This document shows, piece after piece, positions 1-64,000 of a stretch of DNA of 64,000 bases. The translations under genes were made by a program, and so were the position numbers. Under the pieces are notes generated by a model. The model was not told where the DNA came from, did not search any database, and worked only from the letters and a program-made list of their open reading frames with translations. This stretch comes from Corallococcus carmarthensis (GTDB taxonomy: Bacteria > Myxococcota > Myxococcia > Myxococcales > Myxococcaceae): NCBI RefSeq assembly GCF_003611695.1, contig NZ_RAWE01000012.1, positions 1-64,000 of the forward strand, written 5' to 3'. The number at the start of each line of letters is the position of its first letter. Position 1 is the stretch's first letter.

Positions 1-1042
1 CGGCAGGTGTCGCGGTCGCGGTGGGACGCGTCGCGGCGGGCGTTGCCGGAGCCTGGGGCGGGGGCACCGCGCCCACGGCGGGTGTCGTGGTCGAGATGGG
101 ACGAGCAGCAGTGGGCGTCGCCGGAGCCTGGGGCGGAGCCACCGCGCCGACGGCCGGAATCGCGGAGACGGTGGGGCGTGCGCCCGTGGGCGTCGCCGGA
201 GCCTGGGGCGGAGCCACCGCGCCGACGGCCGGAATCGCGGAGACGGTGGGGCGTGCACCCGTGGGCGTCGCCGGAGCCTGGGGCGGAGCCACCGCGCCGA
301 CGGCCGGAATCGCGGTCACGGTCGCGCGAGCAGTCGCGGGCGTTGCCGGAGCTTGCGGAGGGGTCACCGCGCCGACGGCTGGAATCGCGGTCACGGTGGG
401 ACGGGACTGCGCATTCGTCGCAGGCGGTGGGGCCGCGACACCCACGGACGGAACCCCGGACACCGTTGGCCGTGACGCGGCGGGGGTCCCCACGGGGGCG
501 ATGCCCGGCGGTGTCCCACGGGGCGCGGCCCCCACGGGCGCGAGGCCCGCGGGCGTCGGACGCGGCGGGGCTCCACTCGCGGGCGCGACGGAAGGCACAC
601 CGCTGGAGGACGCAGGCCGTGCTGTCGCTGGCGCCACGGGCGGAACGACGCCCGCCGGGGGAGCCTGCACGGTCGCTGGAGCCACCGCAGGCACCTGTCC
701 CGAAGCTGGCCGTGCCGCGGGAGCCGTCACCGCTGGCACTTGCCCGGAAGCAGGCCGTGCCGCGGGCGGAACCGCGGGCACCTGGCCCGACGCGGGCCGT
801 GCCGTCGCCGGAGCAATCGGGGGCGTGACGGGGGGCGGAGTGGCCCGGGCCGCCGGGGCCGTCCCCGAAGGCGCCGTCACCTTCGGCGGAGCCGCGGCGG
901 GAGGCCGGGGCGCGGCGGGCGGAACGGACGGGGGCACGGAGGCCGTCAGCCGGGGCAGGGCGGGAGTCGCCGGACGCGCGGGGGCCGGGGGCGCCGGGGG
1001 CCCTGGCGGTGCGCCAGCGTTCGGATCGGAAGGCTCGGACAT
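1..1042 (-). CDS. Pro/Ala-rich tandem-repeat protein, 3' part beyond window edge
   Basis: The minus-strand frame starts at an ATG only 9 bases after the Hsp70 stop codon and stays open, without a stop, to the window edge, so at least 347 residues are visible and the C-terminus is missing. The product begins MSEPSDPNAG and is almost entirely Pro, Ala, Val and Thr. After about residue 80 it contains units such as ARPASGQVPAV, and near the edge five units of 25 residues built around AIPAVGAVAPPQAPATP. No folded domain is visible; a disordered linker or surface stalk is likely, with any functional domain beyond the edge. Close spacing suggests cotranscription with the Hsp70. The opposite strand is also open here, but that is expected from repeat composition. 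Function is unknown. Confidence 0.6.
   Translation of the reverse strand, partial: MSEPSDPNAGAPPGPPAPPAPARPATPALPRLTASVPPSVPPAAPRPPAAAPPKVTAPSGTAPAARATPPPVTPPIAPATARPASGQVPAVPPAARPASGQVPAVTAPAARPASGQVPAVAPATVQAPPAGVVPPVAPATARPASSSGVPSVAPASGAPPRPTPAGLAPVGAAPRGTPPGIAPVGTPAASRPTVSGVPSVGVAAPPPATNAQSRPTVTAIPAVGAVTPPQAPATPATARATVTAIPAVGAVAPPQAPATPTGARPTVSAIPAVGAVAPPQAPATPTGARPTVSAIPAVGAVAPPQAPATPTAARPISTTTPAVGAVPPPQAPATPAATRPTATATPA
24..398. repeat. Five 75-bp in-frame tandem repeats
   Basis: A 75-bp unit recurs five times at exact 75-base spacing; the shared core gcgtcgccggagcctggg or a close variant begins near 36, 111, 186, 261 and 336. The two central copies are almost identical. The period is a multiple of three, so each unit encodes 25 residues of the minus-strand Pro/Ala-rich protein. 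Near identity suggests recent expansion and possible copy-number variation between strains. Confidence 0.85.
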
Positions 1043-1051
1043 CGGCGGTGC

Positions 1052-2659
1052 CTAGTTGGCCACGGCGGGAAGATCGCTGTTGTGGTGGCCCGCGAGCCGC
1101 GTGTTGCGGTTCGACTGGATCGACTGCTGGATGTCCGCCTCCGTCATGCCGGACGACAACGTGATCGTCGTGGACGTCTTCTGGCCCGTCTCCACGTCAC
1201 ACGCGGACACGTTCACCAGACCGTCCGTGTTGATCTCGAACGTCACTTCGATCTTCACCTCGCCGCGATACCCGATGCGGAAGCCCGAGAACTCGAACTC
1301 GCCCAGCATCTCGCACTCCTCGGCGCGGTTGGACTCACCCTGGTACACGCGGATCTTCACCTTCTCCTGCCCGTCGCGGCTGGTGGTGAAGGTCTTCGAC
1401 CGGTCGATGGGCACCGGCGTGTTCTTGTCGATGATCTTCTCCGTGTACCCGCCCACGGTTCCAATCCGCAGCGTCAGCGGCGTGACGTCCACCAGGAACG
1501 TCTCCGTCTTGCTGTCCAGGAGCGCGTGCGACTGGAGCGCGGCGCCCATGGCCACGACCTGATCCGGGTTGATGCCCTCCAGCGGGTCCTTCTGGAAGTA
1601 GTGCTTCACCGAGTTGCGGATGATGGGCAGCCGCGTGGGGCCGCCCACCAGGATGACCGCGTCGATGTCCGCCGCCGTCAGGCGCGCGCTCTGCAGGGCC
1701 TCGTCGCAGACCTTGAACGTGCGCTGCACCAGGTCCATCACCATCCGGTTGAACTGGTCCTGGTTGAGCGTGTTGCGCAGGTCCATCACGTTGCCGTTGG
1801 CGTCCTGGCAGATGCCCTGGCAGAGGATGTCCGCGGTGCCGTTCTGGCCCACGTCGATCTTCGCCTTCTCCGCCGCGTCCTTCAGCATCTGCAGGCAGTA
1901 CTTGTTCTGCCGCAGGTCCAGCCGCGTGCGGTTGAGGAAGTCCTCCGCCATCCACGTCATGATGCGGTCGTCGAAGTCGTCGCCGCCCAGGTACGTGTCG
2001 CCCGCCGTCGCGAGCACCTCGAAGACGTCCTTGCCGATCTCCAGGATGGACACGTCGAACGTGCCGCCGCCCAGGTCGTACACGACGACGCGCTGGTTGA
2101 CGTCCCGGCCAAAGCCATACGCGAGCGCCGCCGCCGTGGGCTCGTTGATGATGCGCAGCACCTCCAGCCCCGCGATGCGGCCCGCGTCCTTCGTCGCCTG
2201 GCGCTGGTTGTCGTTGAAGTACGCCGGGACGGTGATGACCGCCTTGGTCACCTCGCGGCCCAGGTACGTCTCCGCGACGGCCTTCATCTCCTTGAGCACC
2301 AGCGCGGAGATCTCCGGCAGCGAATAGCTGCGCTCCCGCACGCCGATGCGCACCGAGTTGTTGTCGCCCTCGACGATGCGGTACGGCATCACCGCCTGGG
2401 CCTTCTTCACCTCGTCGGAGAAGTAGTACCGGCCGATGAGCCGCTTCGCCGAGTACACCGTCGTCTCGGGGCTGGTGATGATGTTCTTCTTCGCCGCGTT
2501 GCCTACGAGCACGGATCCTTCCTCCAGGAAGGACACGCACGAGGCATGCGTCGTCTCGCCCCACTCGTTGGGGATGACCGTGGGCTGACCTTCGTGGACG
2601 ACGGACACACACGAATACGACGTGCCCAGGTCGATGCCGATTGCGATGTCGTCCGCCAT
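1052..2659 (-). CDS. Hsp70/DnaK-family chaperone lacking the C-terminal lid
   Basis: Hsp70 chaperones bind exposed hydrophobic peptides in an ATP-dependent cycle. The product is 535 residues. The nucleotide-binding domain has the phosphate-1 motif DLGTSYS at residues 10-16, phosphate-2 GGGTFDVS near residue 200 and adenosine motif LVGGPTRLP near 330. The beta-sandwich substrate domain follows. The protein ends soon after the SSGMTEADI segment, so the helical lid of canonical DnaK (about 610-640 residues) is missing. The start is the ATG at 2659, preceded by GGAGACGGA; an upstream GTG would add eight non-conserved residues. No dnaJ or grpE lies nearby, so this is probably an accessory paralogue rather than the housekeeping dnaK. 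It likely shares a transcript with the repeat protein downstream. Confidence 0.93.
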   Translation of the reverse strand: MADDIAIGIDLGTSYSCVSVVHEGQPTVIPNEWGETTHASCVSFLEEGSVLVGNAAKKNIITSPETTVYSAKRLIGRYYFSDEVKKAQAVMPYRIVEGDNNSVRIGVRERSYSLPEISALVLKEMKAVAETYLGREVTKAVITVPAYFNDNQRQATKDAGRIAGLEVLRIINEPTAAALAYGFGRDVNQRVVVYDLGGGTFDVSILEIGKDVFEVLATAGDTYLGGDDFDDRIMTWMAEDFLNRTRLDLRQNKYCLQMLKDAAEKAKIDVGQNGTADILCQGICQDANGNVMDLRNTLNQDQFNRMVMDLVQRTFKVCDEALQSARLTAADIDAVILVGGPTRLPIIRNSVKHYFQKDPLEGINPDQVVAMGAALQSHALLDSKTETFLVDVTPLTLRIGTVGGYTEKIIDKNTPVPIDRSKTFTTSRDGQEKVKIRVYQGESNRAEECEMLGEFEFSGFRIGYRGEVKIEVTFEINTDGLVNVSACDVETGQKTSTTITLSSGMTEADIQQSIQSNRNTRLAGHHNSDLPAVAN

Positions 2660-2722
2660 TCCGTCTCCGGTGAAGACCTGCACCCCGGTCCCTCGTGAGG
2701 AGGGCAGTCGGGAAGCGCCCGG

Positions 2723-2751
2723 AGGTTAGGCGCCACGCTGTGAGGTGTCAA
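2723..2751 (-). promoter_or_regulatory. sigma70-type promoter of the Hsp70 gene
   Basis: On the minus strand there is a perfect -35 TTGACA (2751-2746), a 17-base spacer and a -10 TAACCT (2728-2723). Transcription would start near 2716, giving a leader of about 57 bases before the ATG at 2659. No CIRCE inverted repeat is visible, so the sequence shows no HrcA control. Confidence 0.7.
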
Positions 2752-2872
2752 TTCAATGACTGATCAAATGCCAGCCATTTCAAGGGCTTAGCGCCAGAGC
2801 AGGGGAGCGGGTTCGCGGCGCTGAACCGGGGTCGGATGGACCTTATCCCTTGAGGTGAAGGGGGGAATCACC

Positions 2873-3706
2873 ATGTCCGCCATCCTTGCCGCCCTGTCGT
2901 CGGATCCCAACCTGCTCCGGTGCGAGCTGCACCGGCTGACCCAGCAGGTGGTCCTCCGCCCGGAGGCTCGGGCCAATGCCCTGGGCGTAGGCTCCTACGC
3001 ACAGGAGGAGGTCCTCCTGCGTCGCCTGGCGCCGGACCGGGAGCTCACGCTGGACGACCTGGGACCTCCCCACGAATCGGAGGCCGTGCTCTTCCATGCG
3101 GGCCGCCTGCCGCTGGGCCTGTCGCCCGAGGAGAACACCCAGCCCTTCCGGGCCCGCCACTGGTTGTTCGCCCACCAGGGCCCGCTGCCGGACTTCGAGC
3201 CCCTGCGCGCCCTGCTGCTGTCGCGCGTGCCGGAGCACCTCCAGCGGCAGGTGCGGGGGCCCACCGACAGTGAGGTCCTCTTCGCCCTGTTCCTCACGCG
3301 CCTGCGCGAACTGGGCCGCACGGATGATCCGCGCCTGGAGCCCACCGTCGCCGGCCGCGTGCTTCGTGACATGGTGCGCGAAGTGGAGGCCGCGCTCGTC
3401 CAGGTGGGGCAGGTGCGCACGCCGCCGCTCAACCTGGTGGCCACCAATGGCACCGTGCTGCTCGCCACCCGCTGTGGCGAATCCCCGCTGTACTACACGC
3501 GCCTGGAGGGCAGCGCGGAGTGCGCCCACTGCGGTGTGGACGCGGCCACGCCGGAGACGCATCCGGAGGTGGCCGCGCACCGCCGCCGGCGCACGGTGGT
3601 GGTGGCCAGCCACGTCACGCGCACCCAGGGCTGGGTGGAGCTGCCACAGGGCACGACGCTGGTGATGGGCGCGGACCTCCAGGTCCAGCACCTGACTGCG
3701 TCCTGA
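2873..3706 (+). CDS. Class II glutamine amidotransferase-like protein without Cys2
   Basis: The 277-residue product resembles the YafJ/EgtC group of Ntn-type glutaminase-fold proteins: a segment NTQPFRARHWLFAHQG near residues 88-103 matches the conserved substrate region of that family. In active members the residue after the initiator Met is the nucleophilic Cys (MCR...). Here the codons are ATG TCC, giving Met-Ser, so the normal nucleophile is missing. The ATG at 2873 is preceded by AAGGGGGGA with good spacing; a GTG at 2855 would only add six residues and does not restore Cys2. It is either a Ser-nucleophile variant or a non-catalytic paralogue. It is convergent with the CPBP protease gene, 9 bases apart. 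Confidence 0.75.
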   Translation: MSAILAALSSDPNLLRCELHRLTQQVVLRPEARANALGVGSYAQEEVLLRRLAPDRELTLDDLGPPHESEAVLFHAGRLPLGLSPEENTQPFRARHWLFAHQGPLPDFEPLRALLLSRVPEHLQRQVRGPTDSEVLFALFLTRLRELGRTDDPRLEPTVAGRVLRDMVREVEAALVQVGQVRTPPLNLVATNGTVLLATRCGESPLYYTRLEGSAECAHCGVDAATPETHPEVAAHRRRRTVVVASHVTRTQGWVELPQGTTLVMGADLQVQHLTAS

Positions 3707-3715
3707 CGCGGGCTG

Positions 3716-4441
3716 CTACGGGCCGCCGAAGAACGACACCTCCAGGAAGCGCACGAAGAGGTTGCAGGCGGCGTGGAAGAGGGCGCAGCCGACGATGGTG
3801 CCGGTGCGCTCGCGCATCCAGCCGAAGAGCAGCGCGGGGAAGAACACCGCCAGCCGCCACGTCTGGAAGATGGCCAGGTGCCCCAGCGCGAAGAGGAGCG
3901 CCGTCACCCAGAAGGCGCGTCCCAGCCGGGCGCCCAGCACCACGCGCCCCTGGGGCCACGCGTCGCGCAGGCGGGCCTGGATGTAGCCCCGGTAGAAGAA
4001 CTCCTCCGGCAGGGCCACGACGAAGAGCTGATCAATCACCCACTCGCCGAAGCGCGGGGGCAGGCGCGGCTGGAAGTGGCCTTCGCCGATGATGGGCGTC
4101 AGGTGTTGCGCGAGCGCGGGCGGCAGGTGCGGCACCACCTGCACGAAGCCGGCGAAGCCCGCGAAGAACAGCGGCCCCACGATGGCGGACAGCACCAGGA
4201 ACAGGCGCACGTCCTGCTTCCACGCGCGCAAGCTGAGGCCGTAGTCGCGGTAGTCCTCGTCGCGCCAGCGCATGGGGATGAGCGGCAGGTAGAGGAAGCC
4301 CACCGTGGCCACCAGCTTGGGCACGCTGCTGCCCCCGGCGATGACGAACGCCACGATGATGCCCAGGAAGCCCAGCGCCCAGAGGCCCACGGCCTCCTGC
4401 ACCGCGCTCAGGCGGAAGGGTGGCCCCGGAGGGCGGCTCAT
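3716..4441 (-). CDS. CPBP (CAAX-type) glutamic intramembrane protease, candidate myxosortase
   Basis: The 241-residue membrane protein carries the three motifs of the CPBP/Abi family: EEFFYRGY (EExxxR), FALGHL (FxxxH) and HAACN (HxxxN), spread over the C-terminal half, with several hydrophobic segments from about residue 15 onward. These residues form the active site of glutamic intramembrane proteases. Some myxobacterial CPBP proteins are myxosortases that process MYXO-CTERM tails, and one such substrate is encoded at the other end of this window; the assignment to this protein is inference. Its ATG overlaps the stop of the upstream protease-like gene by four bases (ATGA), implying translational coupling. 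An immunity or prenyl-protein protease role is the alternative. Confidence 0.85.
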   Translation of the reverse strand: MSRPPGPPFRLSAVQEAVGLWALGFLGIIVAFVIAGGSSVPKLVATVGFLYLPLIPMRWRDEDYRDYGLSLRAWKQDVRLFLVLSAIVGPLFFAGFAGFVQVVPHLPPALAQHLTPIIGEGHFQPRLPPRFGEWVIDQLFVVALPEEFFYRGYIQARLRDAWPQGRVVLGARLGRAFWVTALLFALGHLAIFQTWRLAVFFPALLFGWMRERTGTIVGCALFHAACNLFVRFLEVSFFGGP

Positions 4442-5049
4442 GGCGTGTCCGCCGAGGCGAGCTCCGCCTTCACCGCGGACAGGGGCAGCGCCCTGGCGCC
4501 ACGGCCCCGGCGCTCGACGACGAGGCCCACCAGCCGCCCGTCCCCGTCGTACAACGGACTGCCCGGCGCGAGCGTCAGGTCCACGTCGAAGAAGGGTGCG
4601 GGGGCGGCCTTCGCCACCGCGGCCTTCGGGGTGTCCCGCTGGCCCTTCTTGCGCGCGGGCATGACGCCCACCACCCAGCGGCCCGCGAGCCCCTCCGGCA
4701 CCAGCCGCACCGGCGCCGCGGGCCACGCGCCCTGGGGACCCGCCACCACCGCGACCTGGAGCACCGTGCTGGAGAGCACCACGCGCGCCGTCAGGGCATT
4801 GCCCTCGTGCTCCACCTGGGCGGACTGCGGGCCCACGTGCGACACGGCGGTGAGCACCTGGCCGTCCGTGCCCACGATGATGCCGGGGCCCGCGTGCTGG
4901 GGGCCTCGCACGCGCACCGACGAGCGGGCGTGCAGCTCCAGCACGCGCTGGAGGTCCGCGCGCGAAGGACGGGCCTCCGCGCCGGCCCGCGCGGGCAGGG
5001 ACAGGAGGAAACAGAGGAGGACGGGGATGACGAGGAGCGGGCGGAACAT
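4438..5049 (-). CDS. Secreted trypsin-fold protein with incomplete catalytic triad
   Basis: The 203-residue product begins with a signal peptide (charged start, hydrophobic run LLVIPVLLCFLLSLPARAGA). The rest looks like a short S1/HtrA-type beta-barrel: GIIVGTDGQVLTAVSHVG resembles the segment around the catalytic His, and LAPGSPLYDGDGRLVGLVV resembles the region around the catalytic Ser. The Asp expected in the DxAV segment is replaced (VLQVAVVAG), and the GNSGGP signature is reduced to APGSPL. It is therefore probably a pseudoprotease or binding module. It lies 19 bases after polX and overlaps the CPBP protease gene by four bases, so it may act with that membrane protease. That partnership is inference from coupling. 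Confidence 0.75.
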   Translation of the reverse strand: MFRPLLVIPVLLCFLLSLPARAGAEARPSRADLQRVLELHARSSVRVRGPQHAGPGIIVGTDGQVLTAVSHVGPQSAQVEHEGNALTARVVLSSTVLQVAVVAGPQGAWPAAPVRLVPEGLAGRWVVGVMPARKKGQRDTPKAAVAKAAPAPFFDVDLTLAPGSPLYDGDGRLVGLVVERRGRGARALPLSAVKAELASADTP

Positions 5050-5068
5050 CTTCGCGCCCGCGAGCCTA

Positions 5069-6829
5069 TCAGCGCTCCCGCAGGGCGGCGAGGAAGCTCT
5101 CCGCGGACCGGGTGTTGAGGATGTCCTTCTTCCTCGCCCAGCCCCGGCGCGCCGTGGCCACCGCGTAGGCCAGGTTCTTCAGGTCCTCCTGACGGTGCGC
5201 GTCGCAGCTCACCACCAGCTTCACCCCGCGTCCCACGGCCTGCCGCACGTACTCGGCCTTGAGGTCCAGCCGCGCTGGCTTGCCGTTGATCTCCACCGCG
5301 ACGCCGCGCTCCCGGGCGCGCTCCAGGACCTCCTCCATGCGCAGGGGGTACGGTTCGCGGCTCTGGATGAGGCGTCCGGTGGGGTGCCCCAGGATGTGCA
5401 GGTGCGGGTTGTCCAGCGCGGCCAGCACGCGGCGGGTCATCTGGTCCTCATCCATGGAGTGGCGCACGTGGATGGAGGCGATGACGACCTCCAACTGCTC
5501 CAGCACGCTGTCCGCGTAGTCCAGCGCCCCCGACTCCAGGATGTCCACCTCGATGCCCTTGAGCAGCCGCACGCCGGGCACCGCCGCGTTCACGCGGTCG
5601 ATCTCCTCCCACTGCCGCTTGAGGTCCTCCACCTTCAGGCCGCCCGCGTGGATGGCCGCCTCGCTGTGCTCGGTGATGGTGAGGTACTTGAGCCCCAGCG
5701 CCTGCGCCGCGCGCGCCATCTCCTCCAGCGTGTTGCGGCCGTCGGACCAGGTGCTGTGCGCGTGCACCGCGCCCTGCACGTCCTCGAGCGTCACCAGGTC
5801 TTCGGGCAGCTTGCCGGCCTTCGCGGCCTCCACCTCGCCGTTGTCCTCGCGCAGCTCCGGCGGCACCTCCTGCATGTCCAGCAGCCGGTACAGCGTCGCC
5901 TCGTCGGGGACGGGGACCTTGGTGCCGTCCTCGCGGTGCACGCCCCACTCCGAAATCTTGAGCCCCTTCTCATGGCCCAGGTTGCGCAGCCGGATGTGGT
6001 GCGCCTTGGAGCCGGTGAAGTGGTGCAGCGCGGTGGCGAAGTCCTCGTCCGGCAGCACGCGCAGGTCCACCTGGAGGTCGCCCTGCACCATGCGCACGGA
6101 GCACTTGCTGTCGCCCTTGCCCAGCACCGTGGCCACGCCCGGCGCGTTCGCGAGCGTGTCCAGCACCGGTCCCGCTTCCGCCGCGGAGGCGATGAGGTCC
6201 ACGTCGGACACCGTCTCCGCGCGGCGGCGCACGCTGCCTCCCAGGCTGGCGCGCACCACGCCCGGGGCCTGGCGGATGAGTTCCAGCAGGGCCTCCGCGA
6301 TGGGCAGGGCGTCGCCCAACAGCTTCCGCTCACCACGGGCGCGCCGGTACACCGCGATGCCGTCCAGGAGCTTCGCCTCGCTCTTGGCCCCGAAGCCCTT
6401 GAGCTCCCGCACGCGGCCGTCGCGGCAGGCGCGCTCCAGGTCCTCGACGCTGCCCACCTGGAGCTCGCTCCACAGGGCCGCCACCTTCTTCGGGCCCACG
6501 TCCGGCAGCTTCATCAGCTCCAGCAGGCCGGCGGGGAACTGGGCCTTCAGCTGTTCGAAGGCCGTCATGTGCCCGGTCGTCACCAGCTCGGTGAGCTTTT
6601 CGGCGAGCCCCGGGCCGATGCCCTGGAGCTCCTGCAGGCGGCCCTCGGTGACGATGGCGCCCAGGTCCTGCGGCAGGTTCGCGATGCGGTCCGCGGCGAT
6701 GTCGTAGGCGCGGACGCGGAAGCCACTCTGTCCCTGGAGCTGGAGCAGCAGGGACATGTCCCGGAGGAGCTGGGCAACGGCCGCCTTGTCGGTGAGCACG
6801 GCGGTGGAGGGTGTCACGTCGGGAGTCAC
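5069..6829 (-). CDS. polX: DNA polymerase X family protein with PHP domain
   Basis: PolX fills short gaps during base-excision repair. The product (about 586 residues, typical for bacterial PolX) has an N-terminal helix-hairpin-helix region, a nucleotidyltransferase core with GSVRRRAETVSDVDLI carrying the catalytic DxD, and a C-terminal PHP domain with HAHSTWSDG and later histidine motifs that bind metals and can give 3'-5' exonuclease activity. The start is uncertain: GTG at 6829 is chosen because the family usually begins about 15 residues before the AVAQLLRD helix, but GTG codons at 6817 and 6799 are possible and no clear ribosome site is seen. It is divergent from the Rieske gene and first in an apparent operon with the trypsin-fold and CPBP genes. 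Confidence 0.92.
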   Translation of the reverse strand: MTPDVTPSTAVLTDKAAVAQLLRDMSLLLQLQGQSGFRVRAYDIAADRIANLPQDLGAIVTEGRLQELQGIGPGLAEKLTELVTTGHMTAFEQLKAQFPAGLLELMKLPDVGPKKVAALWSELQVGSVEDLERACRDGRVRELKGFGAKSEAKLLDGIAVYRRARGERKLLGDALPIAEALLELIRQAPGVVRASLGGSVRRRAETVSDVDLIASAAEAGPVLDTLANAPGVATVLGKGDSKCSVRMVQGDLQVDLRVLPDEDFATALHHFTGSKAHHIRLRNLGHEKGLKISEWGVHREDGTKVPVPDEATLYRLLDMQEVPPELREDNGEVEAAKAGKLPEDLVTLEDVQGAVHAHSTWSDGRNTLEEMARAAQALGLKYLTITEHSEAAIHAGGLKVEDLKRQWEEIDRVNAAVPGVRLLKGIEVDILESGALDYADSVLEQLEVVIASIHVRHSMDEDQMTRRVLAALDNPHLHILGHPTGRLIQSREPYPLRMEEVLERARERGVAVEINGKPARLDLKAEYVRQAVGRGVKLVVSCDAHRQEDLKNLAYAVATARRGWARKKDILNTRSAESFLAALRER

Positions 6830-6895
6830 GGCCGGGAAATTAATGCCGGGGGAACGGGGGTGCAGGCCCGAACGTGTTGTGGGAAAAGGAACGCA

Positions 6896-7210
6896 ATGAC
6901 GAAGATCAAGCTGGGACCCGCGGACTTCGCCGAGAGGGAGATGCGGGGCTACGAAGTGGGCAAGCGCAACGTCTGCATCGCGAAGATCCAGGGCCGCTAC
7001 AAGGGCCTGGATGACTGGTGCAACCACGCAGGGTGCCTGCTGTCGGGCGGACGCATCGAGGACAACATGGTCGTGTGCCCCTGCCACGAGGTCGGCTTCG
7101 ACATGGACACGGGCCAGAACGCCACCTCCCCCGGCGTCTGTGATGACCAGCCGACGGTGCAGCTCACGGTCGAGGACGGCACGCTCGTCGTCGACCTGCC
7201 TGACGCCTGA
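6896..7210 (+). CDS. Rieske [2Fe-2S] ferredoxin-like protein
   Basis: A 104-residue single-domain Rieske protein. Both cluster motifs are intact: C42-N-H44 within DWCNHAGC and C71-P-C-H74 within CPCHEVGFD, giving two Cys and two His ligands. It has no transmembrane anchor or signal peptide, so it resembles soluble Rieske ferredoxins of dioxygenase or NirD-like type rather than the bc1 subunit. The ATG at 6896 follows an AAAAGGA ribosome site. The gene is divergent from polX and 41 bases upstream of the MoaB gene. No oxygenase lies nearby, so its electron partner is unknown. Confidence 0.93.
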   Translation: MTKIKLGPADFAEREMRGYEVGKRNVCIAKIQGRYKGLDDWCNHAGCLLSGGRIEDNMVVCPCHEVGFDMDTGQNATSPGVCDDQPTVQLTVEDGTLVVDLPDA

Positions 7211-7251
7211 CCCTTCGCATCGCCACCTTCCCGCTTCCAGGAGCGTCCACC

Positions 7252-7929
7252 ATGGGACACGACGGACACGATCACGACCATGACCACGGTCATGGCCACG
7301 GCCACCACCACGGGCATTCGCACGACCACGGCCATGGCCATTCGCATGACCACGACCATTCGCATGGCCACGACCATGACCACTCGCATGGTCACGACCA
7401 CGACCATGGGCATTCGCACGAGGGCTCGGCGGTGGCGGCGGAGCACAAGTCGCGCGCGCCGGTGCATGTCAGTGCGTACGTGGTGACGTGTTCGGACAGC
7501 CGGGACGAGGCGCACGACGGCAGCGGGAAGGACCTGCGCGAGGGCCTGGCCGCCGCGGGGCACACCGTCGCCGGGCACACGGTGGTGAAGGATGATCCGG
7601 AGGCCATCCGGGGCGCGCTCGCGCAGGCGCAGGCGGCGGGAGCCCGCGCGGTGCTGTTCACGGGCGGCACGGGCATTGGCCGGCGCGACTGCACGGTGGA
7701 GACGCTGCGCGCGCTCTTCGAGAAGGAGCTGCCCGGCTTCGGCGAGCTGTTCCGGATGCTGTCGTACCAGCGCATCGGCAGCCCCGCGATGATGTCGCGC
7801 GCCACGGCGGGCACGTACCAGGGGATGATCCTCTTCGCGCTGCCGGGCTCGCCGCAGGCGGTGCGGCTGGCACTGGACGCGCTCATCCTCCCGGAACTGG
7901 GCCACGCGGTGCGCGAGCTCACGCGTTAG
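7252..7929 (+). CDS. MoaB/MogA-family molybdopterin protein with His-rich N-terminus
   Basis: The C-terminal part (residues about 70-225) matches the MoaB/MogA fold that adenylylates molybdopterin: VVTCSDSRDEAHDGSG, then LFTGGTGIGRRDCTVE, and a C-terminal LFALPGSPQAVRLAL segment. The first 57 residues are extraordinary, with 28 His among the first 56 positions interleaved with Asp, Gly and Ser, like the nickel- or zinc-storing tails of HypB, UreE or ZIP proteins. The ATG at 7252 has AGGAG eight bases upstream. The tail is encoded by repeated cay-gay codons in the same frame as the enzyme. A metal storage or delivery role beside cofactor synthesis is inference; no moa, moe or mod genes are nearby. 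Confidence 0.9.
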   Translation: MGHDGHDHDHDHGHGHGHHHGHSHDHGHGHSHDHDHSHGHDHDHSHGHDHDHGHSHEGSAVAAEHKSRAPVHVSAYVVTCSDSRDEAHDGSGKDLREGLAAAGHTVAGHTVVKDDPEAIRGALAQAQAAGARAVLFTGGTGIGRRDCTVETLRALFEKELPGFGELFRMLSYQRIGSPAMMSRATAGTYQGMILFALPGSPQAVRLALDALILPELGHAVRELTR

Positions 7930-7990
7930 GACTGGTGGAAGGGCGCGGCGCCTCCGCCGCGTTCCAACCGACGACGTGGGAGCCCGCGAG

Positions 7991-8920
7991 ATGAAGAAGC
8001 GCCGTGTCGCGCACACCGGCTTGAGCGCCCAGGCGGCCGACCGCCTGCGTCCCCGCCTGGATGCCTTCCTGGCAACCACCGACGCGAAGGCCCGCATCGG
8101 GTTCGATCCGGTGGAGTTCCCCCACCGCTACACGGATCCGCGCGACGTGGAGGTCAGCGCGCTGCTCGCGGCGGCGCTGGCCTACGGGCGCGCGGACCTC
8201 TTCCGCCCGAAGGTGGACGCGCTCCTGAAGCAGATGGGCCCGTCGCCCGCGGCCTTCGTGCGCGCGTTGGATGTCGCGGGAGCGAAGGCGCTCCTCACGG
8301 GCTTCGTGTACCGCTTCAACGTGGGCACGGACCTGGCGGTGCTGCTCCTGGGCATGGGTCAGGCCCTGCGCGAGCACGGCAGTCTGGAGGCCCTGTTCGT
8401 CCGGGGCTGGAAGACGAGCGGCACGCTCCACGGAGCGCTCGCGGCCTTCACCGCCGCGCTGCGGGACGTGCCCATGGACGCGCTCCGAAAAGCGATGGGG
8501 CCGGAGCGGGGGCTGCACCACCTGCTGCCTTCGCCCCTGGGACCGGGCGCGGCGAAGCGCCTCAACCTGTACCTGCGTTGGATGGTGCGCGGCCCGGATG
8601 CGGTGGACCTTGGCATCTGGAAGCAGATGCCCGCGTCAGCACTGCTGGTCCCACTGGACACGCACATCGGACGGATGGCGCTCCACCTGGGACTCACGAA
8701 GCGCACCGACCTCACGTGGCGTACGGCCGAGGAGGTCACGGCGTCGTTGCGGGCACTCGATCCAGAGGACCCCGTCCGCTACGACTTTGCTTTGTGTCAC
8801 TACGGCATGAGTGGCGCCTGCCCGGCGAAGACCTTGCCCCAGCACTGCGCGAGCTGTTCGCTCCTACCTTCCTGCAAGGTAGGGCCCCGAATCGTCGCGC
8901 GCGGTTCCGTGCAATTCTGA
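7991..8920 (+). CDS. TIGR02757 (DUF2400) family protein
   Basis: A 309-residue conserved protein matching the TIGR02757 family. The middle resembles an HhH-GPD DNA-glycosylase-like helical region with LDTHIGRMALHLGL, and the C-terminus holds four cysteines in C-x8-C-x2-C-x5-C, reminiscent of the iron-sulfur loop of endonuclease III. No experimental function is known to me, so a DNA-repair role is only suggested by that resemblance. The ATG at 7991 is used because the residues gained from a GTG at 7976 are not conserved-looking. It lies about 60 bases after the MoaB gene on the same strand. Confidence 0.8.
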   Translation: MKKRRVAHTGLSAQAADRLRPRLDAFLATTDAKARIGFDPVEFPHRYTDPRDVEVSALLAAALAYGRADLFRPKVDALLKQMGPSPAAFVRALDVAGAKALLTGFVYRFNVGTDLAVLLLGMGQALREHGSLEALFVRGWKTSGTLHGALAAFTAALRDVPMDALRKAMGPERGLHHLLPSPLGPGAAKRLNLYLRWMVRGPDAVDLGIWKQMPASALLVPLDTHIGRMALHLGLTKRTDLTWRTAEEVTASLRALDPEDPVRYDFALCHYGMSGACPAKTLPQHCASCSLLPSCKVGPRIVARGSVQF

Positions 8921-8997
8921 GTCCCACCGGACCCGGAAATGGGCTACGGGCAGTCCGCGAGGCCCCGCGTTGACGGGTTGGCACGGTCAAGGCTGCA

Positions 8998-10953
8998 ATG
9001 CGGACGGGCAACGCGGGAAGAATGATCCCGTGGGGCGCGAGGAGCGACGCGGTGCACGCAATGCTGGTGGCGGTCCCAGCCCCGGTGGCCCAGGACGTGG
9101 AGCGCGATCTATGCGCCACGGCCGAGGGGCGCGCGTGCCGTGTGATCCGCGTGGAGACCCCGCCGGAGCCGCTGCCTGAAGGACTGCTCGTCCTGTGGGA
9201 CCACGGCGGCCCGCTGGAGGCCGTGAAGGCGCGCTGCCAGTGGGCGCACGCGCGGCGGTTGCAGACGCGCACGTGGCTGGTGGTGCTGACGACGCGCGAC
9301 GGCGTGGACGCGGAGGCGCTGATCAACGCGGGCGCGGACGAGTGCGTGGCCCCGCCCGGCACGCACTGGAGCGCGAGGCTGGTGGCGCTGCGGCGCAGGT
9401 CCGCGGACGGAGACGCGCAGGCGCTCCGGCGGGCCCGCGACATGTTCCAGGGCGCGCTGGACGCGGTGCCGGAGCCGCTGTTCATCAAGGACCGCGAGCA
9501 CCGCCTGGTGGCGATCAACGGCGCCTACTGCCGCCTGTTGGATCAACCCGCCGAAGCGCTGCGCGGCACCGTCTCCTCGGCGCAGGTGCCGCCGCATGAA
9601 GCGGAGGCGTCGTGGCGCCAGGACGAGCGCGCCTTCACCACCGGGCAGACCGTGGAGGACGAGGGTTCGTTCACCGACTCGAAGGGCCGCTCGCGCGAGG
9701 TGCTCACGCAGCGGGCCGCGTACTCGCTGCCCAACGGTGAGCGCTTCCTGGTGGGGCTCGTGCGCGACGTCACCGAGCGCACCCGCCTGGAGACGCAGCG
9801 GCGGCTGGCGGAGCGGATGACGTCCGTGGGCACGCTGGCCGCGGGCGTCGCGCATGAGATCAACAACCCGCTCTCCTATGTGACCTCCAACCTGGCCTAC
9901 CTCTGGGAGCGCGTGGCGCAGCCGGTGTTGCCGGTGCCGGCCGAGCAACTGGAGGAGCTGCGGCAGGTGGTGGCCGAGGCGCTGGAGGGAGCGGGGCGGG
10001 TGCGCTCCATCGTGCGCGACCTGCGGACGTTCTCGCGCACGGAGGAGGAGCAGCACGGGCCGGTGGACGTGCGGCGCGCGGTGGAGGGCGCGGTCAAGTT
10101 GATGCGCGACGAACTCCAGCACCGCGCGCGCCTGACGTGTGACCTGGAGCCAGTGCCCGCGGTGCATGGCAACGAGGGCCGGCTGGGCCAGGTCGTCACG
10201 GGCCTGCTGATGAACGCGCTCCAGGCCTTCGGCGAGCGGCCTCCGGAAGAGAACCTGCTCAAGCTGAGCGTGCGCCCGGGCCGCGAGGGCCACGTGCTCA
10301 TCGAGGTGGAGGACAACGGGCACGGCATGCCCCCGGAGGTGCGCCAGCGCATCTTCGATCCGTTCTTCACCACGCGCTCCCCGAAGGGCGGCACGGGCCT
10401 GGGCCTGTCCATCTGCCTCACGCTGGTGCACGCGATGGGCGGCCACATCGAGGTGTCCAGCGAACAGGGGCAGGGCAGCCTCTTCCGCGTGGAGCTGCCG
10501 GCGCTCGCGTTGCTGCCCGAAACGGCCCGGCCCGCGCAGGCGGTCCAGGCCGTGGTGGAGGACTCCTCGCAGGCGGTGCGCGCGACGCGGAACCTGCGCA
10601 GGCTGCTGCTCATCGACGACGAGCCGGCGGTGGGCAGCGCGGTGAGCCGGCTCTTGCGCAACCTCTACGACGTGCACGTCATCCAGGACGCGCGCGAAGC
10701 GCTGCGGCGGCTGTCGCATGGCGAGAAGTTCGACGCCATCCTCTGCGACCTGATGATGCCGGGCATGAGCGGCATGGACTTCCTGGTGGAGCTGGAGCGG
10801 CTGGCGCCGGAGCTGGCGCCGCGCACCGGCCTGATGACGGGCGGGGTGAACCCGCAGGCCCGTGAGTTCGTGGGCCGCCGCGCGCGCGAGCTGCTGGAGA
10901 AGCCCTTCGAGCGCGACCAGCTGTGCACCTTCGTCGAAACCCTGATGCAATGA
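8998..10953 (+). CDS. Hybrid sensor histidine kinase with PAS and C-terminal receiver
   Basis: A cytoplasmic 651-residue signalling protein with no membrane segment. Order of domains: a receiver-like N-terminal region (about 20-140) without a clear phospho-acceptor, a PAS domain (about 150-260, LFIKDREHRLVAINGAYC), HisKA with His286 in AAGVAHEINNPL, HATPase with DNGHGMPPEV and GTGLGLSICL, and a receiver domain with LLLIDDEP and Asp584 in CDLMMPGMSG. The HEINNPLSY form resembles NtrB-like kinases. The start could instead be the ATG at 9022, because a sigma54-like -24/-12 element sits at 8979-8994 and would place the transcript start after 8998. The stop overlaps the start of the hydrolase gene. 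Confidence 0.92.
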   Translation: MRTGNAGRMIPWGARSDAVHAMLVAVPAPVAQDVERDLCATAEGRACRVIRVETPPEPLPEGLLVLWDHGGPLEAVKARCQWAHARRLQTRTWLVVLTTRDGVDAEALINAGADECVAPPGTHWSARLVALRRRSADGDAQALRRARDMFQGALDAVPEPLFIKDREHRLVAINGAYCRLLDQPAEALRGTVSSAQVPPHEAEASWRQDERAFTTGQTVEDEGSFTDSKGRSREVLTQRAAYSLPNGERFLVGLVRDVTERTRLETQRRLAERMTSVGTLAAGVAHEINNPLSYVTSNLAYLWERVAQPVLPVPAEQLEELRQVVAEALEGAGRVRSIVRDLRTFSRTEEEQHGPVDVRRAVEGAVKLMRDELQHRARLTCDLEPVPAVHGNEGRLGQVVTGLLMNALQAFGERPPEENLLKLSVRPGREGHVLIEVEDNGHGMPPEVRQRIFDPFFTTRSPKGGTGLGLSICLTLVHAMGGHIEVSSEQGQGSLFRVELPALALLPETARPAQAVQAVVEDSSQAVRATRNLRRLLLIDDEPAVGSAVSRLLRNLYDVHVIQDAREALRRLSHGEKFDAILCDLMMPGMSGMDFLVELERLAPELAPRTGLMTGGVNPQAREFVGRRARELLEKPFERDQLCTFVETLMQ

Positions 10954-12104
10954 AGCGCCGGACGCGCTGGACGCTGGGGGCCGCGCTGGCGGCCCTGCTG
11001 CTCGCGGTCGTCTTCCTGGTGCCGCCCGAGCTGCGCGGGCTGTCCTTCGTGCTGCGCGCGGCGGGCCTCCACGGCACCACGGCCGATGCCGTGGCCCGCC
11101 ATGGCACCGGGGCCTTCACCGTCACGGACCTGAGCGTGCCCACGCGCCACGGGCCGGTGCGGGCGCGGCTCTACCAGCCGGATGAGCGCAAGCGCCGGCT
11201 CATCGTGCTCACGTCGGGTGTGCACGCGGCGGGCATCGACGAGCCCCGGCTGGTGAAGCTGGCGGAGGACCTGGCCATGGGGGGACAGCCGGTGCTCACG
11301 CCCGAGCCGCCGGACCTGCTGCGCTACGAAATCACCCCGCGCCTGCCGGACGTCATCGAGGACACGGCCCTCTGGGCGCTGGGGCCGGGAGCGCTGGCGC
11401 CCGAGGGGAAGGTGGATCTCTTCGGCATCAGCTTCTCCGGGGGTCTGTCCGTCGTCGCGGCGGGCCGGCCTGCGCTGCGCGACAAGGTGGCCGCGGTGCT
11501 GTCCTTCGGCGGGCACGGCGAGCTGTCGCGCGTGCTGTCCTTCCTGTGCACGGGCGTGCAGGCGGACGGGGTGCACCGCACGCCGCACGACTACGGCGTG
11601 GTGGTCATCCTGCTGAACGTCGCGGACCGCCTGGTGCCACCGGAGCAGGTGGAGGCGCTGCGCAAGGGCGTCCTCAAGTTCATGCACGCGTCGCACCTGA
11701 CGCTCGTGGATGGCAAGCAGGCGGAAGCCGCGTTCGCGGAAGCCCGAGCGATGGAGGCCACGTTGCCGGAGCCCGCCGCCACGCTGCTGCACCAGGTGAA
11801 CACGCGCGACGTGGCCGCGCTGGGGCCCCGGTTGCTGCCCTTCGTGAAGGGCTTCGCCGGAGACCCGTCACTGTCGCCGGAGCACTCCCCCGCGCCCCGG
11901 GCGCCGGTGTACCTGCTGCACGGGACGGATGACTCGGTCATCCCCGCCATCGAGTCCACGCTCCTGGCGCGCGCACTGGAGCCGCACACGCACGTGCACC
12001 TTCGGCCCACGCCGCTGATCACCCACGCGGAGATGGACCGGCAGTCCGGCGCGATGGAAGCGCTGAAGCTGGTGCACTTCTGGTCCGCCCTCCTCGACGA
12101 GTAG
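10950..12104 (+). CDS. Membrane-anchored alpha/beta hydrolase
   Basis: The 384-residue product has an N-terminal membrane anchor or uncleaved signal (ALAALLLAVVFLVPP, residues 10-24) and an alpha/beta-hydrolase domain. Visible catalytic elements are the nucleophile elbow FGISFSGG, an acid in LLHGTDDSVIPA and a His in LITHAEMD near the C-terminus. The substrate is not evident. The ATG at 10950 overlaps the stop codon of the histidine kinase (ATGA), so the two are translated together. The coupling suggests that the hydrolase acts in the same response as the kinase, which is inference. Confidence 0.82.
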   Translation: MKRRTRWTLGAALAALLLAVVFLVPPELRGLSFVLRAAGLHGTTADAVARHGTGAFTVTDLSVPTRHGPVRARLYQPDERKRRLIVLTSGVHAAGIDEPRLVKLAEDLAMGGQPVLTPEPPDLLRYEITPRLPDVIEDTALWALGPGALAPEGKVDLFGISFSGGLSVVAAGRPALRDKVAAVLSFGGHGELSRVLSFLCTGVQADGVHRTPHDYGVVVILLNVADRLVPPEQVEALRKGVLKFMHASHLTLVDGKQAEAAFAEARAMEATLPEPAATLLHQVNTRDVAALGPRLLPFVKGFAGDPSLSPEHSPAPRAPVYLLHGTDDSVIPAIESTLLARALEPHTHVHLRPTPLITHAEMDRQSGAMEALKLVHFWSALLDE

Positions 12105-12148
12105 TGCGCCGCCGCGCGACTTGACGTCCGAGCCCGTGAGCGGGTGCC

Positions 12149-13543
12149 ATGGCGGGCATGTCCGTGTCCCTCATGGTGTCCTTCGGGCTTGGCTGGCTGT
12201 TGGCGGCCGCGCCTTCGCAGTCGGAGCGCATCGTCCCGTGTACGCCGGGCACTTCCGATTGGAGCTCGGCGAAGGAGGAGTTGGCCGCGTTCGACGCGCG
12301 GATGGAGGCGCTCCCGGAGGACGGCGAGGTGGAGGAGGCGCGGACGGCGATGCGGGTCCTGCTGGGCCACCGTTGCTTCGGCATCGCTCGTGAGGAGGAG
12401 CACCGCGAGCCGTTGACCGTGGACGCTGAGCACAGCGTGCCCGCGCTCGCGCTGAAGGCGTGGTGGCGCGACGGGGGCAAGGCTTACTTCGCGTCCCAGC
12501 TGGAACTGGGCCGTGCCGGGGCACAGACCGTCGTGATTCCTCCGGACCTCCGTGACGTGCTGTCGCGCGAGTCCTCGCCCAGGCATCGGCTGGCATCCCT
12601 GCTGTGTCCCTTGAAGGCCGGTGCGTGCGGCGCGGAGACCGAAGCCTGGCGCGCGAGAGCGGAGAAGGCCTTCCGGCGGGAGAACCGCCGCCCCGGCACG
12701 TTCGACGAGGATGCGCCGCCTCCGCCGGACTGCATGAAGGAGGCCCGGAAGCAGCCCTCACGGCTTCGCTACAAGGCCTGGCGAGGATGCCTGGCACTCG
12801 AACCCAAAGCGCGTCAGGTCCAGTCGGTGCTGCCGCTGGGACGCATCCGCGTTCCGATGGATGGCTGGCTGGTGATCCGGGGCCGGCGAGGGCATTACAA
12901 CTTCTGTGATCAGCTCGACGCGTACCACCTGGCGACGGGGACCACGTACCGCTCGAACAGTTGCTCCAATCTGGCGCTGAAGTCCGACGGCAAGGTGGAC
13001 GCGGCGGGGACGGACGCCGCGCGCCAATCCGGTGTGAAGGTGGGGCGCGTGTCGCTGGAGCGGATCCGCGAGCTGATGTGGATGTTGCTGCTGGAGCCCG
13101 AAGTGGAGGACGGCGTGCAGGTGGAGGCCGTGCGCATCCCGGTGCCGAAGGGCCTCCGCGTCGAGTGGCCCGTGACCGATGAAGGGAGCGGAGGCGGGAT
13201 CTCCGGTGGGGCCTTTGGAGGCTCCTCGGCGCAGACGACCCTGAGCTGGAACTGGTTTCCTCCCGGAGGCGCGGAGCTCGTGTCGGGCCAGTTCACGTTT
13301 CCCTATTCGTGGGCTCCCGGCGAGGACCACGCGAACGTGCTCATGACCGAGGCGGAGGCCACATTCCAGGAAGGCTGCCCGGCGTTGCCCGTCCCCGTCA
13401 GGGAGCTCGACTTCACGCGCGAGCCCGGCGTCAACAAGCTCGATGCGCCGGAGGGCGTGTCGCGGGTGCAGGACGCGCGGGTGGACGCGTTACTCACCTG
13501 GAAGCCGCCACCGGGGTGCGTCCCGGGCAAGGACGGTGGATGA
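12149..13543 (+). CDS. Secreted protein of unknown function
   Basis: I do not recognise this 464-residue protein. It starts with a probable signal peptide (MVSFGLGWLLAAAPSQS around residues 9-25). The mature part contains several cysteines, including CTPG, LLCPLKAGACG, PPPDC, RGCLAL, NFCDQLD and SNSCSNL, which fits an exported disulfide-bonded protein. A central region has GRIRVPMDGWLVIRGRRGHYNFC, and a Gly-rich stretch GSGGGISGGAFGG lies near residue 350. Codon use matches its neighbours. An internal ATG at 12158 would shorten the signal peptide by three residues. The gene lies between the hydrolase and the ethanolamine lyase with no obvious shared function. Confidence 0.72.
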   Translation: MAGMSVSLMVSFGLGWLLAAAPSQSERIVPCTPGTSDWSSAKEELAAFDARMEALPEDGEVEEARTAMRVLLGHRCFGIAREEEHREPLTVDAEHSVPALALKAWWRDGGKAYFASQLELGRAGAQTVVIPPDLRDVLSRESSPRHRLASLLCPLKAGACGAETEAWRARAEKAFRRENRRPGTFDEDAPPPPDCMKEARKQPSRLRYKAWRGCLALEPKARQVQSVLPLGRIRVPMDGWLVIRGRRGHYNFCDQLDAYHLATGTTYRSNSCSNLALKSDGKVDAAGTDAARQSGVKVGRVSLERIRELMWMLLLEPEVEDGVQVEAVRIPVPKGLRVEWPVTDEGSGGGISGGAFGGSSAQTTLSWNWFPPGGAELVSGQFTFPYSWAPGEDHANVLMTEAEATFQEGCPALPVPVRELDFTREPGVNKLDAPEGVSRVQDARVDALLTWKPPPGCVPGKDGG

Positions 13544-13667
13544 GCTTCGGCGCGCTGACGATTGCAACAGCAAGCATCGTGTGGAGCAGGCGTCCGGGCG
13601 TCACGCAGGCGACAGCGCCGTGGGGGGATGGTGGCGCGGCGGGGGCGCCGGATAAAGCTCTCGTCCC

Positions 13668-15905
13668 ATGAGCGTCCGTCTCCCCGACGTCCACCCCGAC
13701 GAAGACGTGTTGGACTACGTGCAGCGCCTGAGCGGTGGCTTCGATGCGCGCCTGTATCAACAGGTATTGGGCGCGGCGAACGCGTTCAAGGAAGGCGACG
13801 CGGCCATCGGTGTCGCGGCGGCGGATGAGGACTCGCGACGGAATGCGCGGACCCTGCTGTCGCGCACGCGGTTGGACGACGTGCACGCGCATCCTCCGTT
13901 CGAGGACCGGCTGCACATCTTCAACCTGGAGGCGTGGGACTCCGCGCGCTGGAAGCGCGTGGCGGGCTGGACGCTGGGCCAGCTCAAGGACTTCCTGCTC
14001 ACCGCTGGCGAGTCGCAAGTGCATGAAGTGCTCGATGGTCTCCCCAGCGATGTCATCGCGTGCGTCGTGAAGCTGATGACCGACGCGGAGCTCAAGGCGG
14101 TGGGTGGGCGCATCTTCCATCCGTTGCCGGGCAGCCGCGTGGGCGCGAAGGGCTACCTGGGCGCGCGCTTGCAGCCCAACTCGCCCACGGATCATCCGGA
14201 GGACATCCGCTGGCAGGTCTTCAACGGGTGGTCCTTCGCGGTGGGCGACGTGGTGTTGGGGACCAACCCGGTGTCGTCGGATCCGGCGTCGGTGGCCGCG
14301 GTGGAGTCCGCGCTGCACGACGTGCTGACGACGTTCGGGCTGGAGGAGGTGATGCCCCACTGCGTGCTCGCGCACATCGACGTGCAGGCGCAGGTGGAGG
14401 CGCTGCGGCCGGGCACCACGGGCATCTGGTTCCAGAGCCTCGGCGGGAACGAGGCGGCCAACCGCACCTTCGACGTGACGCTGGAGAAGATGGTGGCGCA
14501 CGCGGCGGCGCGCACCGGGCGGTGGGGCCTGTACTTCGAAACCGGGCAGGGCGCGGACGCGACGAACGGCCACCATCACGGCACGGACATGCTCATCCAC
14601 GAGTCGCGCAAGTACGGCTTCGCGCGGGCCCTGAAGCGCCGGGTGGCCATCGCGCAGGCGGGCGCGGGGCGCGACGCGGAGCCATGGGTGCACGTCAACG
14701 ACGTGGCGGGCTTCATCGGGCCGGAGGTGTTCCGCACGCGCGAGCAGCTGGTGCGCTGCTGTCTGGAAGACATCGTGATGGGCAAGCTGCACGGCCTCAC
14801 GCTGGGCCTGGACGTGTGCTCCACGCTGCACATGGACGTGACGCTGGACGACCTGGGCTGGTGCCAGGAGCAGCTCGCGGAAGCGGGGCCCGCGTACATG
14901 ATGGCGCTGCCCACGCGGAATGATCCGATGCTCAGCTACCTCACCACGTCCTTCCAGGACCACGTGCGGCTGCGCGAGCGGCGCGGCCTGAAGGTGGACG
15001 ACCGGATGTGGGCGTTCTTCCAGCGCCTGGGCGTCATCGACGCCGATGGCCGGCCCACGAAGCACTTCGGGGATCCGGCGCACGTCTACGTGCACTACCG
15101 CCGCCACAAGGGCGACACGAGGACGGAAGGCGAGCTTCGGGCGGAGGCGGAAGCGAAGATGGCGGAGGTGCGCGCCCGGAGCGTGCCTCTAGCGGTGGGG
15201 CACGGCGAGGAGCCCTGGACGCTGGAGCCGTCGCTGGAGAAGGACCTGCGAGGGTTGTACGAGGACGCCAAGGTGGGTTTGTGGTCGGAGCTGTCCGACG
15301 CGGCGGTGGAGGCCCTGCCGGGCGCGGTGCGGCTGCGGACGAACTCCGAGGACCGCCGCGACTACATCCTGCATCCGCCGTCGGGCGAGTCGCTGGACGC
15401 GAAGTCGGAGGCCACGGTGCGTGCGCTGCGTGACCGGCAGGGCGGACGGTGGGACGCGCAGATTGTGATTTCGGACGGCTTGGATCCGCGCTCGCTGATG
15501 GACGCGGGCCACCTGGCGCCGTTCCTGGCGCGGCTGCGCGCGGAGTTGGAGGCGACGGGCTGGAGGGTGGCGCCGGAGGTGCTGGTGGTGAAGCACGGCC
15601 GGGTGCGCGCGGGCTACCAGGTGGGCCAGCTGCTGTTCGGCGCGGAAGGGGACACGCGTCCGCGCGCCCTGGTGCATGTGATTGGCGAGCGCCCCGGCTC
15701 CGGGCACCACGCCTTCTCCGCGTACCTCACCGCGCCGGACGCGGACACCTGGGCGAAGCCGGGCGCGGTGGACCACGACCGCACCCGGCTCATCGCCGGC
15801 ATCTCCGACACCAGCGTCAGGCCGGAGGATGCCGCCGTGGAGTCAGCGCGGATCCTCGCGGAGACGCGGACTTCAACCGCCTCCGTGGTGTCGGGGGTGG
15901 GCTAA
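13668..15905 (+). CDS. eutBC: Fused ethanolamine ammonia-lyase, EutB-EutC single chain
   Basis: Ethanolamine ammonia-lyase is an adenosylcobalamin enzyme converting ethanolamine to acetaldehyde and ammonia, normally from separate large (EutB) and small (EutC) subunits. This 745-residue chain contains both. Residues about 1-465 match EutB (ARLQPNSPTDHPEDI, GDVVLGTNPVSSDP, YFETGQGADATNGHHHG, GLDVCSTLHMDV). A charged linker of about 30 residues follows, then EutC from about 495 (VRLRTNSEDRRDYILHPP, IVISDGLDPRSL, GYQVGQLLFGAEG, VIGERPGSG). Key segments look intact. No shell-protein, eutA, eutD or eutE gene is nearby, so a microcompartment is not indicated. The TAA stop overlaps the stop codon of the convergent lipoprotein gene, and the last 110 bases are copied downstream. 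Confidence 0.92.
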   Translation: MSVRLPDVHPDEDVLDYVQRLSGGFDARLYQQVLGAANAFKEGDAAIGVAAADEDSRRNARTLLSRTRLDDVHAHPPFEDRLHIFNLEAWDSARWKRVAGWTLGQLKDFLLTAGESQVHEVLDGLPSDVIACVVKLMTDAELKAVGGRIFHPLPGSRVGAKGYLGARLQPNSPTDHPEDIRWQVFNGWSFAVGDVVLGTNPVSSDPASVAAVESALHDVLTTFGLEEVMPHCVLAHIDVQAQVEALRPGTTGIWFQSLGGNEAANRTFDVTLEKMVAHAAARTGRWGLYFETGQGADATNGHHHGTDMLIHESRKYGFARALKRRVAIAQAGAGRDAEPWVHVNDVAGFIGPEVFRTREQLVRCCLEDIVMGKLHGLTLGLDVCSTLHMDVTLDDLGWCQEQLAEAGPAYMMALPTRNDPMLSYLTTSFQDHVRLRERRGLKVDDRMWAFFQRLGVIDADGRPTKHFGDPAHVYVHYRRHKGDTRTEGELRAEAEAKMAEVRARSVPLAVGHGEEPWTLEPSLEKDLRGLYEDAKVGLWSELSDAAVEALPGAVRLRTNSEDRRDYILHPPSGESLDAKSEATVRALRDRQGGRWDAQIVISDGLDPRSLMDAGHLAPFLARLRAELEATGWRVAPEVLVVKHGRVRAGYQVGQLLFGAEGDTRPRALVHVIGERPGSGHHAFSAYLTAPDADTWAKPGAVDHDRTRLIAGISDTSVRPEDAAVESARILAETRTSTASVVSGVG

Positions 15906-16153
15906 CAGCTGGTGTTCTCCCAGTAGGTCGAAGACGTCTGGCCCCAGCTCACCCAGTTTCCGCAATAGCACCCGCGCTGACCGACGATGATCGAGTGGGA
16001 CGCGTTGTTGTAATACGTGATCATGTTGTCAGTGTTGAGGCAGTCCGGGAGCGCCGACTCCTGCGAGGCCAGGTCCGACCCCTCCTCCAGCTCCATGGGA
16101 CCGCCACAGCCCACCGCCATCGCCAACAGACCGCCAATCAGGAACGTGCGCAT
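15902..16153 (-). CDS. Small Cys-rich lipoprotein, paralogue 1 of 3
   Basis: An 83-residue predicted lipoprotein. The N-terminus MRTFLIGGLLAMAVGCGG gives a signal peptide ending in a lipobox-like AVGC. The mature part shares a pattern with the two neighbouring paralogues: SQES/APLPxC, a YYNNA segment, GxxGCYCG, a Trp-Gly pair and a Cys as the last residue. That is four mature cysteines, fit for two disulfides. The start is the ATG at 16153, which has a strong GGAGG ribosome site; longer upstream frames lack this and are not shared by the paralogues. The gene is convergent with eutBC, their stops overlapping by three bases. No known domain is recognised. Confidence 0.85.
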   Translation of the reverse strand: MRTFLIGGLLAMAVGCGGPMELEEGSDLASQESALPDCLNTDNMITYYNNASHSIIVGQRGCYCGNWVSWGQTSSTYWENTSC

Positions 16154-16258
16154 GCGTCCTCCGTGAGGGGGTTGCCGCGCGAACCTACACCATGCGTCTG
16201 TCGTTGGAATCTCCGGGAACCGACGCGACTGCATCCAGCATCCGCCATCGCAGGTGGA

Positions 16259-16380
16259 CGCCGGCATCTCCGACATCAGCATCTGGCCGGAGGACGCCGC
16301 CGTGGCGTCGGCGTGAAGTCGGCGCGGATCCTCGCGGAGACGCCGACTTCAACCGCCTTCGTGGTGCCGGGAGTGGCTCA
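16259..16380 (+). repeat. Copied 3' end of eutBC (non-coding remnant)
   Basis: This stretch repeats the last 115 or so bases of eutBC (about 15790-15908): both contain cgccggcatctccgaca, ggccggaggatgccgccgtgg with one change, and gcgcggatcctcgcggagac. The copy carries a small insertion and no reading frame of its own. It sits immediately before the 3' end of lipoprotein paralogue 2, exactly as the original sits before paralogue 1. This shows that paralogues 1 and 2 arose by tandem duplication of a segment that began inside eutBC. Confidence 0.85.
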
Positions 16381-16635
16381 GCAGTTCTGGCGGGTGTTGT
16401 GGTAGGCCGACGTCTTCCCCCAGTTGATATAGGTTCCGCAGGAACACCCGCGCTCACCGATGACCGCCGTGAGGGACGCGTTGTAGTAGCGGACGACGCT
16501 GGTCGGGAGGTTGGTGCAGTTCGGGAGCGGCGACTCCTGCGAGGCCAGGTCCACCGCCTCCTCCTGCTCCTGCTCCATGGGACCGCCACAGCCCACCGCC
16601 ATCGCCAACAGACCACCAATCAGAAACGTGCGCAT
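16378..16635 (-). CDS. Small Cys-rich lipoprotein, paralogue 2 of 3
   Basis: An 85-residue paralogue of the gene at 15902-16153, with the same signal peptide MRTFLIGGLLAMAVGCGG. The acidic stretch after the lipid-anchored Cys is longer (EQEQEEAVD). The Cys pattern is kept: LPNC, GERGCSCG and a C-terminal Cys. The leader upstream of the ATG at 16635 is similar to that of paralogue 1, with a shared TTCCAA and TATGTT-like pair 17 bases apart that may be a weak promoter. The duplicated eutBC tail at its 3' end marks it as one copy of a tandem duplication. Function is unknown. Confidence 0.85.
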   Translation of the reverse strand: MRTFLIGGLLAMAVGCGGPMEQEQEEAVDLASQESPLPNCTNLPTSVVRYYNASLTAVIGERGCSCGTYINWGKTSAYHNTRQNC

Positions 16636-16754
16636 GCTTCCTCCATGAGGGGTTTGCCGCGCGAACATAAACCGATGCGTCTGTCTTTGGAATCTCCGTT
16701 GAGTGCGTGACCCAGCGCGCAATGCCGGGTCACGCCACCTCCGACGTCAGCGGT

Positions 16755-17012
16755 TCAGCACTCCAGGATGTACTCCGAGTAGACCGACCGGCCGCCCCAG
16801 TTGTAGAGCCCGCCGCAGTAGCAACCAAACTCACCGATCAGCTCGGTGTGCGCGGCGTTGTTGTAGTACCTGTGCAGGTTCGCGTTCGGCTCGTTGGAGC
16901 AGTCCGGCAGCGGAGCCTCCTGGGAGGCAAGGTCCGGCTCGCCCTCCTGCTCCATGGGGGCGCCACAGCCCACCGCCATCGCCAGCAGACCACCGAGAAT
17001 GAATGACCGCAT
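16755..17012 (-). CDS. Small Cys-rich lipoprotein, paralogue 3 of 3
   Basis: An 85-residue paralogue starting MRSFILGGLLAMAVGCGAP, with an acidic linker, LPDC, a YYNNAAH segment, FGCYCGG, a Trp-Gly pair and a final Cys. It is more diverged than copies 1 and 2, and no convincing copy of the eutBC tail precedes it, so it is likely the older member or its flank has decayed. The ATG at 17012 has GGAGG six bases upstream. Upstream DNA (17013-17124) is noticeably richer in A and T than the surroundings and probably carries its promoter. Confidence 0.83.
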   Translation of the reverse strand: MRSFILGGLLAMAVGCGAPMEQEGEPDLASQEAPLPDCSNEPNANLHRYYNNAAHTELIGEFGCYCGGLYNWGGRSVYSEYILEC

Positions 17013-17124
17013 GTGTCCTCCTTGAGGGGGACGCAAACCATACGCGGTCCACGACTGCGCTTGAAACAGTTATCGCGGATTTCAGTTTAACGGTGGATGA
17101 CGGGTTGCATTGTAAAACAGTGCT

Positions 17125-18612
17125 TCAGCGCACCGCGGCGATGCTCGCGGCGGTGCGCACGCCACCCACCGCGGTGGCCAGGGTGCTCTGGCCTGGGAAC
17201 ACGGAGTCCCCCACGAGCCACAGGCCGCGCTGCGCCTGGAACGGCCCCAGGAGGCGGTAGTTGTCCAACCCCGCGCGCCGGGGCACGCCACCCACCGCTC
17301 CGGCCTCGCGCAAGGTGAAGCGCTGGAACGTACGCGGCGAGGCCGTCATGACGTGCACGACGTTGGCCATCCACTCCGGGAGCAGCGCCTCCAGGTTCTC
17401 CCGCATCCGCGCATGGAGCCCGGCGAAGTAGGGCGCCTGTTCCTCCGGCGCCATGCCCGCGAGCTTCTTCAACGGCACATGCGTCGACACCGTCACCGTG
17501 CGCTGTCCCGGCCGCGCACGCCCTTCGTCCGCCGCCCCGCTCACGGAGGCGAAGAGGTGGTTTCCTTCGATGAAGGGCGCGTTCTCATCGCGCACCAGCT
17601 CGAAGTGATGCGCGCCGCCGGAGTCACCCTCCGGAGGACGCACCACGAGGTACAGCATCGCCGCGCCCCAACCTTCATCCACGCGCTCCGCGAGCGCATC
17701 CACCCGGGGAAGCCGTCCCACTGGCGCATCCAGCAACGTGCGCAGCCCCTGGGGCAACACGTTGGCCACCACGTGCCGGGCGAGCAATTCGCCCCTGCGC
17801 GCCGTCACCCGCCAGCCTCCATCCACGGGCGTCACCGCGCGCACCCGGTTCGCCATGAGTACGTCACCGCCTCGGGCGGTAATCGCCTTCGTCAGCGCCG
17901 TCGCCAACCGGCCGATGCCGCCCCGGACGTGTCCCGTGCCACGCCAGTAGTAGTCCATCGCCGCGAACGCGAACGGGGCCTCCGCCTCCGCGGCGGCGCA
18001 CTGCACGGTGATCTGACAGAGCGCATCCAGGTACGTGCGCAGCGGCGTGAAGCCCTCCAGTCCGTGATGCGCGAGCACCGCGCCCAGGGGCCGGCCCAGC
18101 CAGCGCGCCACCGGCGCATACGTCCACGCGCGCCCCGCATGCCGCATCAGCGTCTTCAGGCTCAAGGGCGGCAGCAGGTCCGGGTCATCGAACAGCGGCC
18201 ACAGCGCGCCGGCCACCTGGGCCTGCATCTCGAAGAACCGCTGGATGCCCTGCACGGGTGCTCCAGGCAGCGCGCACAGCTCCGCGATGAGTTGGTCCCG
18301 GTCGCGGTGCACTGGCAACCGCATCCCCGGGGTTCGCAGCTCCACCAGGGGATCCAGCCAGTCCACCGTCACATCCAGCGCATGCTCGCGGATCCACCGG
18401 CCGAAGAGCTGATGCTCACCGAACCCGGAGAACAGCGTGGCGCCGGACTCGAAACCGTAGCCGCCGCGCCGGAAGGTGCTCGCGCAGCCACCCGGGTAGT
18501 TGAGCCCTTCGCAAAGCGCCACCCGGGCGCCACGGCGGCACAACTCCAGCGCCGTGCCCAGGCCACCGAAGCCCGCACCCACCACCACCGCGTCGTACCA
18601 GGTGTCCGCCAT
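17125..18612 (-). CDS. CrtI/CrtISO-type FAD-dependent oxidoreductase
   Basis: A 495-residue flavoprotein of the phytoene desaturase, carotenoid isomerase and retinol saturase superfamily. The N-terminal dinucleotide-binding motif is VVVGAGFGGLGTALEL (about residues 9-24). The C-terminal FAD signature reads LWLVGDSVFPGQSTLATAVGG. The closing segment PGQSTLATAVGG is typical of CrtISO-like proteins. No carotenoid synthase or other crt gene is nearby, so the substrate is open; a lipid or polyene is plausible. The ATG at 18612 is chosen because the first residues lead straight into the beta strand of the Rossmann fold; no ribosome site is seen and a longer start at 18687 is possible but unlikely. 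Confidence 0.88.
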   Translation of the reverse strand: MADTWYDAVVVGAGFGGLGTALELCRRGARVALCEGLNYPGGCASTFRRGGYGFESGATLFSGFGEHQLFGRWIREHALDVTVDWLDPLVELRTPGMRLPVHRDRDQLIAELCALPGAPVQGIQRFFEMQAQVAGALWPLFDDPDLLPPLSLKTLMRHAGRAWTYAPVARWLGRPLGAVLAHHGLEGFTPLRTYLDALCQITVQCAAAEAEAPFAFAAMDYYWRGTGHVRGGIGRLATALTKAITARGGDVLMANRVRAVTPVDGGWRVTARRGELLARHVVANVLPQGLRTLLDAPVGRLPRVDALAERVDEGWGAAMLYLVVRPPEGDSGGAHHFELVRDENAPFIEGNHLFASVSGAADEGRARPGQRTVTVSTHVPLKKLAGMAPEEQAPYFAGLHARMRENLEALLPEWMANVVHVMTASPRTFQRFTLREAGAVGGVPRRAGLDNYRLLGPFQAQRGLWLVGDSVFPGQSTLATAVGGVRTAASIAAVR

Positions 18613-18800
18613 TGCTCGGGAAAAGGGACCGGCACCGAAAGCGGGCCGGGGGAGGCCCGCTCCTTCCGGTGCCGGTATCGCGCACATGGCCGAGCGCGAC
18701 GGGACTTTCCTAACGGGCCCGCACTTCCGCCGCGATTCTTTTCCCCTCCCGAGGGGGAGGCGGGCGTCCGGCCGCTTCCACTGGCGGACACCCGCCCCGG

Positions 18801-19553
18801 CTACCGGGGCATCTTCAGCCTGATGTTGAACGTGTACGACACGTTCACCGGACGGCCCTGGAACATCAGCGGCTGGTACTCGCGCGAATAGAGCGACTCC
18901 AGCACCGCGTCATTCATGAACGGCAGGCCCTTGATGATGCGGCAGTCGCGCACCCGGCCCTCCGTGGTGATGACGCACTTCGCGATGATCATCCCCTCCA
19001 CACCCGCGAGCTGCGCTTCGCGCGTGTAGCTGAACTGCGAACCGCTCAGCATCCGGGGAGGCGTCATCCCGCCCTGGAAGGGCAGCACCTCCGTGCCCGT
19101 GGGCGCGACGTTGATCACCGGCACGCCCACCACGCCGATGGGGCTGTCGCTGTCCGAACTGCCATCCGGGTCACCCACCGGGCCGGTGTCGCCCGTGCCC
19201 GTCGCGTCGGTCGTGCCCGCCGCGTCCGCGATCGTCGTCGGCTCCGGATCCGGCTTCGCCGCCGGCGGATCCGCGGGCAGCGGCTTCGGGTTCAGCGGGA
19301 TGCGGTCCGTGCGCGGCTTCGGCTTCGGTGCGGTCGTGGCCGGCTTCGGCTGCGTGGTCTGCTTCACTCCCTTCCGGATGGCGGTCGCATGGATGACGAC
19401 AGGCACGAAGGGCTGTTCGATGGTCTCGGGCACGCGGCCGGAGATGAAGAACACCAGGCCCAGGAGCCCCGCGTGCACGCCGATGGACACCCACGCGCCC
19501 GTGCCGAACCGTCCCGAGCGCACTCCCCGCCGTTCGATGACCGACTCAAACAT
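18801..19553 (-). CDS. TonB-family energy transducer
   Basis: A 250-residue TonB-like protein. It has a short cytoplasmic N-terminus, one membrane segment (about residues 18-38, WVSIGVHAGLLGLVFFISG), a long periplasmic Pro- and Lys-rich spacer with repeated PKP motifs, then an acidic Gly/Asp/Ser stretch, and a C-terminal TonB domain (about 170-250, GMIIAKCVITTEGRVRDC and the final YTFNIRLKMP). TonB couples the proton gradient to outer-membrane receptors, but no receptor or exbBD lies in this window. The ATG at 19553 has AGGAGG nine bases upstream. It lies 117 bases downstream of the response-regulator gene on the same strand. Confidence 0.9.
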   Translation of the reverse strand: MFESVIERRGVRSGRFGTGAWVSIGVHAGLLGLVFFISGRVPETIEQPFVPVVIHATAIRKGVKQTTQPKPATTAPKPKPRTDRIPLNPKPLPADPPAAKPDPEPTTIADAAGTTDATGTGDTGPVGDPDGSSDSDSPIGVVGVPVINVAPTGTEVLPFQGGMTPPRMLSGSQFSYTREAQLAGVEGMIIAKCVITTEGRVRDCRIIKGLPFMNDAVLESLYSREYQPLMFQGRPVNVSYTFNIRLKMPR

Positions 19554-19670
19554 CTGACCCGCCTCCTGGTTGGTACGGACGCTCCAGGCGTCCCGTCCCC
19601 ACAAGATGCAAGGTACGAAGTCGCGCCAGCCGAAAGGCCGACAGCGCTCCATGTGTCGGTCATGATTGCG

Positions 19671-20396
19671 TCATGACGGGCCGCCGCTCAGGACCTCCAT
19701 CCGGTAGCCCACGCCGCGCAGCGTGTGGATGGTGAAGCCCGACGTGCTCGTCCACCCGAGCTTCTTCTTCAGGTTCGACACGAAGTTGTCCACCGTGCGC
19801 GGATCCACCACCACGTCGCGGCCCCACACCGCGTCCAGGATTTCGCCCCGGGGCAGCGCGCGGTCGCGGTGCCGCAAGAGGAACGCCAGCAGGTCGAACT
19901 CCGTGCGCGTCAGGTCCACTTCGCCGCCGTCCGCCCGCAGCACCGCGCGGCGGCCCAGGTCCAGCGTGAAGGTGCCAAAGGTCACCACCTGCGGCGGCGC
20001 CGTGCCCGCCCGGCGCACCAGCGCCTGCACGCGCGCGAGCAATTCGCGCAGGCGGTAGGGCTTGGTGAGGTAGTCCTGCGCGCCGGCCTCGAAGCCTCGC
20101 ACCAGGTCGTCCTCCAGCGAGCGCGCGGTGAGCATCAGCACCATGCTCTTCACGCCCTCCGAGCGCAGGCGGCGGCAGAAGCTGTAGCCGTCCTCGCCCG
20201 GCAGCATCACGTCCAGGATGAGCAGGTCGAACACCCGCGACTGCAGGTGCGGCGCGGCGTCCTTCGCGGAAGGGGCGTCCGTGACGTCGTAGCCCTCGTC
20301 GCGCAGGTTGTCGCGCAGGCCCAGGCGCAGGTTGGCGTCGTCCTCGACGATGAGGATGGTCGGGCGGGTGGAGGGGGGCGGCGTTTGCGTCGTCAT
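19671..20396 (-). CDS. OmpR/PhoB-family response regulator
   Basis: A 241-residue DNA-binding regulator. The receiver domain has the acidic pair in ILIVEDDANLRLGL, the phospho-acceptor Asp in LLILDVMLPGEDG and the conserved Lys in DYLTKPYRLREL. The C-terminal winged helix (about 145-235) ends in HTLRGVGYRME. The gene is the partner of the sensor kinase immediately upstream: ATG at 20396 and the kinase reading frame meet head to tail as described under that gene. Targets are not evident; the TonB gene downstream may be co-transcribed. Confidence 0.95.
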   Translation of the reverse strand: MTTQTPPPSTRPTILIVEDDANLRLGLRDNLRDEGYDVTDAPSAKDAAPHLQSRVFDLLILDVMLPGEDGYSFCRRLRSEGVKSMVLMLTARSLEDDLVRGFEAGAQDYLTKPYRLRELLARVQALVRRAGTAPPQVVTFGTFTLDLGRRAVLRADGGEVDLTRTEFDLLAFLLRHRDRALPRGEILDAVWGRDVVVDPRTVDNFVSNLKKKLGWTSTSGFTIHTLRGVGYRMEVLSGGPS

Positions 20397-22222
20397 CGGC
20401 GCGTCTCGGGAAAGGTCAGGGCGAAGGTCGTGCCTTCGGGGCCGGAGGAAGCCACCTGGATGCTGCCCTGGTGCAGGCCCATGATTCTGCGGCACAGCGC
20501 CAGCCCCAGGCCACTTCCATGCACTTCCGGCCCGGGCGTTGTCAGCCGGTAGAAGTCCTGGAACACGCGCTCCCATTCCTCCGGGGGGATGCCCACCCCG
20601 TTGTCGCTGAAGAGCACGGTGGCGCCATAGCCCGGCTGCGGATAGGCGCGCACGGTGAGCACCACCGGGCTGCGCTGGTTGTAGAGGCAGGCGTTGCGGC
20701 CCAGGTTGGCGAAGAGCATCCGCACGAGCGACGCGTCCGCGTCCAGCTCCACGTCCTCCACCTGCGAGCGGATCTCCACCGGCACGGTGACGGCGTCCTG
20801 CAGGTCCTCGCGCAGCGTGCCCACCGCCTCCTCCAGCCGCACGTGGGCGGGCCTCAGCGCCCATCTCCCCTTGTCGATGCGGTTGAAGGACAGGATGTTC
20901 TCCACCAGGAAGTGCAGCCCCTCCGCCGCGCGCACGATGCGGGTGGGGTAGTCCCCGGCCTCCGGGATCTTGCCCAGGCGGCGCTCCAGCGTCTCGCCCA
21001 GCAGGCGGATGGACGCGAGCGGCGTGCGCAACTCATGCGACACGGTGGAGACGAAGTCGCTCTTGAGCTCCACGAAGCGGTACTTGCGCTGCTGGGCCAC
21101 CACCGCCAGCGCAGCGATGGCCGACGCGAGCGCGCCGCACGCCGCGACCAGCAGCGTCTTCAGGCCGTATCGCGCCTCGATGTCCGCCTCCGCCGCGGCC
21201 CACCCCGGCGTGGCCACCTCCAGCCCCGGATGCTTCAGGGGACGCGCCACGCCGCCGGGCCCCAGCCGCACCTGTCCATCCCTGGGGATGAGGTTGCGCC
21301 CGCGCAGCTCCTGCGTCAGGTCCGCGAGCAGCGCGGACATGTCCACGGCCAGCCCGTGCACCTGTTCGGCCGCGGGCTCCACGTACCACTGCTCGGCCAG
21401 GAGCGTGGGGCCGTCCAGCGGTTCCGGCAGCACCAGCGCGCCCGCGCCGGCCTCCTGCACGCGGGCCACGAAGGCGTCGTGGGGCTCCACCAGCGCGCGG
21501 CTCACTCCCACGATGCGCGCCTGGAGGAAGTCGAAGTCCGGCTGCGTGAGCTGGGGGCGGGCACGCAGCACGTTGCGTTGCAGGCCCGGGTCCCGTGCCA
21601 TGCCGCCCAGCTCCTCCGGAAGGCCTTCGCGCACCAGCGCCCGGATGAGGAGCGGCGTGTCCCCTCCGCGTTGCAGGTACTCCACCATGAGCAGCGTGAA
21701 GGGCAGCTCCTGATCCGGCGGCAGCGGGTGCGCCGCGTGGTAGCGCAGGAGTGCCTCCACCGCCGCCTCCGTGCGCGCCTCGTTGCCGGAGAGCAGGGCG
21801 GCCCCCGCCGCGCGCAGCCGCGAAAGCCGCTCCTGGAAGGGCGCCGGGGCCAGGCCGTCCTCCAGCGCGTGCGCCAGCATCGTGTAGGTGGCCTGCGCGG
21901 GGACGTCCGTGCCTTCCCGGGGCCAGTCCACGCGCGGCAGGAACTGGTGGCCGCGGAAGAGCAGGTAGTAGCCCTCCGCGGGCAGCAGCGGATCCCCCAC
22001 GGCCGCGTTGAGGTTCGGCAGGCGGGTCTTCATCAGCTGCGCGAGCGCCGTGCGCAGCGACTCCGCCGCCAGCTGTTCCAGCGCGACCCGCCGCGAACGC
22101 ACCTGGGCGCGGGCGTCCTCACGCTCCTGGGTGAAGATGCGCTGGAGGCTCACCAGCCCCCATCCGAGGGCCAGCAGTCCAAAGCCCAGTGCGAGCAATG
22201 TGGGGAGGAGTCGGCGCAGCAT
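20393..22222 (-). CDS. Membrane sensor histidine kinase
   Basis: A 609-residue sensor with an N-terminal membrane segment (LLPTLLALGFGLLALGWGLVSL, shown here only as its location, residues 5-26), a large periplasmic region to about residue 340, a second membrane segment (TLLVAACGALASAIAALAVV), then HisKA with VSHELRTPLASIRLL and a HATPase with DNGVGIPPEEW and GSGLGLALCRR. The periplasmic region shows no recognised sensor fold; it contains many short helices. Its stop TGA overlaps the start of the response regulator (ATGA), so the two are translated together in the order kinase, regulator. The ATG at 22222 fits the first membrane helix better than the longer frame. Confidence 0.93.
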   Translation of the reverse strand: MLRRLLPTLLALGFGLLALGWGLVSLQRIFTQEREDARAQVRSRRVALEQLAAESLRTALAQLMKTRLPNLNAAVGDPLLPAEGYYLLFRGHQFLPRVDWPREGTDVPAQATYTMLAHALEDGLAPAPFQERLSRLRAAGAALLSGNEARTEAAVEALLRYHAAHPLPPDQELPFTLLMVEYLQRGGDTPLLIRALVREGLPEELGGMARDPGLQRNVLRARPQLTQPDFDFLQARIVGVSRALVEPHDAFVARVQEAGAGALVLPEPLDGPTLLAEQWYVEPAAEQVHGLAVDMSALLADLTQELRGRNLIPRDGQVRLGPGGVARPLKHPGLEVATPGWAAAEADIEARYGLKTLLVAACGALASAIAALAVVAQQRKYRFVELKSDFVSTVSHELRTPLASIRLLGETLERRLGKIPEAGDYPTRIVRAAEGLHFLVENILSFNRIDKGRWALRPAHVRLEEAVGTLREDLQDAVTVPVEIRSQVEDVELDADASLVRMLFANLGRNACLYNQRSPVVLTVRAYPQPGYGATVLFSDNGVGIPPEEWERVFQDFYRLTTPGPEVHGSGLGLALCRRIMGLHQGSIQVASSGPEGTTFALTFPETRR

Positions 22223-22338
22223 TCGCGTCCCGCCGGACTGTAGCAGTGTCGACAGGATTGCGGGCCTGGAGCCTTGAGGGTGAATAAAGTGTAGGAGGCC
22301 CACGTCCCCTAGGGGGTCTGGAGATCGGAGACGGAGTC

Positions 22339-23673
22339 ATGGGTTCTCGATGGTGGGTTGGTGTGATTGTCGGCCTGGCCACCCAGGGTGCGTTCGCGCA
22401 GACCTCGCCGGTCGCCGCGGATGACTGGGGTGATGACGACGCGTACGTCCAGCAGTCCAACGCGGAGGATTCCGGGCCCATCGCGCCCTCTCCGCCCCCT
22501 GACCTGCCCGCCGAGTCACCGACCCCCCGGCCCTATGCCGGCGCGGTCTGGACGTCCGGCCACTGGTACTGGGACGGCGACAGCTGGCAGTTCAAGTCCG
22601 GCGGCTGGGTGGAGCGCATGCCCGGCTACCAGTACGTCAACGGCTACTGGGCGCAGGACGGCGACGTCTGGCGCTGGGTGTCCGGCGGCTGGGCGCAGGA
22701 GGGCTCCACCGAGGTGGAGATCCCCGTGGAGGTCGCCAGCGAGGACGTGACGGCGACCCAGGCGCCTCCGGCGCTGCGCGTGGAGGCTCCGCCCCCGGCG
22801 CCGGCTCCGGACTACACGTGGGCCCCGGGCTACTGGTACTGGGGCATCAACGGCTACGAGTGGGTCTCCGGCTCCTGGATGGAACCGCCGCGTCCGGGCC
22901 TGGTGTTCGTGTCGCCGCACTGGATCCGCCGCGGCCCGTCCTGGGTGTTCGTGGGCGGTGGCTGGGGGTGGAACGGCTCGGCGCGCGTCATCGTCCCGGT
23001 CTACCGCCACGCCCACATCTCGGTGTCCTTCGGCCGCCCGAACCTGTTCCTGCGCTCGTGGTACCGCTACCCGGGCGTGTCGTGGCGCTACTACGGCTAC
23101 GGACACAGCCGCTACCGCCCGGGCTACCACTACTCCTCCCGTCCGGGCCCGTACCGGTATGGCCCGCGCTCGCATGATGCGTCGCCCGGGCGCTACAACG
23201 GCCCGTCGAACGGCGGCCGTGGCAACAGCCGTCCCGGTCCCTACCGCCCGCAGAGCGGCGGCGGCGTCCACTCGTCGAACAACGGCAACAGCGGAGGCTG
23301 GGGCGGCACCCGGAACCCGCCTCCCGGTGGAAATGGAACGAGCGGCGGCGCGCATCAGTCCAGCGGTGGCGGTTGGGGCGGTGGTTCCAGCGGCGGCGGT
23401 CGTCCGTCATCCGGCGGCTCGCACCAGTCCAGCGGCGGCGGCTCCGGCGGGTGGGGTGGCGGCAGCTCCGGTGGCGTCCACCAGACCAGCGGCGGCTCCA
23501 GCAGCCACGGCGGCGGTGGGCGCTGGGGCGGCGGCTCCGGCGGTGGTGGCGGCTCCTCCTCCCGCGGCTCCAGCGGCGGCGCGTCTCACGGCTCCAGCCG
23601 TGGCGGCGGCAACGGCGGCGGCGGTTGGAGCGGCGGCTCCGGCGGTGGCCACGGCGGTGGTGGCCATCGCTGA
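22339..23673 (+). CDS. Secreted YXWGXW-repeat protein with Gly/Ser-rich tail
   Basis: A 444-residue exported protein. A signal peptide ends at AFAQ (about residue 20). Three Trp/Tyr-rich units follow, of the type HWYWDGDSWQFKSGGW, GYWAQDGDVWRWVSGGW and GYWYWGINGYEWVSGSW, the pattern known as YXWGXW repeats. The second half is a low-complexity tail made of Gly, Ser, Asn, Arg and His, with recurring SGG, HQSSGGG and WGGGSS units. Proteins of this type are found at outer surfaces or in extracellular matrices, but no molecular role is established. The ATG at 22339 is preceded by GGAGACGGAG. It is divergent from the sensor-kinase gene, 116 bases away. Confidence 0.85.
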   Translation: MGSRWWVGVIVGLATQGAFAQTSPVAADDWGDDDAYVQQSNAEDSGPIAPSPPPDLPAESPTPRPYAGAVWTSGHWYWDGDSWQFKSGGWVERMPGYQYVNGYWAQDGDVWRWVSGGWAQEGSTEVEIPVEVASEDVTATQAPPALRVEAPPPAPAPDYTWAPGYWYWGINGYEWVSGSWMEPPRPGLVFVSPHWIRRGPSWVFVGGGWGWNGSARVIVPVYRHAHISVSFGRPNLFLRSWYRYPGVSWRYYGYGHSRYRPGYHYSSRPGPYRYGPRSHDASPGRYNGPSNGGRGNSRPGPYRPQSGGGVHSSNNGNSGGWGGTRNPPPGGNGTSGGAHQSSGGGWGGGSSGGGRPSSGGSHQSSGGGSGGWGGGSSGGVHQTSGGSSSHGGGGRWGGGSGGGGGSSSRGSSGGASHGSSRGGGNGGGGWSGGSGGGHGGGGHR

Positions 23674-23698
23674 GTGAAGTGACGGCGGATGGGCCGGG

Positions 23699-24727
23699 TC
23701 AGACCTCGACCTGGCCCATCAGCCACGTCTCCAGCTCTCCCAGCTCGCGCTCCTGCGAGGGGTGACGGGCGCGGACCTCGGCGACGGCCTGCTGCATCCC
23801 GTTGCGGCTGTGCGGCTTGCCCACGAGCGCCGCCTGCAGGTCCTGCACGAGGTCCGGGTAGAGCGCATCGGAGAAGACCTGCGCGCGGGTGACGTGTCCG
23901 TTCTCCGCGTCGACGTGGACCTCGAAGAAGCCCCACGACAGGTACTCCACCATCTGGTGGCTGAAGCGGGGCGCGTTGCCGAAGCGCCAGTCCCATGACG
24001 CGTAGTGATCGAAGGTGCGCTTGAGCGACGGCTGGCTCTCCAGGAACGAGGGCTCCAGCAGCTCCGGCTCCGCGGTGGCGCCGTGGAAGTCGCAGAAGGC
24101 CCCCATCATCGCCTTCACCAGCGCTTCATGGGAGGCCTCCGGCTGGAGGTCGCGGATGTTCATCACGCGCGAGCGCACCGACGCGCTGCCCTTGGACTCC
24201 AGCTTCTTCGGGTGCGGCGTGAGGTAGTTGGCCAGCCGCGACAGGTTGGCGTGGATGAGGAACGTGCCGTGGTGGAACGCGCGGTCCTTCGTCTCGCGGT
24301 ACGCGCTGCCGCTGATCTTCCGCGGCCCGTCCTCCAGCGGAATCACCAGGTCGTTGCGCCCGGATGCCTGCGCCGTCACGCCCAGCCGCGACAGCGCGTC
24401 CAGCAGGATGCTGATGTTCGCCGTCTTGTTGTAGCCCTCCTTCGCGGACAGGAACGTGAAGCAGGTGTTGCCCAGGTCGTGGAACACCGCGCCGCCGCCG
24501 CTCGTGCGCCGCGCGAGGAAGACCTTGTCCTCCTCCATGCGCGTGAGGTTGCACTCGGACCACGGGTTCTGGTTGCGGCCGATGACGACCGTGTTGTCGT
24601 TGCGCCACAGGAAGAGCGTCTGGGTGGCGGGATCCAACTCGCGGAAGATCCAGTCCTCGGTCGCGAGGTTGAACCAGGGGTTGTAGGTCTCCGACAGGAG
24701 GATGCGCACGCGCGGGGCTTGAGACAT
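23699..24727 (-). CDS. lplA: Lipoate-protein ligase A
   Basis: LplA activates lipoate with ATP and transfers it to E2 and GcvH proteins. The 342-residue product has the usual full length for the two-domain enzyme. The signature RRTSGGGAVFHDLGN lies near residues 73-87, with the lipoate/AMP loop RNDNTVVIGRNQNPW before it and the Lys-containing KISGSAYRE segment after it. The C-terminal accessory domain is present. The ATG at 24727 is the first in-frame start after divergent DNA. It is a stand-alone gene: the neighbours are convergent and divergent, and no lipoate synthase is nearby. Confidence 0.95.
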   Translation of the reverse strand: MSQAPRVRILLSETYNPWFNLATEDWIFRELDPATQTLFLWRNDNTVVIGRNQNPWSECNLTRMEEDKVFLARRTSGGGAVFHDLGNTCFTFLSAKEGYNKTANISILLDALSRLGVTAQASGRNDLVIPLEDGPRKISGSAYRETKDRAFHHGTFLIHANLSRLANYLTPHPKKLESKGSASVRSRVMNIRDLQPEASHEALVKAMMGAFCDFHGATAEPELLEPSFLESQPSLKRTFDHYASWDWRFGNAPRFSHQMVEYLSWGFFEVHVDAENGHVTRAQVFSDALYPDLVQDLQAALVGKPHSRNGMQQAVAEVRARHPSQERELGELETWLMGQVEV

Positions 24728-24886
24728 GGGCGCGGAGCATAACCGCCCGCCACGTCAATGCAGGGCCTTGCGCCGTCCTGTGGGGGACACCCGGTCCGTC
24801 CCGGGGGCGATGGCCGGTGGGGCACCCCTCCGGAAGACTCGTGCGCATGCCGGGCGCGGAAGGCGGGTGCGCTCCAGGGGTCGGCC

Positions 24887-25639
24887 ATGCGTGGAGTGTT
24901 CTCCCTGTCCCGTCCGCGTGCGGGCGGGCCGGTGGTGTTGTGGGGTGGGGCGCAGCCGTCCGGCAGCCTCAAGTACCTCACCTTCGCGCGCTACCTGGCC
25001 GCGATGCCGCCGGGCTCACGCGGACTGGTGGAGATGTCCGGGGCGTCGAGCGCGCTGGCGCTGGATGTCCTGGGCCGCGAGCGGAGCCTGCCCACGGTGG
25101 CCCTGACGGACGCCGCGGGTGAAACGTACCTGCGCGCCCACGGCTTCCAGGGCGAGGTCCGCAAGGCCGGCTCGATGTCGAACATGTTCGAGCAGGCCCA
25201 CGCGCTGGAGCGCGACGGTTGGTGCTGGCCCCGGCAGCTCACCAACCGGGCCCTGGTGGCGTGCGTGGAGGCCTGGGCGTCGGGGCTCCGCGCGCAGGTG
25301 CGGGAGCGCTTCCCCACGGTGAAGCGCGTGGTGTGCGGCTTCGGCACGGGCGCGACGCTGGTGGGCCTGACGCGCGTCTTCACGGTCGGGGGCTTCACCG
25401 TCACGGGCCTGCAACCCGCGGCCGGTCAGCCGCTGCCCGGCTGGCGCACGTGGGAGACCCAGAACCTGGGCGCGGAGGACCTGTTCTTCGAGCACCAGCC
25501 CCGCCTTCCGTTGGCCACCGCCGCGCCCGCGCCGGATGCCTTCACCGCGCTCATGGAGTGGGCCCGCAGGCAGCCCCATCCAGAGCAGGTGCTCATCGTC
25601 GCGCACAACGCCCGGGAACCGGACACCGCCCGCGCTTGA
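24887..25639 (+). CDS. Short PLP fold-type II (CysK-like) protein, degenerate
   Basis: The 250-residue product resembles the tryptophan-synthase-beta superfamily but is shorter than the usual 300-plus residues. The Lys that normally forms the PLP Schiff base is present in PSGSLKYLTF near residue 25. The SGNTG-like loop that holds the cofactor and substrate carboxylate appears as MSGASSAL, without the Asn. A FGTGATLVG segment near 145 corresponds to the phosphate-binding Gly loop. It may bind PLP but catalyse a different reaction, or be inactive. The ATG at 24887 was chosen because homology-like sequence begins directly after it; no good ribosome site is seen. Identification is from motifs only. 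Confidence 0.6.
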   Translation: MRGVFSLSRPRAGGPVVLWGGAQPSGSLKYLTFARYLAAMPPGSRGLVEMSGASSALALDVLGRERSLPTVALTDAAGETYLRAHGFQGEVRKAGSMSNMFEQAHALERDGWCWPRQLTNRALVACVEAWASGLRAQVRERFPTVKRVVCGFGTGATLVGLTRVFTVGGFTVTGLQPAAGQPLPGWRTWETQNLGAEDLFFEHQPRLPLATAAPAPDAFTALMEWARRQPHPEQVLIVAHNAREPDTARA

Positions 25640-25651
25640 GGTGCCGCACGC

Positions 25652-26464
25652 CTACCGGTGCATCGCCTCGAGCCGCGCCCGCACGGCGGCCACTCCGTCG
25701 CGCGGGAAGGCGGGCACATGGGACAGCTCGCGTTCGGCCAGCCGCAGCAGCGTGCGCGCCAGGGCCGGTGAATCGCCCTCCAGGGCTCGCGCCAGCTCAC
25801 CGCCGGTCGCCGGATACACGCGCTCCACGCGGCGCACCGGATCCAACCCATCCAACAGCGAAGCCGCGGGCGCGGGGACGTGGCGCGCGAGCAGCAGGCA
25901 GAACAGGCGCACCGCTTCGTAGAGCCGCGAGCGCCCACTGAGCCCCTCGCCGCGAGCGTGGCGCCCCACGCCCACCAGCACCTGCGTGAGCCACTGTCCG
26001 AACAGCCACGCGTCGTCCGGAGCCGTGCGCTGCAACTCCGAAGCGGTGTCTCGCGCGCGCTCGTCCATGCGCTCCGTCACGCCGCCCTTGTCCGCCAGCA
26101 CGCGGTAGCGGTTCACGCGCGCGAACGACAACTCCTCCAGGTCGAACACCGCGAACTCCAGCAGGTGCCCGTCCCGGTACACGACCTTGATGCCGTGGGC
26201 CGTCTCCCGGAACGCCAGCGCCACGTCCTCCGCGCGGGGCAGCCAGCCGCGGTCCTGTCTCAATGTTTCAGCGTGTCCGGGCCACGCGATGACGAAGAAA
26301 TCGTGGTCGCTGAAGTCATCCGGCGGGTAGTCGCGCGCGGCCATCGAGCCCAGCGCCACGAGCCCCCGGAAACGGCTGTCCGCGTCAGCCCTGCGCGTCA
26401 ATTCCGTGGTGAAGGCTTGATAGGCGGCGGTGTCCAAGGGCGTGCTCCTCTGGAAAGGCCACAT
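25652..26464 (-). CDS. Nucleotidyltransferase-fold protein
   Basis: A 270-residue protein of the Pol-beta-like nucleotidyltransferase superfamily. Near residue 35 it has GLVALGSMAARDYPPDDFSDHDFFV: the G-S followed by the D-x-D in SDHD is the metal-binding signature. The rest is helical with no named domain, similar in layout to aminoglycoside adenylyltransferases, but no resistance role can be claimed. The ATG at 26464 (MWPF) is preferred because GGAG lies seven bases upstream; an earlier ATG at 26503 has no ribosome site. It is convergent with the PLP-fold gene, 12 bases apart, and divergent from the lipase gene. Confidence 0.7.
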   Translation of the reverse strand: MWPFQRSTPLDTAAYQAFTTELTRRADADSRFRGLVALGSMAARDYPPDDFSDHDFFVIAWPGHAETLRQDRGWLPRAEDVALAFRETAHGIKVVYRDGHLLEFAVFDLEELSFARVNRYRVLADKGGVTERMDERARDTASELQRTAPDDAWLFGQWLTQVLVGVGRHARGEGLSGRSRLYEAVRLFCLLLARHVPAPAASLLDGLDPVRRVERVYPATGGELARALEGDSPALARTLLRLAERELSHVPAFPRDGVAAVRARLEAMHR

Positions 26465-27645
<1,181 letters not shown>

Positions 27646-27665
27646 TCCCGCTGGAGCGCCCCGCC

Positions 27666-28721
27666 ATGAAGAGCCGCGCCGTCATTCTCGTGGTCGCGCT
27701 GTGCGCCCTCCTGGGTGCCGGCGTCTTCTCGTGGTGGAAGGTCCGGGCGGAGGACGCGCCCGGACCCGCTGTCCCGCCGTCCGCCGTTCCCGTCGCGCAA
27801 GGCTCCGTGCCGCGCGCGACGTCCCCCGCCGTTCCCGGTGCCGCCGCGACGGGGAGCCCGGATCCGTCGTCCGGTTCGACGCTGCCTCCGCTGCCCGGGT
27901 CGCTCCAGGACACGGAGGAGGACGGCGCCGTGCTCGTGGACGCGTCCGGGCACCTGGTGCCGAACGCGGACCTGCGCCGGTTCTTCAGCTACTACCTGTC
28001 CGCCACGGGCGAGGAGTCCTCGGCGCTCATCCGCGAGCGCATCCTCACGGCCCTGCGGGCGAAGAAGCTGCCCGCCGCCGCCATGGATGAAGCGGTGCAG
28101 GTGCTGGACGATTACCTGTCCTATCTGGAAGCGGCCCGGGGCCTGGCGTCGAAGGGCTCCGCGTCCACGCTGGACACCGCCGAGCGCCTGGAGGCCCTGC
28201 GCAAGCTGCGCCGTGAGCACCTGGGTGGCGCCGCCGACGGCCTCTTCGGGCAGGAGGAGGCGGTGGACGCGGTCGCCGTGGAGCGGCTGAAGCTGATGAA
28301 GGACGCGTCGCTGACGAAGGAGGAGCGCGAGCAGCGCATCGCGGCGCTGGAAGAACGGCTCCCCCCGGACGTGCGCGCCAGCCGCGAGGAGGCTGTGCGC
28401 CCGTTGCGGCAGCAAGCCGTGGAGCAGGAGCTGCTGGCGGCGGGAGCGACGGCGGAGGACCTGCACCAGCACCGGTTGTCCACCGTGGGGCCGGAGGCCA
28501 CCGGGCGGCTGGAGGCGCTGGACGCGGAGCGCGCGCAGTGGAAGCAGCGGCTGGCGGACTTCCGCGCGAAGCGCGAGGCGCTGGGACGCAGCGAGCCGGA
28601 TCCGGCCCTGCGTCAGGCCGCGGTGCAGCGGCTCCTGTTCGACTCGTTCACCCCGGAGGAGCGCCTCCGGGTGGAGGCCGCGGACAGCATCGACGCGGCC
28701 TCCGGTTCCGGAGGCGGGTGA
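27666..28721 (+). CDS. lifO: Lipase-specific foldase (lipase chaperone)
   Basis: LifO is an inner-membrane-anchored steric chaperone that folds the cognate lipase in the periplasm before type II secretion. The 351-residue protein has an N-terminal membrane anchor (residues 5-22), a Pro/Ala-rich spacer to about residue 80 and an all-helical chaperone domain with the hallmark motif RRFFSYYLSATGEES near residues 107-121 (consensus RxxFDYxLSAxGE, here with F-S in place of F-D). The C-terminal third is rich in Arg, Glu and Ala helices that wrap the lipase. It lies 20 bases after the lipase gene and is probably cotranscribed with it. Confidence 0.9.
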   Translation: MKSRAVILVVALCALLGAGVFSWWKVRAEDAPGPAVPPSAVPVAQGSVPRATSPAVPGAAATGSPDPSSGSTLPPLPGSLQDTEEDGAVLVDASGHLVPNADLRRFFSYYLSATGEESSALIRERILTALRAKKLPAAAMDEAVQVLDDYLSYLEAARGLASKGSASTLDTAERLEALRKLRREHLGGAADGLFGQEEAVDAVAVERLKLMKDASLTKEEREQRIAALEERLPPDVRASREEAVRPLRQQAVEQELLAAGATAEDLHQHRLSTVGPEATGRLEALDAERAQWKQRLADFRAKREALGRSEPDPALRQAAVQRLLFDSFTPEERLRVEAADSIDAASGSGGG

Positions 28722-28728
28722 GTCCGCT

Positions 28729-29724
28729 TCAGGCGATCTTGAAGGGCTTCAGCTCGCTGACCTCTTCCAGCAGCAGCGGCTGCGCGTGGAGGTACGCGGT
28801 GGTGCGGCGCTTCTGGTCGATGTCGTCGTAGACGCGCTGGATCTGCTGCGGCGTGAGGCCCATCTCCGGGGAGACCTCCTCGGGCGTGATGCCGTGGTTC
28901 TTCGCCCAGAGGATGAGATCCAACTGCGAGTAGTGCACGGAGAAGTAGAAGTCCTCCTGTGACTGCTCCAGGCTGAAGGTGTCCGTGGTGGGCTCGCGGT
29001 TGAGGATGCCGTCGATGACGCCCAGGTGCCGCGCGAGCTTGTACGTCTGCGTCTTGTAGAGGCTGGCGATGGGCTTCACGTCCGCGGCGCCGTCGCCCAG
29101 CTTCACGAAGAAGCCCTGGTCATACTCCAGGCGGTTGGGCGTGCCGGACGCGGCGAAGTTCAGCCGGTCCGCGTGGAAGTACTCCATCATCTTGCGCACG
29201 CGCTGCTTGAAGTTGGTGGCGGCGACAATCTGCACGTAGGCCTGGGGCGTGAGGCGGAAGCGCTGCTCCTGCCCGTCCACCTGGACCACCACGTAGAAGA
29301 CGTTGAGGGCGTCCGTGTTGAGCCGGTCGCCGTGCATGACGATCTTCCACTTCATGTCCGGCTGGAACGCGGGGAACACGGAGCGCACGGCCGCGTCGCG
29401 CTGCGAATAGCACCCGGCGGCCTCCAGCACGGGCGCGATGTCGTGGAGCGTGTACTGGATGCCCAGCTTCTCGCAGAGCTCGCGGCCCAGCTTGGAGGAC
29501 AGGCCGCTGGAGTCGCGCTCCGGCAGCAGCAGTCCGAAGACGCGGTCCGGTCCCAGCGCCCGCACCGCCAGCGCGGCGACGCACGCGGAGTCGATGCCGC
29601 CGGAGACGGCGACCACCAGACCGCGCTTGCGCAGCTTCTTGAGGACGGCCTCCTTGAGCCCGTCGGACAGCGACGCGGCCTTGGCCTCCCAGTCCAGTTC
29701 CAGCACCTGCTTGGAGAACTTCAT
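28729..29724 (-). CDS. NAD-synthase-like adenylating amidase, divergent subfamily
   Basis: The 331-residue product carries the N-type ATP-pyrophosphatase loop VVAVSGGIDSACVAAL (about residues 37-52) and the NadE signatures ASGTPNRLEYDQGFF and KLGDGAADVKPIASLYKTQ. In ordinary NadE the next segment has a PPSADLWxxQTDE-type substrate loop; here it is EPTTDTFSLEQSQEDFYF, without that acidic pair. It has no N-terminal glutaminase domain, so it would use free ammonia or ammonia channelled from a partner. It is the last gene of a seven-gene minus-strand cluster and follows the AMP-ligase by two bases. It may be the cell's NAD synthase, or a homologue amidating another carboxylate; the context favours the second, which is inference. 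Confidence 0.8.
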   Translation of the reverse strand: MKFSKQVLELDWEAKAASLSDGLKEAVLKKLRKRGLVVAVSGGIDSACVAALAVRALGPDRVFGLLLPERDSSGLSSKLGRELCEKLGIQYTLHDIAPVLEAAGCYSQRDAAVRSVFPAFQPDMKWKIVMHGDRLNTDALNVFYVVVQVDGQEQRFRLTPQAYVQIVAATNFKQRVRKMMEYFHADRLNFAASGTPNRLEYDQGFFVKLGDGAADVKPIASLYKTQTYKLARHLGVIDGILNREPTTDTFSLEQSQEDFYFSVHYSQLDLILWAKNHGITPEEVSPEMGLTPQQIQRVYDDIDQKRRTTAYLHAQPLLLEEVSELKPFKIA

Positions 29725-29726
29725 CG

Positions 29727-31325
29727 TCACGGCGACCTCGATTCAGGGGAAGAAAGTGAAGACAGCACGCGCGTGCGCAGGTCCGCCTTGAGCACCTTGC
29801 CGGTGGGCCCGCGTGGGAGCGCTTCGATGAACAGCACGTGGCGCGGCACCTTGTGGGCCGGGAGCGCTTCGCGGCAGAAGCGGCGGAGGTCGTCCTCCTT
29901 CGCGGTGGCGCCGGGGTGGAGGACCACGGCGGCGCACGCGGCCTCGCCGCCCAGGTCGTCCGGCACGCCCACGACGGCGACCTCCAGCACGGCCGGGTGG
30001 CGCGCGAGGACGTGCTCTATCTCCGCGGGGCTCACCCGGTGACCGCCCACCTTGAGGATCTCCTTGGCGCGGCCGACGAGGAAGAAGAAGCCGTCCGCGT
30101 CGCGCCACGCGAGGTCGCCGGTCCACAGCCAGCCGTCGTGGAGGATGGCGGCCGTGTCGCCGGGGGCGTTGAGGTAGCCGGGGGTGACGTTCGCGCCCTT
30201 CGCCACGAGCTGGCCCACTTCACCATCGGGCAGGGGCGTGCCGTCGTCCGCGACCACGGCCAGCGTGACGCCGGGGATGCCCTGGCCAATGGAGCCCGCC
30301 TTGTCGGTGGCGCGCGAGGGCGGCAGGTAGGAGAGCCGCGCGGTGGCTTCCGTCTGGCCGTACATGACGAACAGCTCGGCGGGGTGGAAGGCCTCGCGCG
30401 TCCAGCGCACGGTGTCCGGGGACATGCCTCCGCCGGCCTGCGTGAGGTAGCGCAGCTTGAGGTTCGCGAGAGAGTCCGGCGCGGCCTGGCGGCGCAGCAG
30501 CTCGAAGGTGAGGGGCACGCCCGCGAAGCCGGTGCACGCCTCGGTGGCCATGGCCTCCAGCACGACCTGCGGATACATGAAGCGCGGATCCAGGAACACG
30601 GAGCCACCCGCGAGCAGGTGCGTCTGGAGCACGCTCTTCCCGTAGCAGTAGTGCAGGGGAAGGATGTGCATGGCGCGGTCGCGCGGCGTGAGGCCCAGGT
30701 ACTCCACGATGGAGCGCGTGTTCGCCGCGATGTTGGCGAACGTCTGCACGACGCCGCGGGGCGTGCCGGTGCTGCCGGACGTGTAGACGATGGACGCGGG
30801 CGCGTCCGGGGGCAGGGAGGGCAGGGCGGACAGTGGATCCGCGACGGCTTCCGGATCCACGGCGCCGTCTTCCTGGAGCCACGTACACGCCGAGGGCTTC
30901 AGTAATCCGAGCATGCGCTCCGGAGGACGGGAGCCGTGAACGACGAAGAAGTGGGTGAGCTGCGCGCGGCCCGTCCAGCGCCGCGCGTCCTGGCCGAAGA
31001 TGACCGCATGGCGTGCACCCGTCTGCGTGAGGATGCTGGCCAGTGAGTCGGCGCCCGTCTCGCGGTCCAGCTCCACGGCGCAAGCGCCCAGTGCCTGCAC
31101 CGCGAGCCCCGCCACGGCCGCCGCGCAGCCCAAGGGTAGGGCGATGAGGACCCGAGCACCGGGCTCCACGCCCGAAGCGCGCAGCTGACCCGCGAGCGCC
31201 AGCATCCGCGCATCAAGCTGGGCATAGGTGAGCCGCGCCCAGGGGGAGTCCACCGCCGGGGCCTCCGGCGTCGCCTGGGCATGGGCGCGAACCCATGAGG
31301 GCGCGGTGTCCGCAGTCGCGCTCAT
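29727..31325 (-). CDS. AMP-forming acyl/aryl ligase (ANL superfamily)
   Basis: A 532-residue adenylate-forming enzyme with the full motif set: SIVYTSGSTGTPRGV (A3), MYGQTEATARLSY (A5), LWTGDLAWRDADGFFFLVGR (A7-A8 hinge) and GPTGKVLKADL holding the catalytic Lys (A10). It has no fused carrier domain, so it probably loads the stand-alone ACP of the cluster or makes a CoA ester. Substrate specificity is not readable from sequence alone. The ATG at 31325 has GGGAGGAGG immediately upstream. It lies 79 bases after asnB and two bases before the NadE-like gene. Ligases of this kind also occur in exosortase-associated polysaccharide clusters beside AsnB-like enzymes. Confidence 0.9.
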   Translation of the reverse strand: MSATADTAPSWVRAHAQATPEAPAVDSPWARLTYAQLDARMLALAGQLRASGVEPGARVLIALPLGCAAAVAGLAVQALGACAVELDRETGADSLASILTQTGARHAVIFGQDARRWTGRAQLTHFFVVHGSRPPERMLGLLKPSACTWLQEDGAVDPEAVADPLSALPSLPPDAPASIVYTSGSTGTPRGVVQTFANIAANTRSIVEYLGLTPRDRAMHILPLHYCYGKSVLQTHLLAGGSVFLDPRFMYPQVVLEAMATEACTGFAGVPLTFELLRRQAAPDSLANLKLRYLTQAGGGMSPDTVRWTREAFHPAELFVMYGQTEATARLSYLPPSRATDKAGSIGQGIPGVTLAVVADDGTPLPDGEVGQLVAKGANVTPGYLNAPGDTAAILHDGWLWTGDLAWRDADGFFFLVGRAKEILKVGGHRVSPAEIEHVLARHPAVLEVAVVGVPDDLGGEAACAAVVLHPGATAKEDDLRRFCREALPAHKVPRHVLFIEALPRGPTGKVLKADLRTRVLSSLSSPESRSP

Positions 31326-31404
31326 GCCTCCTCCCGCTGCACATGTGTCCACGGCGCCGAGGACAGCGCGAGCGCAATGGCCACCCCGGTGCCTGTAGGT
31401 GCGA

Positions 31405-33375
31405 TCACGCGGCCTCCAACTGCACCGCGTCCACGTCCGCTTGAGGCACCGGGCGCGGCTTCAGGAAGTGGTGCGCCAGCAACTGCGTGGACGCCACGGC
31501 GAACAGGGCCATGGTGTCCGCCTCGCTCTCCGCCGAGTTCGGCGCCCGCAGCTTCGCGACCAGCCGCTCCACCTTGCGCGCATCGAAGACGCCCGTCGCC
31601 GCCACTGCCTCGGGGGCCAGCAGCTCGCGCGCCCACGCGGGCGCATCCGGGCCCACCAGCGCTCCCGCGATGGGGGCGCGGTACGGGAACTTGCTGCGCT
31701 CCAGGATGGATGCAGGCACACGGCCCTTCGCGAAGCGCTTGAGCAGGTGCTTCTCGTCCAGGCCTCGCAGGCGCAGCCGCTCTGGCACCCTCGCGGCGAA
31801 CTCCATCACGCTCGTGTCCAAGAACGGGAAGCGTCCCTCCACGGCGTTGCCCAGCAGCATGCGGTCGCCTTGCGCGGACAACAGGTATCCGGACAGCAGC
31901 GTGCGCGCCTCCAGGTACTGTGCCCGCGCCAGTGGCCTCCACTTCGCCACCGCGTCCGGCACCGTCGCGAGCACCGACGCCACCGGATCCTCGTCCGCCA
32001 CCTTCGCGGCGAACTCCGGCGCGAGGAAGCGCAGGATGCGGCCGCTGTTGCCCCACCGCACCAGGTGCGAGAACCCCAGCGCGTCTGGCGTCTCCAGTCC
32101 CGTGCCGAAGAACTCGCGCAGCAGCTCCACGTTCTGCTGGCTCACCGACAGCGTCGGATACAGCCGGCGCAGCAGCAGCGGCCGGTACTTCGACGCCGGC
32201 TGGCGCGCCCAGAACTGGCGCACCTGCGTCTCCTTGAAGAGGTCGTAGCCGAGGAACATCTCGTCCGACCCTTCACCCGTCAGCACCACCTTGATGCCCT
32301 GGTCGCGCACCCACCCGGAGAGCCGCAGGAACGGCGCGGGCGCGGAGCGCATCATCGCCTGCTCCGCGTGGAAGATGACGCCCGGCACCAGCGCGCCAAT
32401 GTCCCCGTCGCGCATCTCCACCACGCGGTGCTCGGTGCGCAACTGCTCCGCGACCGCCGCCTGGTGCGTGCGCTCGTCGAACCGCGCGTGCGCGAAGCCC
32501 ACGGAGAACGTCCGCAGCGTGCCGCCCAGCTGCTCCTGCGCCAGCGCGCACAGGAGGCTGGAGTCCAACCCGCCCGACAGGTACGCCGCCACCGGCACGT
32601 CCGCGCGCAGCCGCAGCCGCACCGCCCGGTCCAGCACCGCGCCCAGCTCCTCCAGCAGCCGGGGCGCATCCGCCGCGTCCGGCGTCACTCCGAAGTCCAG
32701 GTCCCAATAGCGCTGGAGCGTCAGCGTTCCATCGCGCCACTTCGCCACGTGCGCGGGCGGCAGCAGCGACACGCCCTCGAAGGACGTGCGCGGTGCCACC
32801 GGTGCCCAGAGCTGGAACGTCTGCTTGAGGCCCCGCGCGTCCAACGCGGGCGTCACGAGTCCCCCGGCGAACAGCGCCTTCGCCTCCGACGCGAAGGCCA
32901 GGTGGCCTCCCGGCAGCTGCGCGTAGAACAGCGGGCAGATGCCCACGCGGTCGCGCGACATCCACAGCGTGCGGTCGCGCGGGTCCCACAGCGCGAAGGC
33001 CCACTGGCCCTCGAAGCGGCGCACGCAGTCGATGCCCCACGTCAGGAACGCCGCGAGGATGACCTCCGTGTCGGAGCGCGTGCGGAAGGCATACGCCCCC
33101 GACAGCTGCTCGCGCAGCTCCACGTGGTTGAAGATCTCTCCGTTGAAGACCACGGTGAGGCCGGTGGCCTCGTCGCGCATCGGCTGGTGGCCGGAGGCCA
33201 GGTCCACGATGGACAGCCGCGCGTGCCCCAACGCGGCGCCGTCCAGGAGCAGGGCCCGCTGCGCGTCCGGCCCCCGGTGCTTGATGCTGGCGGTCATGCG
33301 GCGCAGGCGGTCGGCATGAATCGCCGGAGCCGCGGCGTCACCCGCCGGGAAGGTGAACCCCGCGATGCCGCACAT
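31405..33375 (-). CDS. Asparagine-synthase-like (AsnB) glutamine amidotransferase
   Basis: A 656-residue two-domain enzyme. The N-terminal class II glutaminase begins MCGIAGFTF, with the nucleophile Cys2 intact, plus IKHRGPDAQ and VFNGEIFNH. The synthetase half has the ATP-PPi loop LSGGLDSSLLCAL near residue 255. Together these transfer glutamine ammonia to an adenylated carboxylate. Chains of this length in polysaccharide and natural-product clusters amidate sugars or carriers rather than aspartate. It begins seven bases after the ACP gene. With the AMP-ligase and the NadE-like protein, the cluster has three enzymes that activate carboxylates with ATP, which suggests an amidated or acylated product. 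Confidence 0.92.
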   Translation of the reverse strand: MCGIAGFTFPAGDAAAPAIHADRLRRMTASIKHRGPDAQRALLLDGAALGHARLSIVDLASGHQPMRDEATGLTVVFNGEIFNHVELREQLSGAYAFRTRSDTEVILAAFLTWGIDCVRRFEGQWAFALWDPRDRTLWMSRDRVGICPLFYAQLPGGHLAFASEAKALFAGGLVTPALDARGLKQTFQLWAPVAPRTSFEGVSLLPPAHVAKWRDGTLTLQRYWDLDFGVTPDAADAPRLLEELGAVLDRAVRLRLRADVPVAAYLSGGLDSSLLCALAQEQLGGTLRTFSVGFAHARFDERTHQAAVAEQLRTEHRVVEMRDGDIGALVPGVIFHAEQAMMRSAPAPFLRLSGWVRDQGIKVVLTGEGSDEMFLGYDLFKETQVRQFWARQPASKYRPLLLRRLYPTLSVSQQNVELLREFFGTGLETPDALGFSHLVRWGNSGRILRFLAPEFAAKVADEDPVASVLATVPDAVAKWRPLARAQYLEARTLLSGYLLSAQGDRMLLGNAVEGRFPFLDTSVMEFAARVPERLRLRGLDEKHLLKRFAKGRVPASILERSKFPYRAPIAGALVGPDAPAWARELLAPEAVAATGVFDARKVERLVAKLRAPNSAESEADTMALFAVASTQLLAHHFLKPRPVPQADVDAVQLEAA

Positions 33376-33382
33376 GGGCGTC

Positions 33383-33631
33383 TCAGCTCGCCTTCGCCAG
33401 CGACTGCTTGCGGTCCACGAAGGCCACCACGCGCGACAGCGAGTCCAGGTTCTCCGGCACCAGCTCCTTGTCGTCGAGCTTGATGTGGAACTCCGTCTCG
33501 ATGAAGGCCACCAGCTCCATCATGCCCGTGGAGTCGATGAGGCCCTTGCGCAGGAACGAGTCGTCGTCCGCGAAGTCGTCCACGAAGAAGGTGTCGACGA
33601 TGAAGGTGCGAAGCGTGTCACGCGTGCTCAT
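33383..33631 (-). CDS. Acyl carrier protein
   Basis: An 82-residue stand-alone carrier protein. The phosphopantetheine attachment Ser lies in GLIDSTGMMELVAFIE, the usual D-S motif at the start of helix II, near residue 34. It is acidic in the first helix region and has the length of a discrete ACP. It lies seven bases before asnB and is preceded by an AGGA ribosome site. As a dedicated carrier beside an AMP-ligase, it probably holds the activated acyl group. It is not the fatty-acid AcpP: no fab genes are close. Confidence 0.93.
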   Translation of the reverse strand: MSTRDTLRTFIVDTFFVDDFADDDSFLRKGLIDSTGMMELVAFIETEFHIKLDDKELVPENLDSLSRVVAFVDRKQSLAKAS

Positions 33632-33677
33632 GGGGTGAGTCCTGTCTTTCCAAACGGGGTGTGGAAGGGCGATGCGG

Positions 33678-33716
33678 AAAAGAACGCGCCCGGCGCGTTT
33701 TGCTGAGCGCCGGGCG
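33678..33716 (-). terminator. Intrinsic terminator between acyltransferase and ACP genes
   Basis: On the minus strand a perfect 10-bp GC stem (33716-33707 with 33696-33687, CGCCCGGCGC) encloses a 10-base loop and is followed by CGTTCTTTTCC. It lies 18 bases downstream of the first acyltransferase stop. It divides the cluster into an SGNH/acyltransferase unit and an ACP-AsnB-ligase-NadE unit, or acts as a partial attenuator between them. Confidence 0.75.
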
Positions 33717-33733
33717 AAAAGGGGGACGGGCCG

Positions 33734-34330
33734 TCAGGTGCCCGTGGCCTCGCGGGCCACCAGGTCCAGGCTCATGCTGCGCGCCGGGTTGCCCATGGCG
33801 AGCGAGTCCGGGGGCACGTTCTGCGAGACGATGCTGCCGGCGGACACCACCGACCGCGCGCCAATCCGCACGCCCGGCAGCAGGATGGCGCCGTGGGCCA
33901 CCCAGACGTCGTCCTCGATGATGATGGGGGCGATGCGCTGGCCATCCCGGTCGCTCACCCGCACGAACGACGCGAACATGCACCGGGCGCCGATCTGCAC
34001 CGACTCCCAGGCCTCCACGGACGCGCCGTAGTTGAACTGGGTCTCCGAACCCACCAGCAGCCGGGCGTGCTCGTAGCAGACCACCGACGTGGGCAGCATG
34101 CCGCCCAGGAACGTGAGCTTGTCGCCCAGCTCCGCGTGGCCGTCGTTGCGCGCGGTCACCGGGCCATACGCCGCCACGTCCCGGCCCATGCGGAAGTCGC
34201 GGAACAGCCAGCGCGCCCGAGCGACGGCCACCATGCGTTCGGCACGGGGGAACACCTCCGTGCGCACCATCTGGAGGCCCGTGCGCGCCAGCTGGAGCGC
34301 CTCCTCCCTGGAGGGGATGGCGGGCTTCAT
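33734..34330 (-). CDS. Left-handed beta-helix acyltransferase (hexapeptide family), copy 1
   Basis: A 198-residue transferase of the LbH/hexapeptide-repeat superfamily, which acetylates or acylates sugars. The C-terminal half contains the imperfect hexapeptide ladder and the family's typical end: IIIEDDVWVAHGAILLPGVRIGARSVVSAGSIV and then AMGNPARSM (given here as location about residues 130-185). A His in WVAHGA fits the usual catalytic position. The ATG at 34330 overlaps the stop of the next acyltransferase by four bases, so the two are translated together. The terminator follows 18 bases after the stop. Confidence 0.88.
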   Translation of the reverse strand: MKPAIPSREEALQLARTGLQMVRTEVFPRAERMVAVARARWLFRDFRMGRDVAAYGPVTARNDGHAELGDKLTFLGGMLPTSVVCYEHARLLVGSETQFNYGASVEAWESVQIGARCMFASFVRVSDRDGQRIAPIIIEDDVWVAHGAILLPGVRIGARSVVSAGSIVSQNVPPDSLAMGNPARSMSLDLVAREATGT

Positions 34331-34869
34331 CGCGCCCCCTCGCGCCGTAGCACGCGGGCCGGAGAACCGCCCACCGTCACGCCCGGTGGGATGCGCCGGG
34401 AGATGACCGTGCCGGAGGCCACGCTCGCGCCCTTCTGCAGGTGCGTGCCCGGCAACAGGATGGAGCGGCTGCCCACCGTGACACCTTCCTCCACCATCAG
34501 CGGCACCGACTGCGGCCGCTCGTGCCGGTTGCCGCGGACCGGGTGGTACATGTTGTCCATCAGCTTGCACCACATGCCCAGGCGGCTTCGCGCGCCCAGC
34601 GTCACGCATGACTGCGCTTCGATGGAGCTGCCTCCCTCGATGGTCACGTCGTCTTGAATCACGATGCGTCCCCCCCGCTGCGCATGCAGTTCGATGGGCG
34701 CCATCCGCGCGTCGAACACCACGCGGTCACCGATCTGGACTTCACCCTCGCCGTGAATCCAGACACGCCCCCAGACGGTGGGGGTGGCGCCCACGGACTC
34801 GCAGCGGCGCAGCTTCAAACGTGCGACAGCCGGCCCCAGGCCGAGCATCATCATGAACCGAGCGCGCAT
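34327..34869 (-). CDS. Left-handed beta-helix acyltransferase, copy 2
   Basis: A 180-residue hexapeptide-repeat protein. Repeats run through the whole chain (GRVWIHGEGEVQIGDRVVF, IVIQDDVTIEGGSSIEAQ, TVGSRSILLPGTHLQKG) and it ends GGSPARVLR, the usual C-terminal cap of sugar O-acetyltransferases. A His in DNMYHPV may be the catalytic base. Its stop overlaps the start of acyltransferase copy 1, and it begins three bases after the SGNH-like gene. Two coupled acyltransferases suggest successive or heteromeric modification of one glycan. Confidence 0.87.
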   Translation of the reverse strand: MRARFMMMLGLGPAVARLKLRRCESVGATPTVWGRVWIHGEGEVQIGDRVVFDARMAPIELHAQRGGRIVIQDDVTIEGGSSIEAQSCVTLGARSRLGMWCKLMDNMYHPVRGNRHERPQSVPLMVEEGVTVGSRSILLPGTHLQKGASVASGTVISRRIPPGVTVGGSPARVLRREGAR

Positions 34870-34872
34870 GGC

Positions 34873-35736
34873 TCAGGGCCCGGCCTTCGCGGAGGCAGGC
34901 GCTTCGGGTAGCGCCGCCAGGAAGGCGATGAGCGCGGAGGCCACGCGCGCCTGCCCCTGCGCGTTGAGGTGGCCACCGTCGTCCGACCAGGCAGGCACCA
35001 GCGCCGGGTACGCACGGCCGTTCACCTCGTACGTCTCGCGGGTGCCATCCGCCCGCGACGACTCCAGCGCCGCCAGGTCGAACAGCGGTTCCTTGCCGCC
35101 GTAGGTCTGCCGCATGAGCGCGTTGAACGCCTCGCGCGACACGTTCTCCCCCACGCCATAGACAGGACGCCCGCGCAGCTCGTTGAACCACGCCTTCGCC
35201 CCGCGCTGCACCGTCGTCAGCGGCGCGGTGACGTGCACGAAGGTGACGCCCGGGTGGCGCGACTTCAGCCCCGCGAGCGTGGTGCGGTACTTCTCGAAGA
35301 GCGCCTTCGCGTCCGTGCTGGAGGTGAAGTCGATGTAGCAGAACTTCATCAGCGCCACGTCCACCTGCTTCGCGACGCCGCCGTCCAGCAGCCGCTCGAA
35401 GTGCGCCAGCTTCGTCTCCGGCTGCTCGTTCTGTCCCACGAACGCGTGCGCCAGGGTGCCCGGCGGAATCGTCGCGTTCGCGTCCTTCACCTCCACGATG
35501 GCGGGCGCCGCCGGGTTCGGCGAAGGCAGCAGGCCCCGCACGCCGTCCAGGATGTTGCCGCCCACCGACTGGTGGCCGAAGAACACCCGGCGGTGCGTCA
35601 GCCGCTCCAGTCCCGCGAGCGTCGTGTCGGGCTTCACCTGGGCCGTGGCCGCCGCGCTCTGGGGCAGGGCCATCAGCAGTGCACCTGGAAGGAGCAGGGC
35701 ACCTAATCGCGCGGGAAAGCCACGAATGACTTGCAT
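34873..35736 (-). CDS. Exported SGNH-hydrolase-like protein
   Basis: A 287-residue exported protein. The signal peptide has a hydrophobic core GALLLPGALLMALPQSAA (residues 12-29). The mature part has FFGHQSVGGNILDGV near residue 52 and SDDGGHLNAQGQARVA near the C-terminus, the second matching the D-x-x-H block V of SGNH/GDSL esterases. The first block departs from GDSxT, so the nucleophile (perhaps Ser in HQSVG) is uncertain. It is the first gene of the cluster, and deacetylation or transacylation of an exported glycan is plausible. The ATG at 35736 has AAGG upstream; 134 bases separate it from the MscS gene on the same strand. Confidence 0.72.
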   Translation of the reverse strand: MQVIRGFPARLGALLLPGALLMALPQSAAATAQVKPDTTLAGLERLTHRRVFFGHQSVGGNILDGVRGLLPSPNPAAPAIVEVKDANATIPPGTLAHAFVGQNEQPETKLAHFERLLDGGVAKQVDVALMKFCYIDFTSSTDAKALFEKYRTTLAGLKSRHPGVTFVHVTAPLTTVQRGAKAWFNELRGRPVYGVGENVSREAFNALMRQTYGGKEPLFDLAALESSRADGTRETYEVNGRAYPALVPAWSDDGGHLNAQGQARVASALIAFLAALPEAPASAKAGP

Positions 35737-35870
35737 ATGTGAACCTTTAGACCCTTCCGCCGCCGAGCGTCAAAGGCCCTGGCGTCACGGTTGGATGCAT
35801 GCCTCCCAGGCCGCCACGCATCACCCGTCAGAGGGTCGTGATTGCCCCGGAGTGACGTTGGGGAAACCCC

Positions 35871-37361
35871 CTATTCGTGCGTGAGGCCGAAGAGGGCGCG
35901 CAGCCTTCCGAGGATGCGGCCTGCCTCCGGCGAATGGTCCGGCCCGCCACCGGAGGCCTGGGCCACGGCGCGCAGCTGGGTGCGGCGCTGGGCGAGCAGC
36001 GCGGACAGCTGCCGGGCGAGGCCCGGGTAGTCGGAGAACAGCCGCGCGAAGGTGGGCCGGTCCAGCTCCAGCAGCACGGAGTCCTCGAGCGCGACCACGG
36101 TGGCGGCACGGCGCTCTCCGGTGAGCAGCGACATCTCCCCGATGTAGTGGCCCGGCCCCAGGCGCGTGATTTCGGACTGGAGCGTGCCGGCGCGCACGCT
36201 GACCTCGCCGGAGGCCACGACGTAGAAGGTGCCGCCCTCGTCGCCCTCCTGGATGATGCGCTCGTTGCGGCCGAAGCGGCGCACCACCACCTCGCAGCGC
36301 AGGCGCTCCAGCTCCTCCGGGCCCAGCGGCGCGAAGAGGTCCACCTGGCGCAGCAGCTCCCGCACCGTGTCGTCGGCCAGCTCGCGGCGGCGGTGTCCCG
36401 CCTCACGGCGCAGGGTCACCGTGCGCTGGGCGTGGGGCAGCTCCAGGCCCTCGCGGCGCAGCCGGTACCACAGCCGCGTGTGCAGCTCCTCCCGCACGGT
36501 GTCCGACAGCGCGAAGTCGTTGAGGAAGACGCGGATCATGTACTGCGCGTTGGAGTCGGTGAAGGCCACCGTGCGCGCCAGGGGCGGCGGCTGCACCAGG
36601 ACCTGGGGAATCTCCCGCGCCACGTCCAGCAGCGCCTGCTTCACCTGGTTGGGTGGCGCGTCCAGCGACACGCCCACCTGCATCTCGATGCCCACGGGCT
36701 CGCGGTGCTGGGTGAAGTTCTTCACGTGCTCCTTGCCCACCATGCTGTTGGGCAGGGTGATGACCTCGCGCCGGAAGTTGGCGATGCGGATGGAGCGCCA
36801 CCCGATGTGCACCACCCGTCCGGTGTGCTCGCCAATGCGGATGAAGTCACCCACCTCGAACGGCCGGTCCAGCTGCAACGACAGACCCGCGAAGAGGTTG
36901 CCCAGCGTCTCCTGGAGCGCGAGGCCGATGACCACCGTCAGCACCGCGGACGTGGCCACGAGCCCCGCCAGGTCCAGGTTGAGCTGGCTCTGGAGGATGG
37001 GGAGGGTGGCGAGCGCGTACAGCGTGAAGTCGATGACGTCGCGGAGAATCTTGGGCGTCGTCACCGGCGAGCGCATCCGCACCAGCTTCAGCGCGAACGC
37101 CACCGCGGCCCGGATGACGCCGTAGGCGAACGTGAGCATCCAGCCCACGTGCACGAACTTGTACAGGCCTGGCGGCGTGGTGGCTTCCGGCAGCAGGCGC
37201 GACGCCAGCCGCAGCACCAGGAAGGCGACCAGCATCCGCACCGCGCCGCGCAAATCGTCGCGCAGGTCCGGGTCGCGGGTGGTGCGCTGGATGCCCAGCA
37301 GGAGCACCGTCAGGACGGAGCCCGCCAGCAGGGGGAGGTGGCCTTCGAGGAAGTTCAGCAC
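35871..37361 (-). CDS. MscS-type channel with C-terminal cyclic-nucleotide-binding domain
   Basis: A 496-residue membrane protein. Four hydrophobic segments occupy residues 8-155. The MscS pore and beta domain follow, with the signature GLALQETLGNLFAGLSLQLDRPF and GDFIRIGEHTGRVVHIGWR (given as location about 145-190). A cNMP-binding domain covers about 350-460, with the phosphate-binding cassette region LGPGHYIGEMSLLTGERRAATV. A mechanosensitive channel gated or tuned by a nucleotide is the likely role. The start is a GTG at 37361, just after the divergent holB leader; no strong ribosome site is seen. Confidence 0.9.
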   Translation of the reverse strand: MLNFLEGHLPLLAGSVLTVLLLGIQRTTRDPDLRDDLRGAVRMLVAFLVLRLASRLLPEATTPPGLYKFVHVGWMLTFAYGVIRAAVAFALKLVRMRSPVTTPKILRDVIDFTLYALATLPILQSQLNLDLAGLVATSAVLTVVIGLALQETLGNLFAGLSLQLDRPFEVGDFIRIGEHTGRVVHIGWRSIRIANFRREVITLPNSMVGKEHVKNFTQHREPVGIEMQVGVSLDAPPNQVKQALLDVAREIPQVLVQPPPLARTVAFTDSNAQYMIRVFLNDFALSDTVREELHTRLWYRLRREGLELPHAQRTVTLRREAGHRRRELADDTVRELLRQVDLFAPLGPEELERLRCEVVVRRFGRNERIIQEGDEGGTFYVVASGEVSVRAGTLQSEITRLGPGHYIGEMSLLTGERRAATVVALEDSVLLELDRPTFARLFSDYPGLARQLSALLAQRRTQLRAVAQASGGGPDHSPEAGRILGRLRALFGLTHE

Positions 37362-37444
37362 GCCCGGCGAATCAGACCGGTGGCGCGCGCACGGGTCAAG
37401 GTGGCGGTTGACGGGTGCCCTCCGAGCGGAGATACACGCCCCCC

Positions 37445-38479
37445 ATGACGCTTGCCTCGGTGCAGGGACAGCCCCGCGCGATGGATGCGCTCCAATCCGC
37501 CCTGCGGTCCGGCTCGGTGCATCACGCCTACCTGTTCGCCGGGCCAGAGGGGGTGGGCAAGGAGCTGGCCGCGGTGGGACTGGCCCAGGCCCTCACGTGC
37601 CCGGAGGCCCCGGAGGTGGGCTGCGGCAAGTGCGCCAGCTGCCTGCGCCTCGCCAAGGGGCTGCACCCGGACGTCACCTGGGTGATGCCGGACGACGAGC
37701 GCGTGTCGCGAGGACTCGCGGGCCGTTCGGACTTCACCGGCACCCCCAGCCGCGAGCTGCGCGTGGAGCAGATCCGGCAGCTCCAGGAGCGGCTGGCGCT
37801 GCGCGGCCTGGAGTCCAGGCGCAAGGTGGCCATCCTGGTCAGCGCGGAGCAGATGAACGTCCAGGCGCAGAACGCCTTCTTGAAGACGCTGGAGGAGCCG
37901 CCCGCGGAGACCACCCTCATCCTGGTGGCGAGCGCCATGGACCGGCTGCTGCCCACCATCCGCAGCCGGTGCAGCAAGGTGTACTTCGGCCCGCTGCCGG
38001 TGGACCTGGTCGCACGGCACGTGCAGCAGGAGCGCAAGCTGGACGCGGACACCGCCGCCCTGGCCGCGGTGATGTCCGGGGGCAGCCTGGGCCGCGCGCT
38101 CGCGCTGGACGTGGACGCGCTGAAGGAGCGCAAGGACGTCCTCACCGCTTTTGAATCCCTGAGCGGCGACGACATCCCCGCGCTCCTGCGCTTCGCGGAG
38201 GCCCATGGCGGCTCGCGCGAGGACGCGGACACGGCGCTGGAGCTGCTCATCTTGTGGACACGGGACGTGGCGCTCGCGAAGGCCGGGGCGGAAGAGGCGC
38301 TGGCGAACCGGGACCTGAAGGTGCTGGCGCAGGAGGCGGCGAAGCGCACGTCGGAGGCCGCGCTGCACCGGCGGCATTCGCTGCTGGAGTCGGCGCGGAC
38401 GGCCATCGGCTCGCGCAACGGCGCGCCCCGGTTGCAGCTGGAGCGGCTGCTCATCGAACTGTGCGTGGAGGGCCGATGA
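37445..38479 (+). CDS. holB: DNA polymerase III delta-prime subunit
   Basis: A 344-residue clamp-loader AAA+ protein. The P-loop is GPEGVGKELAA (about residues 29-39), a zinc module has GCGKCASCLRL near residue 60, and the sensor-1 and arginine-finger region is AQNAFLKTLEEPP with IRSRCSKV. The N-terminus GQPRAMDALQSALRSGSVHHAYLF is typical. The start is the ATG at 37445; a GTG at 37415 adds only ten unconserved residues. Its stop overlaps the start of holA by four bases (ATGA), so the two clamp-loader subunits are translated together. Confidence 0.94.
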   Translation: MTLASVQGQPRAMDALQSALRSGSVHHAYLFAGPEGVGKELAAVGLAQALTCPEAPEVGCGKCASCLRLAKGLHPDVTWVMPDDERVSRGLAGRSDFTGTPSRELRVEQIRQLQERLALRGLESRRKVAILVSAEQMNVQAQNAFLKTLEEPPAETTLILVASAMDRLLPTIRSRCSKVYFGPLPVDLVARHVQQERKLDADTAALAAVMSGGSLGRALALDVDALKERKDVLTAFESLSGDDIPALLRFAEAHGGSREDADTALELLILWTRDVALAKAGAEEALANRDLKVLAQEAAKRTSEAALHRRHSLLESARTAIGSRNGAPRLQLERLLIELCVEGR

Positions 38480-39792
38480 GCGCGGACATGGACGAGGTGC
38501 TGGCGGAGGTGAAGGGCGGCAAGGTGTGGCCGCTGTACCTCCTGTGGGGCGAGGAGTTCCTGGTCCGCAAGGGCGCCGACGAGCTGGTGAAGACGCTGGT
38601 GCCGGACGCGGCCATGGGGCTCAACCTCGCGGTGCTGGACGCGGCCTCCCCGCGCGAGGTGGCGCAGGAGCTGGCCACGATGCCGCTGTTCCCCGGGCGC
38701 AAGGTGGTGCTGGTGCGCGACCCGGAGTTCCTCGCGCCCAAGAAGGGCAAGGGCGACGCGCTGGCCAAGGCGCGCGACGCGTGGAAGGCGGGCAAGCGCA
38801 AGGAGGGCGCCCGGCGGCTGCTGGCGCTGGCGGGCCGCGCGGGCTGGGGCGTGGATCAGCTGGATCCCCGCGTGCCCGGCGCTCCCTCCGTGGAGCAGTG
38901 GAAGGACGAGCTGAACGTGGACCTGGCGGAGGCCGACCTGGCCTTCCTCCAGGAGGCGGCGGCCTTCTGCCGCGACGAGCGCATCAGCGCCCCGGAAGGG
39001 GACGCGTCCGCGCTGCTGGAGCTGCTCCAGAAGGGCGTGCCGCCGGGGCACGCGCTGGTGCTGGCGGCCACGGACGTGGACTCGCGCAGCCCGCTGCTCA
39101 AGTTCGCGCAGGACAAGGGCCGCCTCTTCGAGCGCAAGGTGGCCGCGCGCCACAAGGACCTGGACCTCAGCGAGATCGCGAAGGAGTTCCTGGTCCCCTT
39201 CAAGAAGAAGCTGGGGCCGGGCGCGCTGGAGGGGCTGAAGGAGCGCATCGGCGGCAACATCCGGCTGCTCCAGTCGGAGCTGGAGAAGCTGGCCGTCTAT
39301 TCGGAAGGGCCCACCATCGAGGCCCAGCACGTGGCGCTGCTGGTGCACCACGCGCGCGAGGAGGAGTTCTTCGAATTGACGGAGGCGCTCCAGAAGCGCG
39401 AGCTGCGTGACGCGCTCTCCTATGCCGAGGACGCGATGGGGCAGGGCACGCACGCGCTGCAGTTGCTGGGCGCGGTGGCGTCCATCGTCCGCTCGCTCTT
39501 GGAGAACCACGCCTGGCTGGAGAAGTACGCCGGAGGCCAGCCGCCGCGCACCGGCCGCGACGTGGAGTCGCGCATCCTCCCGAAGCTGGAGGCGGAGCTG
39601 AAGGCCTCCAAGCGCAAGACGCCCAACGCGTGGGCGCTCGCGTTCGGCATGCAGGCCGCCGCCCGCTACGAGCGCCGCGAGCTGCTCAACGCCCTGGTGG
39701 CGTGCGCGGACGCGGACCTGGCCCTGAAGTCCTCGGCCAGCGGGAAGCTCGTCATCGAACGGCTGTTGTGGACGGTGTGCACCCGCGCCTGA
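38476..39792 (+). CDS. holA: DNA polymerase III delta subunit
   Basis: A 438-residue protein with the HolA layout: VWPLYLLWGEEFLVRKGADEL at the N-terminus (about 14-34), a Rossmann-like domain, and a C-terminal collar region with GGNIRLLQSELEKLAVY and FFELTEALQKRELRDAL. The delta subunit opens the sliding clamp for loading. It is longer than the usual 340 residues because of a charged insertion (about residues 85-155, Lys/Arg/Ala-rich). Translation is coupled to holB. Confidence 0.92.
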   Translation: MSADMDEVLAEVKGGKVWPLYLLWGEEFLVRKGADELVKTLVPDAAMGLNLAVLDAASPREVAQELATMPLFPGRKVVLVRDPEFLAPKKGKGDALAKARDAWKAGKRKEGARRLLALAGRAGWGVDQLDPRVPGAPSVEQWKDELNVDLAEADLAFLQEAAAFCRDERISAPEGDASALLELLQKGVPPGHALVLAATDVDSRSPLLKFAQDKGRLFERKVAARHKDLDLSEIAKEFLVPFKKKLGPGALEGLKERIGGNIRLLQSELEKLAVYSEGPTIEAQHVALLVHHAREEEFFELTEALQKRELRDALSYAEDAMGQGTHALQLLGAVASIVRSLLENHAWLEKYAGGQPPRTGRDVESRILPKLEAELKASKRKTPNAWALAFGMQAAARYERRELLNALVACADADLALKSSASGKLVIERLLWTVCTRA

Positions 39793-39817
39793 AGGGGCCC
39801 GGGCTGAAGGAGCCGCC

Positions 39818-40267
39818 ATGGCGGACAAGCGACGCTTCGACCTCTTCGCGGACCTGCTCGTCACGCGCTTTCCCCAGGCCCAACGCGTCTATGACGTCGC
39901 CGGCGGCATGGGGAAGCTGAACGAGTCCCTCACCCAGCGCGGGCGCACCGTCACCACCTTCGACCTGCGCCACAAGCACCTGCCCGTGCGGTACGCGCAG
40001 CGCATCTTCACGCTGGAAGAGCCGTGCGAAGCGGAGCTCGTCGTGGGCATGCACCCGGACGGCGCCACGCGGATCATCATCGAGTACGCCGCACGCCACG
40101 GGCTGGGCTTCGCCGTCGTTCCTTGCTGCTCCGACAATGGGATGCCCTACAAACCGTGGATGCGGCACCTGGCCGACGTGGCCCGCGACGCTGGCTTCCC
40201 CACCGTGGAAGAGGCCGAGCTCTCCATGGATGGGCGTGCCCGGGTCCTGCTCGGCGTGTGGCGTTGA
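39818..40267 (+). CDS. Small SAM-fold conserved protein
   Basis: A 149-residue protein. The N-terminus has RVYDVAGGMGKLNESLTQRG (about residues 23-42), a glycine-rich loop like motif I of class I methyltransferases, followed by TFDLRHKHL as in motif II. A conserved PCCSDNGMPYKPWM lies near residue 110, unusual for methyltransferases. It is 25 bases after holA on the same strand with a good AAGGAG site, so it is probably cotranscribed with the clamp-loader genes. Substrate unknown. Confidence 0.8.
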   Translation: MADKRRFDLFADLLVTRFPQAQRVYDVAGGMGKLNESLTQRGRTVTTFDLRHKHLPVRYAQRIFTLEEPCEAELVVGMHPDGATRIIIEYAARHGLGFAVVPCCSDNGMPYKPWMRHLADVARDAGFPTVEEAELSMDGRARVLLGVWR

Positions 40268-40603
40268 CGCACGGCGCGCGAATTCGCGGTCATCCTTTGC
40301 ACACCAAGAAAAAGCCGCCAACCTTGGATTGCTCGAATAGAGGACACACCCGGTGTGCACTGTCATGGTTCAGGACAGGTGCCCGCGAACGCCGAAATCC
40401 CCAGCAAGACCGGGTGTTTGCGCCAGAGGCGTAACGTCAGCTTCCACATTACAGAAGATTTACTGGGCGCTGATGTGCCAGCCGCTTTCTGATGCTTCGC
40501 CGTACTGCGAGGTATTTCGCGGACTTAATGAGTTGGCCTGAAGAATGCTGAAAGGAGCGCTGCCCCGGCGACCACCCCCTTGCGCCGGGCAGGAGGCCGT
40601 ACC
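40268..40603. other. Intergenic region upstream of the M4 protease gene
   Basis: 336 bases with no supported coding frame. A short open frame of 62 codons at 40353-40541 lacks a ribosome site and looks like chance. The region is richer in A and T near 40440-40550 and holds a sigma54-like element (next entry) followed by the protease leader. Confidence 0.5.
40533..40549 (+). promoter_or_regulatory. sigma54-like -24/-12 promoter element of the M4 protease gene
   Basis: TTGGCCTGAAGAATGCT has the obligatory GG (40535-40536) and GC (40547-40548) exactly ten bases apart and otherwise fits the YTGGCACG-N-TTGCW consensus except for three positions. Transcription would start near 40560, leaving about 44 bases before the TTG start codon at 40604. 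Only sequence evidence supports it. Confidence 0.45.
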
Positions 40604-42502
40604 TTGGTTCGCACCCGTTTCGTTTCAGCCCTGCTGGCCCTTCCCCTCGCCGCTTGCGGCGTCGGTGAGATGGACACCAACACGCAGAATGATCAGCAGA
40701 AGCCGGATGAAGTCGCCGAAGTGCAGAACGCCCTGAGCGTCATTCCTGGCGCCCAGATCGTCGGTACCAACGCGGATGGGACGCCGCACACCATCCAGGG
40801 CCGCCTGGGCCAGGCGGATCGCCCGCTGACGGGCTTCGCCGCCGCGGACGTGCACACGGCCATCGCCGGCTCGCTGCCCTCCATCGCGTCGCTGTTCCGC
40901 CTCACCGCTTCCGACCTGCAGGTCCGCCGCATCTCCGTGGACGACCAGGGCGTTTCGCACATCCGCTACGCGCAGACGCTGAACGGTCTGCCGGTGGTGG
41001 GCGAGGAGCTGGTGGTGCACGTGGACCGCTCGGGCGCCATCTTCGGCGCGAACGGTTCCGCGCGCTCCGGTGCCGCCGTGTCCGCGCGTCCGCTGGTCGC
41101 CGCGGAGGCCGCCAAGACGGCCGCGGTGCGTGACACGCAGGGCACGGGCCTGGCCGCGGAGAGCGCGCGCCTGGTGTACGTGAAGGCCGAGCAGGACGGC
41201 CGCCTGCGCCTCGCGTACGAGGTGAAGGTCACGGGCGAGTCCGCCCTGATGCCGCTGCGCGACCGCGTCTATGTGGACGCGCTCAACGGCGCCACGCTGC
41301 TGCGCGTGCCGGAGATCCACACCGCGCTCAACCGCAAGGTCTACAGCGCGAACAACGGCACCACCACCCCGGGTACGCTCAAGCGCAGCGAGGGCCAGGC
41401 GGCCATCGGTGACGCGCATGTCGACATGAACTACGACATGCTGGGCTACACCTACGACTGCTACAAGACGAACTTCAACCGCGACTCGCTGAACAACGCG
41501 GGCCAGACGCTCGTCAGCACGGTGCACTACAGCCGCAACTACGTGAACGCCTACTGGGACGGCACCCAGATGGTGTACGGCGACGGCGACGGCGTGAACT
41601 CCATCGAGCTGGGCAAGGACGCGGACGTCACGGTCCACGAGCTGACCCACGCCGTGACGGAGAACGAGTCCAACCTCACGTACTCCGCTCAGTCCGGCGG
41701 CCTCAACGAGGCCATGTCCGACACCTTCGGCGCCATCTGCGAGAGCTGGAAGTCCGGCACGTGGAGCACCGCGGCGGACATCTGGAAGGTCGGCGAGGAC
41801 GTGTGGACCCCCGGCACGGCCGGTGACGCGCTCCGCTACATGGACGACCCGGCGAAGGACGGCGCGTCCATCGACTGGGCGCCGAACTACAGCGGCCAGG
41901 ACGTGCACTACACCTCCGGCGTCCCGAACCTGGCGTTCGCGCTGCTCGCCAAGGGTGGCACGCACCCGCGCGGCCGCAGCACCATCAACGTGGCGGGCAT
42001 CGGCGTCCAGAAGGCCGGTCAGATCTGGTACTACGCCAACGCCAACCTCTACACGGCTGGCACCACGTACGAGCAGGCGAAGACCTGGACCATCCAGGCC
42101 GCCGTGGCGCTGGGCTACGACGCCGCCACGCAGGCTTCCGTGAAGGCCGCCTGGGAAGCGGTGGGCGTGGGCGTGACGGTTCCGCCCCCGACCTGCACCA
42201 CGCTGACCAACGGCGTCGCGAAGACGGGCCTGTCCGGCGCCGCGAGCTCCGCGAACTACTACTGCATCGACCTGCCGGCCTCCAAGGCGTCCACCTACGT
42301 GATGAGCGGCGGCACGGGCGACGCGGACCTGTACATCAAGTTCGGCGCTGCCCCGACGACGACGTCCTACGACTGCCGTCCGTACCTCTCCGGCAACGCG
42401 GAGTCGTGCAGCGCGGCGGCGAAGACCGCGGCGGGCAAGATGTACATCATGGTGCGCGGCTACTCCGCGTACAGCGGCGTGTCCCTCAAGGCCACGTACT
42501 AG
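40604..42502 (+). CDS. Secreted M4 (thermolysin-family) metalloprotease with TTG start and PPC domain
   Basis: A 632-residue exported zinc endopeptidase. The signal peptide ends in a lipobox, ALPLAAC, so the precursor may be lipid-anchored before processing. An FTP/propeptide region covers about 30-220. The catalytic domain has H345-E-x-x-H349 in HELTHAVTE and the third ligand E369 in GGLNEAMSD. The C-terminal region from about 525 is a PPC-type domain, with ANYYCIDLPA and DADLYIKFG, that is usually removed. The start is a TTG: AGGAGG sits seven bases upstream and the signal peptide begins there. Predation or extracellular digestion is the likely role, which is inference from the family. Confidence 0.93.
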   Translation: MVRTRFVSALLALPLAACGVGEMDTNTQNDQQKPDEVAEVQNALSVIPGAQIVGTNADGTPHTIQGRLGQADRPLTGFAAADVHTAIAGSLPSIASLFRLTASDLQVRRISVDDQGVSHIRYAQTLNGLPVVGEELVVHVDRSGAIFGANGSARSGAAVSARPLVAAEAAKTAAVRDTQGTGLAAESARLVYVKAEQDGRLRLAYEVKVTGESALMPLRDRVYVDALNGATLLRVPEIHTALNRKVYSANNGTTTPGTLKRSEGQAAIGDAHVDMNYDMLGYTYDCYKTNFNRDSLNNAGQTLVSTVHYSRNYVNAYWDGTQMVYGDGDGVNSIELGKDADVTVHELTHAVTENESNLTYSAQSGGLNEAMSDTFGAICESWKSGTWSTAADIWKVGEDVWTPGTAGDALRYMDDPAKDGASIDWAPNYSGQDVHYTSGVPNLAFALLAKGGTHPRGRSTINVAGIGVQKAGQIWYYANANLYTAGTTYEQAKTWTIQAAVALGYDAATQASVKAAWEAVGVGVTVPPPTCTTLTNGVAKTGLSGAASSANYYCIDLPASKASTYVMSGGTGDADLYIKFGAAPTTTSYDCRPYLSGNAESCSAAAKTAAGKMYIMVRGYSAYSGVSLKATY

Positions 42503-42516
42503 TCCCTCGCACAGGT

Positions 42517-42536
42517 CCGGCGTGAGTCCACGCCGG
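42517..42536 (+). other. Short perfect hairpin just after the M4 protease stop
   Basis: An 8-bp perfect stem CCGGCGTG/CACGCCGG with a four-base loop AGTC begins 14 bases after the stop codon. No T-rich tail follows, so it is not itself a classical terminator; it may stabilise the 3' end, and a full terminator follows at 42556. Confidence 0.5.
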
Positions 42537-42555
42537 GCCTCGTGAAGGTCACCTT

Positions 42556-42593
42556 CCGCCTCCGGGGCTCCTGTCCCGGGGGCGGTTGTGTTT
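42556..42593 (+). terminator. Intrinsic terminator of the M4 protease gene
   Basis: An 11-bp stem (42556-42566 with 42575-42585; one G-T pair) with an 8-base loop is followed directly by TTGTGTTT. It lies 54 bases past the protease stop and 104 bases before the patatin-like gene. Confidence 0.8.
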
Positions 42594-42696
42594 CGTGGGC
42601 CCGCCTCGGGAGGTGGGCGGCCGGGTGGGCATGCGGCTCGGAGTCCACCGTGCGGGAACGGGGTAGGGTGCCCCGACTTCCCTCACAGGAGGATGC

Positions 42697-43587
42697 ATGG
42701 GGTCGCGGCTGGGCCGGGTGTTGCTGGCGGTGGTGGTGGCGTTGGGGAGTGCGTCGTGCCACCGGGGCACGCGGGCTTCACGCACCTGCGTGGTGCTGTC
42801 GGTGGGCGGCACCAAGGGGCTCGCGCACGTGGGCGCGATGGACGCGCTGATGGCCCGGGGCGTGCCCATCGATTGCGTGGTGGGCAACAGCATGGGCGCG
42901 GTGGTGGGCGGCCTCTACGCGTCCGCGCCGGGGGACAACCTGCGCCAGCGCTACCGGGCCTTCTTCGCGGCCTATGAAGACGAGACGCGCAAGACGACCG
43001 CGGCGCGCGGCGCGGTGGGCGCGGCCGTGGGGCTGCTCGCGGTGCTGATGTCGGGCGGCGCGCTGGGACCGGCCGTGGCGGCGGGAGCGCTGGGCGCGGC
43101 GGGTGGCGCGGCGTCCGTGCCCCGCTTGAGCCACGAGCGCTTCACCCACGTGCTGGAGCGCTTCTACGCGGGAGCACGCGTGGAGGACCTGCCCGTGCCC
43201 TTCGCCACCTTCCACCAGGCGCCCTGGAACGGAGGCATCCGCCTGGTCACCGTGACGCGCGGTCCACTGTCGGAGGCTGTCGCCGCGAGCGCCGCCAACC
43301 CGCTCCTGTTCGAGGACGCCTCGCTGGAGCGCATCGACCCGGGCGCGGACCGCGTTTCCGCGACGCCCGTCCATGACGCGTGTCAGCTGTTCCCGGGCGC
43401 GCGGCTCATCGCCATCAACGTCACCGGCGAGCCGGCCTTCTACCGCTCCGACCTGGGCTGCGACGTGCGGGAGGTCCGCGTGGACGTGGCCATGCCCCCG
43501 GCGGAGGCCTTCACCGGCCGGGGCCGCGCCTTCGAGGCCACCTACGACGCGGGCCACGACGCGGTGATGCGGGCCCGGCTGGACTGA
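42697..43587 (+). CDS. Patatin-like phospholipase lipoprotein
   Basis: A 296-residue patatin-fold protein with a lipoprotein signal (LGSASC, Cys at about residue 21). The nucleophile elbow is GNSMG (about residue 64) and the preceding Gly-rich oxyanion loop is SVGGTKGLAHVGAM. In patatins the catalytic Asp sits in a DG[GA] motif; the best candidate here is RIDPGADRV, which is only a partial match, so activity is uncertain. A hydrophobic stretch at about 105-140 may be an inserted membrane hairpin, unusual for the family. The ATG at 42697 has AGGAGG five bases upstream. It stands alone after the terminator. Confidence 0.82.
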   Translation: MGSRLGRVLLAVVVALGSASCHRGTRASRTCVVLSVGGTKGLAHVGAMDALMARGVPIDCVVGNSMGAVVGGLYASAPGDNLRQRYRAFFAAYEDETRKTTAARGAVGAAVGLLAVLMSGGALGPAVAAGALGAAGGAASVPRLSHERFTHVLERFYAGARVEDLPVPFATFHQAPWNGGIRLVTVTRGPLSEAVAASAANPLLFEDASLERIDPGADRVSATPVHDACQLFPGARLIAINVTGEPAFYRSDLGCDVREVRVDVAMPPAEAFTGRGRAFEATYDAGHDAVMRARLD

Positions 43588-43603
43588 AAAGCGACAGGGC
43601 CGC

Positions 43604-44398
43604 TCAGGGCGCCGTGAGCAGGCCCGTCACGTCCCGCCAGCCACCCTGGCAGGGGGCGATGTCCGTGGCCAGGTAGTGCCCCACCTGGCCGGGCCCGAGC
43701 GCGACGATGGCGGACGAGCGCGTGCCGTAGCCTTCCGTGTGGATGCACAGCGCCTGGAGCTGCTGGAGGAAGTCCGCGGGCAGGCTGTCCTCCGCGAGCG
43801 GCCCCGTCGCGGCCTCCCGGGGTGGCAGGGCATGGTCGGCCAGGGCCGCCTGGAGCCCCGTCACCAGCTCCGGCCACGGACGCTTCGCCACGGCCTCGGC
43901 CAGGGCGTGCGCGCGCCGCACCTTGGGCAGCGCCAGGTTGTCCAGGCTGTCGTTGGGGAGCACGTGCACTCCGTCCGGGACGTCCTCGTGCAGCAGGTGG
44001 GCATGGCCCGGGCGCGCGTAGGCCACCCGCACGGTGCGCGCGTCCCCGTAGAGCAGGTTGAAGGGGAGGAACTCCGGGGCGGGCAGGGTGCCGAGGTAGC
44101 GCTCGATGGCCTCCACCGACCCCGCCTGAAGGGCCCGGAGCACCACCTCGCCCCGGGACCGGGGGGCCAGGCCCAGGCTCCGGGCGCCGCGCTGGTTCGT
44201 CAGGGCGACGACGACTCCCTCGTGGGTGACCCCCATCCACGTTCCGCCCCGCTCCACGTCCTGGCCGCCCACCACGCGTGGGGGCTCGGAGAGGACCTTC
44301 GGCCCGTGGGCCGGACGCGCGTAGAGCTCATCCCGGTTGGCGGCGAGGACCAGCGGCCACTCGGGATGGACGTTACGGAGGATGAGGACGGTGCACAT
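43604..44398 (-). CDS. TANGO2/NRDE-family protein
   Basis: A 264-residue protein of the NRDE family (TANGO2 homologues). It starts MCTVLIL with Cys2, and has the name-giving AANRDELYAR motif near residues 19-28, then GGTWMGVTHEG and LTNQRG. The fold is an Ntn-hydrolase-like one. In animals TANGO2 is linked to heme and lipid handling; a bacterial role is not settled. It is convergent with the patatin-like gene, 16 bases apart, and divergent from metG. Confidence 0.9.
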   Translation of the reverse strand: MCTVLILRNVHPEWPLVLAANRDELYARPAHGPKVLSEPPRVVGGQDVERGGTWMGVTHEGVVVALTNQRGARSLGLAPRSRGEVVLRALQAGSVEAIERYLGTLPAPEFLPFNLLYGDARTVRVAYARPGHAHLLHEDVPDGVHVLPNDSLDNLALPKVRRAHALAEAVAKRPWPELVTGLQAALADHALPPREAATGPLAEDSLPADFLQQLQALCIHTEGYGTRSSAIVALGPGQVGHYLATDIAPCQGGWRDVTGLLTAP

Positions 44399-44507
44399 GG
44401 CGTCCGGTCGATAACATCCACCTTCGTTCCATGCACCCTCGGGCCTGCATGTTGGCGATGACCTCGTATCCCCGAGCGGCTATGGTCCGCCGCCCTCAGG
44501 AGAGTCC

Positions 44508-46643
44508 ATGGCGGAGAGAACCCTCGTCACCAGTGCCCTGCCGTACGCGAACGGCGCCATCCACCTCGGCCACGCTGTCGAGTACATCCAGACGGACATC
44601 TACGTCCGTTTCCTGCGCTCGTGCGGCCAGGACGTCGTCTATTTCTGCGCGGATGACACCCACGGCACGCCCATTGAAATCAACGCCGCGAAGCAGGGCA
44701 TCCCGCCGGAGCAGTTCGTCGCGCGCTTCCACGACGAACACCAGCGCGACTTCCGCGACTTCGACATCCGCTTCGACTCCTTCCACTCCACCAACTCGCC
44801 GGAGAACCGCCACTACGCGGAGCTCATCTACGGGCGCTTGAAGGACGCGGGCGACATCGACCGCCGCGACATCGAGCAGACCTACTGCGAGAAGGACAAG
44901 CGCTTTCTGCCGGACCGCTTCATCCGGGGCACCTGTCCCAACTGCAAGTCGGTGGATCAGTACGGCGACGCCTGTGAGAAGTGCGGCAAGACGTACAACC
45001 CCACGGACCTCATCGACCCGAAGTGCGCGCTGTGTGGCACGCCGCCGGTGCGCCGCAACTCCGTGCACCTGTTCTTCAAGCTGTCGCGCCACGCGGACTT
45101 CCTGCAGGAGGTGCTCAAGCGCCCCGGCTTCATCCACCCGGGCCTCGCCACCCAGCTCCAGGGCTTCTTCGAGAAGGGCCTGGCGGACTGGGACATCAGC
45201 CGCGACGGGCCGTACTTCGGCTTCGCCATCCCGGGTGAGACGGACAAGTTCTTCTACGTCTGGTTGGACGCGCCCATCGGCTACATCGCCACGACGGAGA
45301 AGTGGGCGAAGGAGTCGGGCCGGTTCCCGGACGCGCTCGCGTACTGGGGCAAGGACGCGCCCACGCGCATCGTCCACTTCATCGGCAAGGACATCGTCTA
45401 CTTCCACGCGCTGTTCTGGCCCGCGGTGCTGAAGGTCGCGGGGCTGCACATCCCCAATGAGATCAAGGTGCACGGGCACCTGACGGTGAACGGGGAGAAG
45501 ATGTCCAAGAGCCGCGGCACCATGGTGGCCGCGCGCGACTACCTGGACCTTCTGGACCCCAGCTACCTGCGCTACTTCTACGCGGCCAACCTGGGCGCGG
45601 GCGTGGAGGACCTGGACCTCAGCCTCAAGGACTTCCGCCTGCGGGTGAACGGCGAGCTCGTCAACAACGTGGGCAACCTGGCCAACCGCGCGCTGTCGCT
45701 CTTGGCCGGGCCGCTGGAGAAGAAGCTCGCGCCGGGCCGCGCGGAAGGGGCGGGGCGCAAGCTGGTGGAGGACGCGCTGGCGCGGGTGCCGGAGGTGCGC
45801 GAGGCGTTCGAGAAGCTGGAGTACCGCAACGCCATCAAGGTCATCACGGAGATCGCCTCCACCGCGAACGCGTTCCTGCAGACGCAGGCGCCGTGGGCGC
45901 TGGTGAAGAAGGACGCGGAGGCGGCGCGGGCGGACCTGTCGGACGCGGCGGACGTGGCGTACCTGGTGGGCGCGCTCCTGGCGCCGGTGACGCCGCGCGT
46001 GTCGGAGAAGCTGTTCGCGCAGCTGGGGGCGGAGCCGCTGACGTTCCAGGCGCTCACGACCGCGAAGTACCCCCTGTTGGACCGCACCCGTCCGCTGGGC
46101 ACGCCGGAGCCGCTCTTGCCCCGGCTGGAAGAAGAGCGCGTCAACGCCATCATCAAGGTCCCCGCGGGGACGCCTGCCGCCGAGCCCGCCAAGGCCGGAG
46201 GCAAGGACAAGAAGACGGAGAAGAAGCCCGTGGAAGCGAAGAGTCCGGAAGGCGCGCCCGCGGTGCCCACGACGCAGGCGTCCCCTGGCGCCGGAGCGGC
46301 GGAAGGCGCGCCCGCGGCCGACATCGAGTACGCGGACTTCGCCAAGGTGGTGCTGAAGGCGGGGCGCATCGTGGCCGCGGAGAAGGTGAAGGGCGCGGAC
46401 AAGCTGCTCAAGCTGGACGTGGACCTGGGTGAGGGCACGCCGCGCACCATCGTGTCCGGCATCGCGGAGGCGTACGCGCCGGAGGCGGTGGCGGGCCGGC
46501 GCGTGGTGGTGGTGGCGAACCTCAAGCCGCGCAAGCTCAAGGGCATCGAGTCGCGCGGCATGCTGTTGACGGCGGGTTCGGGCGGCAAGGACCTGTCGCT
46601 GCTGGACCCGGGCGACGTGCCGCCCGGCGCGGACGTGAAGTAG
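44508..46643 (+). CDS. metG: Methionyl-tRNA synthetase
   Basis: A 711-residue class I synthetase. The HIGH motif is HLGHAVEY (about residues 19-26), the KMSKS motif is GEKMSKSRG (about 328), and four zinc-knuckle Cys pairs are present (CPNC, CEKC, CALC region). A C-terminal tRNA-binding EMAP/Trbp111 domain (about 600-711) is joined by a disordered Ala/Pro/Lys-rich linker (about 555-600) that holds two near-copies of EGAPA. It is divergent from the TANGO2-like gene. A hairpin follows before the HEAT gene. Confidence 0.96.
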   Translation: MAERTLVTSALPYANGAIHLGHAVEYIQTDIYVRFLRSCGQDVVYFCADDTHGTPIEINAAKQGIPPEQFVARFHDEHQRDFRDFDIRFDSFHSTNSPENRHYAELIYGRLKDAGDIDRRDIEQTYCEKDKRFLPDRFIRGTCPNCKSVDQYGDACEKCGKTYNPTDLIDPKCALCGTPPVRRNSVHLFFKLSRHADFLQEVLKRPGFIHPGLATQLQGFFEKGLADWDISRDGPYFGFAIPGETDKFFYVWLDAPIGYIATTEKWAKESGRFPDALAYWGKDAPTRIVHFIGKDIVYFHALFWPAVLKVAGLHIPNEIKVHGHLTVNGEKMSKSRGTMVAARDYLDLLDPSYLRYFYAANLGAGVEDLDLSLKDFRLRVNGELVNNVGNLANRALSLLAGPLEKKLAPGRAEGAGRKLVEDALARVPEVREAFEKLEYRNAIKVITEIASTANAFLQTQAPWALVKKDAEAARADLSDAADVAYLVGALLAPVTPRVSEKLFAQLGAEPLTFQALTTAKYPLLDRTRPLGTPEPLLPRLEEERVNAIIKVPAGTPAAEPAKAGGKDKKTEKKPVEAKSPEGAPAVPTTQASPGAGAAEGAPAADIEYADFAKVVLKAGRIVAAEKVKGADKLLKLDVDLGEGTPRTIVSGIAEAYAPEAVAGRRVVVVANLKPRKLKGIESRGMLLTAGSGGKDLSLLDPGDVPPGADVK

Positions 46644-46665
46644 CGCAGCAGTAGCTTCAAGGACA

Positions 46666-46693
46666 CGCCGGGTGGCACTCAAGCCACCCGGCG
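46666..46693 (+). other. Perfect 11-bp hairpin between metG and the HEAT-repeat gene
   Basis: CGCCGGGTGGC and its exact complement enclose ACTCAA. It begins 22 bases after the metG stop and ends 16 bases before the GTG of the next gene. No T-tract follows, so it is either a terminator of a different kind, an RNA-processing or stability element, or a brake on translation of the HEAT gene. Confidence 0.5.
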
Positions 46694-46709
46694 AGCGAGG
46701 TGACGAGAC

Positions 46710-47684
46710 GTGGCGGACTGGCGTGCCGAGCGGGACCGCGCCCTGTTGACCCTGGAGCGTGAGAAGCGTCCGGCGAGCCGGGCAGAGGCGGCGGACCTGT
46801 TGTTCCACCTGGCGTCCGAGGAGCCCGCGCACGCCGCGGAGTTCACGGACGTGCTCGTGAGGCTGCTCGCGGATGCGCAGCCGGAGGTGCGCCGTTCGGG
46901 CGTGAGCCTCGCGTCCGTCATCCTTGCGCCGGAGCAGCTGCCGGACATGCTCCTGCCCCGGTTGCGCGACGACGACACCCGCGTGCGCCTGGAGGCCACC
47001 GGACGGCTCGCGGACCTCGCGCTGCCGCACGCGCGCGGCGCCCTGGCGGGGATGCTGGAGGACCCGACGCCCGAGGTGCGCTTCGAGGCCGCGCGAGGCA
47101 TCGCCGCCCTCAAGCACCCGGCGGGCCTGGACGTGCTCGTGGCCGCGCTGGACGTGGACACGCTGCGCTTCCGGGCGCTGGGCGCGCTGGCGGAGCTGGA
47201 GGACGTGCGGGCGCTGCCGGCGGTGAAGCGCCTCTTCGGCAAGTGGCTGCTGCCCGCGTTCGACAAGACGCAGGCCGCGGGCGTGCTGCTGAAGCTGGGC
47301 GACCCGGAGGGCGCGGACTGGCTGATGCAGCGCACGCGCAAGAAGTGGAGCGGGGACCGGGCGCTCGCGGTGGAGCTGTGCGGCGAGCTCAAGGTCCCGG
47401 GCGCGCTGGAGCGGCTGAAGGACATCCTCGCGGACGCGAAGGACCCGTGCCGGGGCGCCGCCGCGCGCGGGCTGGGCCGGCTGGGAGATGCCCAGGCACT
47501 GCCCTGGCTGCTCGCCGTGCTGGAGGACCGGAGCGCGCCGGAGGACGACCGGCTGGACGCGGCGGACGGCGTGTGGCGCCTGGGCGTGGCGGAGGGGCTG
47601 GAGCGCGTGCGCGCCGCCGTGCCCACCTTCGCCTCGGAAGAGGCACGGACGGAGCTGGAAGAGCTGTTTCGGGAGAACCCATGA
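46710..47684 (+). CDS. HEAT-repeat protein
   Basis: A 324-residue alpha-solenoid protein of about seven HEAT-like repeats, for example DAQPEVRRSGVSLASVI, DDDTRVRLEATGRLADLAL, DPTPEVRFEAARGIAALKH and a last one around DPCRGAAARGLGRLGDAQ. There is no signal peptide. HEAT solenoids bind other proteins, and no partner is indicated. It starts at a GTG with a GAGGTGA ribosome site, and its stop overlaps the start of tatD by four bases (ATGA). Confidence 0.88.
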   Translation: MADWRAERDRALLTLEREKRPASRAEAADLLFHLASEEPAHAAEFTDVLVRLLADAQPEVRRSGVSLASVILAPEQLPDMLLPRLRDDDTRVRLEATGRLADLALPHARGALAGMLEDPTPEVRFEAARGIAALKHPAGLDVLVAALDVDTLRFRALGALAELEDVRALPAVKRLFGKWLLPAFDKTQAAGVLLKLGDPEGADWLMQRTRKKWSGDRALAVELCGELKVPGALERLKDILADAKDPCRGAAARGLGRLGDAQALPWLLAVLEDRSAPEDDRLDAADGVWRLGVAEGLERVRAAVPTFASEEARTELEELFRENP

Positions 47685-48457
47685 AACTGGTTGATGCGCA
47701 CTGCCACCTGGAGCCGAAGGACTACGCGGACGTGGCGCCGGTGCTGGAGCGCGCCCGCGCCGCGGGGCTGGTGCACGCGGTGCTGGTGGGGCAGTTCCAC
47801 GGCCCCGGTGACTGGGGCCACGCGCTGGAGGTCGCCGCGCGCCACCCGGACTTCCTGTCGCCCACGCTGGGCATCCACCCGCACGAGGCGGCCCGCGCCA
47901 CCGAGGCGGACTTCGAGATGCTGGAGCGCACCTGCGCCCGCCCGGAGCTGCGCGCCGTGGGCGAGGCCGGGCTGGACTACTACTACGACCACTCACCGCG
48001 CGAGGTGCAGGCCACCGTCTTCCGGCGCCAGTGCGCGCTCGCGAAGCGCCTGTCCAAGCCGCTGGTGGTGCACGTGCGCGACGCGCATGACGACTGCGAG
48101 GACGCCCTGGCGGCGGAGGACGTCACCAGCGGCGTCATCCACTGCTTCACCGGCGACACGGCCGCGGCCCGCAAGTACCTGGACCGGGGCTTCTACCTGT
48201 CGCTGTCCGGCGTCATCACCTACAAGAAGACGGAGGCCCTCCAGGACGCGGTGCGCTTCGCGCCGCTGGAGCGCCTGATGGTGGAGACGGACAGCCCCTT
48301 CCTCGCGCCGGTGCCCCACCGCGGCCGCAAGAACGAGCCCGCGCACGTGCTGGAGACGGCGAAGAAGATGGCGGAGCTGAAGGGCGTCTCGCTGGAAGAG
48401 GTGGCCCGCGTCACCACGGCGAACGCGGCCCGCCTCTTCAACCTCACGCTGGGCTGA
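47681..48457 (+). CDS. tatD: TatD-family metal-dependent DNase
   Basis: A 258-residue amidohydrolase-fold protein of the TatD family, 3'-5' exonucleases. Metal ligands are in DAHCHLE (HxH), GEAGLDYYYD, LVVHVRDA, HCFTG and ETDSPFLAP, all intact. Length is typical. It is translationally coupled to the HEAT-repeat gene, so the two proteins may act together. Its last 14 bases overlap the 3' end of the convergent HD-GYP gene. Confidence 0.95.
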   Translation: MKLVDAHCHLEPKDYADVAPVLERARAAGLVHAVLVGQFHGPGDWGHALEVAARHPDFLSPTLGIHPHEAARATEADFEMLERTCARPELRAVGEAGLDYYYDHSPREVQATVFRRQCALAKRLSKPLVVHVRDAHDDCEDALAAEDVTSGVIHCFTGDTAAARKYLDRGFYLSLSGVITYKKTEALQDAVRFAPLERLMVETDSPFLAPVPHRGRKNEPAHVLETAKKMAELKGVSLEEVARVTTANAARLFNLTLG

Positions 48458-50411
48458 GCGCGTTGGCCAGGGCCTCCAGGTCCTGGTCCAACTGCGGCAT
48501 GTCCAGCAGCAGCGCGTCCGGGTCGTAGACGAAGTCCGCCTGCTTCAGCTTCAGCAGGGCCTGCAGCGCGGGCTCACCCGCGTGGCCGCCGAACGCCGCG
48601 TGCACCACGCGGCCGCGCTCCAGGTGCAGCGAGCCCTCCAGCGTGTGGCTCCGCAGCTGGAGCTTCCCGCTCTTCTTGCCGCCGCCCAGCGTGCGCAGGA
48701 GCTCCTTCGGGGGCAGCTCGTCGAAGCTGCCGCGCACCACCCGGCCCGGACCGTTGTGCTGCACGCGGTCCTGGAAGAGGGACAGCACCGTGCGGGCCAC
48801 CTCCGCCTTGTCGCCCGGGGGCAGCACGGCCGTCGCGCCCGCCATGAGCAGCCGCTCGCGCGCCTGGGCATCCGGTTCGCCCACCACGGCGATGGGCAGG
48901 CCCGCGCTCTCCGGCATGGAGCGCACGGCCTCCAGCAGGTCCATGACCTCCTGTTGGCCCAGGCGCAGGCTCACCACCAGCACGTCGCAGTCCTGCCGCG
49001 CCAGGCCGTCCAGCGCGCCGTCCAGCGTGGACAGCGCGTGCGCCACCAGCTCCTGCTTGAGCACCGCCTCCAGCAGCTCGCCGCGCGTGGCTTCGTCCGG
49101 CTCCGCGATGAGCACCTGCCGGCCTTCGCTGGCCAGCCGGTGCGCCAGCAGCGCGCCGCTCTGGAGCTGGCCGACGATGTCCGCCACCACCGGGTCGTAG
49201 AGCGTGCCCGCGTTCTTCTTGAGGTGCTCCAGCGCCTGCGTCTTGGTGAAGACGCGGCCGTGCGCGTTGCCCGGGTTCTTGGTCAGCTCCAGGAAGCTGT
49301 CCACCGCCGCCAGGATGCGCGCGCCCAGGGTGATGTCCTCGCCCTTGGCGCCCTGGGGCGTGCCGGAGCCGTCCCAGGCCTCGTACAGCTGCGCGAGGAT
49401 GGTGTTCACCTGCGCGGGCAGGTGCACCGTTTCGAAGAGCTTCGTGGGCGCGCGGCAGCACGCCTTCGCCTGGGCCTTCCACTCCGCGTTGGCCGCGTTG
49501 CTCGCCAGCGAGAAGTGCCGCTCCGCGGGCTTGCCCAGGTCGTGCAGGTACGCGGCGATGGACAGCGCCGCCAGCTCCTTGTGGGGCATGCCCATGCGCT
49601 GGCCGACGATGCCCGCCTGACGCGCCAGCTGCGCGGAGTGTCCCCGGTGCCGGGGCCGGTCCTGCTCCAGGAGCCCCACCATCAGGCTCAGCGTCTCCAC
49701 GTAGTCCGTGTCGCTGATGAGCCCGCGCGGGCCGCCCGGCTCGCGCCGCTGCGTGGAGATGCGCGCCACGTTGGTGCCGCTGCCGGAGCGCTGCAGCCGC
49801 ATCCGCGCGTCCGTCTCCAGGCGCATGCTCAGGCTGGTGGCGCTCCGCCCGGCGGAAGAGCCGCTGCGTCCGGGCTCCGCGCCCACGTGCGTATTGGACG
49901 GCGTGTCCGGACGGCGGGGGCCGTTGGACGCGCTGGGGCCCTCCAGCAGCGTGGTGAACGCCGTGGGGTCGCCATAGTAGTGCTTGCGGATGGCCGCGGA
50001 GATGGCGCTGCGCAGGCCGATGTACGCGTAGACCTCCGACATGCCGGTGACGAGGGCGATCTCGTCGAGCAGCGACTTGTTCTGCGGCTCGGCGGCCACC
50101 ACCGAGAGCAGCTTGCGCTCCGGATCCACGGCCAGCGGGAGCACGTTCTGCGCTTCCGCCAGCCGCACCGGCAGCTTGTCCAAGACCTTCGTGTCGATGC
50201 GGGCCTTGGCCAGCTTGTCCGCGGTGACGAAGCGGGTCTGGAACTCGTTGGCCAGGAGCCGCAGCAGCGCGGCCTCCTGGAGCAGGCCCAGCTCCACCAG
50301 GCAGTCCCCCAGCTTGTGGCCGGTGATCTTCTGGTGCTCCAGACCCTGCTCCACGGCCCCGGGGGTCACGAGGCCGGCCTCAATCAACCGCTCTCCCAGC
50401 CGCTTCGCCAT
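48444..50411 (-). CDS. GspE_N/HD-GYP/receiver/DUF4388 scaffold protein with degenerate sites
   Basis: A 655-residue multi-domain cytoplasmic protein. An N-terminal GspE_N (MshEN-like) domain (1-150) can bind c-di-GMP in other proteins. After a Ser/Arg-rich linker, an HD-type domain (about 235-400) has HRGHSAQLA and YLHDLGK but the GYP motif reads GSGTPQG and the HHE-type motif before it is absent. A receiver-like domain (about 425-545) has VVSLRLG where the phospho-acceptor Asp should be. DUF4388 (about 555-655) ends the chain. The key residues are missing, so it is likely a sensor or scaffold, not an active phosphodiesterase. It starts five bases after the YhaM-like gene and is convergent with tatD by 14 bases. 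Confidence 0.85.
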   Translation of the reverse strand: MAKRLGERLIEAGLVTPGAVEQGLEHQKITGHKLGDCLVELGLLQEAALLRLLANEFQTRFVTADKLAKARIDTKVLDKLPVRLAEAQNVLPLAVDPERKLLSVVAAEPQNKSLLDEIALVTGMSEVYAYIGLRSAISAAIRKHYYGDPTAFTTLLEGPSASNGPRRPDTPSNTHVGAEPGRSGSSAGRSATSLSMRLETDARMRLQRSGSGTNVARISTQRREPGGPRGLISDTDYVETLSLMVGLLEQDRPRHRGHSAQLARQAGIVGQRMGMPHKELAALSIAAYLHDLGKPAERHFSLASNAANAEWKAQAKACCRAPTKLFETVHLPAQVNTILAQLYEAWDGSGTPQGAKGEDITLGARILAAVDSFLELTKNPGNAHGRVFTKTQALEHLKKNAGTLYDPVVADIVGQLQSGALLAHRLASEGRQVLIAEPDEATRGELLEAVLKQELVAHALSTLDGALDGLARQDCDVLVVSLRLGQQEVMDLLEAVRSMPESAGLPIAVVGEPDAQARERLLMAGATAVLPPGDKAEVARTVLSLFQDRVQHNGPGRVVRGSFDELPPKELLRTLGGGKKSGKLQLRSHTLEGSLHLERGRVVHAAFGGHAGEPALQALLKLKQADFVYDPDALLLDMPQLDQDLEALANALSPA

Positions 50412-50416
50412 GGACT

Positions 50417-51964
50417 TCAGCCCTCCGAGGAGCCACCACCCTCACCACCGGACTTCGCAGGCGACGACGGCGCCAGCGCGCTGAACGGCTTGAAGGTCAG
50501 CTCGCCGGGCAGGCTCTTGGGATCGCGCGGCGGACGGTCCTCACGAGGCGGACGCGCGGGGCGCTCCTCACGGGGGCCGCGATCCTCGCGGGGCGGACGA
50601 TCCTCGCGGGGCGGACGATCGGCGCGGGGCTCGCGCGGAGGCCGCGGCGGACGCTCCGGACGGGCCTCCTGGGCCGCGGGGGCGGTGGTGCCTTCACCGG
50701 CCTGGGCGGGCGGGGCCTTGTCGGCGCGCGCCTTGCGCTTCTCCTCGCGGTGCTTGCGGCGGCCACCCTCCACCGGAGCCCGGCCGCGTCCGGTGGGCAC
50801 GAAGCCCTTCCAGAGCGAGCGGTCGTACGCGCGCAGGTGATCCGTCCAGCGCTCGTTCGGGTCGCGCTGCATGGCCTCCACCCACGAGGAGATGCGCGCG
50901 TCGAGCGAGCTGAGCGTGTCGACGATCTGCGCCTCCAGCGTCACCGGCACCTTCGCGCCGGGGGCGCCGGACGGCCCCTGCTGGGAGATCGCCAGGTGCG
51001 TCAGGTGCTGCTCCAGGAGCGGCGGGAAGCCCGGGATGCCCAGGGTCTTCTCGCGGATCTTCTGCGCGGCCAGCACCGCGTGGCCCACCAGCCGGCCCTC
51101 GTCGGAGGTGTCGAAGCCCTTGTCGGACGCCCCGTCGCCGCCCTTCATCACGTCGTGCAGGAACGCGCCGGCCAGCAGCAGGTCGCGGTCCGCCATGGGG
51201 TAGTGGTCCGACACGCGCAGCGTCAGGCGCATCACCGACAGGACGTGCTCGGCCAGTCCACCGCGCCACGCGTGGTGCACGCCCTTCGCCGCGGGCGCCA
51301 CCGGCAACGCCGTGGACACCTGCGCGTCGTCCAGGAGCGCGAGCAGCAGCTGCTTCACGAACGGGTCGTTGACGCGCTCGCTGATGAGCTCGCGGATCTG
51401 CCCCACCGCGCGCGGTCCACCGCCGCCCTCGTGGCGGTCGGCCTTGCCCTCGGAGGCCTTGGCCTCGCCGGACTTCGCGTCACCGGACCTGGCCTCGCCA
51501 GACTTCGCTTCGCCCGACTTCGCCTCGGCAGCGGGCTTCGCTTCGCCGGACTTGGACTCGGGGGCCTTCGCCTCGGCGGGCGGGGCGGGGGGCGGCTCGA
51601 ACTCCTTGGGGTCGAGCGGTTCCGGATCCAGCCGCTCCACGGCCTCCACGACGACCTGGGTGCGGCCGTGGAAGACGATGACGCTGCCCTGCACGAGGAC
51701 GAAGTCACCGCTCTGGAAGACGGGTTCGAGCGCGTCCACCTTGTCGAACACGCGGGCGTCCACCGTGCCGCTCTTGTCGGCCAGGGACAGCGACAGGAAC
51801 ACCTTGCCGCTGCGCGCGTTCACCTTCTCCTTCTTGGTGACGCGGAAGACGGTGTTGACGCGATCCTTCTCGCGCAGGTCCGCCGCGTACACCTTGCGGA
51901 CGGTCTCGACGGAAGCCTCCGGGGTGGAAGTGGTCGCGGCCTGGGACTCGTTTTCGGTTGTCAT
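50417..51964 (-). CDS. YhaM-type 3'-5' exoribonuclease with disordered inserts
   Basis: A 515-residue protein combining an OB-fold (about 30-110, VNARSGKVFLSLSLADKSG) and an HD domain (about 235-370, HHAWRGGLAEHVLSVM and GAFLHDVMKG) as in YhaM exoribonucleases. Two low-complexity regions are extra: SGEAK/SGDAK repeats (about 135-165) between the domains, and a C-terminal tail rich in Pro, Arg, Glu and Asp with PPREDR units (about 450-495). The usual family length is about 310-330 residues. The ATG at 51964 is chosen because longer frames run through low-quality sequence. It is the first gene of a pair with the HD-GYP scaffold. Confidence 0.9.
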   Translation of the reverse strand: MTTENESQAATTSTPEASVETVRKVYAADLREKDRVNTVFRVTKKEKVNARSGKVFLSLSLADKSGTVDARVFDKVDALEPVFQSGDFVLVQGSVIVFHGRTQVVVEAVERLDPEPLDPKEFEPPPAPPAEAKAPESKSGEAKPAAEAKSGEAKSGEARSGDAKSGEAKASEGKADRHEGGGGPRAVGQIRELISERVNDPFVKQLLLALLDDAQVSTALPVAPAAKGVHHAWRGGLAEHVLSVMRLTLRVSDHYPMADRDLLLAGAFLHDVMKGGDGASDKGFDTSDEGRLVGHAVLAAQKIREKTLGIPGFPPLLEQHLTHLAISQQGPSGAPGAKVPVTLEAQIVDTLSSLDARISSWVEAMQRDPNERWTDHLRAYDRSLWKGFVPTGRGRAPVEGGRRKHREEKRKARADKAPPAQAGEGTTAPAAQEARPERPPRPPREPRADRPPREDRPPREDRGPREERPARPPREDRPPRDPKSLPGELTFKPFSALAPSSPAKSGGEGGGSSEG

Positions 51965-52029
51965 CGCGGCGCGGACACTAACACCGAGGAGGCCCGTCGA
52001 GGGCGAAACAACACAGGCCTCCCCGCCCT

Positions 52030-53202
52030 TCAGCTCACCTCGAGCGCCACCGCCTCCAGGTACTCGGCCCCCGGGGAGCCGACCGGCGCCGGGTAGTCCG
52101 GCGGCAGCCCCATCCGTACCAGTCGGAATGCGATGCGCGCCTCCTGCTCGCAGGCCGTGGCCACGCACTCCGTGAACGAGCCCAGCCCCAGCGGTGGGTG
52201 ATAACCGACCACCAGCAGCCGTCCTCCATGGCGGGTGCGCCTCAGGCCCAGCCGCACCTGATCGATGAAGTCCTCCTCGGACGCCACCCCCAGCGTGTCC
52301 AGCAGCACCAGGTCGAAGGTCTCCTTGAGGGCCCGGAGCACGGCCAGCGGCTCGCCTTGTTCCACCGTCACCCGGCCGAGCAGCCCGTTGGCCTCCGCGT
52401 TCTCACGCGCCAGGTCCGCCGCGTCCGCGTTGCCGTCGAAGGCGAGGATCTGCTTCGCCCCATGGCGCCCCGCGTGGACGAAGAGGCCGCCCACGTTGCA
52501 CGCCACGTCCAGCACCCGGTCCCCGTTGCCGGTGCGGCCCAGGAAGCGTCGCAGCTCGCGGTGGTCGTACCCGTAGCCCGTGCCCCGGCCGTAGGTGAGA
52601 TCCACGGTGAAGCGCGCGCCCAGCTCCAGGATGCGGCACCAGCGCGGCGGCGTGCCGTACATCACGTGCGGTCGCTGCGCGGGCAGGCCCAGCGTCTTGC
52701 GCCGGAGGGTGTCGTTGCGCAGGAGCACGGAGGCCGCTCCCGTCACCTCTCCCAGCGTGCGGGTGATCTCCTCCTGCCTCGCGTCCATGGAGCGGGTGAG
52801 CGTCTGGACGACGAAGTGCTGATCATACCGGTCCACGATGAGGCCCGGCAGCCCGTCCCCGTCGTCGTTGATGATGCGGCAGAAGCGCGGGTCGTCCACC
52901 AGCCGGCCGCGCCGCTCGAAGGCATGGCGCACGTGGCGGGGGATGAGCCCCTCCACGGACTCGTCTGGCAGGCCCAGGCGGCGCACGGCGTAGGAGGCCT
53001 GGAGGTCCACGTCCCCCAGGCCCAGGAGCTGCCCGTCCTCGTCCTTGAGTTGCATGGGCGTGCCGGGCTGAGGCTCGCCCTCCATGGAGACGATGTCCTC
53101 GCGGCGCAGCCAGGGGGCGCCATGGCGGAGCTTCCGGGCGGCTTCTCGGGACAGGTAGGTGCTGAGCAAGGTGCGGTCCTCCTCCAGCGCGATGGAGGGC
53201 AC
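52030..53202 (-). CDS. RlmI-like class I SAM-dependent methyltransferase
   Basis: A 390-residue protein with the layout of RlmI-type rRNA cytosine methyltransferases: an N-terminal PUA-like domain (about 14-80), a linker domain with INDDGDGLPGLIVDRYDQ (about 112-129), and a methyltransferase fold with VLDVACNVGGLFVHA (motif I) and AFDGNADAADLARENAEANG. The usual DPPxFxxxK motif IV is replaced by LLDTLGVASEED, so the normal catalytic loop is lost and another target or activity is possible. The GTG at 53202 is the start of the matching region. It lies 65 bases upstream of the YhaM gene on the same strand. Confidence 0.85.
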   Translation of the reverse strand: MPSIALEEDRTLLSTYLSREAARKLRHGAPWLRREDIVSMEGEPQPGTPMQLKDEDGQLLGLGDVDLQASYAVRRLGLPDESVEGLIPRHVRHAFERRGRLVDDPRFCRIINDDGDGLPGLIVDRYDQHFVVQTLTRSMDARQEEITRTLGEVTGAASVLLRNDTLRRKTLGLPAQRPHVMYGTPPRWCRILELGARFTVDLTYGRGTGYGYDHRELRRFLGRTGNGDRVLDVACNVGGLFVHAGRHGAKQILAFDGNADAADLARENAEANGLLGRVTVEQGEPLAVLRALKETFDLVLLDTLGVASEEDFIDQVRLGLRRTRHGGRLLVVGYHPPLGLGSFTECVATACEQEARIAFRLVRMGLPPDYPAPVGSPGAEYLEAVALEVS

Positions 53203-53296
53203 CCCGCAGGGTGCCTTCCACCAAACATGGGCCGTGTGGGGCCTGCTGGCGGCGAGGGCCGTGCAGCTGCCCTGGAGGGCAGGGGAGTAGGCGGCG

Positions 53297-53671
53297 CTAG
53301 AGGACGGGCGGTGGCCGCTTGTACGCCTTGAAGGTCACCCGCGTGAGCAATCCGCTGACCACCAGGGCCAGCGCGATGCCCATCATGCGGATGTTCCAGT
53401 TCGAGCCCGTGAAGAGCAGCACGAGCGCGAGCACGCCCATCGCCACCGCGCCCACCACCGTGAGCGTCTGGGCGCGTTTGGCCTTGTCCTGGGCCTGGGG
53501 CTTCTTCGCTTGGGCGAGCACGGGCAGCGAGGACGCCTTGCGCCACTTCTCCGCGCCGTCCTCGCGCACCTCGTCGTCCGGATCCACCAGGCCCTGCACG
53601 TAGGCTCGCTCGATGTCGCCCAGCGAGGGGAACATCAGCTCACCATCCGAGGTGCGCACGCGGTACGCCAT
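53297..53671 (-). CDS. Small membrane protein with GYF_2-like N-terminus
   Basis: A 124-residue protein. The first 55 residues (YRVRTSDGELMFPSLGDIE, then LVDPDDEVREDG and EKWRKASSLP) resemble the short GYF_2/DUF4339 domains found beside membrane segments. Two hydrophobic segments (about 71-87 and 93-108) follow, ending in a short basic tail. The ATG at 53671 has GGAGGATGACCC upstream. It lies between the methyltransferase and the FAD dehydrogenase, all on the minus strand. Function is unknown. Confidence 0.75.
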   Translation of the reverse strand: MAYRVRTSDGELMFPSLGDIERAYVQGLVDPDDEVREDGAEKWRKASSLPVLAQAKKPQAQDKAKRAQTLTVVGAVAMGVLALVLLFTGSNWNIRMMGIALALVVSGLLTRVTFKAYKRPPPVL

Positions 53672-53718
53672 GGGTCATCCTCCCTCCCGGCCCACCCTGC
53701 CCGGAAGGGAAGGGCACC

Positions 53719-55314
53719 TCAAGCCAGCTCGGTGGCAATCTGCTCAGCGGCGCGCAGTCCATCAATGGCGGAGGACACGATCCCGCCCGCGTAGCCGCAG
53801 CCCTCGCCGACCGGGTACAGGCCGCGCATGGACACGGATTGCAGGTCGTCACCCCGGGTGATGCGCACCGGCGAGGAGGTCCGGCTCTCGATGCCGATGA
53901 GCTTCCCCTCTTCGCTGATGAAGCCCCGCATCTTCCGGTCGAACGTGCGCAGCGCCGCCTTGATGGACTGCGTCAGCCGCTCCGGGAAGAGCTGGTTCAG
54001 GTCCGTGTGCGCCAGGCCCGGGCGGTAGCTGGTGTCGCCCGGGTCCTTCTTCACGCGGCCGGCCAGGTAGTCCGGGATGGTCTGCGCGGGCGCGAAGAAG
54101 CGGCCTCCGCCCAGCTTGTAGGCCTCACCCTCCCAGTGCCGCTGGAACTCCAGGCCCGCCAGCGGTCCGTGGAAGCCCTCGCGCGCGAAGTCCGCGACGG
54201 ACACCGACACGACGATGCCCGCGTTGGCGAACTTCGCGTTGCGCCGCGAATTGCTCATGCCGTTGGTGCACTGCAGCCCCTCTTCCGTGGGCGTGGGCAC
54301 CACGATGCCGCCGGGGCACATGCAGAACGAATAGACGCCGCGCACCTCGCCGTCCACGTCCAGGTTCTCCGCCAGCTTGTAGTCCGCGGGCGGCAGCTTC
54401 GAATGCTTCGCGGCGGCGCCGTACTGGATGCCGTTGATGAGCGCCTGCGGGTGCTCCGCGCGGAAGCCCAGCGCGAAGGGCTTGGCCTCCACGCTCACGC
54501 GGCCGTCGGCGGCGAAGCGCTCGTACAGCTCGCGCGCGGAGTTGCCCGGCGCCAGGATGACGCGGTCGCTCTCCAGGGTGCGCCCGTCCGCCATCTTCAC
54601 GCCCGCGATGTGGCCGTCGCGGTAGAGCAGGTCGTCCACGCGCTGCTCGAAGTGCACCTGGCAGCCGCCCGCGATGAGCTCCTCGCGCAGCTTCGCCACC
54701 GCGCCGGGCAGCAGGTCGGAGCCGATGTGCGGCTTGCCCTCGATGAGGATGTGATCCGGCGCGCCATACTTCGCGAAGGCCTCGATGACCTTGCGCACCA
54801 TGGGGTGGTTGATGCGCGTGGACAGCTTGCCGTCCGTGTACGCGCCCGCGCCGCCCTCGCCGAAGTTCATGTTGCTCTCGCGGTCGAGCGACCCGTCGCG
54901 CATGAGCTTCGCCACGTCCTTGCGGCGCGTGACGACCTCCTTGCCACGCTCCAGCAGGATGCTGCGCACGCCGCGCTCCAAGAGGCCCAGCGCGCAGAAC
55001 AACCCGGCGGGTCCGGTGCCGATGATGAGCGGCAGCTTCTCCGGCTCCTTCACGCGGGGCAGCGCTTCCGGAGGGGGTGGGGCCTCGCTCACGTCCGGGG
55101 GCAGCCGGGGTGCCTTGCGGCCCGGGGCCAGCTCCACCTCGAGCGTGTAGATGTAACGCGGGCTGCCCTTCTTGCGCGCGTCAAGCACCGAGCGCACCAC
55201 CCGCACGGAGGCGAGGTCGCTCCGGGTGACCCCCAGCTTCTCCGCGGCGCGCTGGCCGAGCAGCTCCTCCGGCTCGTCCAGCCACAGCCCGATGTTGTTC
55301 ACCCGGTACGCCAT
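53719..55314 (-). CDS. COG2509-type FAD-dependent dehydrogenase
   Basis: A 531-residue flavoprotein with an N-terminal extension of about 90 residues, typical for COG2509, then the FAD motif LPLIIGTGPAGLFCALGL (about 95-112) and ERGKEVVTRRK. The central part has NFGEGGAGAYTDGKL and the C-terminus GLYPVGEGCGYAGGIVSSAIDG. The family is annotated as an uncharacterised dehydrogenase with a possible electron-transfer or tRNA-modification-like fold; its substrate is unknown. The ATG at 55314 has GAGGAG upstream. Its stop is 47 bases before the small membrane protein start. Confidence 0.92.
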   Translation of the reverse strand: MAYRVNNIGLWLDEPEELLGQRAAEKLGVTRSDLASVRVVRSVLDARKKGSPRYIYTLEVELAPGRKAPRLPPDVSEAPPPPEALPRVKEPEKLPLIIGTGPAGLFCALGLLERGVRSILLERGKEVVTRRKDVAKLMRDGSLDRESNMNFGEGGAGAYTDGKLSTRINHPMVRKVIEAFAKYGAPDHILIEGKPHIGSDLLPGAVAKLREELIAGGCQVHFEQRVDDLLYRDGHIAGVKMADGRTLESDRVILAPGNSARELYERFAADGRVSVEAKPFALGFRAEHPQALINGIQYGAAAKHSKLPPADYKLAENLDVDGEVRGVYSFCMCPGGIVVPTPTEEGLQCTNGMSNSRRNAKFANAGIVVSVSVADFAREGFHGPLAGLEFQRHWEGEAYKLGGGRFFAPAQTIPDYLAGRVKKDPGDTSYRPGLAHTDLNQLFPERLTQSIKAALRTFDRKMRGFISEEGKLIGIESRTSSPVRITRGDDLQSVSMRGLYPVGEGCGYAGGIVSSAIDGLRAAEQIATELA

Positions 55315-55643
55315 TGTGTTCTGACTCCTCGATGGGGGCGCGTATGTGCTCCACCCCCCGGAGGGAATGCAAGCACTTGAAAAGACGAGACGGCCTTTGG
55401 AGGGGGGCGGGGTGGGTGCGTACCCGCTGATGCACCCGGCGCCACGTTCCAGGCGGGTGGGACGTCCGGGTGCGTAACCCCCTTCGCACCATCCACGTTC
55501 CGTGCCGTCCAGTTCCGGGCTTCAACCCCTGAGGACTGCTGGAGAATCCGTTTGGAAGAGAACGACTGGCACGGAGGTTGAAGACCGGACTCCCACGTAG
55601 ACGCGGCGCCGGACCTGTGGCGCCGATTCCGGAGGCAATTCCC
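55315..55643. other. Divergent intergenic region with a sigma54-like element
   Basis: 329 bases between the minus-strand FAD dehydrogenase and the plus-strand 70-residue protein. No coding frame is supported. The right half holds a -24/-12-like element (separate entry); the left half shows no clear promoter. Confidence 0.5.
55566..55582 (+). promoter_or_regulatory. sigma54-like -24/-12 promoter element
   Basis: CTGGCACGGAGGTTGAA has a perfect -24 box (TGGCAC) and TTG at the -12 box with correct spacing, but the -12 GC is GA. Transcription would start near 55592, about 52 bases before the GTG of the 70-residue protein. Confidence 0.45.
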
Positions 55644-55856
55644 GTGAGCACCGACCAAAAGGGCACCCGCATTCTCGCGCGCACGTTCTTCAACCAGCTG
55701 CGCGCAAGCGGTTACACGCCGCACCAGGTCATTGGCATCGCCACGGAGCTCCTGGAGCTGGTGACGACCGACCTGAAGGAAGGCGACAAGGCCGTGGCCG
55801 CCACCCAGACGACGCCGGCCTCCGACGCCGGGGCGGGCTTTCAGCCGCGCGTCTAG
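55644..55856 (+). CDS. 70-residue conserved-looking protein, function unknown
   Basis: A 70-residue protein beginning VSTDQKGTRILARTFF at a GTG start; GGAGG lies eight bases upstream, which decides this start over an upstream frame. The core (about residues 8-48) is predicted helical: ILARTFFNQLRASGY, then TPHQVIGIATELLELVT. The tail is Ala/Thr-rich. No domain is recognised. It stands alone between two divergent or unrelated genes, behind a sigma54-like element, and could be a small regulator; that is inference. Confidence 0.7.
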   Translation: MSTDQKGTRILARTFFNQLRASGYTPHQVIGIATELLELVTTDLKEGDKAVAATQTTPASDAGAGFQPRV

Positions 55857-56042
55857 CCCTTTAGAATCCCCTTCACAGACCCTCGGCGGGTGAGCGGGCT
55901 CCGGACGGGTTCCGGGCGCCCCACCCGCGAGGCGGCGGGAGCCTCGTCGAGCAGAATTCGTAGAACGCTGTCGATCTCCAAAAACCTCGTTCGTTGTCCC
56001 GGTGAGACGCCCATGGGGCCGGCTCAAACCAGGAGACAGACG

Positions 56043-56450
56043 ATGCGGGTGATGGTTTTCGCGATTGCCACCGAAAGCACCGAACAGGGCGAGCCTCCCA
56101 CGATGGAGGCGTTCGAGGCGATGGAGCGGTTCACCGAGGAGCTGGTCAAGGCCGGCGTCCTGGTGGCCGGCGCCGGCCTCAAGCCCTCCGCCGAGTCCAA
56201 GCGGATCACCATCGAGGGTCCCAGCCGCACGGTCATCGACGGGCCGTTCACCGAGCCCCGCGAGCTGATCGCCGGCTTTTCGATCTGGAAGGTCAAGGAC
56301 ATGGACGAGGCCGTGGCCTGGGCGAAGCGCTCCCCCAACATCATGCCGGGTCCGAGCAAGCTCGAGCTCCGGCCGTTCTTCGAGGCCGAGGACATGGCCG
56401 ACGCTCTGGAGCTCGACGCCGGGACGCGCGAGAAGCTCGGCGTCGCCTGA
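56043..56450 (+). CDS. YciI/DGPF-domain protein
   Basis: A 135-residue protein with a dimeric ferredoxin-like YciI-type fold: it starts MRVMVFAIA, and VIDGPFTEPRELIAGFSIW near residues 62-80 contains the name-giving DGPF motif, followed by AVAWAKRSPN. Family members often neighbour ECF sigma factors of the SigJ type; none is present here. The ATG at 56043 has AGGAG seven bases upstream. Function unknown. Confidence 0.9.
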   Translation: MRVMVFAIATESTEQGEPPTMEAFEAMERFTEELVKAGVLVAGAGLKPSAESKRITIEGPSRTVIDGPFTEPRELIAGFSIWKVKDMDEAVAWAKRSPNIMPGPSKLELRPFFEAEDMADALELDAGTREKLGVA

Positions 56451-56451
56451 G

Positions 56452-56470
56452 CAGGCCCATCGCGGGCCTG
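56452..56470. terminator. Possible bidirectional hairpin between convergent genes
   Basis: A 7-bp perfect stem CAGGCCC/GGGCCTG with loop ATCGC lies between the YciI-like and DgkA genes, which point at each other. There is no T-rich tail on either side, so the call is weak. Confidence 0.35.
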
Positions 56471-56503
56471 ACCCTCGCGACGCGCCCTGTCGCCCTCGGG
56501 CCT

Positions 56504-57148
56504 TCAGGGCTGGGGGTGGCGCCTGCGCTCGCGGGCCGCCGCGGCGGCGATGACGAGCAGCGCGGCGGTGAGCGCGGTGAAGACGAGGCTCGCGGACGTG
56601 GACGCCGTCAGCGCGAGCAGCCCCATGGCCAGTATGAACGCGAGCACGTCCACGGCGGCGGGCCTGGGCTGGGGCAGCACGAGCACCGTGGCGCAGGCGG
56701 CCAGCGGTACGCCCAGCGCGACCTGCCGGAAGATGGCGTCGGTGTTGGTGCGCACCGTCTCCCAGTAGTTGATCAGGATGGCGGCGAAGATGACCACCGT
56801 GCCGCCCGCGAGCACGAGCACGCCCGCGGCCGCCGCGTCCTTGGTGAGCCGGGCCTTCTCGTCGAACTGTTGCACGGCCAGGTCCACCAGCTGCTCCAGC
56901 GCGCTGTTGAGGATCTCCGCGAAGAAGATGAGCAGCACGCAGAAGATGAGCGTGACCTTCTCCGCGAGCCCCAGCGGGATGCCGCTGCCCACCAGCCCCA
57001 CCAGGACGCCGGAGATGAGGTGGATGCGCATGTTGCGCTGCCAGGCCACGGTGTGGATGAGGCCCGCCCACGCATGTCCGAACGAGGCGAACAGTCCGTT
57101 GCTGCGGCGGGAGGGAAACTGGGGACGGGAGGGTGCAGGAACGGTCAT
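56504..57148 (-). CDS. dgkA: Diacylglycerol/undecaprenol kinase with C-terminal membrane extension
   Basis: The first 125 residues are a prokaryotic DgkA-type kinase (typically about 120 residues) with the signature FAEILNSALEQLVDLAV (about 74-90) and DEKARLTKDAAAAGVL (about 95-110). After that come roughly 70 extra residues with about three hydrophobic segments (VALGVPLAACATVLVL, VDVLAFILAMGLLAL, LVFTALTAALLVIAA), a C-terminal membrane addition not seen in the basic enzyme. The ATG at 57148 is the first plausible start after the divergent promoter region; no ribosome site is obvious. Confidence 0.88.
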   Translation of the reverse strand: MTVPAPSRPQFPSRRSNGLFASFGHAWAGLIHTVAWQRNMRIHLISGVLVGLVGSGIPLGLAEKVTLIFCVLLIFFAEILNSALEQLVDLAVQQFDEKARLTKDAAAAGVLVLAGGTVVIFAAILINYWETVRTNTDAIFRQVALGVPLAACATVLVLPQPRPAAVDVLAFILAMGLLALTASTSASLVFTALTAALLVIAAAAARERRRHPQP

Positions 57149-57228
57149 CGGAAGGTGAAGGGGTGGGCAGGCTAGCACCCACGGGTCCGATTGAAGCGGG
57201 GGAGTGAACGGGTAAGGTCGGCCGCGTG

Positions 57229-60111
57229 ATGCGAACGTCCCTTCCGTCCTGGTCGCGCACGCTGGCGCTGACCCTGCTGTGCACCTCCGTCCTCGCTCAA
57301 GCGCAGGACACTCCCGAAGCCTTCGAAGGCGACGACCTGGGGCTGGAGCCGCCAGGTGTTCAATACCTGCCAGCTCCGGCGCCCCGGGCCCATGAGCAGC
57401 GCCGGCTGTCACCGGACGCGCCCGCCGTGGTGCGCCGCGAACCGCGGGCCACGAAGGCTGGCGTGAAGACCGCGGGTGTGCCGCAGACGCGGCTGGGCGA
57501 GGGAGCGCTGTCCGGCAAGGTCATCTACCTGAGCCCGGGCCACGGCTTCTACCGCGACAACGGGCTGAAGCGCTGGGCGACGCAGCGGCCCAACACCTGG
57601 GGCGTGGTGGAGGACTTCATCTCCGCGGAGGTGGTGGCGCAGGAGCTGCAGCCCCTGCTGATGGCGGCGGGCGCCACGGTGGTGTCGGTGCGCGAAACGG
57701 ACCTGAACCCGCTCATCGCCACCGTGGACAACGGCGGCACGGGCTATGTGGAAGGCGGGGACACGGCGCGCTTCCACGCCTCCGCGCAGAAGGGCTGGGC
57801 CCCGCCGCCCGTGCCCATGGGCAACGGCGTGGAGCCCTTCGCCCTGGGCACCACGCGCACGCTGGACACGGCGGCCACCTCCACCGCGAAGGTGACGTGG
57901 ACCCCGGACGTACCGGCGGACGCGGCCTACAACGTCTACGTCTCGTACGGCTCCGACCCCACGCGCGCGACGGACGCGCACTACGTGGTGAAGCACGCGG
58001 GCGGCGAAAGCCACTTCCGCGTGAACCAGCAGCGCCACGGAGGCACGTGGGTGCTGCTGGGGCGCTTCTACTTCAAGGCGGGAGCGCACCCGGAGTCGGG
58101 CGCGGTGGTGCTGGAGAACGACTCAACGGCGGGCACGGGCGCGACGCTGTCCGTGGACGCGGTGCGGCTGGGCGGTGGGCGGGGCCTGCTGGGCGACGCG
58201 GCGCAGGGGCCGCTCTTGCGTCCCCGCTTCGAGGAGAGCGGGCGCTACCACGTGCAGTACAGCGGGGCGCCCTTCAGCGTGTACGCGCCGTCGGGGGCGA
58301 ACGCGCTGTCCAACGAGCGCAACGCGGACGTGACGTCCCGGCCGCGCTTCGCCGCGTGGCTGCACGAAGAGGGCGAGGACGCCGTCTACGTCGCGTGGCA
58401 CACCAACGCGGGCACGTCCGGCACGGTGCGGGGCACGGAGGGCTACGTCTACGGACCGAACCCGGTGGACGGCACGCTCAACTTCACCGGCGTGGCGGGC
58501 GGTGACGTGATGGCGCGGGCGCTGCTGTCGCAGATTGATGCGGACCTGAAGCGCGAGGTGGATCCGAACTGGCGGGTGCGCAGCCTGCGCTCGGCGAACC
58601 TGGGCGAGGTGAACCCCACGCACAACCCGGAGATGCCCAGCGTGCTCCTGGAGATGGCGTACCACGACAACACGACGGACGCGGCGAACCTCAAGGAGGC
58701 CCGCTTCCGGCACGTGGCCGCGCGCGCCATCGTGCAGGGGTTGATCAAGTACTTCGCGACCCGCGACGGCGCGGCGGTGCACCTGCCGCCGGAGACGCCG
58801 GGCGCGGTGGTGGCGCGCAACGCGACGCCGGGCACGGTGGAGGTGAAGTGGTCGGCGCCCCCGCAGGTCGCAGCGGAGGAGGGCCGCGACGCCCCCACGG
58901 CCTACCGGCTGTACCAGAGCGCGGACGGCTTCGGCTGGGACGAGGGCACGGAGGTCCAGAACACCTCCGCCACCGTCACGCTGGCGGCCGGCACGCTGCG
59001 CTACTTCCGCGTGGCCGCGGTGAACGCGGGCGGCGAGTCCTTCCCGTCCGCCACGGTGGGCGTGCGCGTGGGGAGCACTGCGCCGGTGCTGCTCGTCAAC
59101 GCGTACGAGCGGCTGGACGCGACGGTGGCCTGCGGCGAGGAGCTGGAGACGCCGTACGACCTGGAGGCCCCGCTGCGCGTCTACCTGGAGGCGATGAACG
59201 ACGGCAGCTACCTGCGCCAGCATGGCGCGGCGTTCGCGCAGTCGGCGGTGGCGTTCGACAGCGCGACGGGCAACGCGGTGGCGGCGGGGCTGGTGTCGCC
59301 CACGGGCTACCGGCTGGTGGACTGGTCCACCGGGCGCGGGGGCGTGGGGGGCGTGGGTCTGCCACGGACGGAACAGGACGCCCTGCGCGCGTTCGTCACC
59401 GGCGGCGGGCACCTGATGCTGTCGGGTGGCCGCACGGTGTCCACGCTCGCGGCGGGCAGCGCGGACGACAAGCTGTTCCTCGCGGACATCCTCCGGGCGT
59501 CCATCGCGGCGGGGGCCCCGGCGGCCCGGGTGGAAGGCTCGGCGGGCGGCTTCCTCTCGGACCTGGCCGCCACGCCGCTGGCGGATGGGCTGCTCGGGGC
59601 CTATCCCGTGGGGGTGACCGACGTGCTGGCACCCACGGGTGGCGGCGCGGGCGTGCTGCGCTACACCGGGACGTCGCTGGGCGCGGGCGTGGTGTCCGCG
59701 GGCACGGCGCCCGCGGGGCAGGTGCTGGTGCTGGGCTTCCCGTTCGAGGGCCTTGCGTCCAATCGTGAGCGTTCGCGGCTGGTGGGCGCGCTCCTGGTGC
59801 GCTCGGGAATTCTTGCCCAGGCGCCGGCCCTTCCCGCCGCGGACGTGACGCCCGCGGTCAGCCCCCGGCCGCTGTCGTCTTGCGTGGCGGTGCGCGAGGT
59901 GAATCCGCATCCGCCGGTGGACCCGGGCCCGGTGGACCCGCCGCCGGAACCGACGGTCGTTCCGGTGCTCCCCAATGACTATTCCCCCAAGGGAGACAGC
60001 GGATGTGGGTGCGGGGCGGGAGCGGGAACGGCCTCCGGGCTCTGGCTGTTGGTCGGGGTGATTGTTCAGCTCCGGCGTGCGCGCTCGAAAGCGGCCCACG
60101 CGAAGCGTTGA
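57229..60111 (+). CDS. MYXO-CTERM N-acetylmuramoyl-L-alanine amidase with inserted golvesin-type domain
   Basis: A 960-residue exported cell-wall amidase. After a signal peptide (about 1-25), the amidase_3 (AmiC-like) catalytic domain has zinc residues in IYLSPGHGFYRD, VAWHTNAG and PSVLLEMAYHDN. Between its halves (about 205-310) a golvesin C-terminal-like beta domain is inserted. A fibronectin type III domain follows (about 525-610). The C-terminus is a MYXO-CTERM signal: GCGCGAGAG, a membrane helix GLWLLVGVIVQL, and RRARSKAAHAKR. This tail is processed for surface anchoring by a myxosortase, probably the CPBP protease at 3716-4441, which is inference. The ATG at 57229 is chosen; GTG at 57226 is possible. 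Confidence 0.92.
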   Translation: MRTSLPSWSRTLALTLLCTSVLAQAQDTPEAFEGDDLGLEPPGVQYLPAPAPRAHEQRRLSPDAPAVVRREPRATKAGVKTAGVPQTRLGEGALSGKVIYLSPGHGFYRDNGLKRWATQRPNTWGVVEDFISAEVVAQELQPLLMAAGATVVSVRETDLNPLIATVDNGGTGYVEGGDTARFHASAQKGWAPPPVPMGNGVEPFALGTTRTLDTAATSTAKVTWTPDVPADAAYNVYVSYGSDPTRATDAHYVVKHAGGESHFRVNQQRHGGTWVLLGRFYFKAGAHPESGAVVLENDSTAGTGATLSVDAVRLGGGRGLLGDAAQGPLLRPRFEESGRYHVQYSGAPFSVYAPSGANALSNERNADVTSRPRFAAWLHEEGEDAVYVAWHTNAGTSGTVRGTEGYVYGPNPVDGTLNFTGVAGGDVMARALLSQIDADLKREVDPNWRVRSLRSANLGEVNPTHNPEMPSVLLEMAYHDNTTDAANLKEARFRHVAARAIVQGLIKYFATRDGAAVHLPPETPGAVVARNATPGTVEVKWSAPPQVAAEEGRDAPTAYRLYQSADGFGWDEGTEVQNTSATVTLAAGTLRYFRVAAVNAGGESFPSATVGVRVGSTAPVLLVNAYERLDATVACGEELETPYDLEAPLRVYLEAMNDGSYLRQHGAAFAQSAVAFDSATGNAVAAGLVSPTGYRLVDWSTGRGGVGGVGLPRTEQDALRAFVTGGGHLMLSGGRTVSTLAAGSADDKLFLADILRASIAAGAPAARVEGSAGGFLSDLAATPLADGLLGAYPVGVTDVLAPTGGGAGVLRYTGTSLGAGVVSAGTAPAGQVLVLGFPFEGLASNRERSRLVGALLVRSGILAQAPALPAADVTPAVSPRPLSSCVAVREVNPHPPVDPGPVDPPPEPTVVPVLPNDYSPKGDSGCGCGAGAGTASGLWLLVGVIVQLRRARSKAAHAKR

Positions 60112-60165
60112 CTCGGCGGGGGCGCCTGCCTACGGTCGCCCGCCTTCTTTACGAGACTCATGACG

Positions 60166-60196
60166 GTGGGCCGCGAAGGCCCACTCCTTCAAGGAG
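60166..60196 (+). promoter_or_regulatory. Leader hairpins covering the gap ribosome site
   Basis: A 7-bp stem GTGGGCC/GGCCCAC (60166-60184, loop GCGAA) is followed at once by TCCT, loop TCA, AGGA (60185-60195). The second hairpin pairs the AAGGAG ribosome site of gap with TCCT, so it can mask the site. Structure only; no ligand or regulator is known. Confidence 0.4.
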
Positions 60197-60208
60197 ACGG
60201 AAAACACC

Positions 60209-61222
60209 ATGGCCATCAAGCTCGCCATCAACGGCTTCGGTCGCATCGGTCGCTGCATCCTTCGCGCCGCGCTCAGCCGCAAGGAAGACCTCGAGATCGT
60301 CGCCATCAACGACCTCGACAAGCCGTCGGCGCTGGCCCACCTGTTCAAGTACGACTCCGTGCACCGCACGTGGCCGGGTGAGGTGTCGCACACGGACAAG
60401 GGCATCGTGGTGAACGGCAAGGAGATCGCCGTCACCGCGGAGAAAGACCCCTCCGCCCTGCCGTGGAAGAACATGAACGTGGACGTGGTGATGGAGTGCA
60501 CCGGCCGCTTCACCGCGCGCGACGCCGCCGCCAAGCACCTGGCCGCGGGCGCCAAGAAGGTCATCATCTCCGCGCCGGCCAAGGGCCCGGACATGACCAT
60601 CGCGTACGGCATCAACCACCACGAATACGACCCGGCCAAGCACCACATCGTGTCCAACGCCTCGTGCACCACCAACTGCCTGGCGCCCATCGCCAAGGTG
60701 CTGGTGGACAACTTCGGCATCGAGAAGGGCCTGATGACGACGGTGCACAGCTACACCAACGACCAGCGCATCCTGGACCTCACCCACGAGGACATGCGCC
60801 GCGCCCGCGCCGCCGCGCTCTCCATGATCCCCACCAGCACCGGCGCCGCGAAGGCCATCGGTGAGGTCCTCCCCGTGCTCAAGGGCAAGATGCACGGCCT
60901 GTCCGTCCGCGTCCCCACCCCGAACGTGTCCCTGGTGGACCTGACGGTGAACACCTCCAAGAAGGTCACCGCGGAAGAGGTCATCGCCGCGATGAAGGCC
61001 GCCGCCAATGGTCCGCTCAAGGGCGTGCTGGAGTTCAGCGACGCGCAGACGGTGTCCGTGGACTACAACGGCAACCCGCACTCGGCCATCTTCGACGCCA
61101 CCAACTGCTACGTGATGGGCGACAACCTGCTCAAGGTCATGGCCTGGTACGACAACGAGTGGGGCTTCTCCAACCGCATGGTCGACACGGCGAAGTTCCT
61201 CGTGTCCAAGGGCGTGGCTTAA
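60209..61222 (+). CDS. gap: Glyceraldehyde-3-phosphate dehydrogenase, type I
   Basis: A 337-residue NAD-dependent GAPDH. The N-terminal motif is INGFGRIGRCILR, the catalytic Cys153 is in SNASCTTNCLAP, and His in the SYTNDQ region and GAAKAIG follow. Length is that of the type I family. It converts glyceraldehyde-3-phosphate to 1,3-bisphosphoglycerate. It is the first of three glycolytic genes on the plus strand, with pgk 63 bases after and the leader hairpin before. Confidence 0.97.
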   Translation: MAIKLAINGFGRIGRCILRAALSRKEDLEIVAINDLDKPSALAHLFKYDSVHRTWPGEVSHTDKGIVVNGKEIAVTAEKDPSALPWKNMNVDVVMECTGRFTARDAAAKHLAAGAKKVIISAPAKGPDMTIAYGINHHEYDPAKHHIVSNASCTTNCLAPIAKVLVDNFGIEKGLMTTVHSYTNDQRILDLTHEDMRRARAAALSMIPTSTGAAKAIGEVLPVLKGKMHGLSVRVPTPNVSLVDLTVNTSKKVTAEEVIAAMKAAANGPLKGVLEFSDAQTVSVDYNGNPHSAIFDATNCYVMGDNLLKVMAWYDNEWGFSNRMVDTAKFLVSKGVA

Positions 61223-61285
61223 GGCCGCACCCCGCATCCCGGCACGTTGTTGGGCTGACCGAGACAGGCACAAGGGACACCAAAG

Positions 61286-62479
61286 ATGATCCGCTACATC
61301 GATGACCTGCAGTTGACCGGCAAGCGCGTCTTCATCCGCGTGGACTTCAACGTCCCGTTGGAGGGGCGCCGCGTCACCGACGACACCCGCATCCGTGAGG
61401 CGCTCCCCACCATCCGGCGGGCGCTGGAGATGGGCGGCAAGGTCATCCTGGCGTCCCACCTCGGTCGGCCCAAGGGGGCGGACCCCAAGCTGTCCACGGT
61501 GCTCGTCGCGGAGAAGCTGGCGGAGCTGCTGGGCGGCAAGCACGAGGTCATCCACGCGGACGACTGCGTGGGCGACAACGTGAAGAAGCAGGTGAACGAC
61601 CTGAAGGCGGGGCAGGTGCTCCTGTTGGAGAACCTGCGCTTCCACAAGGAGGAGGAGGCGAACGACGAGACCTTCGCGCGCGAGCTGGCGGCGCTGGCGG
61701 ACGTCTACGTCAACGACGCGTTCGGCACGGCGCACCGCGCGCACGCGTCCACGGCCGGCATGGTGCCCTTCGTGAAGGAGAAGGCCGCCGGCCTCCTGAT
61801 GCGCAAGGAGATCGAGTACCTGGGCGACAAGGTGCTGCGCAATCCGCAGAAGCCCTTCGTGGCCATCCTGGGCGGCTCCAAGGTGAGCGACAAGATCAAG
61901 GTCATCGAGAGCCTGCTGCCCAAGGTGGACGCGCTGCTCGTGGGCGGCGCCATGGCGTACACCTTCTTGAAGGCGCAGGGCATCGAAGTGGGCAAGAGCC
62001 GGGTGGAGGAGGGCGACAAGCTGGCGCTGGCGGCGAAGCTGCTGGACACGGCCAAGCGCCTGAAGACGCCGCTGGTGCTGCCCATCGACCACATCGTGTG
62101 CGCGGACCTGGAGGGCAAGGGGCCGGTGAAGGAGACGCCGGATCAGGTCGTCCCCGCGGACATGATGGGCCTGGACATCGGCCCGAAGACGCGCGCGATG
62201 TTCACGCAGCGGATCCGCGACGCGAAGACGGTGGTGTGGAACGGGCCCATGGGTCTCTTCGAAGTGGCCAAGTTCGCGGAGGGCACCCGCTCCGTGGCCG
62301 CGGCGATGTCCATCAACAAGGACGCGACGACGGTGATTGGCGGCGGCGACAGCGCGGCGGCGGTGGAGCAGATGGGCTACGCGGACAAGATGAGCCACGT
62401 GTCCACGGGCGGTGGCGCGTCGCTGGAGTTCCTGGAGGGCCGGGAGCTGCCCGGCATCAAGGCGCTGGAGACGAAGTAG
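61286..62479 (+). CDS. pgk: Phosphoglycerate kinase
   Basis: A 397-residue kinase of full family length. Substrate and nucleotide motifs: RVDFNVPL near residue 18, SHLGRPKG near 58, [12 protein letters not shown] near 194 and the C-terminal [11 protein letters not shown] region. Makes ATP and 3-phosphoglycerate from 1,3-bisphosphoglycerate. The ATG at 61286 has AAGGGA in front. It sits between gap and tpiA, all in one direction. Confidence 0.97.
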
Positions 62480-62515
62480 GGCACCCACGCGGTACGCACC
62501 GGGGGAGACACCACG

Positions 62516-63277
62516 ATGGCTCGTCGGAAGATCGTCGCTGGCAACTGGAAGATGAACAAGACGGTGCCGGAAGCGCTCGCGTTGGTGCGGGAGCTTCGCG
62601 GCGCGGTGGCGGCGCTGGGCGACAAGGTGGAGGTGGCCATCGCCCCGCCGTTCGTGGCGCTGCAGCCCCTGCACGTCGCGCTGGAGGGGGCGCCCCTCCA
62701 GCTGGCGGCGCAGAACTGCCACTGGGAGTCCTCGGGCGCCTTCACGGGGGAAATCTCCGCGCCGATGCTGGCGGAGCTGGGGTGTGCCTACGTCATCGTG
62801 GGGCACTCGGAGCGTCGGCAGTTCTTCGGGGAGACGGACGCCACGGTGAACAAGCGGGCGAAGGCGGTGAAGGCCGCCGGGATGACGCCCATCGTGTGCG
62901 TGGGTGAGACGCTGGCCGAGCGCGAGTCGAACCAGACGCTGGCGGTGGTGGAGCGCCAGGTGCGGGGCGCGCTGGAGGGCTTCTCCGGGGCGGACGTGGC
63001 CACGTTCGTGATGGCGTACGAGCCGGTGTGGGCCATTGGGACGGGCCGGACGGCGACCACGGCGCAGGCGCAGGAGGTCCACGCGGCCATCCGGGGGCTG
63101 CTGGCCCGGCTGTACGACGAGGGGACGGCCGGCAGGGTCCGCATCCAGTATGGCGGCAGCGTGAAGCCGGACAACGCTGCGGAATTGCTGGGGCAGCCGG
63201 ACGTGGACGGTGCCCTGGTCGGGGGAGCGAGCCTCAAGGCGGCCGACTTCGTGGCCATCGTGAAGGCGGCGGGCTGA
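62516..63277 (+). CDS. tpiA: Triosephosphate isomerase
   Basis: A 253-residue TIM-barrel enzyme. Lys in GNWKMNK (about residue 12), catalytic His in [10 protein letters not shown] (about 95) and Glu in [11 protein letters not shown] (about 165) are all present, and the phosphate loop is [10 protein letters not shown]. It interconverts dihydroxyacetone phosphate and glyceraldehyde-3-phosphate. It follows pgk by 36 bases and precedes secG by 84, an arrangement common in several bacterial groups. Confidence 0.97.
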
Positions 63278-63361
63278 CGTCGGCATTCCCGTTAGAAGTT
63301 GTCACCCGTTGACCACTTTGTGTAGGTTGCGCCCTCTTTTCACGGAGCGTTTGGAACACCC

Positions 63362-63766
63362 ATGCTGACCTTCTTCACGATCGTGCACGTCCTGCTCTGC
63401 GTGTTCATGATCTTCGTCATCTTGTTGCAGCCGGGGAAGGACGCCGGCATGGGTTCCGCCCTGGGTGGCGGTGCCGCGACGAGCGCCTTCGGTGGGCGCG
63501 GCGCGGTGACCTTCTTGAGCAAGCTGACGGGCATCTGCGCCGCCTTGTTCTTCCTGACCTCGCTGGGCCTGTCGTTCGTGGGCCTGCGCGGTTCCGTGGC
63601 CGCGGGAGGTTCCGTGGCGACGCCGGCGAAGACGGCCCCGGCGACCCCGGGTGCCACGACGCCTGCTCCGGCGGCCCCGGGTGCGGTGGAGCAGGAGCGC
63701 TCCGCGACGCCTCCGGCGGAGGGCCAGCAGGCTCCCGCGACGCCGGCTCCTGCGCCCGCGCAGTAG
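63362..63766 (+). CDS. secG: SecG preprotein translocase subunit
   Basis: A 134-residue SecG. Two membrane segments lie at about 2-22 and 52-72, and between them is the conserved QPGKDAGMGSALGGG region. Typical SecG is about 75-110 residues; here a Pro/Ala/Thr-rich C-terminal tail of about 55 residues is added. SecG helps SecYE during protein export. The ATG at 63362 follows tpiA by 84 bases. Confidence 0.94.
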   Translation: MLTFFTIVHVLLCVFMIFVILLQPGKDAGMGSALGGGAATSAFGGRGAVTFLSKLTGICAALFFLTSLGLSFVGLRGSVAAGGSVATPAKTAPATPGATTPAPAAPGAVEQERSATPPAEGQQAPATPAPAPAQ

Positions 63767-63821
63767 CCGTCAGGAAGTATCGGCTTCACGCGACGGTTGA
63801 ATTGGTTGTTGCGTGAATCCA

Positions 63822-63844
63822 CGGGGTCCGGTACATGGACCCCG
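63822..63844 (+). other. Hairpin upstream of tRNA-Leu
   Basis: An 8-bp perfect stem CGGGGTCC/GGACCCCG with a seven-base loop ends seven bases before the tRNA. There is no T-tract. It may end secG transcription or separate the tRNA from the mRNA during processing. Confidence 0.4.
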
Positions 63845-63850
63845 CCGAAC

Positions 63851-63932
63851 GCCCAGGTGGTGGAACTGGTAGACACACCATCTTGAGGGGGTGGCGCCGA
63901 AAGGTGTGCGGGTTCGAATCCCGCCCTGGGCA
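63851..63932 (+). tRNA. tRNA-Leu (anticodon GAG)
   Basis: An 82-base tRNA. The acceptor stem GCCCAGG/CCTGGGC, anticodon loop TTGAGGG (anticodon GAG, reading CUC and CUU codons), the long variable arm of class II tRNAs and the T-loop GTTCGAATC are all visible. The CCA end is not encoded; the discriminator is A. Confidence 0.95.
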
Positions 63933-63944
63933 CTCCGAACAAGA

Positions 63945-63981
63945 GCCTCCGAGTCGAAAGACTCGGGGGCTTTTGTCGTTT
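63945..63981 (+). terminator. Intrinsic terminator after tRNA-Leu
   Basis: An 11-bp stem (63945-63955 with 63960-63970, one G-T pair) closed by a GAAA tetraloop and followed by TTTTGTCGTTT. It lies 13 bases downstream of the tRNA 3' end. Confidence 0.92.
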
Positions 63982-64000
63982 CAGGCCCTTCGCGGCTCAG

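What the first reader, a model, noticed from the sequence alone, without database searches (positions are those of the whole stretch)
28729..35736. Biosynthetic cluster combining AMP-ligase, ACP, AsnB and a NadE-like enzyme with two acyltransferases
Seven adjacent minus-strand genes encode an SGNH-like exported protein, two coupled LbH acyltransferases, a discrete ACP, an AsnB-type amidotransferase, an AMP-ligase and a NadE-like protein. Three different carboxylate-activating ATP enzymes plus a carrier protein suggest an amidated or acylated product, perhaps a decorated exopolysaccharide or a carrier-bound amide. AsnB and AMP-ligase partners are known in exosortase-associated clusters, but no exosortase is here. 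The product cannot be deduced from sequence.
Basis: partly seen in the sequence, partly recalled or inferred. Interest (0 to 1): 0.75.

Follow-up and report, generated by a model that had tools for sequence, protein, structure and literature searches.

The report
Cross-phylum amide-tailoring operon with NadE paralog
A seven-gene operon in a Corallococcus-like bacterium carries a four-gene core (a NAD-synthetase-like protein, an AMP-ligase, an acyl carrier protein and an asparagine-synthetase-like protein) that recurs as a set in loci from nine bacterial phyla and is likely to build an amidated, acylated sugar for the cell surface, so the "NAD synthase" label on one of its genes is probably wrong.

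Summary
The seven minus-strand genes are real and tightly packed (28729-35736). The unexpected part is a four-gene core, NadE-like + AMP-ligase + ACP + AsnB, that stays together far outside Myxococcota: of 48 non-duplicate NadE-like loci with at least 7.5 kb on both sides, 45 have a ligase, 43 AsnB, 38 an ACP and 37 all three; full sets occur in loci titled to nine phyla. The linked AsnBs form one supported clade (59 of 60), apart from 17 of 18 other AsnBs of NadE-like-bearing genomes. The NadE-like protein is an extra paralog: 31 of 31 relatives and 20 of 20 further genomes have a separate NadE. Its model keeps the NadE fold, but it has an insertion and an altered conserved loop. Exopolysaccharide genes lie near it in 8 of 20 genomes, near the ordinary NadE in 0 of 20. 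Most likely it makes an amidated, acylated sugar for a surface polysaccharide. The product, and any polysaccharide link in Corallococcus, are inferred. It does not meet the exosortase-system ligase or amidotransferase models and the genome shows no exosortase. Ten full-text searches listed no paper on the module.

The parts
34873..35736 (-). Exported SGNH-fold protein (287 aa), predicted acyl esterase or O-acyltransferase; invariant H55, S57 and D253, G255, H256
   Evidence: No Pfam/NCBIfam match; AlphaFold pLDDT 87.3; top Foldseek hit PatB peptidoglycan O-acetyltransferase 7tjb, E 4.3e-7, 14% identity; invariant columns in 14 homologs
34327..34869 (-). LbH1, hexapeptide acyltransferase (180 aa), keeps a DNxxHP His
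   Evidence: PF00132/PF14602; His seen in the family rows
33734..34330 (-). LbH2, hexapeptide acyltransferase-like (198 aa), 4-base overlap with LbH1, DRDG where LbH1 has the His motif
   Evidence: PF00132; translation; relatives
33383..33631 (-). Discrete acyl carrier protein (82 aa) with GLIDSTG serine site
   Evidence: PF00550 exactly at its cut-off, 20.8 bits; best NCBIfam match AmcB 43.2 bits against a cut-off of 80; motif
31405..33375 (-). AsnB-type amidotransferase (656 aa), Cys2 and SGGLDS present; member of the NadE-linked AsnB clade
   Evidence: TIGR01536 453.4 bits, TIGR03108 403.8 (cut-off 816.9); tree
29727..31352 (-). AMP-forming acyl ligase (541 aa), A3 YTSGSTGT and C-terminal GKV present
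   Evidence: PF00501 + PF13193; TIGR03098 311.7 (cut-off 592.35); motifs
28729..29730 (-). NadE-like N-type ATP pyrophosphatase (333 aa), NF002048/PRK00876 subfamily; predicted amide synthetase

Best explanation
The operon carries a four-gene core (NadE-like, AMP-ligase, ACP, AsnB) that recurs as a set in loci from nine phyla and is likely to build an amidated, acylated sugar that would be added to a cell-surface polysaccharide. Proposed order of events, all steps inferred: the AMP-ligase adenylates a carboxylic acid and loads it on the ACP; the LbH pair passes the acyl group to an amino or hydroxyl group of a nucleotide-bound sugar; AsnB turns a uronic acid carboxylate of that sugar into an amide, as WbpS does; the NadE-like enzyme, which would adenylate a carboxylate and let ammonia displace AMP, makes a second amide on the sugar or on the acyl group; the SGNH protein trims or moves acyl groups on the exported polymer. 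Shown here: the genes, their linkage across phyla, the separate AsnB clade, the paralog status and altered loop of the NadE-like protein, and the enrichment of exopolysaccharide genes nearby.
For: Linkage: 37 of 48 full-flank, non-duplicate loci have a ligase, AsnB and ACP match within 9 kb of the NadE-like gene; 43 of 48 have ligase and AsnB. Full sets occur in 59 of 91 non-duplicate loci. Unit inheritance: 59 of 60 linked AsnBs form one clade (SH-aLRT 100, stem 0.82) with rows of nine labelled phyla, while 17 of 18 unlinked AsnBs from NadE-like-bearing genomes fall outside; NadE-like and AsnB distances correlate (r 0.69, 0 of 2000 permutations as high, 59 loci; shared species history adds to this). 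Not the only NAD synthetase: a separate NadE in 31 of 31 relatives with the gene and 20 of 20 genomes of other loci; 28 of 59 relatives show no full-length copy (some assemblies incomplete). Changed pocket: an insertion of about 50 residues and PTTDT where canonical rows have PSAEL, in 92 NadE-like against 19 canonical rows, with SGGxDS kept; the first and last T of TDT differ also from the five solved NadE or NMN synthetases aligned, which keep A and L there. Polysaccharide context: neighbours like XrtA chain-length, kinase, deacetylase, export and ATPase genes and an EPS sugar transferase; at least one of 11 marker families near the NadE-like gene in 8 of 20 genomes, two or more in 6, and near the ordinary NadE in 0 of 20. 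Amide chemistry: a PrmC-like methyltransferase lies in 11 of 89 loci, NPPY in 9 of 11; 8 of 9 genomes checked also have a stronger, canonical PrmC match. Precedent: deletion of WbpS, an AsnB-type enzyme, abolishes the uronamide of a surface linking sugar (PMC7468200, passages read).
Against: No substrate was identified. No glycosyltransferase is among the 40 window proteins scanned by Pfam, so the polysaccharide link in Corallococcus is by analogy only. Only 27 of 66 loci with ligase and AsnB show any EPS marker family and 19 show two or more. Some NadE-like genes stand without the module (L076, L084, L093 of 48). The ligase and ACP thresholds are lax (60 and 28 bits), so some of those matches may be other paralogs; no ligase tree was made. 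A genome with two NAD synthetases is known (PMC7196632, passages), so a second NadE does not by itself exclude NAD synthesis. The 19 canonical rows are of one NadE type, and parts of the NadE-like signature (the GDGA..D run, the D of PTTDT) are seen in solved NadEs. The module AsnB is the only AsnB-type gene found in the own genome at E 1e-40, so free asparagine synthesis is not excluded. The ligase substrate seems to vary between lineages. Uronamide is one of several possible amides.
Confidence: 0.42

Rival explanations
1. The core makes a soluble amidated small molecule on the carrier protein (an osmolyte or secondary metabolite), and polysaccharide genes lie near it only in some lineages. 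The ligase loads the ACP, AsnB and the NadE-like enzyme amidate, and the LbH proteins acetylate and release.
For: No glycosyltransferase is among the 40 window proteins scanned. AsnB also resembles the N-acetylglutaminylglutamine amidotransferase model (337.4 bits, cut-off 570.1) and the ACP resembles the cispentacin ACP AmcB (43.2, cut-off 80). 39 of 66 module loci show no EPS marker.
Against: EPS markers near 8 of 20 NadE-like genes against 0 of 20 canonical NadE genes; an exported SGNH-fold protein in the operon and an SGNH relative in 19 of 91 loci point outward.
Confidence: 0.27
2. The module makes a carrier-bound aminoacyl or amide group that is put on an exopolysaccharide or linking sugar without any uronamide: AsnB and the NadE-like enzyme both act on the acyl group.
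For: 24 of 64 ligases with a readable A3 motif (72 looked at) have an FD pair at the A4 position, as amino-acid adenylating domains do (motif meaning recalled). FemAB-type genes occur in some of the XrtA-like loci, and VimA presumably transfers Ser or Gly to a sugar (PMC7468200, passages).
Against: The window's own ligase has HYCYG at that position, without the Asp, and no FemAB gene is in the operon.
Confidence: 0.2
3. The NadE-like gene is a second, working NAD synthetase and AsnB a plain asparagine synthetase; the operon is a nitrogen-assimilation island with unrelated neighbours.
For: NF002048 is named NAD(+) synthase; the modelled fold is NadE; a genome with two NAD synthetases is known (PMC7196632); the module AsnB is the only AsnB-type gene found in the own genome.
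Against: Ordinary NadE loci of the same 20 genomes show no ligase or AsnB relative nearby (0 of 20); conserved loop and insertion changes; the linked AsnBs are a clade apart from other AsnBs.
Confidence: 0.08

Closest known systems
NAD synthetase family (NadE), with NMN synthetase of Francisella (3fiu) as nearest fold
   Different: Insertion of about 50 residues, PTTDT in place of P-S/T-A-x-L, extra paralog beside another NadE, linked to ligase/ACP/AsnB
XrtA/PEP-CTERM exopolysaccharide system ligase and amidotransferase (TIGR03098, TIGR03108)
   Same: Same enzyme classes; in some other phyla the module sits in XrtA-like EPS clusters
   Different: The 6 AsnBs and 6 ligases tested (window included) all score below both cut-offs; no exosortase in the own genome
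Wbp/Vim linking-sugar pathway with WbpS (AsnB-type)
   Same: AsnB-type enzyme next to sugar-tailoring genes; WbpS makes a uronamide (PMC7468200, passages read)
   Different: No wbp sugar-nucleotide genes in the operon; adds ligase, ACP and a NadE-like protein; our AsnB falls below the TIGR03108 cut-off, the family to which that paper assigns WbpS
Dlt D-alanylation system (composition recalled)
   Same: AMP-ligase, discrete carrier protein and an exported second-stage protein
   Different: DltC model 16.2 bits against a cut-off of 68; no MBOAT gene among the seven; has AsnB and NadE-like
PatB peptidoglycan O-acetyltransferase and SGNH esterases
   Same: SGNH fold (7tjb top hit, E 4.3e-7)
   Different: 14% identity, no Pfam family, different neighbourhood; activity untested

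Membership tests
NCBIfam NF002048 / PRK00876 (NadE-like subfamily) | Score above curated cut-off of 313 bits | tested here: met
   465.5 bits
Working NAD synthetase (NadE) | NadE fold and ATP-pyrophosphatase loop SGGxDS | tested here: met
   Model and fold comparison; alignment
Working NAD synthetase (NadE) | Conserved loop motif P-S/T-A-x-L of canonical NadE | tested here: not met
   PTTDT in NadE-like rows; A->T249 and L->T251 against 19 canonical rows and against five solved structures. 27 positions in all are conserved in both sets but differ; the canonical set is one NadE type, and some of the 27 are shared with other solved NadEs
Working NAD synthetase (NadE) | Sole NAD synthetase of the cell | tested here: not met
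   Separate NadE in the own genome, 31 of 31 relatives, 20 of 20 genomes of other loci. Two working copies can coexist in a genome (PMC7196632), so this alone does not exclude NAD synthesis
Working NAD synthetase (NadE) | Converts deamido-NAD to NAD in vitro | not testable with these tools
   Needs an enzyme assay
XrtA/PEP-CTERM amidotransferase TIGR03108 | Score above 816.9 bits | tested here: not met
   403.8 bits; five other module AsnBs 376-448
XrtA/PEP-CTERM ligase TIGR03098 | Score above 592.35 bits | tested here: not met
   311.7 bits; five other module ligases 318-510
XrtA/PEP-CTERM system | Exosortase in the genome | tested here: not met
   PF09721: no match in G000
WbpS-like uronamide-forming AsnB | Glutaminase Cys and AsnB synthetase domain | tested here: met
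   MCG start and SGGLDS
WbpS-like uronamide-forming AsnB | Amidates a sugar uronic acid | not testable with these tools
   Needs mutant glycan analysis
Dlt system | Carrier protein of the DltC family | tested here: not met
   NF003464 16.2 bits, cut-off 68
SGNH hydrolase/acyltransferase | SGNH fold with Ser and Asp-x-x-His | tested here: met
   Foldseek on the model; S57, D253 and H256 invariant in 14 rows

The most novel reading that the evidence does not exclude
A branch of the NAD synthetase family has left cofactor synthesis and become an amide synthetase for cell-surface sugars or their acyl groups, and with its own AsnB clade, an AMP-ligase and an ACP forms an undescribed four-protein amide-tailoring module used across nine or more phyla; the many genes that NF002048 names NAD(+) synthase would then be misnamed.
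Probability: 0.4. Interest if true: 0.8.

Novelty: new variant of a known kind. Interest (0 to 1): 0.62.

Why it matters
It groups four separately annotated genes into one widespread, apparently transferable module, gives evidence that a curated NAD(+) synthase family holds an accessory paralog rather than the cell's main NAD synthetase, and makes the amide chemistry of XrtA-like and myxobacterial surface polysaccharides directly testable by a few gene deletions and one enzyme assay.

Tried and rejected
Exosortase-system membership: rejected by both model cut-offs and by the lack of PF09721. Dlt-type D-alanylation: rejected on the carrier model and the lack of an MBOAT gene among the seven. 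NadE-like gene as the genome's only NAD synthetase: rejected. A gene of about 800-860 aa upstream in Pyxidicoccus and Citreicoccus (L044, L068, L069) looked like a part, but its N-terminus reads as an FtsX/MacB-type permease (by eye), and in Corallococcus the MscS gene stands there. A gap between NadE-like and AsnB in L046 was read in three frames of one strand for a ligase; none was seen. Rfam: no match in 26000-40000. Promoter and terminator scan: nothing above shuffles. Profile search of the SGNH family in PDB sequences: nothing significant. A glycosyltransferase was looked for in the window: none among 40 proteins scanned; one search picked about 51 ORFs. Literature: ten full-text searches listed no paper on the module, judged from titles and the start of abstracts; most subscription papers are not held. 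Papers opened, none read whole: PMC3376133 (abstract and passages), and by passages found by term PMC6946656, PMC9850573, PMC7468200, PMC7196632; PMC1569441 gave no passage for six terms on ligase, amidotransferase, ACP or NAD.

Limits of the counts. Nine near-duplicate loci were dropped before and eleven before the clustering; other close relatives remain. In the AsnB tree two linked AsnBs of odd length (L059, L088) and four weak or partial matches (L202-L205) were left out; the tree is the quick method, with two long rows among the unlinked ones. EPS marker families were built from these same loci (hits of a locus to its own proteins were ignored) and include FemAB-type and ATPase families; seven of the 20 control stretches are shorter than 19 kb, and seven of the 20 NadE-like loci have no module. 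Of the neighbour families, one representative each was scanned: the tyrosine kinase and the sugar transferase pass a cut-off, the chain-length, deacetylase, export, ATPase, outer-membrane and glycosyltransferase ones fall below theirs. VIA-align looks only at Foldseek's own candidates. Phylum names come from record titles, mostly MAGs, where misbinning is possible.
Full report
The observation. The window lies in a 10.8 Mb genome and has 70.7% G+C; its nearest named NadE-like match is Corallococcus exercitus (99%). Seven genes run on the minus strand from 35736 to 28729 in the order SGNH-fold protein, LbH1, LbH2, ACP, AsnB, AMP-ligase, NadE-like. LbH2 most likely starts at 34330, not at the longer open frame, and then overlaps LbH1 by four bases, as the ligase and NadE-like genes overlap. 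Downstream, on the other strand, are a lipase and its chaperone; upstream is an MscS-type channel with a cyclic-nucleotide domain.

Conservation. A full-length NadE-like gene is found in 31 of 59 genomes searched among relatives, 15 of 16 in the genus, and 75 of 193 genomes of the phylum pass the NF002048 cut-off. Larger stretches and 80 named loci were compared with the window's proteins. Of 48 non-duplicate loci with at least 7.5 kb on both sides, a ligase is within 9 kb in 45, AsnB in 43, ACP in 38, all three in 37, and none of them in 3 (L076, L084, L093); LbH and SGNH genes are optional (LbH2 22, LbH1 16, SGNH 19 of 91 loci). The ligase and ACP thresholds were lax (60 and 28 bits). Full sets are in 59 of 91 loci, with titles from nine phyla: Myxococcota, Pseudomonadota, Planctomycetota (L141), Acidobacteriota (L125), Actinomycetota (L085), Verrucomicrobiota (L091), Nitrospirota (L110), Ignavibacteriota (L106) and Armatimonadota (L134). 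Gene order and strand vary, so the link looks functional rather than a frozen stretch. A contig titled Nevskia (Gammaproteobacteria, MAG) has LbH1-LbH2-ACP-AsnB-ligase-NadE in the window's order with 78% identity in NadE-like: transfer of the cassette, or misbinning.

A unit of descent. In a tree of 78 AsnBs, 59 of 60 NadE-linked ones form one clade (SH-aLRT 100, stem 0.82) with rows labelled Myxococcota, Pseudomonadota, Planctomycetota, Acidobacteriota, Actinomycetota, Verrucomicrobiota, Nitrospirota, Ignavibacteriota and Thermodesulfobacteriota. Of 18 AsnBs not linked to a NadE-like gene, all from genomes that carry one, 17 fall outside and one (L176, about 14 kb from a module) inside; one linked AsnB (L142) falls outside (quick method, two long rows). 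NadE-like and AsnB distances correlate over 59 loci (r 0.69; 0 of 2000 permutations as high; shared species history adds to this).

Context. Representative neighbours in other phyla match an XrtA-associated tyrosine kinase and an exopolysaccharide sugar transferase above cut-off, and resemble XrtA chain-length, deacetylase, export, ATPase, outer-membrane and glycosyltransferase models below cut-off. In a paired control, EPS marker families occur near the NadE-like gene in 8 of 20 genomes (two or more families in 6) and near the ordinary NadE in 0 of 20; ligase and AsnB relatives also occur near the ordinary NadE in 0 of 20. Over all 66 loci with ligase and AsnB, 27 have at least one and 19 at least two marker families. 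Yet the window's proteins are not the exosortase-system members, nor are five AsnBs and five ligases of other loci, and the own genome lacks PF09721.

Chemistry. The ligase has its adenylation and C-terminal Lys motifs; in 24 of 64 ligases with a readable motif an FD pair stands where amino-acid activating domains have their Asp (meaning recalled), whereas the window has HYCYG, so the loaded acid may differ between lineages. AsnB keeps Cys2 and SGGLDS. A PrmC/HemK-like methyltransferase occurs in 11 of 89 loci, next to the ligase or NadE-like gene in 10 of them, with NPPY in 9 of 11; 8 of 9 genomes checked also have a stronger PrmC match. That family methylates amide nitrogen (recalled for PrmC), which fits an amide product. 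The SGNH protein folds, in the model, like PatB and SGNH esterases. WbpS, an AsnB-type enzyme, gives a uronamide in a surface linking sugar, and the same paper notes VimA-like and AsnB genes in exosortase loci (PMC7468200, passages). From this I commit to an amidated, acylated sugar for a surface polysaccharide, at 0.42; a soluble product and an aminoacyl product are the main rivals.

Limits. No product, substrate or phenotype is known. In Corallococcus itself no glycosyltransferase is among the 40 window proteins scanned. The locus set leans towards close relatives because the scan kept the best 80.

Noticed in passing
window 26716-28721: Lipase (Abhydrolase_1/Palm_thioest match) followed by a proteobacterial lipase chaperone gene; the pair sits beside the NadE-like gene in the same-genus loci but is not seen in the stretches of Citreicoccus (L044) or Pyxidicoccus (L068, L069).
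   Followed up: partly
window 33734-34330: LbH2 has DRDG where LbH1 has a His motif; relatives in L044, L046, L053, L068, L070 and L071 also lack the His there, so LbH2 may be a non-catalytic partner.
   Followed up: partly
L076, L077, L078, L090, L112: NadE-like genes without the module, next to a gene that reads as an Rrf2-type regulator and, in L076, L077 and L112 (also L079), a phosphotransacetylase-like gene (names by eye); a separate NadE is present in the genomes of L076, L077, L079, L090 and L112.
   Followed up: no
L092, L107, L117, L127, L108, L109: Extra PrmC/HemK-like methyltransferase beside the ligase or NadE-like gene; also in L056, L115, L126, L128, and in L133 beside the ACP.
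   Followed up: partly
L070:5003-10984: Six-gene cassette of the window's order in a contig titled Nevskia (Gammaproteobacteria); transfer or misbinning.
   Followed up: no
window 31405-33375: This is the only AsnB-type gene found in the own genome at E 1e-40 with TIGR01536.
   Followed up: no
window 16378-17036: Two adjacent small minus-strand ORFs with alike N-terminal lipoprotein-type signals (RTFLIGGLLA and RSFILGGLLAMAVGCG).
   Followed up: no
window 35871-37361: MscS-type channel fused to a cyclic-nucleotide-binding domain, upstream on the same strand, 134 bases from the operon.
   Followed up: no
window 57226-60111: Large protein with a golvesin C-terminal domain and an N-acetylmuramoyl-L-alanine amidase domain.
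   Followed up: no
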